From positions 1 to 27,058 of IMG/VR virus record IMGVR_UViG_3300023220_000125: DNA of 27,058 nucleotides. One strand, written 5' to 3'. The DNA is from a virus. The position numbers and the translations under genes are program-made. Positions 1 through 27,058 of the stretch are shown one piece after another (position 1 is the first letter of the stretch; each line of letters starts with the position of its first letter). The notes under the pieces were generated by a model, which did no database searches, was not told where the DNA came from, and saw only the letters and a list, made by a program, of their open reading frames with translations.

Positions 1-292
1 TTGGTGGGTTGATGTATTGGAAGTGGGTGGGACTCATTCGTATACATGCGTTAGTCCACCAGCCATCATCACGGCATTGAAACCATTTGGCAACGTACTC
101 TCCACACCCATCATCATAAGCGAGTATTTTATCCCCATTAGACGGCTCGCGATATTCAGCTATAGGCAACCAGCGAACCTCTGCGGCTGCTTGTAGGGCT
201 GCTTTGGCGATTACTCGTGACTGCGCTGTCCACAAGTCGTCTATGGCATCTACTACCGCTTCAATCTCTGCTTCAGTTATTTTAATCATCAT
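1..292 (-). CDS. DUF551-like small protein, truncated by window edge
   Basis: Reading leftward from ATG at 292 (or the adjacent ATG at 289), the frame stays open to base 1, so the C-terminus lies outside the window. The N-terminus (MMIKITEAEIEAVVDAI) is a short acidic helix. After it comes a segment with the spacing of DUF551 proteins: RWLPIAE, then NGDKILAYDDG, then SPTHFQYINPP. DUF551 proteins are small phage and prophage proteins with a W-P-I/V start and a THW-x-P-LP-x-PP end. Their function is unknown. The start overlaps the lipoprotein stop as ATGA. GGAG lies at 297-300, which fits the ATG at 289 better than 292. It is the third gene of the leftward operon from the promoter at 721-748, and resembles 1302-1580 and 1830-2159 on the other strand. 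The family call is moderate. Confidence 0.6.
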   Translation of the reverse strand, partial: MMIKITEAEIEAVVDAIDDLWTAQSRVIAKAALQAAAEVRWLPIAEYREPSNGDKILAYDDGCGEYVAKWFQCRDDGWWTNACIRMSPTHFQYINPP

Positions 293-579
293 CTTGCTCC
301 CTTAAATTCTTTGGTACAGAATAGGTCTTGCGATGTCCACGAACATTGCTTGACCAAATCTTCGCCCTCTTCATCACTCATTGGGTTTGCTGCTTTGCTG
401 CAATCAATTATGAACTTTGCGCGAGATTCTTGGTCACATACCATTTTGTATTGGTAGCCTATTACACAGTTACGCCCGCCATACCTTTCACACTTATAGC
501 CCGCAGCCGTTGGGCTAGTTGGCTCATTGTCGCAGCCCGTCACCGCTAACAGCGTGACTAATAATACTAATTTACTCAT
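289..579 (-). CDS. Cys-rich predicted lipoprotein
   Basis: A 96-residue protein starting at ATG 579, chosen because GGAGG sits seven bases upstream and the resulting N-terminus is a clean lipoprotein signal: MSKLV, a hydrophobic run, and lipobox VTGC with Cys16. The mature part is about 80 residues and holds six more cysteines (in YKC, RNC, MVC, IDC, KQC and LFC), enough for three disulfides in the periplasm. It has Asp after the lipidated Cys, which in enterobacteria favours inner-membrane retention; this rule may not hold in the unknown host. The gene overlaps the 41-aa gene upstream by eight bases and the DUF551-like gene downstream by four. No family was recognised. Being expressed from a strong promoter away from the lysis genes, it could alter the host envelope, for example in superinfection exclusion, but that is inference. 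The ORF is sure; the function is unknown. Confidence 0.75.
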   Translation of the reverse strand: MSKLVLLVTLLAVTGCDNEPTSPTAAGYKCERYGGRNCVIGYQYKMVCDQESRAKFIIDCSKAANPMSDEEGEDLVKQCSWTSQDLFCTKEFKGAR

Positions 580-697
580 AACATTTCCTCCAATATTTAT
601 CTTCGTCTTTATCTTCTTGGCTATCCAAGTATTGCTCATACTCTGCGCCATAAGCTGCAAAGAATAGGTCTGGTGTTATTTTAAATTCTATTGTCAT
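572..697 (-). CDS. Small acidic protein, 41 aa
   Basis: ATG at 697 preceded by GAGGAG at a good distance, ending with TAA at 572-574 inside the start region of the lipoprotein gene. The product is MTIEFKITPDLFFAAYGAEY followed by an acidic tail (several D/E with K) ending RKCYE. It is the first gene after the promoter at 721-748, with a predicted 5' leader of only about 16 bases. Eight-base overlap with the lipoprotein gene suggests coupled translation. No family was recognised. The short length is offset by a good ribosome site, the promoter position and the overlap typical of this genome. Confidence 0.65.
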   Translation of the reverse strand: MTIEFKITPDLFFAAYGAEYEQYLDSQEDKDEDKYWRKCYE

Positions 698-720
698 AAT
701 TTACTCCTCTTGTTAGAACC

Positions 721-748
721 ATCATAGCACACCGTTTACACCTGTCAA
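721..748 (-). promoter_or_regulatory. Sigma70-like promoter for left minus operon
   Basis: On the minus strand TTGACA (743-748), a 16-base spacer and TATGAT (721-726) form a near-consensus promoter reading leftward into 572-697. The start of the spacer is GGTGTAAAC (734-742), also present in the same position in the promoter at 27033-27058. The ribosome-site cassette just downstream (703-713, ACAAGAGGAGT on the minus strand) is likewise identical in the two. Seen directly; promoter activity is inferred. Confidence 0.8.
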
Positions 749-767
749 CTATTAGTTGAGATATAAT

Positions 768-801
768 ACAATAAATATGTTAGTTGCGTAAACAATAAAT
801 A
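768..801. repeat. Direct repeat ACAATAAATA in divergent promoter region
   Basis: The ten-base sequence ACAATAAATA occurs at 768-777 and 792-801, start to start 24 bases, in the AT-rich gap between the two divergent promoters. The second copy lies in the spacer of the plus-strand promoter. A separate motif pair, GTTTAC at 734-739 and GTAAAC at 788-793, is inverted across the same region. These could be regulator-binding sites, but AT-rich sequence makes short repeats likely by chance. Confidence 0.4.
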
Positions 802-812
802 GGTGTTACAAT
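784..812 (+). promoter_or_regulatory. Sigma70-like promoter for rightward array
   Basis: TTGCGT (784-789), a 17-base spacer and TACAAT (807-812) read rightward; the first gene starts at 831 with AGGGAG at 821-826, giving a short leader of about 12 bases. The spacer end and -10 box contain GGTGTTAC, close to the GGTGTAAAC element of the two leftward promoters. The match is good though less than consensus at -35. Confidence 0.65.
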
Positions 813-830
813 ACGTTGGAAGGGAGTATT

Positions 831-959
831 ATGACCGATTCCACAGAAGAAATAATCAAAGCACTAAGGGAACTAAACGAAGTTCTCATAAAATTACGTG
901 ACATCCTTGATCCCCCTAAGAAAGAACCTAACATAAAGTTGGTAGTAGATAATGAGTAA
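831..959 (+). CDS. Small charged helical protein, 42 aa
   Basis: ATG at 831 with AGGGAG five bases upstream, first gene after the rightward promoter. The product, beginning MTDSTEEIIKALRELNEVL, has heptad-like leucine/isoleucine spacing, then a PPKKEP hinge and a short hydrophobic end (KLVVDNE). It looks like a single amphipathic helix or short coiled coil. The stop overlaps the next start by eight bases. No family was recognised. The promoter and ribosome site make it likely to be translated. Confidence 0.6.
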   Translation: MTDSTEEIIKALRELNEVLIKLRDILDPPKKEPNIKLVVDNE

Positions 960-1173
960 TGTAGAACAATTTCCGCTAAAAATAACAGGAAAGGAAACCC
1001 CAAGCAGAATACTAGATGCTGCAAAGAATTGGGGCGCAAGTGATGTTATAGTATGCGGTGTTGTTGATGGTGAGATGTGCGTCTCAGGAACCTGCAATAT
1101 GTCACATGAGATAATAGGGCTACTTGAACTTGCTAAACATCATATACTGATTATGGAGTGCGAAGATGAGTAA
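952..1173 (+). CDS. Conserved-looking small protein, 73 aa
   Basis: Begins MSNVEQFPLKITGKETPSR and continues with an ILDAAKNWGASDVIVCGVVD segment. That segment resembles an alpha/beta unit in which a helix is followed by a hydrophobic strand. Three cysteines fall at CGV, MCV and TCN, and the C-terminus is a second helix/strand (EIIGLLELAKHHILIMECEDE). It overlaps the previous gene by eight bases and the next one by eight. Phage genomes commonly carry small proteins of this kind with two strands and two helices next to early promoters, but I cannot name a family. No membrane segment. Confidence 0.7.
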   Translation: MSNVEQFPLKITGKETPSRILDAAKNWGASDVIVCGVVDGEMCVSGTCNMSHEIIGLLELAKHHILIMECEDE

Positions 1174-1309
1174 GAAAAGGCACAACTCAAACTATAACGA
1201 GATGGTAATGCTTCTAATGAGCAATGGTTTATTTGTTGAGGATCAAGCTTTAGCCATAGCTGATGCAATAGTTGACTGGTCAAGCCTTGAGGAGTGTGGT
1301 GATGACTGA
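1166..1309 (+). CDS. Small hypothetical protein, 47 aa
   Basis: ATG at 1166 within the end of the preceding gene, stop TGA at 1307-1309 overlapping the next ATG at 1302. The product starts MSKKRHNSNYNEMVMLLMSN and ends with an acidic helix (WSSLEECGDD). The centre (GLFVEDQALAIADAIVDW) is amphipathic. No family was recognised. Support comes from its fit between two overlapping genes and from lack of a gap otherwise. Confidence 0.55.
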   Translation: MSKKRHNSNYNEMVMLLMSNGLFVEDQALAIADAIVDWSSLEECGDD

Positions 1310-1580
1310 ATGGTGTGACATAAGCACAGCTCCTAAAGATGGGACACAGGTTCTAACGTGTGACGGAGAGTATTATCATATTGGTGCTAACAGTGGAGAT
1401 ATGGGTTATGGTGACGATACTGTAGCAGGTAGTTGGTTTGAAGCCGAAGAGTGCAAGACAATTTACCCCACACACTGGATGCCCCTACCAAATCCGCCAA
1501 GTGAAGACGAAGAACTAATTAAGATAGTAAAGGAAAGAGACGGCGAAGAAACTATTAAAGTAGAACTGGAGGATTTATGA
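1302..1580 (+). CDS. DUF551-like protein, 92 aa
   Basis: The start at ATG 1302 is preferred over an upstream TTG at 1272 because GAGGAG lies seven bases before it and because the protein then begins with the family pattern: MTEWCDISTAPKDGTQVLTC. The middle is acidic (GDMGYGDDTVAGSWFEAEE) and the family's terminal pattern follows: YPTHWMPLPNPP. After that an acidic tail of about 25 residues extends beyond the usual domain end. DUF551 is a small domain of unknown function common in phages and prophages, often clustered with other short accessory genes. A paralogue lies two genes downstream and a third, diverged one at the left edge. Stop overlaps the next start as ATGA. Confidence 0.75.
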   Translation: MTEWCDISTAPKDGTQVLTCDGEYYHIGANSGDMGYGDDTVAGSWFEAEECKTIYPTHWMPLPNPPSEDEELIKIVKERDGEETIKVELEDL

Positions 1581-1837
1581 GTAGAACACAATTATTAATA
1601 GAATTAGAGGAAGTAAAAGAGAGAGGGAGTAGGTTCAATCGAGATGCTACAATGAGCATGATACTAGGTTGCTTATTCTTTATTGCTGCGCCAAATGTTC
1701 CAAATGATTTTGTTGCACGATTGTTTGTAGCCTTTGGTTATATTGCAGTAATATCCTATATGGTTTCATCTGTGCTGAGTATTATTACAACTTATTTGGT
1801 GTTTAAGTTAAATAGGAGACTAAAGGCGCATGATTAA
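1577..1837 (+). CDS. Small inner-membrane protein, two TM segments
   Basis: An 86-residue protein with GGAGG five bases upstream of ATG 1577. The N-terminus is a charged helix (TQLLIELEEVKERGSRFNRD). Two hydrophobic segments follow, at about residues 25-45 (MILGCLFFIAAP) and 50-78 (LFVAFGYIAVISYMVSSVLS), with a basic C-terminus (KLNRRLKAHD). The topology suggests both ends face the cytoplasm. Located between the two DUF551-like genes and overlapping both. It could be a membrane partner or an exclusion factor, but nothing in the sequence decides; it is far from the lysis-like cluster, so a holin role is less likely. Confidence 0.7.
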   Translation: MSRTQLLIELEEVKERGSRFNRDATMSMILGCLFFIAAPNVPNDFVARLFVAFGYIAVISYMVSSVLSIITTYLVFKLNRRLKAHD

Positions 1838-2159
1838 TGACCTAAAGAATCATAAGTGGGATACTTCAGAGTATATTGAAGACACTGGAAGGGTTGGCTT
1901 ACAGATGCGTAATCAATGGCAACCAATAGAGACAGCGCCTAAAGATGGGACTCAAATATTAGGTAATCACAATAGTGAAATCTATATAATGCTGTATGAT
2001 GCTGACAAAAATTACCATGATGAAGTAGTTGAATGGTGTAATGAAAAATACTGGACATCCTATGGTGACGATACATATAGGAGTTACTACCCCACACACT
2101 GGCAAACACTACCAGAACCACCAACCAACGAAACAAAGGAGACTAACAATGCCACATAA
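1830..2159 (+). CDS. DUF551-like protein, 109 aa
   Basis: Begins at ATG 1830, overlapping the previous gene by eight bases. A leader of about 28 residues precedes the domain, which starts NQWQPIETAPKDGTQILG, close to the DISTAPKDGTQVL of 1302-1580. It ends YYPTHWQTLPEPP, and shares the SYGDDT/GYGDDT motif with its paralogue. An internal ATG in frame (codon MRNQWQPIE, near 1904) could be an alternative start giving the more usual domain length. Function of DUF551 is unknown. The pair looks like a duplication separated by a membrane protein gene. Confidence 0.75.
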   Translation: MINDLKNHKWDTSEYIEDTGRVGLQMRNQWQPIETAPKDGTQILGNHNSEIYIMLYDADKNYHDEVVEWCNEKYWTSYGDDTYRSYYPTHWQTLPEPPTNETKETNNAT

Positions 2160-2334
2160 GAAGAAAGGCAAGACTTGGAAAAAGATAGAAGTAAACAACA
2201 GTGAGCATATGGGCAAGATACTAAACGTTCGATGTTGCTGCAAAGGCGAAAGCATTGTAGGACAAGCCACCGTTAGTATTGCTTCTGTATTGGACTACTT
2301 CGGTAATGAGCTAGCTATTAAAAGCCATGCCTAA
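2149..2334 (+). CDS. Small basic protein with CCC motif, 61 aa
   Basis: Start ATG 2149 is chosen because AAGGAG precedes it; the longer open frame upstream is only a shadow of the DUF551-like gene. The product begins MPHKKKGKTWKKIEVNN, strongly basic, then has VRCCCKGESIVG and ends in a helix (SIASVLDYFGNELAIKSHA). Three consecutive cysteines are unusual in a small phage protein. It overlaps its upstream neighbour by 11 bases and its downstream neighbour by eight. No family was recognised. A nucleic-acid or metal-binding role would fit the basic start and cysteines but is only a guess. Confidence 0.6.
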   Translation: MPHKKKGKTWKKIEVNNSEHMGKILNVRCCCKGESIVGQATVSIASVLDYFGNELAIKSHA

Positions 2335-2464
2335 AAAGAATGGAAAGGAACCTAAAGGAAGCCGTAAAGGTTTCAAGACAAAAATCACAAGTAACGGGTT
2401 TGAGCGTACTGTAACGGTTAGCCCACGTAAAAAGAAAACCACAACTAAAAGGAAGAAAAAATGA
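2327..2464 (+). CDS. Very basic small protein, 45 aa
   Basis: ATG 2327 to TGA 2462-2464. The composition is dominated by Lys and Arg: MPKKNGKEPKGSRKGFKTK at the start and RKKKTTTKRKKK at the end, with a short central strand (GFERTVTVSP). It overlaps the neighbours on both sides (eight and four bases), as real genes in this array do. It may bind DNA or RNA electrostatically. No family was recognised, and Lys-rich frames also arise by chance in A-rich sequence, so confidence is limited. Confidence 0.5.
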   Translation: MPKKNGKEPKGSRKGFKTKITSNGFERTVTVSPRKKKTTTKRKKK

Positions 2465-2820
2465 CTACATTAACAGAAGCAGCACATAAGGCATTACAAA
2501 ACGCAGGAGTGCAATCACAAATCGTAGAAGGCGTACTTGAATACAAAGTACCTGATCTAATAAACCACGGTGTAAACAACAGAGGTGAAAAGGTTGTTGT
2601 AGGAAGAAAGCCGGGTGGCTGGACTTCTTGCCATATCATTAATGCTAAGAACTTTGCAGCAAAGCTACAGAACAACCGCATTAACGTAACAGAACAAGAT
2701 ATTATCTCTAATATGGTAACACGAGTAGTAGAGCAAAAAGAAGTAATTGAAGAGGAAGTTGTAGAAGTAGTAGAGAAACCTAAGAAGAAGAAAAAGGTAG
2801 TGAAGACCGTATACAATTAG
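2461..2820 (+). CDS. Hypothetical protein with charged C-tail, 119 aa
   Basis: Begins MTTLTEAAHKALQNAGVQSQ, followed by a folded-looking section with KVPDLINHGVNNRGEKVVVG and GGWTSCHIINAKNFAAKL. From about residue 88 the sequence becomes a low-complexity acidic then basic tail (VIEEEVVEVVEKPKKKKKVV). A ribosome site (GGAAGAAAAA) precedes the start and the ATGA overlap couples it to the small basic gene. It is the last gene before the terminase small subunit. Family and role are unknown. Confidence 0.7.
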   Translation: MTTLTEAAHKALQNAGVQSQIVEGVLEYKVPDLINHGVNNRGEKVVVGRKPGGWTSCHIINAKNFAAKLQNNRINVTEQDIISNMVTRVVEQKEVIEEEVVEVVEKPKKKKKVVKTVYN

Positions 2821-2838
2821 AATATCTAAGGTATTGAT

Positions 2839-3231
2839 ATGACTAAAGAAAGCAAACCAAATGGCAGACCTCTAAAGTGGGCAACACCTGAAGAACTAAA
2901 GAAAGAGATTGACGAGTTTTTCGACCACTGTAAAATAGAGAAGAAGCATCCTATTGTAGAGAGGCTGTGTGTTTACCTAGGTTGTGACAAGCAAACTATC
3001 CTTAATTATGAAGAGAAAGATGGGTTCGCTAAAGTTATAGAAAATGCCAAGCTTCGTATTGCCTCTCATGTTATGGGTCGTGCCTTAGATGGTGATATCA
3101 ATCCAACAATGGCTATATGGATTAGTAAGAACCATTATGGTTACTCTGATACCAAGGTTAACAAGACTGATCTAAATGTAAATGGTCACGAGGCATACCT
3201 TGCTAGCTTATTAGGGAAGGTTGAGGATTAG
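2839..3231 (+). CDS. Terminase small subunit
   Basis: This 130-residue protein lies immediately before the large terminase and fits the gp3-like DNA-packaging family: the start GRPLKWATPEELKKEIDEFF, a helix-turn-helix at about residues 38-60 (VERLCVYLGCDKQTILNYEE), then a helix with RIASHVMGRALDGDINPTMA, and the common ending section IWISKNHYGYSDT. Small terminases recognise the packaging start site on phage DNA and assemble as a ring that regulates the large subunit. The stop is seven bases before the large-subunit start. The order small-large terminase then portal supports the call strongly. Confidence 0.88.
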   Translation: MTKESKPNGRPLKWATPEELKKEIDEFFDHCKIEKKHPIVERLCVYLGCDKQTILNYEEKDGFAKVIENAKLRIASHVMGRALDGDINPTMAIWISKNHYGYSDTKVNKTDLNVNGHEAYLASLLGKVED

Positions 3232-3238
3232 TTAGTTA

Positions 3239-4768
3239 ATGGAAGAACAGCAGTTACATAAAATTAGGGATAGGTTATACAAAGACCTCCCCTTCTATGC
3301 TGAGAACCTGTTAAAGATACGACCTAAGAAAGGTGGGCTTATTCCTTTTGTGCTTAACCGACCACAACGTTATGTACATGAGCAACTAGAGAAGCAGTTA
3401 AAAGAGACAGGTAAGGTTAGGGCATTAATTCCTAAAGCTCGCCAAGAAGGCATAAGCACTTATGTTGGTGCAAGGTTCTATCATAAGACAACACACTCCT
3501 TTGGTATTAAGGCTTACATCCTATCTCATCAGAAGGATACTACTGAAGAACTGTTTAATATGGTTGATACGTACCATAGCTCTATTCCTCCTATGTTCCA
3601 AGCAAAGGCAAGTACAGATAATACTAAGGAGCTTGTATTCGCAGACTTAGAGAAGAGCGGCTATCGTGTTGGTACTGCTGGTGGTGAGGGAACAATGGGT
3701 CGTGGCATGACTATTCAGCTATTACATGGATCAGAGGTTGCTAAGTGGAAGAACGAAGCAGAGATTATGTCTGGTATTATGGAGGCTGTGCCTGATTGTG
3801 ACGGTTCAGAGATCATCTTAGAGTCAACAGGTGATGGTATAGATAATATGTTTCATCGTATGTGTATGGATGCAGTAGAAGGAAAGAACGAATATCAAGT
3901 TATCTTTATCCCTTGGTTTTGGATGGAAGAATATTACATGGATACTCGTGAAGACTTTTCTCTTTCCACTGATGAACAGAAGTATATGAAGCTGTATGAG
4001 TTGAACGAAGGGCAAATGGCTTGGAGAAGAAACAAGATCGCCAAACTAGGGGAGTCTAAGTTTAGTCAAGAATATCCTGCGATCATTAGCGAGTGCTTCC
4101 AGATAGCTAGCACCGAATCACTGATAGGTAGTGATGATGTAATGGCTGCAAGACGTACGAATATACAAGAGAAAGACCGTCATTCTGCTAAGGTATTAGG
4201 AGTTGACCCTGCTCGTCATGGTGGCGATAGAACTGCTATGATATGGAGAGTTGGTAGAACATTGGTTAAGAAGGAGGTGTTTACTAATGATGACCTTATG
4301 GGTGTTGTTGGTAAGGTAGTTATGGCTATACGTGAAGATGATTTGGATAAGGTGTTCCTTGATGTTGGTGGTTTAGGCTGGGGTATATACGATAGGTTAA
4401 GAGAGATACTTGGCAAGGATAGCGGTATTATTATTGGTGTTAATGCTGGAGAGAAAGCTTTGGACAAAGAGAAATACTTTAACAAGCGTGCTGAGATGTG
4501 GGGAGAGATGAACGACTGGATTAAATCTGCTCCTTGTGACCTGTTGGATGATGACGAATTAATGATGGATCTGACCTGTCCCGGATATACGTGGGATAGC
4601 AACGGTAGATTGAAGTTAGAGAGCAAAGATGACATAAGAAAGAAGGGTAGAAAGTCTCCTGATCTTGGTGATGCATTAGCTCTAACATTCTCATTCCCCG
4701 TAAATAAGGTGACAAGAAGCCAATTTTATGGTACTACAGATAGTAATAAAGGAAATATGTATGTTTGA
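3239..4768 (+). CDS. Terminase large subunit (packaging ATPase/nuclease)
   Basis: A 509-residue DNA-packaging motor. The ATPase half has a variant Walker A at about residues 66-74 (KARQEGIST), an acidic Walker B-like LLHGSEVAKW at 161-170 and a coupling motif ILESTGDG at 193-200. The RNase H-like nuclease half has the metal-binding acidic residues in GVDPARHGGD (Asp323), VFLDVGG (Asp375) and PDLGDAL (Asp478). It pumps DNA into the procapsid through the portal and cuts the concatemer. The motif set resembles P22-like and related headful enzymes, but packaging type cannot be settled from this alone. It starts seven bases after the small subunit and overlaps the next gene by eight bases. Confidence 0.93.
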   Translation: MEEQQLHKIRDRLYKDLPFYAENLLKIRPKKGGLIPFVLNRPQRYVHEQLEKQLKETGKVRALIPKARQEGISTYVGARFYHKTTHSFGIKAYILSHQKDTTEELFNMVDTYHSSIPPMFQAKASTDNTKELVFADLEKSGYRVGTAGGEGTMGRGMTIQLLHGSEVAKWKNEAEIMSGIMEAVPDCDGSEIILESTGDGIDNMFHRMCMDAVEGKNEYQVIFIPWFWMEEYYMDTREDFSLSTDEQKYMKLYELNEGQMAWRRNKIAKLGESKFSQEYPAIISECFQIASTESLIGSDDVMAARRTNIQEKDRHSAKVLGVDPARHGGDRTAMIWRVGRTLVKKEVFTNDDLMGVVGKVVMAIREDDLDKVFLDVGGLGWGIYDRLREILGKDSGIIIGVNAGEKALDKEKYFNKRAEMWGEMNDWIKSAPCDLLDDDELMMDLTCPGYTWDSNGRLKLESKDDIRKKGRKSPDLGDALALTFSFPVNKVTRSQFYGTTDSNKGNMYV

Positions 4769-5111
4769 TGAAATGCCAGTAAGTCGTATGTTTATTGCCC
4801 TTGTTCCACTAGATAGAACACCGGGCGAAGCTAAGAAAGCAGCACGCAAGAAGATTATGGAGATTGTAACTCTCGGCAATCGGGATAAGAAACACTCATA
4901 CAAGATAACTAAGGAATGGTTTGAGAGATGTGACCTTAAAGGCAAGGATTGTATGCGTATTGATGCCTTTGTAGAGTGTGATGCTTTCGTACCTAGTAAA
5001 TATATGGAGTGGCTTCTTGATAGAGGCGGCAAACAAGAAAACTTTGATAGCTTTATACAGGCTTACACACAGGAGCATCCCGAATGGCAATCTTTGACGA
5101 CGATACAATAA
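4761..5111 (+). CDS. Unknown protein between terminase and portal, 117 aa
   Basis: Start ATG 4761 (MFDEMPVSRMFIALVPLDR) has AAAGGA upstream and overlaps the terminase stop by eight bases; the stop overlaps the portal start by 28 bases, a longer overlap than elsewhere in the window. Contents include an Ala/Lys helix (GEAKKAARKKIMEIV), a Cys-containing middle (ERCDLKGKDCMRIDAFVECD) and a Trp/Glu-rich end (QEHPEWQSL). No membrane segment or signal. Position suggests a packaging or head-assembly role, yet no family was recognised. Confidence 0.75.
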   Translation: MFDEMPVSRMFIALVPLDRTPGEAKKAARKKIMEIVTLGNRDKKHSYKITKEWFERCDLKGKDCMRIDAFVECDAFVPSKYMEWLLDRGGKQENFDSFIQAYTQEHPEWQSLTTIQ

Positions 5112-7186
5112 TTAAGAACTATCAGAAACTCATAACATCTGCACAGGAATTTGGCTGGTCTTGGTGGAAACGTAATGAATACATTGAGGGTCGTAGGTTC
5201 TTCGATGGTATAGAACAGTATGACTCAGATGTGCTTAAGTCATTAGGGAAAAGAGGTTTGCGACCAGTTGTGATGAACAGAACAGATCCCTTTATACGAG
5301 GTGTTGCTAATAATATTGGTAAGGCAACAGGAGTATGGAGATACTACCCACTGGATGATGTAGAGAACCAGCCAGATCAAGAGCAGAACACAGAGAAGGA
5401 CGACTACTCTACTTCGATGAATGAGTTGGGAAAGTGGGGAAGAGATCAAGGTAACTTTGAAAGAGAGGCTGGTCAAGTTCGACTAGATGCATCTATCTGT
5501 GGTGTTGGTATAATGGAACAACGTTTAGATATGGAGGGTGATAATGTATTCGGAGAGCCTTGCTATACTCGTATTCCCCCGATTGAAGTAGTTATAGATC
5601 AAGATGCTCAAGGTGTTAACTTCCATGACGCTAGAGATATGTTCCGCGCTCGTATTATGGACAAGGAAACATTTACTGAGCAGTTTGAAGATAGTCCGGG
5701 GGCTAAAGATGTGGGCGATGGTATTGACCAGATGTTCACAATGCTTCAAGTAAATAACACAGATAGTATAACAATTAATCCTCTATTTGAATCTACAGCA
5801 TTTGACAGCCGACTAGGACAGAACAATGTAACTGTGTATGATTATCAATGGTTCCAGAAAGAGGCGGTTCATGTAGTTAAGAATCCTTTGTTAGATGATA
5901 TTAATCTTAATATCTTAGGGCAAGATGAGGAGTTATTAATAGAGCTTCGTAAGCTTATGGATGATAACAAATTGGCTGATGATGATCCTTCGTGGTTACT
6001 GTTTGATAAAGAGTTCAGGCAGCTTGAGGGAATCATAGACAATAAGGTTGATATTGAATCGGCTAAGAAGAAGAAGAAACGTTATTACCGTGCGTTTATT
6101 GCTGGTGATATTATTCTTGATAAGATGGAATCTCCTTTCCCAGATGGGTTTACTTACTCGTTCTATACTCAGTATTATGATGAAGATAAACGTGTGCCTT
6201 ATGGGTTTATGCGTAAGATCAAAGACTCACAAAGAACATCTAATGCATCTTTCTTGCATATGTTCCACAGTATTCTTTCAGCCCCTAAGCCTTCTATGTT
6301 CGCTGAACACGGCGTAACAGATGAGCCGGATAAGTTTGAATTACAAGCGGCACAACGTGATTCAGTGTTGTGGGTTAATGACGGTAAGTTAGAAAGAATA
6401 AGAGAGAACATTCCCCCTACTGTACCGACAGGGTTTGAAAACCCATTACAGATATCAATTGAGTCTATGTTCCAAGTAACTGGTTTAAACTTTGAGATGC
6501 TAGGACAACAAACTAACGAGATCTCAGGTATACTAGATAAGCAGCGTACTGAACGTGGTTATGATATGCTTAAAGATGTGATCGATAACTATCGTATGTT
6601 CCTCAAGGAAATAGGGAAGAAGGATCTTCAACTATATAGAGAGATAGCATCACAAGCACCGGGAGAGATCATTCGTGTGATTGGTACTAATGGTATTGAG
6701 GCTATTCCTTTGCTCAAGGATCAAACTAATCAGAACTTTGCTGTAACTATTGATGATGCGCCTTCTTCTATTAATCAGAAGTCAGATAATATTAAGGTTC
6801 TGTTTGATATTATGCAGTTACCTAACATACCTCCGCAGATGCAGCCTATGTTACTAGATGCAGTGCTAGAGAACTCTGATATGCCTAGTGATCTACGTAG
6901 GGGTCTGCAACGAGGATTGACTGATGCTACTACTCCTTCTGAAGAGGAAAGAGCACAACAAGCACAACAACAGCAGCAAATCTTACAACAACAATTGGCT
7001 TCACAACAGGCGCAAGATGAGCTTGTCCGTGCTAATACAATAGAGAAAGAAGGCGAGGCAATTAAAGATGCAGCCGATGCTAAATTGAAAGAAGCACAAG
7101 AAGTTAAAGTTTTAGCCGATACGGAGAAAGTAATAGCTGAGACACAAGAAATTCAAGCCGAAATGGCAGGAATAATACCAAAGTAA
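5084..7186 (+). CDS. Portal protein, P22-like
   Basis: A 700-residue protein in the portal position, directly after the terminase. Features typical of P22-type portals are visible: an N-terminal helical wing (FGWSWWKRNEYIEGRRFFDG), RPVVMNRTDPFIRGVANNI, the long alpha/beta body, and a C-terminal helical region from about 600 onward. That region becomes Gln/Ala rich (EEERAQQAQQQQQILQQQL) and then a charged coiled coil. The length is close to P22 gp1 (725 residues). It forms the 12-subunit ring through which DNA enters and leaves. The C-terminal coiled region resembles the barrel of P22 portal. Its start lies inside the end of the 117-aa gene. Confidence 0.88.
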   Translation: MAIFDDDTIIKNYQKLITSAQEFGWSWWKRNEYIEGRRFFDGIEQYDSDVLKSLGKRGLRPVVMNRTDPFIRGVANNIGKATGVWRYYPLDDVENQPDQEQNTEKDDYSTSMNELGKWGRDQGNFEREAGQVRLDASICGVGIMEQRLDMEGDNVFGEPCYTRIPPIEVVIDQDAQGVNFHDARDMFRARIMDKETFTEQFEDSPGAKDVGDGIDQMFTMLQVNNTDSITINPLFESTAFDSRLGQNNVTVYDYQWFQKEAVHVVKNPLLDDINLNILGQDEELLIELRKLMDDNKLADDDPSWLLFDKEFRQLEGIIDNKVDIESAKKKKKRYYRAFIAGDIILDKMESPFPDGFTYSFYTQYYDEDKRVPYGFMRKIKDSQRTSNASFLHMFHSILSAPKPSMFAEHGVTDEPDKFELQAAQRDSVLWVNDGKLERIRENIPPTVPTGFENPLQISIESMFQVTGLNFEMLGQQTNEISGILDKQRTERGYDMLKDVIDNYRMFLKEIGKKDLQLYREIASQAPGEIIRVIGTNGIEAIPLLKDQTNQNFAVTIDDAPSSINQKSDNIKVLFDIMQLPNIPPQMQPMLLDAVLENSDMPSDLRRGLQRGLTDATTPSEEERAQQAQQQQQILQQQLASQQAQDELVRANTIEKEGEAIKDAADAKLKEAQEVKVLADTEKVIAETQEIQAEMAGIIPK

Positions 7187-7220
7187 CACACAACCAACCA
7201 CAACCTAGCAAGGATTAACC

Positions 7221-8324
7221 ATGACCGATCAATTACAACAAGCAGTAGAAATAGAAAACATTAACGATGCCGTTGACTTCTTAGCAACTGAACAACCAGC
7301 AGCAGAAGAGGAAGCCGCCCCGATTGTAGAAGAGCAGGGTGAAACTACTGTCGAGGGAGTTGAGGCCGCTTTGCTTGCAGAAGATGAGCCAATAGAAGAG
7401 GCAAAAGAGTTATCTTTAGAAGAGCAAGTTAGTAGTATGTCAGATGATGACCTGAACTCATTAGCAGATAAGCTAGTAGAACAAGGTGGGGAAGTGCCAT
7501 CGTTCGTTGTTAAGAAGCTGCGTAAACAGAAGACAGAAGCTAAAGAAGAGTTGAGCGAGAAGGGCGGCAAGCTTGATGATACTCTTAATAATATGACGAC
7601 TATCTTAGAGAAGATGTCTCAGAACCAGCAACCTGCGACTGAAGCACCAGTAGAATCTAACGGACTTAACTCTGAAGAGTTTGCAGAGGCTATGTCTTAT
7701 GAGCCTGAGAAGGCAGCTAAGATGATGCAAGACCAGATGAAGACAATGCAAGATAAGATGAAGGCGATGGAAGAACAGTCGGCTATATCACAATTGCAAG
7801 TGGCTCATGGTAATATTGAGCAGCAAGCACGTAAGCGCGATGTTGATTATGATGCCAAGAAGATTAAGTTCATTGAGTTAGAGGCACAGAATCTTAAGGT
7901 AAGCAACCCTATGGCTACAGAAAGCCAGCTAAAAGCACACGCTGAGAATACTTTTAACACAAGATCTATGGAATATCTATTACAGGGGCAAGATCCTACT
8001 ATTGTTCTAGATGGCTACTTCAAAAGCACAGGTATTGAATTTAGACAGTCTAAAGCAAACAAGAAAGATGTTGATATCGATGCTATTGCTTCTAGTATTA
8101 ATAAGCATCAAACTCTGGGTGGCAAGAGTGCCAAGCCTAGCCAAGGTATTGAAGAGATGACACTTTCTAAGCTTGCAGATATGCATCCTAACAAGGTACA
8201 GGCATTCGGTAAGAAGTATGCTAATCACATAAATGGCAAGAAAGATGGTAAGAAGGTAACCGCTACTGAAGCTCTAGATATATTTATGCGTGAACAAGCA
8301 AAGAAAGAATCATCCACGCTCTAG
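7221..8324 (+). CDS. Scaffolding protein
   Basis: A 367-residue protein between portal and major capsid genes, the standard scaffold position. It is very acidic over the first 130 residues (many Glu/Ala, e.g. EQPAAEEEAAPIVEEQGE), then has a methionine/lysine-rich coiled coil near 165-190 (MMQDQMKTMQDKMKAMEEQ) and a basic helical C-terminal part (VTATEALDIFMREQAKK). Scaffolds of P22-like phages are acidic, helical and end in a basic capsid-binding helix-turn-helix. No protease motif was seen, so removal may occur by exit rather than cleavage. AAGGA before ATG 7221 is the ribosome site. Confidence 0.8.
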   Translation: MTDQLQQAVEIENINDAVDFLATEQPAAEEEAAPIVEEQGETTVEGVEAALLAEDEPIEEAKELSLEEQVSSMSDDDLNSLADKLVEQGGEVPSFVVKKLRKQKTEAKEELSEKGGKLDDTLNNMTTILEKMSQNQQPATEAPVESNGLNSEEFAEAMSYEPEKAAKMMQDQMKTMQDKMKAMEEQSAISQLQVAHGNIEQQARKRDVDYDAKKIKFIELEAQNLKVSNPMATESQLKAHAENTFNTRSMEYLLQGQDPTIVLDGYFKSTGIEFRQSKANKKDVDIDAIASSINKHQTLGGKSAKPSQGIEEMTLSKLADMHPNKVQAFGKKYANHINGKKDGKKVTATEALDIFMREQAKKESSTL

Positions 8325-8336
8325 TAAATAGGTGGC

Positions 8337-8365
8337 TTGACACATAAACCTTTGTATGCTAGACT
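8337..8365 (+). promoter_or_regulatory. Strong extended -10 promoter for capsid cassette
   Basis: TTGACA (8337-8342), a 17-base spacer, and TAGACT (8360-8365), preceded by TGC at 8357-8359, which supplies an extended -10 TGn motif. It lies just after the scaffold stop and about 130 bases before the major capsid gene, so it would give extra transcription of the most abundant virion proteins. Seen directly; strength is inferred from consensus match. Confidence 0.8.
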
Positions 8366-8497
8366 AAGCTAACTGCAATTGCTGTACAAGGCAGCGCGTA
8401 GACTCACGATACGAGAAGCAGGCATAGTTATAGCCGTAATATAGCCCTTGAATAAGCAGTTAATATTTATTTATTAACTTAACTCAAGAGGTCTATT
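8366..8497 (+). other. Structured leader before major capsid gene
   Basis: The longest non-coding stretch in the rightward array. It holds an inverted pair TAACTGC (8370-8376) and GCAGTTA (8456-8462) that could close a large domain, a tandem TATAGCC (8429-8435 and 8440-8446), and an AT-only hairpin GTTAATA/TATTAAC (8459-8465 and 8472-8478). The last overlaps the second arm of the large pair, so they would compete. The ribosome site AGAGG follows before ATG 8498. A long structured leader may stabilise the capsid mRNA. No riboswitch class was recognised. Confidence 0.45.
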
Positions 8498-9613
8498 ATG
8501 GCTGTTACAAGTCCAGCAACTGGATCGATCATTAGCTTATTTGGGAAACGTTTAATCCCAGAAGCACTAAAAGAAACTATCTTTGGTCAAATGGTCGGTT
8601 CTACAATTAAACAAGAAACTGAACTATCAAATATGCGCGGTGTTGATTTCACTACCACGCTTGGTATTAACTTAACCGGTACTGGCTTCGGTCTAGCTAC
8701 TCCTGTAGATGGTAATGAAGAGTCTATTGATTCATTCACTGATACAGTGGTTGTAGATCAGCTTACACAAGCTGTGAAAGTACCTACAACTATGAATGTC
8801 GACCAACAAACTATCGGTTGGGATTGGACTAAAGAAGGTTTTGAGCGTCTACGTAAGTGGATGACTGCTACTTTCGAGATTTGGGCTGCTAACCAGATTG
8901 CTGGTAATACTGCAACTCAAATTGGTTCAGGTACTGACACGCTACCTTATGATGGTCGTGTATATACTGCCGGTAAAACTACATTCGCAACTGGTAACAA
9001 TACTGCTACTGCACCTACTGCTAACCGCGTTATTCGCGCTGGTGGTGCTGCTACTGATCAAGCACTTACATCTACTGATACTATGACGTTATCATTGGTT
9101 GAAGCTGCTGTTGAGAAGGCACGTAATGCTACACCGGTTATCGAACCTGTTAACTTTGAAGGTCGTGATGTATTCATTATGATCATTTCAAACGAGCAAT
9201 GGACTGATCTATTGCGTGACACTACTTCACCTGTACAAGTAGTTGACATTAGCTTGTCTCTATTAAATGGTGGTAACAACCCGTTTGCCAATGACCTTAT
9301 TAAGGTTCAAGGCTTCCAATACCAAGATACGCTTATTATTCGTAATAGCCGTATTCCTTATGGTGTTAACTCTTCTAGTTCAGCTCAGATTTCTACGGTA
9401 CGCCGTGCTATCTTTATGGGTAACCAAGCTGCATCATTCGGTTTCAAAGGAGCCGGTGCTGGTGAGGCTATGTTCCATGAAGAAATGAAAGATGGTGGTC
9501 GTTTCCGTCAGGTTACAGCTAACGTTGTGGGTGGTCTTAAGAAGATCGTTTATAACAGTGAAGACTATGGTGTTATTACTGTTTCAACCTTTGCCGATGC
9601 GCATACAAGTTAA
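8498..9613 (+). CDS. Major capsid protein, N4-gp56/DUF4043 type
   Basis: A 371-residue protein whose start is typical of the DUF4043 (N4 gp56) capsid family: LFGKRLIPEALKETIFGQMV, then KQETELSNMRGVDFTTTL, then GNEESIDSF and VVVDQLTQAVKVPTTMNVD. The C-terminal half has the expected GRDVFIMIISNEQWTDLL and FKGAGAGEAMFHEEMKDGG sections. It forms the icosahedral shell with the HK97-like fold. The gene has its own promoter and terminator with only one partner gene, consistent with very high expression. The family is usually seen in N4-like and other podoviruses; here it sits with a P22-like portal. Confidence 0.88.
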   Translation: MAVTSPATGSIISLFGKRLIPEALKETIFGQMVGSTIKQETELSNMRGVDFTTTLGINLTGTGFGLATPVDGNEESIDSFTDTVVVDQLTQAVKVPTTMNVDQQTIGWDWTKEGFERLRKWMTATFEIWAANQIAGNTATQIGSGTDTLPYDGRVYTAGKTTFATGNNTATAPTANRVIRAGGAATDQALTSTDTMTLSLVEAAVEKARNATPVIEPVNFEGRDVFIMIISNEQWTDLLRDTTSPVQVVDISLSLLNGGNNPFANDLIKVQGFQYQDTLIIRNSRIPYGVNSSSSAQISTVRRAIFMGNQAASFGFKGAGAGEAMFHEEMKDGGRFRQVTANVVGGLKKIVYNSEDYGVITVSTFADAHTS

Positions 9614-9624
9614 GGAGAAATGAC

Positions 9625-10122
9625 ATGACAGCTTTTACTTTTACAAGAGTTAAACAAGAAAACGTATTAAACCGTGGTGCTAGCACTACTGTTGTAGCTA
9701 CATTTGATGTTGACGTTGAAACGTCTTCAGCAGGTCTTGCTAGTGGTGATACTATTTCTGGTATTAACGTTCCTCAATTCGCTACTGTTACAGGTTACTA
9801 CTTGATCTTCCCTGAATTGGATTCCAATGGAACTCCTACAGGTACTTTTGATCTTGGTGATGCTGCTGACGCAGATCGTTATCTCAATGGTGTTGTTATG
9901 GGTGGTTCGCTTACTCATTATGCATACAACGAGAAAGATGCTGATCTACCGGGGGCTTTAGTCTCTACAGTTGGCGATACAACAAATACTCCTTCTAATG
10001 GTGTTGGTTTTACCTACACTGCTGATGGCGTTATTAGTTTAACCGTTGCAACTGCGGTTGCTACTGCGGTTACTTCAGGAACACTTGTTTTGGCAGTAAC
10101 ATATACTGACAATGCAGTGTAG
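9625..10122 (+). CDS. Candidate capsid decoration/stabilising protein
   Basis: A 165-residue beta-rich protein directly after the major capsid gene, inside the same promoter-terminator cassette, with AAGGAG seven bases before ATG 9625. It is rich in Thr, Val, Gly and Asp, without long helices. Recognisable pieces are TFDVDVETSSAGLASGDTIS, a DLGDAADADRYLNGVVMGG stretch and a repetitive VATAVATAVTSGTLVLAVTY end. Proteins with this composition and a GD-x-x-DADRY motif often follow phage capsid genes and act as outer decoration or head proteins. The exact role is inferred from position and fold type. Confidence 0.65.
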   Translation: MTAFTFTRVKQENVLNRGASTTVVATFDVDVETSSAGLASGDTISGINVPQFATVTGYYLIFPELDSNGTPTGTFDLGDAADADRYLNGVVMGGSLTHYAYNEKDADLPGALVSTVGDTTNTPSNGVGFTYTADGVISLTVATAVATAVTSGTLVLAVTYTDNAV

Positions 10123-10135
10123 CTAGGTTGTGGCT

Positions 10136-10161
10136 GGAGGGGGCGAAAGCCTCCTCCTTTT
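10136..10161 (+). terminator. Intrinsic terminator after capsid cassette
   Basis: GGAGGGGGC (10136-10144), GAAA tetraloop (10145-10148), GCCTCCTCC (10149-10157), then TTTT. Nine pairs with one G-U and a GNRA loop give a very stable hairpin. The U-run is short, so read-through into the following structural genes is expected, which fits the need for less of those products than of capsid protein. Confidence 0.85.
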
Positions 10162-10171
10162 AATTAAGGAG
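10154..10171 (+). promoter_or_regulatory. Ribosome-site-masking hairpin overlapping the terminator
   Basis: CTCCTT (10154-10159) is perfectly complementary to AAGGAG (10166-10171), the ribosome site of the gene at 10179, with loop TTAATT. The first arm is shared with the 3' arm of the terminator hairpin, so the two structures are mutually exclusive. Seen directly; regulation is inferred. Confidence 0.5.
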
Positions 10172-10178
10172 ATTTAAT

Positions 10179-10556
10179 ATGGCTATTTCAAGAGTTAATC
10201 CTCAACGCACATCTGGTGTTGGTGATATTATTGTTCAAACTACTATTGCCAATATTTCAAGCGCTTCTTCTTCTTGGGTTGTTTCACCTTTTGGTGGTGA
10301 CATTACTAAGATTGAGACTGTTATTGATACTGCTATTACCACTGGTGATGCAACTATCACAGCAGAGCTTGGAGGCACGTTAGTTACAGGTTCATCTATC
10401 ACTATTGCTAATTCTGGTAGTGCTCCGGGTGACGTAGATAGTTCAAGTCCAACAGGTGCTAATACTGTAACTGCTGGTCAAGCTATCGAGATTATTACAG
10501 ACGGTGGTTCAACTGTTGCTTCTAAAGCAGTGGTTACTATTACAATACAATTATAG
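10179..10556 (+). CDS. Small beta-rich virion protein, 125 aa
   Basis: First gene after the terminator, with AAGGAG seven bases before ATG 10179. It begins MAISRVNPQRTSGVGDIIV and is composed almost wholly of predicted beta strands rich in Thr, Ser, Ile and Val (e.g. TAITTGDATITAELGG, SKAVVTITIQL), with few charged residues. No signal or membrane segment. This matches small head or tail decoration proteins, which are common at this position, but there is no specific motif. The gene ends 16 bases before the predicted GTG start of the adaptor-like gene. Confidence 0.6.
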   Translation: MAISRVNPQRTSGVGDIIVQTTIANISSASSSWVVSPFGGDITKIETVIDTAITTGDATITAELGGTLVTGSSITIANSGSAPGDVDSSSPTGANTVTAGQAIEIITDGGSTVASKAVVTITIQL

Positions 10557-10572
10557 TTTATGGTGGTCAGTT

Positions 10573-11226
10573 GTGGCGGATTTTGGCGAATTAAAAGCGT
10601 TAGTTTTACGTGACTTAGAACGTGACGATCTGTCTACTGACAGTAATGCAAATATAGATGACACAACTATTGAGTATTACATCAAGAGATCAATTGACCA
10701 CTTTAAAACAAAGCAATTCTGGTTTAATCAGAGGACAGCAACAACAGTAACTATTGCTGCTAATTCTGACACAGCGTCACTACCTAATGATTTCATAAGT
10801 GCTGTTATTTTTAGAGTGACGACAAACGGATCTCAAAGAATCTTAACAGAAACGCATTACGAAGAGCTTGAGACTGCTAGAGCTATATCACAAGTTATTA
10901 ATAGCTCAGCCCCTACTTTGTTCTCTATATTTGGGGAGCAATTTGAGTTCTATCCTACCCCCACGCAATCCATTTCCACTAAGCTTAGTTATATCTTTGA
11001 GTTAACTGAGTTGTCTGCTGATTCTGACTCTAATACGTGGACGAATGACGCTCGTATGATGATCTCTGCGAAGACTAAAGAGTATATCTATAGAGATAGA
11101 CTGCGCAATAGTGAGGCGGCTACTAGAGCAGCGTTAGAAGTGGAGCAGGAATTACAAAAGCTCACTACTCGTACGAATAAGAATGTAGCCATAGGTATGG
11201 TAAGAATAGAATCATGGTTGGGGTAG
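10573..11226 (+). CDS. Head-tail adaptor/head completion protein
   Basis: I place the start at GTG 10573 (VADFGELKALVLRDLERDD) because the frame before it overlaps the previous gene and gives an implausible hydrophobic N-terminus; the ribosome site there (GGTGG) is weak. The 217-residue product shows the layout of podovirus adaptor proteins: N-terminal helix, YYIKRSIDHFKTKQFWFNQ, a strand TVTIAANSDTASLPNDFI, a central beta part FSIFGEQFEFYPTP, and helices with AKTKEYIYRDRLRNSEAATR. These rings sit beneath the portal and receive the tail hub (P22 gp4-like role). Family assignment is by pattern and position. Confidence 0.65.
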   Translation: MADFGELKALVLRDLERDDLSTDSNANIDDTTIEYYIKRSIDHFKTKQFWFNQRTATTVTIAANSDTASLPNDFISAVIFRVTTNGSQRILTETHYEELETARAISQVINSSAPTLFSIFGEQFEFYPTPTQSISTKLSYIFELTELSADSDSNTWTNDARMMISAKTKEYIYRDRLRNSEAATRAALEVEQELQKLTTRTNKNVAIGMVRIESWLG

Positions 11227-12729
11227 ATGGAAAGATTAGTATCAGAGATAGGAAGATTAAACAGGGCGTCTACACTTGACCTCTCTACAGACAAGATTGC
11301 CGTACATCAACCAGATAATACTATAAGTTCCGCACTTTTAAGCGACATAACCGCATATGGAAGCAACGCAGAAATTATCTGTACCTCTGATGATTGGGAA
11401 AGCAAGGCAGCTTCTGTAACTTCAACTGAAATAACTCTAAAAGATAACACAACATACTTCTTGTGTGAGCCAACTACTCTAACTAAGACGATTGTTTGGG
11501 GTGCAGGCACAGGTATTGTTGACACTACTATTAGTAATAATGTTATAACCAGCACAGCAGACCCTGTATATAAGGCAACTAACCTAACACGTTGTAGATT
11601 GCAGAATGTTCAAACAAATGGCAACTTCACCAACGCAATGTTTGATATGACCTCAACGCTAGCTCCTGCTGGTGGTTTCTTTTCTATTGAGCTATGTGTA
11701 TTCGCCTTAGCGGCTAGTTTTGGAACATTGGATGGTATCCAGCCTGTATTTAACGGCGTTGCCGCAGTGTTGGTTGGTGGTAATTTGCGTCTCACAGGAA
11801 ATGGTGGGTTATGCTCTATAGTTTCAGTGAACTGGTTTAATTCGACAAACTTCACACAATTCACTTTGGATGGAACGTGGACAGGCGCGGTTCTGCTTGC
11901 TAGGATGAATCTTTCAACTGGATCGTCTGGAATTGCAATAGATGTAGATTCTGCAATATCAGCCCCTGATATATTCCTTGAAACAATAGCTTATACTGGT
12001 GGTACATTCTTTGATCCTACTGGATTAGATGATACAGATATTCCTTTAGATGTGGCAAATGTGCAGGGTGTTGCTGATAGTGCGGCTATAGGTGTTATGT
12101 GCTTCATTAACAATACAACTGCAACAACATATACAGCACAAGCAGCAGATGGAGTAATCACAACAGTAGCTGATGCAGGCGGCGGCAACATAACAATTAC
12201 AAGCACAGCACATGGATTATCTGGAAGTGATGAAGTCGTTATCTTAGGAACAACGAGTTATAATGGTACGTATACGATTGTCAGCACCACAACAAACACT
12301 TTTGACGTGACTGCAACTTTTGTGGCCACAGAAACAGGTACGTGGGAGTTTGGTTGGACTGATATTGCAGGTACGGCTGTAGCGGGAGAGACGTTAGAAA
12401 GATTTACTCTTGCAACAAGTCCCAATCGATTAACTTACAATGATTCGCCTCCAATTAAAGCGACATTAGTAACGAGTGTCGCTGCTACAAATGGTTCATC
12501 TGGGATTGTACATGAATTTGGACTCTTTGGAGAAAGAGCAGGGGCAACGGCTGGTTTTGTTAGAGTAGCTGATGGATTGTGGCAAGGAGAATTTGATAAC
12601 CGAGTTAAAAGTATAGCTTTTGCTCCATCTCATAAAGTTTTACAAAATGATGTTCTAAAGGTGATGGTGAGAAATACAGAAGGTACAGATAGTATAACAA
12701 TAACATTTTTTGAATTCAATATTAGATAG
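11227..12729 (+). CDS. Tail fibre-like virion protein with FCCH-like module
   Basis: A 500-residue protein beginning one base after the previous stop, with a poor ribosome site (GGGG), so translation is probably coupled. The N-terminal half is beta-rich with repeated short strands and loops, similar to a beta-helix (LTRCRLQNVQTNGNFTNAMF; RLTGNGGLCSIVSVNWFN). Residues about 307-375 are a small module with GGGNITITSTAHGLSGSDEV, SYNGTYTIVS, TTNTFDVTATF and ETGTWE. Such modules are often annotated as ubiquitin-activating E1 FCCH-like in phage tail proteins. The C-terminal 120 residues form a jelly-roll-like part. Likely a fibre or receptor-binding component; a head fibre is the alternative. Confidence 0.6.
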   Translation: MERLVSEIGRLNRASTLDLSTDKIAVHQPDNTISSALLSDITAYGSNAEIICTSDDWESKAASVTSTEITLKDNTTYFLCEPTTLTKTIVWGAGTGIVDTTISNNVITSTADPVYKATNLTRCRLQNVQTNGNFTNAMFDMTSTLAPAGGFFSIELCVFALAASFGTLDGIQPVFNGVAAVLVGGNLRLTGNGGLCSIVSVNWFNSTNFTQFTLDGTWTGAVLLARMNLSTGSSGIAIDVDSAISAPDIFLETIAYTGGTFFDPTGLDDTDIPLDVANVQGVADSAAIGVMCFINNTTATTYTAQAADGVITTVADAGGGNITITSTAHGLSGSDEVVILGTTSYNGTYTIVSTTTNTFDVTATFVATETGTWEFGWTDIAGTAVAGETLERFTLATSPNRLTYNDSPPIKATLVTSVAATNGSSGIVHEFGLFGERAGATAGFVRVADGLWQGEFDNRVKSIAFAPSHKVLQNDVLKVMVRNTEGTDSITITFFEFNIR

Positions 12730-12738
12730 GAGCTAAAT

Positions 12739-13002
12739 ATGCAAACAGTAGTTCAATGGAAAGAAGTTTATCGAGACGAAGAAGGCGAAGAGCATGTTCG
12801 TAATCGAAAATACGATTGGGATGCAGAAGCTAGGGAGTTTATTGATTATGAAGATCATAAACCTACTTTGCGTTTACCAGTTAAGTTATTGGCGGATAAG
12901 GATTTAAGCGCAGTTAAATCTTTTGAGGCTAGAAAGATAGTTAAATTTGCACAGAAGGAGGTTAATAATGGCGACTACGACAACAAATTTAAGCCTTATT
13001 AA
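12739..13002 (+). CDS. Small charged protein between fibre genes, 87 aa
   Basis: ATG 12739 with AGGAG at a good distance. The product begins MQTVVQWKEVYRDEEGEEHV and includes YDWDAEAREFIDYEDHKPTL and a helix (SAVKSFEARKIVKFAQKE). It is acidic at the start and more basic at the end, with no membrane segment. Its last 35 bases overlap the next gene, whose GGAGG ribosome site lies within it. No family was recognised. Position suggests a tail chaperone or minor virion part, but that is a guess. Confidence 0.65.
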   Translation: MQTVVQWKEVYRDEEGEEHVRNRKYDWDAEAREFIDYEDHKPTLRLPVKLLADKDLSAVKSFEARKIVKFAQKEVNNGDYDNKFKPY

Positions 13003-13486
13003 GCCAGCAGTTAATAGCGCTGTAGATGAGGATCTATGGGGCGGTCAGCTTAATGATAACATGGACACCTTGGATAGTGAGGCAGCAACTAAGACAGTTG
13101 ATCTTGACTTTGCTGCTAAAGTTCTTTCAGATGCTGAAATAAAGGATTTTTCAGAAGATACGGAAGATATTGGCACTACATCTGGTGCTTTAGCTGTTGA
13201 TTATCTAGATGGTCACTATCAGTTCCTTACATTAAATGGGAATGCCTCTGGATTAACTATTAGTAATCCTCCTGCTACTGGAAAGGTAGGCTTCTTGACG
13301 ATAGAAATAACTCAGGACGGAACAGGAGGGCGTACTATTGACCTAACAGGCGGTACTTATAGGAGTGCAGGTGCAGTTATTCTTACAGTGGCTGGTGGTT
13401 CTATAGATAAGTTGCGTTTAGAAACCAGAAATGCTGGTACTACGTGGGACGTTGTTATCAATAATAACTTTACGGTAGTCACTTAA
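12968..13486 (+). CDS. Tail fibre-like attachment protein, 172 aa
   Basis: Start ATG 12968 is chosen because GGAGG (12957-12961) precedes it. The N-terminus, TTTTNLSLIKPAVNSAVDED followed by LWGGQLNDNMDTLDS, matches a widespread tail-fibre N-terminal pattern (L-x-K-P...W-G-x-x-L-N-x-N-x-x-x-L-D) that attaches fibres to the tail. The rest is beta-rich (LTLNGNASGLTISNPP; IDLTGGTYRSAGAVILTV) and ends WDVVINNNFTVVT, resembling a trimeric fibre tip. The stop overlaps the next start as TAATG. It is short for a full fibre, so the following propeller protein may be the adhesive part. Confidence 0.7.
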   Translation: MATTTTNLSLIKPAVNSAVDEDLWGGQLNDNMDTLDSEAATKTVDLDFAAKVLSDAEIKDFSEDTEDIGTTSGALAVDYLDGHYQFLTLNGNASGLTISNPPATGKVGFLTIEITQDGTGGRTIDLTGGTYRSAGAVILTVAGGSIDKLRLETRNAGTTWDVVINNNFTVVT

Positions 13487-14499
13487 TGTCAGCATTTACT
13501 ACATTTAATGGATTTAATGCTGGTGTTGGAGTGCTTCCTCTTGTTGCTGTTTATAACGAGGTATTCGGGGGTGTAAAATCTAGGGTATTCCATTCAGATG
13601 ACGATGGAGCTACATGGACTGAGAGTTCTACAGTAAACGCAGTTGAATTAAGCCGTTGTCAGTTTGGTAATGGCGTGTTTATGATTTGGGATATAAGTGA
13701 CGGCACTAAAAATGTAGAAACAAGTTCAGATGATGGCGTTACGTGGGTTACTCAAGGGGCGCCCGGAAGCGGAAACCAGATTACGGATATGGTCTTTGTC
13801 GGTGGAGCTTGGGTAGGAGCGCTTGTAAATGGTGATGTAATACGGTCTACTGATAATGGGGCTAATTGGAGTTCTGCTGTAGCAACGACATTAAGCACTT
13901 CTCAATCACCTAATCTTGGTTCGGACGGCTCTACAATTGTAGCTGCTGATTTTAACGGTGGATCACCAGAGATAAGCCGCTCAACAGACGCAGGCGCCAC
14001 TTGGAATGCTGTAGCATCCGTCCCGGCAAGTTCTGATTCTTCTTTCTCAGATTCTATTATAGGTAACAATAATTCATTTGTAATGACTCATGATGCAGCT
14101 AATGGTGATTGTATACAGAGTGCAGACGGCGGTGTTACGTGGACAGTTAGAAATGTTACTTCATCATTTGGTAGCTTCAGGTCGTTTAATGCCTTAGATA
14201 GTGGCTTCTTATTTATGAGTGGCAGCAAATCAAGTGCTAATTTCTCTAGCCCACTTGGTGTTTCTTGGTCAAGTGAAGGCACAACCGGTGTTGACCCAGA
14301 TCAACAAAGATCTGTGGGTACATATTCCAATAAGACGTTCGTTATAGGTAATTCTGGTACTTCAAACGGAGACGTTGCTATTTCAACAGACAACGCTGGC
14401 ACATGGTCAAATGTAGTTATTTGGACAATACCCGGGGGTGAGACTTGGGTAGGACAATCAATATGCGCTAAAACATCTAATAAAGTTAAACAGGATTAA
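13486..14499 (+). CDS. Seven-repeat Asp-box (BNR-like) beta-propeller virion protein
   Basis: The 337-residue product carries Asp-box motifs (S-x-D-x-G-x-T-W) at about residues 37 (SDDDGATW), 81 (SDDGVTW), 121 (STDNGANW), 166 (STDAGATW), 212 (SADGGVTW), 255 (SPLGVSW, degenerate) and 300 (STDNAGTW). Their spacing is 40 to 46 residues, as expected for one motif per blade of a seven-bladed propeller. Asp-boxes occur in sialidases, VPS10 domains and some phage proteins; they mark the fold, not the reaction. I did not find a convincing sialidase FRIP/YRIP motif or arginine triad, so binding is likelier than hydrolysis. Coupled to the fibre-like gene by TAATG. Probably a host-surface recognition protein. 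Confidence 0.75.
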   Translation: MSAFTTFNGFNAGVGVLPLVAVYNEVFGGVKSRVFHSDDDGATWTESSTVNAVELSRCQFGNGVFMIWDISDGTKNVETSSDDGVTWVTQGAPGSGNQITDMVFVGGAWVGALVNGDVIRSTDNGANWSSAVATTLSTSQSPNLGSDGSTIVAADFNGGSPEISRSTDAGATWNAVASVPASSDSSFSDSIIGNNNSFVMTHDAANGDCIQSADGGVTWTVRNVTSSFGSFRSFNALDSGFLFMSGSKSSANFSSPLGVSWSSEGTTGVDPDQQRSVGTYSNKTFVIGNSGTSNGDVAISTDNAGTWSNVVIWTIPGGETWVGQSICAKTSNKVKQD

Positions 14500-14502
14500 T
14501 TA

Positions 14503-16548
14503 ATGGTAAAGAAATACATACCAATACGAATTAATCCCGGAGAGAATCCCGCCGCTGATAGCACCAATGCATCTGCGAGCCAATGGACTGCTACCAATCG
14601 TGTAAGATTTTATAGAGGGTTTCCGGAGTCTATCGGAGGATGGGAATCATTCACGTTTGATGATGGCGCTACGATTGATGGGTGTGTTAGAAGGATTTAC
14701 AGCCAAGTAATCGGCTCTACAAACGTAGTGAACTTAATGATTGGTACTCATACGACCTTATACTCGTTAGTAGGTTCGCAATTAACTAATGTCACTCCTC
14801 AAGAAACATCCACTACAGCTATTGCGAATAGTTTAGACTCGGATTTTGTTGCCTTGGCTAATGATCCTATAGATACCGTTCTGTCTTCGACAACTCTTAC
14901 CATAAATGAAACTGGTGTAGAGGCATTCGTTGTGGCGGGTGACACAATTACTATTGCTGGGTCTGGTGCGGTCAACGGTGTTCCAGCTATTGAAATAAAT
15001 GCATCCCATGTGGTTCGTACGATAACGACTGATGAGTTTACCATAACTGTAGCAACTGCGGCTACTTCCACTGGATCAGGAGGTGGAGCATCTGTAACGC
15101 GCTCAAGTGGTATTGTAACAGTTAATGCCACTGCTCATGCCTTGGGTAATGGTGAGCGAGTTACTATCGCTGGTGCTGTTACTTTCGCAGGCTTGACATC
15201 GGGTAATCTTAATGCAGAACATATTATAAGGAATGTAGCCACAAATACATTCGACATTGTTATATCTGATCAAGCAACCTCCTCTGTATCTGGCGGGGGT
15301 GGAGCTAGCACTACTTTTGCGAAACAAATAGCTGATGGAGAGTGTGATCCTTCATTCGGTCGCGGTTATGGTGTTGGTAAATATGGCGTAGGCAAGTATG
15401 GTGTATCTAAAACATCAACAAGTCTTTTAACTTTGCCTCGTATATATTCCTTTGCTCGTTTCGGTACTAATTTAATATTAACTCCGGGTGAACAAACAGG
15501 TGTATTTACATGGGATGGTGATATAACGGCAGCTCCTGCGGCTTTAAGTAATGCTCCTACAGCAGTTAACTTAGTCTTTGTTAGTGATAATATAGTTGTT
15601 ACCTTTGGTGATTCTGATGTTGATAACCGTGTAAAATGGAGCGATCAGGGTGTTTCTACATTCTGGGATGTTACGGATAAAACAAGATTAGCTGGAGAGG
15701 ATGATATTGAAGGAGCTAATAAGTGGCTATCTCAAGTAAATGTTCGCGGTATTAATCTGTTATTCACTACTAATCAAGTTTATACAATGCGTTTTATTGG
15801 GCTTCCTTTTGTTTGGGAGTTCAAAGAATTAGATACGTCTAGTGGTATTATTGCTCAGAATGCACGGGCGGTTCATAATGGTGTCTGCTACTTTATGGGA
15901 ACAGATAACTTCTATCTATATGCTGGTGGTAGTGTGCAGGTAATACCGAACAATACGATTAGGAATGCTGTCTATGATGAACTGAATTCTACAGACCAGA
16001 CTAAAGTATTTGCTTGGGTAAATGAGAAGAATAACGAGATTTGGTTTCATTACCCTACTGGCACGAACACTGAGCCAGATAAGGTTGCTATTTACAGTAT
16101 TGAAGAGGGAACTTGGTGGAGGATTACATTAACTCGCACCGCTTCTGAAGCTCCTTACTTATCAACAGAGTTCCCACAGTTAACAGATGACGCAACAACT
16201 TTATTCAGGCATGAGAAGGGCGTGGATGATGATACATCTCCTATGAATTGGTCTATTACTTCACCTGTGATGTTGTTAACAAATGATATCGGCAGCTTGA
16301 AAAGATATATACCTGACAGTACCCAAACAGAAGATATTACAGTAAAAACAGACTTGTTCCTGTTCCCTCAGTTAACGGCTAATTCTAGTAAAACAAATAC
16401 AGTTACACCAACTACTGATAAGGTTGATATAATACAAAATGGCAGATATGTTCAATATACTATCTCTCAGAACGTCTTAGGTGGCGAGTGGAGAGCTGGT
16501 GAATGGCTTCAAGAAATAGATGGAGGTGAAACAGAATCGCGTGACTAG
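14503..16548 (+). CDS. Tail hub/DNA stabilisation protein, P22 gp10-like, with insert
   Basis: A 681-residue protein. The N-terminus (IRINPGENPAADSTNAS; TNRVRFYRGFPESIGGWESF) and the C-terminal two thirds (FGDSDVDNRVKWSDQGVSTFWD; GINLLFTTNQVYTMRFIG) resemble P22 gp10-type packaged-DNA stabilisation proteins. These form the hub that plugs the portal-adaptor channel and holds spikes. P22 gp10 has 472 residues; much of the extra length is residues 120-270, two tandem beta modules each with a TITIAG/VTIAG strand and a TTDEFTITV/ATNTFDIVI strand. Then comes a YGVGK-type repeat at 289-302. AGGA seven bases before ATG 14503 is the ribosome site. The hub call rests on overall pattern. Confidence 0.65.
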   Translation: MVKKYIPIRINPGENPAADSTNASASQWTATNRVRFYRGFPESIGGWESFTFDDGATIDGCVRRIYSQVIGSTNVVNLMIGTHTTLYSLVGSQLTNVTPQETSTTAIANSLDSDFVALANDPIDTVLSSTTLTINETGVEAFVVAGDTITIAGSGAVNGVPAIEINASHVVRTITTDEFTITVATAATSTGSGGGASVTRSSGIVTVNATAHALGNGERVTIAGAVTFAGLTSGNLNAEHIIRNVATNTFDIVISDQATSSVSGGGGASTTFAKQIADGECDPSFGRGYGVGKYGVGKYGVSKTSTSLLTLPRIYSFARFGTNLILTPGEQTGVFTWDGDITAAPAALSNAPTAVNLVFVSDNIVVTFGDSDVDNRVKWSDQGVSTFWDVTDKTRLAGEDDIEGANKWLSQVNVRGINLLFTTNQVYTMRFIGLPFVWEFKELDTSSGIIAQNARAVHNGVCYFMGTDNFYLYAGGSVQVIPNNTIRNAVYDELNSTDQTKVFAWVNEKNNEIWFHYPTGTNTEPDKVAIYSIEEGTWWRITLTRTASEAPYLSTEFPQLTDDATTLFRHEKGVDDDTSPMNWSITSPVMLLTNDIGSLKRYIPDSTQTEDITVKTDLFLFPQLTANSSKTNTVTPTTDKVDIIQNGRYVQYTISQNVLGGEWRAGEWLQEIDGGETESRD

Positions 16549-16963
16549 AACACCTTATAGATTATTGACATTAGATGAAGATGTAGTTGAAGTATTGCAA
16601 CACATCCTTCAGTTGAGAGAAGAAGAGGATATTCCTGATTTCACTAATATAACATCTCGCCTAACTCGTGGTGATATTTTTAGCACGATGGCAGACACAA
16701 CTACTGCAAGTATTATATTGGCTACTACAACATATCACATGGATGTTGATGCCACCTCTGGAGTTATAACGGTAACATTAGAGCCGTCCCCGGTAGATGG
16801 GCAAACACATAGCGTAGCAAAGACAGATGCAGGCGGGAATGCTGTAACCGTTAGTGGAAATGGAAAAAACATAAATGGAAGCGCGACAAGCTCGTTAGCT
16901 TCCCAATATGATACTGAACAATATATATTTATTGCTGATAACGACGAATGGAGGATTATCTAA
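16520..16963 (+). CDS. Small fibre-like tail protein, up to 147 aa
   Basis: The frame opens at ATG 16520 inside the hub gene; GTG 16541 (start VTRTPYRLL) is an alternative, since GGAGGTGA lies at 16522-16529, though it is rather far from it. The first 50 residues are helical and acidic (VVEVLQHILQLREEEDIPDF). The rest is a beta domain common at fibre ends: TYHMDVDATSGVITVTLEPS, then AGGNAVTVSGNGKNINGSA, then EQYIFIADNDEWRII. That pattern is typical of trimeric phage fibre or head-fibre domains. It overlaps the hub gene by about 29 bases and the next gene by one. Confidence 0.6.
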   Translation: MEVKQNRVTRTPYRLLTLDEDVVEVLQHILQLREEEDIPDFTNITSRLTRGDIFSTMADTTTASIILATTTYHMDVDATSGVITVTLEPSPVDGQTHSVAKTDAGGNAVTVSGNGKNINGSATSSLASQYDTEQYIFIADNDEWRII

Positions 16964-17349
16964 TGAAGATAAAGTTCTTTAACAAAGACGAACATTATGG
17001 TATAGTGTTGAAATGGTGGGAAAAAGTCCAAACACAGCCTAGCACAAACCTCCCGCCTACAGGTGTTATTGTTTTCGATGATGATGATAATGCCCTTTCC
17101 GCGGGTTGGATTTTAAACACCGACTTTACGAAGGCTATCTTTTGGGATTTTATATCTAATCCAGATATAAGGAAAGGTAGAAATGAATCAATAGATTTGT
17201 TGATTAAAGCTTTGGAAGAATATGCAATGCGCAAAGGTTACGAAGGAATGCTAGGAATGTCTAAAATAGATCGACTTTTAAAAAGGTCATTAAACCACGG
17301 TTATCAAGTAACCAAGGATAGTTACACCCTAATAGAGAAGGAGCTGTAA
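16963..17349 (+). CDS. GNAT-like acetyltransferase-fold protein
   Basis: Start ATG 16963 has GGAGG (16950-16954) eight bases before it and overlaps the previous stop. The 128-residue product has a shortened GNAT layout: strand TGVIVFDDDDNALSAGWIL, strand KAIFWDFISNPD, a basic RKGRN turn leading into a helix ESIDLLIKALEEYAMRKGY (pyrophosphate-binding region position), and a last helix/strand pair (RLLKRSLNHGYQV). GNAT-like proteins are often found in podovirus structural operons between tail and ejection genes. The acetyl-CoA loop is not a clean Q/R-x-x-G-x-G/A, so catalytic activity is uncertain. Fold call is moderate. Confidence 0.6.
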   Translation: MKIKFFNKDEHYGIVLKWWEKVQTQPSTNLPPTGVIVFDDDDNALSAGWILNTDFTKAIFWDFISNPDIRKGRNESIDLLIKALEEYAMRKGYEGMLGMSKIDRLLKRSLNHGYQVTKDSYTLIEKEL

Positions 17350-17350
17350 T

Positions 17351-18436
17351 ATGGTTGGTGATATACTAGGCGGATTATTCGGCGAAGAAGAACAACCGGG
17401 CGTACAGCGTTCCGGTCTTTCAGAACTTTTAAATATATTCCCTGAACTACAAGGTGTAGGGCAGGATGTTATTTCACGAGGTGTAGGGCTAGCAGGACAA
17501 GCAGATCCTTTCGCTCCCCCTTCTCTTACAGCGGGACAACAACAAGCATTGCAAACATTGGGAGGGGTTACGCCCTTTACTCCACAAGGTCAGTTTAGAC
17601 CTCAATTCGGATTTGGTCAGCGTGCTAGTGAAGCGTTCCAAGGTGCGAGAGATTTATTTGGTCAAGTAGACCCTGCTTTACAACAAGCTGGTCAGAGAAT
17701 ATCTGCTGGTGTTGACCCGATCACAGGACAAGAAATACAAACAGGTATATCTCAATTCTTTAATCCATTTGAAGAGCAGGTAGTTTCTAATGTTGCAAGG
17801 GAAGCGCAAGAAGCTGGTAGCACTGCGCTATCACAGCTAGCCGGACGGGCTACGGCTGCTGGTGGGTTTGGTGGGACGCGACAGGCTTTAATAGAATCGC
17901 AAGTACCCGGAATAGTCGCTCAACAAGTCGGGGATGTTTCTGCTAATCTCCGTAGAGCGGGCTTTGAAAGTGCTGCTGGCAGAGCTTTACAGAACCTCCA
18001 GTTTGGAAGATCCCAACAGCTTCAAGGTGCTGGATTAGGTATTCAACAGGCAGGACAATTCGCTGGTGCTGGTGCGCAATTAGGTGGATTAGGTCAACAG
18101 CTCTTTGGTGCAAGACAAGGTGTTCAAGGCATTCAATCACAGCAAATAAGTGATGCTTTAAGATTGGCTCAAGGACAATTACAAGCCGGACAACTTCCAC
18201 GAGAGATTTCTCAACAACAAGCACAAATACCTTTACAACAATTACAATTGTTACAGGGCTTAATTAGCGGCTTCCCTTCTGGTGGAACACAAGTAGGAGG
18301 AACACAGGCTACAGGTGGGCTATTGAGTGGTGGAGGTAATGTTCTTGGTGGTATTGGAACCTTATCAGGATTAGGATCGTCTGGTGGCACATTGGGTGGC
18401 TTTGGAAGTGGATTAGGTAGTTTCTTTGGATTTTAG
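17351..18436 (+). CDS. Candidate DNA-ejection protein 1, Gly/Gln-rich
   Basis: A 361-residue protein starting at ATG 17351 with AAGGAG seven bases before. It has a long helical Gln/Ala/Gly-rich body. The segment AQEAGSTALSQLAGRATAAG then GFGGTRQALIESQ resembles a motif recurring in podovirus internal or ejection proteins. The C-terminus is a long Gly/Ser/Leu-rich tail (GGLLSGGGNVLGGIGTLSG) ending LGSFFGF. Such proteins are packaged inside the head and leave before the DNA to build a channel across the envelope (P22 gp7/gp20-like role). It is the first of three consecutive genes of this kind. Confidence 0.65.
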   Translation: MVGDILGGLFGEEEQPGVQRSGLSELLNIFPELQGVGQDVISRGVGLAGQADPFAPPSLTAGQQQALQTLGGVTPFTPQGQFRPQFGFGQRASEAFQGARDLFGQVDPALQQAGQRISAGVDPITGQEIQTGISQFFNPFEEQVVSNVAREAQEAGSTALSQLAGRATAAGGFGGTRQALIESQVPGIVAQQVGDVSANLRRAGFESAAGRALQNLQFGRSQQLQGAGLGIQQAGQFAGAGAQLGGLGQQLFGARQGVQGIQSQQISDALRLAQGQLQAGQLPREISQQQAQIPLQQLQLLQGLISGFPSGGTQVGGTQATGGLLSGGGNVLGGIGTLSGLGSSGGTLGGFGSGLGSFFGF

Positions 18437-18446
18437 GAGATATTAA

Positions 18447-19415
18447 ATGGTAAATGGTTTAGATCAAAATTTATTAGGACTACTGGCTCTCACAAGAACA
18501 CCGGGTGGGCAGCAAGTAGCACAACAAGCGTTGCAACAGCAGGCTAGTCAATTAGCTCAACAGCAAGGGATACAACAGGCTGATATTCTTGGACAGGCTG
18601 GCTTTCCTGTATTAGGTCAGTTGGCTACAGCGGGAGTAGGTGTTCCAGAAATTACTAAGCTATTGGAACAAAGACGTATTGGTGAGAATCAAGCCGCTAC
18701 TAGGGAATTAATACAACAATCTTTAGGTGGCATTCAAGGGCAACCAGATATAACTGATATACAGCAGCAAGAGGCGCGAGGACGTGCTTTATTGTTATCT
18801 CCTCAAACTGCACCATTAGGACAATCAATTCTTAGAAGCGTTGAGTCTCAGAAAGTAGAGCAAAGAAGAGTGGCGGCAGAAACTCGCGGTGTTGAAATAA
18901 GTGAAAAGAAGATTGAGAAAGCCGCTAAGATACCGGGATTAGAGCTTATACCCGGACAATTACCTGATCCTACGAGTATTAGGAATGCTAGAAAGGCTGA
19001 GACTACTAGAAAAACATTAAACAGGACTCTTGATCGATTAAAGGGCTTGATTAGGGAAGCTGGTGGTACAGAGTTCTTGCCAACCAATACAAAACGTAAG
19101 CTTAAGCAAGAGATAGCAGGTGTGAGAAATACAATACGGGAATTAGCTGGAACTGGTGTATTAAACATTGGCGAGATACCTTTCCTAGAAGAACAATTCG
19201 GAAGTTTTGATCCTACAAATCCATTTAATGTTACGCTTAGTGAAGATGAATTAATATCTAATCTAGAGCAATTTAGACAAGGGCGCAATGAAGATTTTTC
19301 CATTCAAATACAAGGGCTTGGATTTAATGTAAAAGAGCCTATTGCTGTTCCTGAGCAGCAACCAGCAGCACCTGCAAATGTTATAAGATTTGACGCACAA
19401 GGGAATAGATTATAA
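18447..19415 (+). CDS. Candidate DNA-ejection protein 2, 322 aa
   Basis: ATG 18447 with AGGAG upstream. The first 110 residues are Gln-rich helices (QQVAQQALQQQASQLAQQQG), followed by helical charged segments (VESQKVEQRRVAAETRG; KTLNRTLDRLKGLIREAG) that look like coiled coil. The C-terminal part is mixed and ends NVIRFDAQGNRL, a short motif seen at the ends of internal virion proteins. No membrane segment. The stop overlaps the start of the next gene by one base. Role inferred from composition and from its place between two similar genes. Confidence 0.6.
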   Translation: MVNGLDQNLLGLLALTRTPGGQQVAQQALQQQASQLAQQQGIQQADILGQAGFPVLGQLATAGVGVPEITKLLEQRRIGENQAATRELIQQSLGGIQGQPDITDIQQQEARGRALLLSPQTAPLGQSILRSVESQKVEQRRVAAETRGVEISEKKIEKAAKIPGLELIPGQLPDPTSIRNARKAETTRKTLNRTLDRLKGLIREAGGTEFLPTNTKRKLKQEIAGVRNTIRELAGTGVLNIGEIPFLEEQFGSFDPTNPFNVTLSEDELISNLEQFRQGRNEDFSIQIQGLGFNVKEPIAVPEQQPAAPANVIRFDAQGNRL

Positions 19416-21571
19416 TGGTTATTCAAGCACAGTTAGCAGATGGTACAACATTAGAGTTTCCTGATGGAACTCCAGATAGTGTTATAAATAGTGCGGTTAA
19501 ATCACAATTGGGTGTAACCACTGTAGAGGCTCAACCTATTCCCCCTACTCCTGAGCAAGTCCCATTGGCTGATAGCTTGGCACAAGGCGCTGAAGACTTT
19601 TCAGTTGGACTAACTGCGGGTGTAGCACGCTTACCTTTGGGGGCTTCTCAACTAGCTACACAGGTTCTTGGTTCTGTATCTGATCCTACAGAGGGTAGAC
19701 AAGTTGCTGAACGATTCCAGCAAGCCCTTAGTGCAGAAACAAACAAGTTATTTAACCAAGGTGTTGATTTTAATACTGCGGTAGACCAAGCAAGAATTAA
19801 CGTACAAGAAGCTGGCATTCCTGATCCTTCACAGCTTACCCTAGGTGATGTACAGAGATCACAAGCATCCGTTGCCAGAGGAATTACTAAGGCAACAGAA
19901 CAAGCGAGCAAAACAAGTCCTATTCTAACCGCTGTTGGAGAGATAGCTGGAGAGGTTGGGCAATTAGCTCCTATTGGTGTCGGTGCAACTTCCCCACTTG
20001 CTATAGCTAAGGCTGGTGGATTGTTTGGCGCAATATCTGGTGGGCTTTCCCCTACAGGTGAAATTGTTGATGTTGGTCAAGATGTAAAGAATAGATTAAG
20101 AGATGCAACCATACAGGGTCTTGGTGGCGCTGCCTTTGGTGGATTGGCTGCGAAGGGTATTCAAAAGCTTCCTGCTGCTGCGGCTGCTGTAGCTGATGGA
20201 ATAGGCGGAGGTACAGATACTCTAAAGCGTGGTGTTTCTAAATTGCTAGGAATTAATCCTATTGCCGCAAGAGAATTCATTGATAGTGGTCTTGCTAATC
20301 AGGTTGCTGCTATAAGTGATTCAAATACTATAAGAGCCTTTGATCGCTTAACTGAGAAGCTTCCATTTGTCTCTAATGTTGTACAGAAATCAACAGATGC
20401 CACCTTATTAAAGATCAATCAGACTATTGATGCATTGGGAAGGTCTAAGGCTGTTACTCAGCAAGAAGCTGGTGAAATAATACAAAGAGGTGGAGAGCGT
20501 TTTGTCTCAAGATTTAAAGATATTTCTGATAAGTTATACAATCGTTTGGATGGTTTCATCCCTCCAGCAGAAGAATTTGGACTTGGTAATATTATCAAGC
20601 TTTCTCAAACCGTAAAGGGAAGGGCTGCTGGCGCTCCAAATCTACAAGAGGCGCTTCAGAAAAGTGAAGGCGCTCAAATGCTCAACTCTATATTAGAAGA
20701 TGCGGCGTTAAAAGGCGGCAAGCTAAGTTATGAAAATATAAAAAGATACAGAACCAGAATAGGTGAAAAGCTTAATGATGGGCATTTATTAAGTAGGGGA
20801 GAGAAGCCTATACTAAAAGAGGCTTATGGGGCGTTAACACAGGACATGAGGATTGCAGCGGAATCTAAAGGGCAAAGAGCGTTGACTGCTTTTGACCGTG
20901 CTAATAGATTCTATAACGATGGCGCTCAGAAGATCGAAAACACTATACAAAAGTTGATTAATGAGCAGGCTCCCGAAAGAGTCTTCAGGAATGCTGTTGC
21001 TCAAACTAAGATTGGTGACACGCGCGTAAGGGGAATATTTAAGACCCTTAACCCAGAAGAAAGAGAGATCCTTCGTGGCACTGTATTAAATGATCTTGGT
21101 CAAAGTGCAAATGGATTTAGCTTTAAGAAATTCATTACGGACTATAACAAAATAAGCCCAGAAGCTAAACGTACTATCTTTGGTGCAGAACATATGAACT
21201 CTCTAAATAAGCTTGGTGCGGTATCGCAAAGACTAGGCGAATTGCAAAGATTTGAAAATCCTTCTGGTACGGCTAACCAACTAGCTACTGCTGCTTTGTT
21301 TGGTGGTGGCTTGTTTGCTGAACCTGTTGTAGCTGGAACATCTCTTGTTGCTGGTAATCTAGGAGCGCGTTTGTTAAATAATCCATCATTCACTAGATGG
21401 CTGGCTAATGCGGCTACTAAAGAAATCAAACCAACACAGATAGGAACTGTTATACGTCAGTTGGAAGCGGTTGCTAAGAACAACCCGGAAATAGCTGGGG
21501 ATATAGGACAATATGCTACTAAGATTGGAATACTAGGAGAGTCACGAGTAGTTAATGGAGCGGCGAAGTGA
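19415..21571 (+). CDS. Candidate DNA-ejection protein 3, 718 aa, P22 gp16-like role
   Basis: The largest protein in the window. It begins MVIQAQLADGTTLEFPDGTP, a start pattern seen in virion injection proteins (L-x-DG-x-x-L-x-FPDGT). Small-residue hydrophobic stretches lie near residues 185-215 (SPLAIAKAGGLFGAISGG), 225-260 (GLGGAAFGGLAAKGIQ) and 630-655 (LATAALFGGGLFAEPVVAG), and could enter membranes. Between them is a long helical region with charged segments. Such composition suits a protein that partitions into the host inner membrane during ejection. No lysozyme or transglycosylase motif was recognised. Translation is probably coupled by TAATG, as the ribosome site is weak. Confidence 0.65.
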   Translation: MVIQAQLADGTTLEFPDGTPDSVINSAVKSQLGVTTVEAQPIPPTPEQVPLADSLAQGAEDFSVGLTAGVARLPLGASQLATQVLGSVSDPTEGRQVAERFQQALSAETNKLFNQGVDFNTAVDQARINVQEAGIPDPSQLTLGDVQRSQASVARGITKATEQASKTSPILTAVGEIAGEVGQLAPIGVGATSPLAIAKAGGLFGAISGGLSPTGEIVDVGQDVKNRLRDATIQGLGGAAFGGLAAKGIQKLPAAAAAVADGIGGGTDTLKRGVSKLLGINPIAAREFIDSGLANQVAAISDSNTIRAFDRLTEKLPFVSNVVQKSTDATLLKINQTIDALGRSKAVTQQEAGEIIQRGGERFVSRFKDISDKLYNRLDGFIPPAEEFGLGNIIKLSQTVKGRAAGAPNLQEALQKSEGAQMLNSILEDAALKGGKLSYENIKRYRTRIGEKLNDGHLLSRGEKPILKEAYGALTQDMRIAAESKGQRALTAFDRANRFYNDGAQKIENTIQKLINEQAPERVFRNAVAQTKIGDTRVRGIFKTLNPEEREILRGTVLNDLGQSANGFSFKKFITDYNKISPEAKRTIFGAEHMNSLNKLGAVSQRLGELQRFENPSGTANQLATAALFGGGLFAEPVVAGTSLVAGNLGARLLNNPSFTRWLANAATKEIKPTQIGTVIRQLEAVAKNNPEIAGDIGQYATKIGILGESRVVNGAAK

Positions 21572-21705
21572 TGATAGAAATACTTTCATTTATTATGTAC
21601 GCAATGTGTATATTTACTGTACTTTGTACTTCTGTGCTTGGTGTAGTATATTTATTTATGTTACTTGAAGAATTTTTAACTAAAAAGGAAAATAAAAATG
21701 TCTAG
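21571..21705 (+). CDS. Single-TM small protein, 44 aa
   Basis: ATG 21571 overlaps the previous stop by one base (TGATG); stop TAG at 21703-21705 overlaps the next start. After a short start (MIEILSFIMYAMCIFTVLCT), the hydrophobic run continues SVLGVVYLFMLL and ends with a charged tail EEFLTKKENKNV. One long membrane helix with a cytoplasmic charged tail is likely. No family was recognised; it could be a lysis accessory or a small membrane anchor. Confidence 0.6.
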   Translation: MIEILSFIMYAMCIFTVLCTSVLGVVYLFMLLEEFLTKKENKNV

Positions 21706-22018
21706 ACATGATTTAGGAACGTTAACTGCTGATGGCAGTACAACCGGACGAAAGATATATAATTCAAGAATGGGTAAAGAAGATACATATAATGTGTATG
21801 TTTTTGGAACATTCGGCAGTGGAACTGTCACTGTTGAAACCTCACCAGATTCAGGAACTACCTATGTTTCTGTTGGATCGGATGGTGTGTTCACGGCAAA
21901 TGGACAAGTTCAGCTAACCTTAAAGAGCGATGCTGAGACTCCTGTTCTGATTAGGGCGACTATTGCTGGCTCAACATCACCTGATGTAGATATTACATTA
22001 TTTGATGCGAGGGCGTAA
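21698..22018 (+). CDS. Beta-rich small virion protein, 106 aa
   Basis: ATG 21698 with AAGGA upstream, overlapping the small membrane gene by eight bases. The product begins MSRHDLGTLTADGSTTGRK and has a compact beta-sandwich pattern: YNVYVFGTFGSGTVTVETSP, TYVSVGSDGVFTANGQVQLT, and PVLIRATIAGS. This kind of short domain (a 'sample mean' like strand-turn-strand with SPDSGTTY) is frequent in phage structural regions near the fibre genes. The stop overlaps the next start, and the next gene encodes a lectin-like protein, so both may belong to the host-binding apparatus. Confidence 0.6.
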   Translation: MSRHDLGTLTADGSTTGRKIYNSRMGKEDTYNVYVFGTFGSGTVTVETSPDSGTTYVSVGSDGVFTANGQVQLTLKSDAETPVLIRATIAGSTSPDVDITLFDARA

Positions 22019-22749
22019 TGTCTTCAGCTTCTGTACCATCTTCGGTTGCGTCATCTGTTGCTATCCCTGTTACGGGTGCGGCTGCTGGTTTTTTACCACC
22101 AGACCTAACGGGTAATGTACTCTGGTTAGATGCTGCTGATGCTAGTACCATAACTGATACGGCTGGTGCTGTATCTCAGTGGGATGATAAGAGTACAGTA
22201 GGCACCAATGATGTTACTCAAGGAACGGGGAGCTTGCAGCCAGAAACAGACTCACGAACTATTAACAGTTTGAATGTTTTAGACTTTGATGGTGGTGATA
22301 GCTTGAGTGTTGTCTTAGCAACTACGATAACACAACCAGCAACAGTTTTTATAGTTATGCGGCAAGACGCTACTGGTGTTGATGATTATATCTATTCAGG
22401 GCAAAGCGCATTAGACTTTGGGCTATTCTCTCAAGTCGATGACAGCATGCAATTCGCAGCTGGCTCTACCCCAATTGGGACAGCAACAGGAACAGCCGAC
22501 ACCTCACCACATGTACACACGTTTAAAGTCAATACGACTGCTTCAGAAGGTAGAATAGATGGCACTGTTGTGGCTTCTGGCAATATTGGCACTCCTAATT
22601 CTGCATCTGGCTTCAGATTGGGCGCTAGATTTAATGATACTAGAGGCTTGAACGGCGCTATTGCTGAGTTTATAGTTTATGATAGGTTATTAATTGCTGG
22701 CGAAATAACACAGGTCGAAGACTATTTAACAGCTAAATGGGATCTATAA
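22018..22749 (+). CDS. LamG/concanavalin-like lectin-fold adhesin
   Basis: The 243-residue product has a Ser/Ala/Val-rich lead of about 25 residues, then a pattern typical of LamG-like domains in phage and marine bacterial proteins: LWLDAADASTITDTAG, AVSQWDDKSTVG, INSLNVLDFDGGDSLSV. It continues with TVFIVMRQD, a central jelly roll, and GLNGAIAEFIVYDRLL then ITQVEDYLTAKWDL. These concanavalin-like folds bind carbohydrate or mediate protein contacts, suggesting a receptor-binding role in the virion. The start overlaps the upstream stop as TAATG; the stop also overlaps the next start. The domain call is strong, the ligand unknown. Confidence 0.8.
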   Translation: MSSASVPSSVASSVAIPVTGAAAGFLPPDLTGNVLWLDAADASTITDTAGAVSQWDDKSTVGTNDVTQGTGSLQPETDSRTINSLNVLDFDGGDSLSVVLATTITQPATVFIVMRQDATGVDDYIYSGQSALDFGLFSQVDDSMQFAAGSTPIGTATGTADTSPHVHTFKVNTTASEGRIDGTVVASGNIGTPNSASGFRLGARFNDTRGLNGAIAEFIVYDRLLIAGEITQVEDYLTAKWDL

Positions 22750-23117
22750 TGGCTACACAAGAAAAATACATATACACAAACAAATCAACACCTGACGAGC
22801 TACAAAAGCTTCTTAATGATACTTCTATAGCAGGAGCGCCTTTATACTTTGCAGGCGGTTTTGACACAATAGAATCAGGTGGCAAGCCTGAGATTATAGG
22901 CAAGTGTAACGGTGTATCTAGACCAGATGCACAGCATACAACCTGTTTTGATACGGTTAAAGAGAAGTTTGGCGCCACGGGTTTCTATTGTTTAAATCCT
23001 AGAAATTATTACGCTGGTGAGTTATGGGTTGATACGCTACCTGATTGGGAAACATACACAGGCTTATATGATACTGACGATGTAAGTGCGTGGATAGAAC
23101 CAAGTGAGGATGTATGA
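22749..23117 (+). CDS. Unknown protein, 122 aa
   Basis: ATG 22749 overlaps the previous stop as TAATG. The product begins MATQEKYIYTNKSTPDELQK and includes an Asp/Gly-rich middle (APLYFAGGFDTIESGGKPE), cysteines in KCNG, TTCFD and FYCLN, and an acidic aromatic end (WVDTLPDWETYTGLYDTDD). No membrane segment or signal. It could be a fibre chaperone or a small enzyme; no catalytic motif of a lysozyme, amidase or peptidase was seen. The next gene starts within its stop. Confidence 0.65.
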   Translation: MATQEKYIYTNKSTPDELQKLLNDTSIAGAPLYFAGGFDTIESGGKPEIIGKCNGVSRPDAQHTTCFDTVKEKFGATGFYCLNPRNYYAGELWVDTLPDWETYTGLYDTDDVSAWIEPSEDV

Positions 23118-23737
23118 AAGTATGGTCGTGGTTAAACAGATATAGAGGCAATGGACACAAGACACTAGCGCTTGTTGGTATGTTCCTTATTATGCTTGTT
23201 CTAACGTTGCCAGCTATTTACTTTAGACCAGAGCTGTTCTGGATGTCTAATTATGTTCAGATGGGTATAGTCGCCTTTGGTGAGTTATTAGCTTTGCTGG
23301 TTATGTACAGGTTCTTTTGGGGGTCAGCGGCGTGGCATCACCTCAAGGACACATCTAATGAAAAGCTTCCTCCTTATGCCAAACAGTACGCACAGAGAGA
23401 GACGGGAATAATATATGATAGTAACACTTCTGAGACTCAAACCCTTATATACAAAGACGCTGCATTTCATTTTGTTTGTAATTTTCGCTATTTTCTTGGT
23501 TTTTTTATCCTTGCTTGCGTCACTTTTAATCCTGCCGTTATGTATTTGGGAAGGCGTGGCAATATTGTGGCGAAGACTTACATAGAGGAATTTAAAGTTG
23601 CAGAGGCTGGTGCAATTGAACGAGCAGAACATAAAGTAGGCTCTGGTGATGGCAAGGCTATCCTTAAGTTCGCAGGATTCAATATACTAGCTACGGTTGT
23701 AATATACTTATTGTATAGGATGGCAAATAGTGGCTAG
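23114..23737 (+). CDS. Multi-pass membrane protein, 207 aa
   Basis: ATG 23114 with GAGG five bases before it. Four hydrophobic segments are visible: about residues 17-36 (LALVGMFLIMLVLTLPAIYF), 46-66 (MGIVAFGELLALLVMYRFFW), 119-140 (FRYFLGFFILACVTFNPAVM) and 187-203 (GFNILATVVIYLLYRM). A charged loop with YAQRETGIIYDSNTSETQ lies between the second and third. It is too long and complex for a standard small holin. Function unknown; possibilities include lysis control or exclusion. Confidence 0.75.
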   Translation: MKVWSWLNRYRGNGHKTLALVGMFLIMLVLTLPAIYFRPELFWMSNYVQMGIVAFGELLALLVMYRFFWGSAAWHHLKDTSNEKLPPYAKQYAQRETGIIYDSNTSETQTLIYKDAAFHFVCNFRYFLGFFILACVTFNPAVMYLGRRGNIVAKTYIEEFKVAEAGAIERAEHKVGSGDGKAILKFAGFNILATVVIYLLYRMANSG

Positions 23738-23813
23738 CTTAATTATAGATAGAAGTCCATTAGCATTTTTCGCAATTATGCTAATATGTTTTCCACGGGA
23801 GGTTGTGTTATAA
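23730..23813 (+). CDS. Possible 27-aa hydrophobic peptide
   Basis: GTG 23730 (AGGA upstream at 23717-23720) overlaps the previous stop, and TAA at 23811-23813 overlaps the next ATG. The frame therefore fills exactly the space between two genes. The product would be MASLIIDRSPLAFFAIMLIC plus FPREVVL, with a short membrane-like run. The tiling of overlaps is the same as for confirmed genes here. Against it: its length, the GTG start and a hairpin across it. It may be a translational coupler rather than a functional peptide. Confidence 0.35.
   Translation: MASLIIDRSPLAFFAIMLICFPREVVL
23759..23785 (+). other. Hairpin ahead of coiled-coil/TM gene
   Basis: ATTAGCAT (23759-23766) and ATGCTAAT (23778-23785) form an eight-pair stem with an 11-base loop, 28 bases before ATG 23813 and its GGGAGG ribosome site. 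No U-run follows, so it does not look like a terminator; it might affect translation or RNA stability. Confidence 0.4.
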
Positions 23814-24094
23814 TGAGTGAAGAAAGAAGGCATGATTACATCTCATTAAAGGAGTTGTTCGAGGGCAAGATACGCAACGAGGACAATATATCGCACATGA
23901 AAGATTCGATAGACGAAATAAAGACTACCGTTAAGGAGTTTGTTTCTATGTATGCAGATGATAAAAAAAAAATAAACTCACTAGAGATTAAGATGGGATG
24001 GCTATTAAAGGGGATAGCTGCATTCTTCACGGGAATGGGTGGGTTACTCTTATACTTCAAGACTAAACTAATTGCTTTATTAACATTATTATAG
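23813..24094 (+). CDS. Holin-like coiled-coil plus single-TM protein, 93 aa
   Basis: Start ATG 23813 (MSEERRHDYISLKELFEGKI) is preferred over an upstream ATG at 23786 because GGGAGG sits between them. Residues about 18-57 form a charged coiled coil (ISHMKDSIDEIKTTVKEFVS; KKKINSLEIKMG), and residues 62-93 form a hydrophobic segment (LLKGIAAFFTGMGGLLLYF) with a hydrophobic end. Short proteins with an N-terminal coiled coil and C-terminal membrane helix are common in phage lysis regions and are often holins or pinholins. Nearby membrane genes and the spanin-like pair support that, but several candidates compete. Confidence 0.6.
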   Translation: MSEERRHDYISLKELFEGKIRNEDNISHMKDSIDEIKTTVKEFVSMYADDKKKINSLEIKMGWLLKGIAAFFTGMGGLLLYFKTKLIALLTLL

Positions 24095-24103
24095 GAGATT
24101 ATT

Positions 24104-24235
24104 ATGGGCAGAGATTCAAAGGGACGTTTTACAACAGATTACACAGATGAGATTAAATTCGTGGTAATGGGGCTTTTATACACAGCGGCTATTATTGCAT
24201 TAACTGTGTTCACAATTGGAGGTTCAGTATGTTAG
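24104..24235 (+). CDS. Single-TM small protein, 43 aa (holin candidate)
   Basis: ATG 24104 with AGGAG six bases before. The product is MGRDSKGRFTTDYTDEIKFV, then a hydrophobic segment VMGLLYTAAIIALTVFTIGG and a short end SVC. One membrane helix with a charged cytoplasmic start. The stop overlaps the next ATG at 24229 by seven bases, and the next gene's GGAGG lies within it. Size and position fit a holin or its antagonist. Confidence 0.65.
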   Translation: MGRDSKGRFTTDYTDEIKFVVMGLLYTAAIIALTVFTIGGSVC

Positions 24236-24399
24236 ATATAAAAGAAAGATTCGCTACCCTAGAGACAGCAGAGGGCGCTACACTAATTGGTGTTGGTGTT
24301 GCTATTATCTTAGGACAAGTTACAGGATTATTACCGTTTATAGCTATTGGTTTAATAGCAAGCGGAGCATATAAACTTTTCGTTAAGCGGAAAGATTAA
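24229..24399 (+). CDS. Two-TM small protein, 56 aa (holin candidate)
   Basis: ATG 24229 with GGAGG six bases before. After a charged start (MLDIKERFATLETAEG) come two Gly/Ile-rich membrane segments, ATLIGVGVAIILGQVTG and LLPFIAIGLIASGAYKLF, separated by a proline turn, with a basic C-terminus VKRKD. Two-helix hairpins of this size resemble small holins or pinholins. It is followed by a hairpin region and the spanin-like pair, which makes this the most attractive holin candidate by position. Confidence 0.65.
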   Translation: MLDIKERFATLETAEGATLIGVGVAIILGQVTGLLPFIAIGLIASGAYKLFVKRKD

Positions 24400-24405
24400 C
24401 CAGCT

Positions 24406-24456
24406 AGCACTGTCGCATTCTCCTCCCTTCCATACCTCCCCTCTCACGGCAGTGCT
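24406..24456 (+). other. Hairpin with 31-base G-free pyrimidine-rich loop
   Basis: AGCACTGTCG (24406-24415) pairs with CGGCAGTGCT (24447-24456) in ten pairs with one G-U. The loop (24416-24446) has no G and contains CTCCTCCC and ACCTCCCC, i.e. sequences like the 3' end of 16S rRNA and complementary to GGAGG ribosome sites. TTTATT follows and the next gene's AGGAG lies about ten bases on. It could act as a weak terminator, an element masking the ribosome site, or an RNA module. The structure is seen; the role is inferred. Confidence 0.5.
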
Positions 24457-24471
24457 TTATTAGGAGTTATT

Positions 24472-24729
24472 ATGGTAACAAAGAAGCCCGTACAGAACAA
24501 CGGAGTGCCTGTTGGTAGGTATTACACCGTTTTAGCAATAGTCGCTTGTGTGGTGGGTATACTGGCTTACTTGGCTGGCAATAGCGCTGGAAAGTCAAAG
24601 ACCAAGTACGAAGCGTCTCAACGTGACTTAAAAAACCAAACAAAGGTATACACAAATGACCTATACATTAATAAGCAGATGCCTGATAGCCGTGATCCTA
24701 AGCGTTGGGCTGACAGCATGCGCGACTAG
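24472..24729 (+). CDS. Candidate inner-membrane spanin subunit
   Basis: An 85-residue protein from ATG 24472 with AGGAG upstream. One N-terminal membrane helix at about residues 19-40 (YTVLAIVACVVGILAYLAGN) is followed by a charged periplasmic part (KTKYEASQRDLKNQTKVYTN; SRDPKRWADSMRD). The next gene, a lipoprotein, begins inside it in another frame with 74 bases of overlap, the arrangement of Rz/Rz1-type spanins, which fuse inner and outer membranes at the end of lysis. It is short for an i-spanin and the coiled coil is weak, so the call is tentative. Confidence 0.5.
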   Translation: MVTKKPVQNNGVPVGRYYTVLAIVACVVGILAYLAGNSAGKSKTKYEASQRDLKNQTKVYTNDLYINKQMPDSRDPKRWADSMRD

Positions 24730-24943
24730 TTACGAAGATTCAAGTATAGCTTTAGCGCCTGAATATATAGGTGAGGCAACTATTGACTATTGCGAGAAGT
24801 TACCTTGCCCCCCTTATGTCTTGGATGACTTGGCGGAATGCCAGCTTTTATCTAAAAAGCTAGAGTTTAGAAATGATCAGCGTTCTGATACTATTATAGA
24901 AGCGCCAGATTTAGGATGGCTCTCTATTCTGAAGTTTTGGTAG
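24656..24943 (+). CDS. Candidate outer-membrane spanin lipoprotein
   Basis: A 95-residue protein starting at ATG 24656 inside the preceding gene. The signal MTYTLISRCLIAVILSVG ends in a lipobox LTAC with Cys22, giving a mature lipoprotein of 74 residues (ATSYEDSSIALAPEYIGEAT; EKLPCPPYVLDDLAE). Ser is not Asp at mature positions near the Cys, consistent with outer-membrane sorting. With the overlapping membrane protein it resembles a spanin pair. Unlike classical Rz1 it is not strongly proline-rich. The stop is one base from the convergent minus-strand gene. Confidence 0.55.
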   Translation: MTYTLISRCLIAVILSVGLTACATSYEDSSIALAPEYIGEATIDYCEKLPCPPYVLDDLAECQLLSKKLEFRNDQRSDTIIEAPDLGWLSILKFW

Positions 24944-24944
24944 C

Positions 24945-25127
24945 TTACTCACAGTAAAACTCCTTGCCATTAAATAGCATATGACCCCGACCACCTAAGC
25001 GCTCTTTAATTAACTCTATATGCTCTTTTTGTATCTCGTTACTTTCATGCCCTTGTCTTGCTAGTTCAAAGATGCTAACAAAGCATAAGACTAATACTAT
25101 AACGACTAGTGATTCAAAAAAGTTCAT
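24945..25127 (-). CDS. Single-TM small protein, 60 aa
   Basis: Minus-strand ATG 25127, with GAGGAGG four bases before it. The protein begins [20 protein letters not shown], one membrane helix, followed by a charged helix ([20 protein letters not shown]) and [17 protein letters not shown]. It is the last gene of the leftward right-hand operon; its stop lies one base from the stop of the rightward lipoprotein gene. Overlap with the gene before it is ATGA. No family was recognised. Confidence 0.65.
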
Positions 25128-25381
25128 TCTACCTCCTCGTATGTATCTTTAAAAATATCGGGCTTACAGGGATAGATCTCACCTTGTATGCCTTTAATTA
25201 TGTAGTCACTTGGCGATACAGTCATATCCCCCTCGAGCGTCTTTATTTTAAAGAAGTCACACCCTTCCTGCATATCAACAGCTCTATCACTGCCTTCTAT
25301 GAAGTCTAATATCTCAAAAGGGTTGCCACCTTTCCATTGCACGGCTTCTATTATTACTGGTTTTTTTCTGTACTTTGTCAT
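25124..25381 (-). CDS. Conserved phage protein of PGDYG-like type, 85 aa
   Basis: The start at ATG 25381 ([20 protein letters not shown]) is preferred to an upstream frame start at 25462 because GAGG precedes it and because the family begins with Y-R-K-K-P-V-x-I-E-A. The rest has [20 protein letters not shown] then [19 protein letters not shown]. Proteins of this pattern are widespread in phages of many hosts and unknown in function; the usual motif PGDY is SPSDY here. It lies in the leftward operon between two small membrane proteins, with ATGA overlaps on both sides. Confidence 0.75.
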
Positions 25382-25572
25382 TTTACGTGCCTCGTGTAAG
25401 TTATACATTGAAATTCCTGTGGCTTTTCTTCGGTGGTAGCCTTTTGAACTATGCACGTCCAATCATCCTTTGGTAACAATAATGAGTTATTTATGGCATA
25501 TAATGACATAGCCCCATATATAGCAAGGATAGAAAGGGTGGCTATTAAAGCCCCGTGAAAAGTCTGATACAT
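25378..25572 (-). CDS. Small membrane-anchored protein, 64 aa
   Basis: ATG 25572 with AAGGAG six bases before, one base after the NinB-like stop. The N-terminal segment ([20 protein letters not shown]) is a membrane helix; the remainder has two cysteines (WTCIVQ; FQCITY) in a periplasmic or cytosolic domain of about 40 residues ([20 protein letters not shown]). The cysteines could form a disulfide. No family was recognised. The stop overlaps the PGDYG-like start. Confidence 0.65.
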
Positions 25573-25573
25573 C

Positions 25574-25903
25574 TTATTCTCCTTCGTTCAATGGTGGTTC
25601 GTTTGGTTCGCTTATGCGGTGTTGATGTTCGTGAAAATGGTGATGTCTAATCTTCTTAACATAAACTTCAAACGCATCATCTTCTGTATCAGCGTCTTTC
25701 TCACGCCTATGTAGTTTAGTTGTGCTTTGCCCATTGTTAAACAGCATCTTGAACATCTCATGGACGAACTCCTCGGTAGGGCTTGCCTTAACTGATAGCA
25801 GTACATCACGCACTAAATCACCTATATTTGCCCTGTAATGCTCTGTGGCTTCCTTGACAACAATACCGTGATATGCCTTGTTTTGCATTAAACTTCGCTT
25901 CAT
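25574..25903 (-). CDS. NinB-like recombination protein
   Basis: A 109-residue protein starting at ATG 25903, overlapping the upstream stop by four bases (ATGA); no close ribosome site, so coupling is likely. It starts MKRSLMQNKAYHGIVVKEAT, matching the R-S-L-x-Q-N start of NinB-like proteins. It continues with EEFVHEMFKMLFNNGQSTTK, in which GQST corresponds to the conserved NinB STS/ST motif. It ends with a FEVYVKKI helix and RISEPNEPP. Lambda NinB is a DNA-binding recombination mediator of about 146 residues; this one is shorter. An unusual His cluster (RHHHFHEHQHR) lies before the end. Location three genes after ERF supports recombination. Confidence 0.6.
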   Translation of the reverse strand: MKRSLMQNKAYHGIVVKEATEHYRANIGDLVRDVLLSVKASPTEEFVHEMFKMLFNNGQSTTKLHRREKDADTEDDAFEVYVKKIRHHHFHEHQHRISEPNEPPLNEGE

Positions 25904-26109
25904 TTGCTTGTTAAATCCTCTAACATTTGACGTAGATTCTTATACCCTTCTGCCGCATCTTCAGGATACAGATAATCGCTTCTATTAACCACCGTAGCCG
26001 CATTAAACGATGATGGAGATGACTTCTTCCTTGGTGGCATAGGAAAAGACACCCTCTTTGGCTCACCCGTAATATTAACAACCTTTCCAGTTTTAGTGCT
26101 TTCTTTCAT
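25900..26109 (-). CDS. Hypothetical basic/proline-containing protein, 69 aa
   Basis: ATG 26109 with GGAGG nine bases before. The product starts MKESTKTGKVVNITGEPKRV, continues SFPMPPRKKSSPSSFN (likely disordered) and ends with a helix (EDAAEGYKNLRQMLEDLTSK). It overlaps the neighbours on both sides. No family was recognised. Being between the ERF gene and the NinB-like gene, it might help recombination or replication, but nothing in the sequence shows it. Confidence 0.6.
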   Translation of the reverse strand: MKESTKTGKVVNITGEPKRVSFPMPPRKKSSPSSFNAATVVNRSDYLYPEDAAEGYKNLRQMLEDLTSK

Positions 26110-26242
26110 TTCTATCTACCTCCAACTTATTGGCAGCTTTCCGCCACTTATCTGATTGCCTCTTGTCCCGTATAGACTGCTCCATAAGTACATCAGCCAA
26201 ATGATGATAGTGCTTGATTAACTCTTCAATTCTACTATCCAT
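26093..26242 (-). CDS. Small helical protein, 49 aa
   Basis: ATG 26242 lies inside the ERF stop region (eight-base overlap) with AGGTAA before it; stop TAA at 26093-26095 overlaps the next gene by 17 bases. The product begins MDSRIEELIKHYHHLADVLM and is almost entirely charged helix (QSIRDKRQSDKWRKAANKLE). It is likely a short coiled-coil protein. No family recognised. Support: the good fit of overlaps in this operon. Confidence 0.6.
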   Translation of the reverse strand: MDSRIEELIKHYHHLADVLMEQSIRDKRQSDKWRKAANKLEVDRNERKH

Positions 26243-26876
26243 TGATTACCTCTTTTCTCAGCTTCAAACATTCAACAACTGCATCGTGTGTCGCTAAGTC
26301 TTCTACTTTCAAGAAGCCCATACGACTACTGTTCTGCTTCCATAGATCGGTTAGCGCCTTCTCAGTCTTACACTTGCTAATCTTGGTTTCAATATCACCT
26401 GCCCACACGTGCCAGTCTTGAGGTTCTGAGTTTTCCTTAGCTTCCTTGATTACCTTTTTCTTTGGAGCTGCTTGAAATTCATCCGTATCAGCATCCTTAG
26501 TGTCATCTATTGCAAACAAACCATTCAGGGCATACTTACGGGCATAGCTAGACGCTGTTCCTGTGATTTGTGAGGCATCCATACCCTTACGGTCTAAAGG
26601 CTCTCTAGCGAAGGCTGTGGTGGTTATTGATTTACTACCATCAAACAGTGTTGCTGTTGCCTTAACATATACCCTGTCTGCGACAAGCACTATATCATCC
26701 TCAAGAGTTAGCGAGCATCCAACCATATGCTTTCCGATAACCGCTTTAACAGCTTCTGTAATATCCTCACAAGAGCGGTAGTTATAGTTGCCGAACTTAT
26801 TTCGCTGCCCCTTTGGTGCTGATAGGTTTAGTTGTATAAAGTTTAGCTTCTCAAAAATATCTTTAAATTCAATCAT
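26235..26876 (-). CDS. ERF-family single-strand DNA annealing protein
   Basis: A 213-residue protein from ATG 26876 with GAGGGA upstream. ERF-type features: an N-terminal helix, the NKFGNYNYRSCEDIT segment at about residues 26-40, strands with VYVKATATLFDGSKSITTTA, and the diagnostic DASQITGTASSYARKYALNG then LFAIDDTKDADTDE at 100-134, close to the G-S-A-x-S-Y-A-R-R-Y-x-L family signature. ERF proteins of P22-like phages anneal single-stranded DNA in recombination, as in genome circularisation or recombination repair. The C-terminal 75 residues (DWHVWAGDIETKISKCKTE) form a separate small helical domain. It is the second gene after the right-edge promoter. Confidence 0.85.
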   Translation of the reverse strand: MIEFKDIFEKLNFIQLNLSAPKGQRNKFGNYNYRSCEDITEAVKAVIGKHMVGCSLTLEDDIVLVADRVYVKATATLFDGSKSITTTAFAREPLDRKGMDASQITGTASSYARKYALNGLFAIDDTKDADTDEFQAAPKKKVIKEAKENSEPQDWHVWAGDIETKISKCKTEKALTDLWKQNSSRMGFLKVEDLATHDAVVECLKLRKEVING

Positions 26877-27007
26877 TAATTTGTTCCCTCTCTATCTTGC
26901 AATTCTCTTTCTATTAGCACTTGCAGAAGCAATAAATGCTCCTCGCCAAGATGGCTCACCATAATAGCAAACTTATCATAAACGCTTTTATCATCGAGTT
27001 TATTCAT
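26876..27007 (-). CDS. Small helical protein, 43 aa
   Basis: ATG 27007 with GAGGAG seven bases before, first gene after the right-edge promoter. The product begins MNKLDDKSVYDKFAIMVSHL and ends in an acidic/basic helix (LIERELQDREGTN). Its stop overlaps the ERF start by one base (TAATG), so it may couple translation of ERF. The ribosome-site cassette (27014-27024 on the minus strand, ACAAGAGGAGT) is identical to that before 697. No family recognised. Confidence 0.65.
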   Translation of the reverse strand: MNKLDDKSVYDKFAIMVSHLGEEHLLLLQVLIERELQDREGTN

Positions 27008-27032
27008 CTTATAACTCCTCTTGTTGTTATGC

Positions 27033-27058
27033 AGTATAACAGACTGTTTACACCTGTC
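27033..27058 (-). promoter_or_regulatory. Sigma70-like promoter for ERF operon, cut by window edge
   Basis: On the minus strand GACA (27055-27058, the end of a probable TTGACA whose first two bases lie outside) is followed by a 16-base spacer and TATACT (27033-27038). Spacer length, the GGTGTAAAC element (27046-27054) and the downstream ribosome-site cassette match the promoter at 721-748. Seen directly apart from the missing two bases. Confidence 0.7.

Follow-up and report, generated by a model that had tools for sequence, protein, structure and literature searches.

Two leftward operons lie at opposite ends of a virus record, and the initial annotation placed much the same promoter and ribosome-site cassette ahead of each. 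Does this likeness reflect control of both operons by one regulator? The window, meaning the whole stretch of DNA analyzed, is a single linear virus fragment of 27,058 bases that is probably incomplete. Rightward genes occupy positions 831-24943, leftward operon A runs from 748 to beyond base 1, and leftward operon B runs from beyond 27058 to 24945. The source is an uncultivated marine P22-like podovirus, otherwise undescribed: Pfam-type profile matches to P22_portal (7e-77) and GP3_package (6e-17) were obtained, and the encoded proteins include a P22-type portal, a gp3-type small terminase, a large terminase, a Phage_capsid_3 coat protein, an SU10-type adaptor, and an ERF annealing protein. 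The nearest characterized relatives, all of them distant, are Pseudoalteromonas phage vB_PspP-H6/1, an uncultured podovirus, and Vibrio phage 1.182.O; their large terminases match that of the window at 39-43% identity. Since the records of these relatives span 37-38 kb, about 10 kb of the genome probably lies outside the record. The promoters and leaders concerned are as follows.

721..748, minus strand: site A, predicted sigma-70-type promoter of leftward operon A (TTGACA-16-TATGAT, TG ahead of the −10 box)
703..714, minus strand: leader block of site A, AACAAGAGGAGT, with ribosome site, identical to that of site B
27033..27058, minus strand: site B, predicted promoter of the leftward ERF operon ([TT]GACA-16-TATACT, TG ahead of the −10 box)
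27046..27058, minus strand: GACAGGTGTAAAC, as much of the common element as the record shows at site B (final 13 bases of the record)
27014..27025, minus strand: leader block of site B, AACAAGAGGAGT, identical to that of site A

Read from 748 to 721 on the minus strand, site A is TTGACA-GGTGTAAACGGTGTGC-TATGAT; it carries 11 of the 12 sigma-70 consensus bases and is the top promoter-like site within positions 1-14000. Site B, read from 27058 to 27033, is [..]GACA-GGTGTAAACAGTCTGT-TATACT. Both thus have near-consensus hexamers within the 16-18 bp spacing range, with two −35 bases of site B falling beyond the record. Both promoters, the 13-base identity, the 16-base spacing, the −10 boxes beginning with TAT, and the ribosome-site block were all present where the initial annotation had put them, with two amendments: the identical cassette is 12 bases long, one more than reported, and the site B promoter, found as described, is cut by the record end at 27058, which falls within its −35 box and leaves the TT and everything upstream outside the record. 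The spacings from −10 box to start codon were also said to nearly match, and they measure 23 nt (A) and 25 nt (B). The genes that follow are indeed unrelated, as the first proteins of the two operons, of 41 and 43 amino acids, have no similarity.

572..697, minus strand: first gene of operon A, 41 amino acids, no family match
289..579, minus strand: second gene of operon A, small lipoprotein-like protein with signal MSKLVLLVTLLAVTGC
2..292, minus strand: third gene of operon A, leaving the record at its left end
26876..27007, minus strand: first gene of operon B, 43 amino acids, no family match
26235..26876, minus strand: ERF-family single-strand annealing protein of operon B (Pfam ERF, 6e-34; phrog_155, 5e-42)

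Relatives of the lipoprotein-like gene at 289-579 occur at 47-67% identity in seven other virus contigs, and the site A promoter is absent ahead of those relatives. This minus-strand gene is a candidate moron or superinfection-exclusion protein.

Sites A and B have in common GACAGGTGTAAAC and a TG-extended TAT..T −10 box, and their spacers are identical at 13 of 16 bases (81%; binomial probability, ~6e-6). The record contains exactly two copies of the 13-mer GACAGGTGTAAAC and none of its reversed control, and when the record was searched at 0 or 1 mismatch, the 12-base block AACAAGAGGAGT was found only at 703-714 and 27014-27025. Among all pairs drawn from 48 gene starts, A and B are the most similar, with a local score of 24 versus 17 for the runner-up; 150 randomized sets that retained the real ribosome sites peaked at 19. 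The comparison rests on two copies, site B being cut by the record end, and no third copy of the motif was found in the window, where the next-best match reached 18/26. In a scan of 170 phage sequences, which covered the window (without the cut site B) together with ERF-, portal-, or terminase-related loci, spacer identity of at least 75% was seen in 1 of 364 same-sequence promoter pairs. That pair, at 173-201 and 2814-2842 (plus strand) of locus L022, shares 14 of 17 spacer bases and is an independent case of repeated promoter-like sites.

That two strong sigma-70 promoters are alike by chance, or that the contig end holds an assembly artifact, might be suspected, given that the 13-mer makes up the final 13 bases of the record. 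However, the likeness runs on into the record through the spacer, the −10 box, and the 12-base leader block at a matching distance, and the A/B score exceeds that of every randomized set; we consider such an origin highly improbable. Sites A and B are a real, nonrandom pair of matched, predicted early promoters.

Judged by the spacing from the −10 boxes, transcripts would start at about 714 (A) and about 27025-27026 (B), that is, at or one base ahead of AACAAGAGGAGT. Both messages therefore probably have the second common block at their 5′ end. The predicted leaders are 17 nt (A) and 18 nt (B) long and have little or no structure. An RNA element in the leader was considered and rejected, since the leader is nearly unstructured and has no Rfam match.

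The two sites might simply be a strong constitutive early promoter and leader that were copied between operons and have stayed similar as a very strong promoter and translation start, with no regulator involved. The near-consensus −35 box, the TG-extended −10 box, the short and little-structured leader, and the good ribosome site all agree with this. Against it, the nine spacer bases beside the −35 box, GGTGTAAAC, which sigma-70 does not read, are identical at 9/9 positions between A and B, while other unconstrained bases are near chance. Between the identical blocks, the alignment leaves 11 positions of site A that belong to neither the TG nor the −10 hexamer; with one gap, 4 of the 11 match, close to the 26% identity expected from base composition. 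Apart from GGTGTAAAC and the first leader bases, A/B identity is near chance wherever neither sigma-70 nor the ribosome dictates the base. In this single aligned pair, unconstrained positions thus look close to saturated; therefore, the identity of GGTGTAAAC needs a cause, and the element looks constrained rather than a remnant of a copy event. An element that adjoins the −35 box and is conserved beyond what sigma-70 requires is accordingly supported, and its role as an operator is plausible. We regard a copied promoter without a regulator as possible but rather doubtful. The sole other exact GGTGTAAAC in the window is at 2569-2577 (plus strand), within an open reading frame.

An operator would supply such a constraint, and a candidate is present at site A.

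734..749, minus strand: candidate operator at site A, GTTGACAGGTGTAAAC, an imperfect dyad GTTnACA-nn-TGTnAAC (6/8 pairs) over the −35 box

This dyad reads GTTgACAggTGTaAAC. At least 6 of 8 symmetric pairs occur in 0.4% of all 16-mers of the window, which amounts to about 6% for some 15 possible centers; the dyad is therefore suggestive as an operator sign but weak alone. The contiguous A/B identity ends exactly at the 3′ end of the dyad, which is a second hint of an operator. Site B shows part of the dyad only, being cut by the record end. A perfect dyad in the site B spacer, AACAGTCTGTT, was rejected because it is absent at site A.

Under the operator reading, A and B would both be early promoters that host sigma-70 uses in a single P22-like podovirus, each driving a leftward operon via a leader of 17-18 nt that starts at or beside AACAAGAGGAGT. 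The cis element common to both, GACAGGTGTAAAC (GTTGACAGGTGTAAAC in its full form at site A), covers the −35 box together with the upstream half of the spacer and would act as the operator for one repressor, whose gene would belong to the host or to the part of the phage genome outside the record. Bound repressor would exclude RNA polymerase and turn both leftward operons off together. Opposing this reading are the presence of only two copies, one of them cut, the imperfect dyad, the lack of a recognized repressor, and the lack of a close relative with the element. On balance, we consider this the best reading and put the chances that a common operator and a single repressor silence both leftward operons at about even. 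More specifically, recognition of GTTnACAnnTGTnAAC over the −35 box by a hitherto undescribed repressor, proper to P22-like marine podoviruses, might control the two separate leftward operons, so that exclusion genes (the lipoprotein, if it acts in superinfection exclusion) and recombination genes form one regulon; we think this unlikely.

The element might instead bind an activator or a host regulator, such as a LacI/GalR-type protein, rather than a phage repressor. At site A, GTGTAAACG / GTGTAAACGGTGTGC resembles a GalR-type half-site, a likeness that serves as a lead only. At site B, the central CG of this class is replaced by CA and a second half-site is lacking, and the usual effect of an element overlying the −35 box is to block sigma-70 polymerase, not to activate it. 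A GalR/LacI-type operator, with a central CG between two half-sites, was rejected, as site B reads GTGTAAACA. Binding of an activator or host regulator seems quite improbable to us.

The initial annotation further held that a variant of the element overlaps the −10 box of a divergent promoter, so that one regulator could switch leftward and rightward transcription together.

785..813, plus strand: divergent rightward promoter-like site (TTGCGT-17-TACAAT, TG ahead of the −10 box), by sequence outside the A/B class

The proposed variant, GGTGTTAC at 803-810, overlaps this site and lies at edit distance 2 from GGTGTAAAC. Of 300 random 80-bp stretches taken from the window, 98 held an equal or better match to GGTGTAAAC, and the TG is accounted for by the extended −10 box. 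With the variant at chance level and no third motif copy, nothing here shows joint leftward and rightward switching, and on present evidence the predicted rightward promoter stands outside the A/B circuit.

It had also been suggested that the element and its −10 box be sought in relatives. A search of the viral collection returned three matches, all in coding-like context and without the leader block, in line with chance expectation. No close relatives were found in viral and genome contigs via the portal, the capsid, the operon B protein, or the operon A protein; alignment of the terminase to such contigs gave at most ~50% identity, with the promoter not in common. BLASTN of both promoter regions against phages gave, among the matches listed, E values of 0.4 to 5 only.

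Among phages with ERF homologues, some have divergent early promoters that share an operator-like sequence in which dyads fall between the −35 and −10 boxes. The divergent early promoters of locus L056 share AAACTAGAAT, inside AACTAGAATAATCTAG, and those of L038 share TTATAACAC, inside TTATAACACAAAAGTGTTATAA. In both Vibrio phage 1.182.O and Pseudoalteromonas phage H6/1, a divergent control region marks the start of the recombination operon. The ERF operon of 1.182.O opens with a gene for an Arc-type protein, and on the other side of a 150-bp gap lies a divergent early operon; in H6/1, a double-strand-break repair gene lies opposite a predicted transcription factor. By analogy, the place to expect a regulator and a divergent early promoter is just beyond 27058.

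Early operators of the lambda/P22 type (PL and PR) resemble the present arrangement in having two early promoters with a common site within the promoter and an Erf-type annealing gene in one early operon. They differ in that here the promoters point the same way from opposite record ends, each with one visible site, the dyad is imperfect, and no cI/c2/Cro-like repressor gene was found in the window, which is a fragment. Likewise, no repressor or integrase was recognized among the proteins of this fragment, and the phage may be strictly lytic. In the cluster A mycobacteriophage L5, a 13-bp operator/stoperator element is oriented with transcription, and one copy lies at the early promoter Pleft (PMC9283540, PMC6550527). 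The element described here is likewise a 13-bp, transcription-oriented element at an early promoter; unlike the L5 stoperators, which number more than 20 and lie in gene gaps, it has two copies. In the lytic phages TLS/T1 and Xp10, too, transcription units are preceded by direct repeats that include promoter-like sequence, although the sequences are different in both, the repeats are more numerous in TLS, and those of Xp10 are longer and identical.

If the operator reading is true, the element would offer a sequence handle on early control in uncultivated P22-like podoviruses that have no close sequenced relative, and it predicts that the two operons are switched together. The general picture of phage regulation would be unchanged; the switching of two such promoters by one protein is ordinary phage biology.

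At the end of the rightward genes, the overlapping plus-strand genes 24472-24729 and 24656-24943 resemble a spanin pair of the Rz/Rz1 type, the first with a membrane anchor. Two DUF551 genes lie near each other at 1296-1580 and 1830-2159 (plus strand), and their DNA stretches are related.
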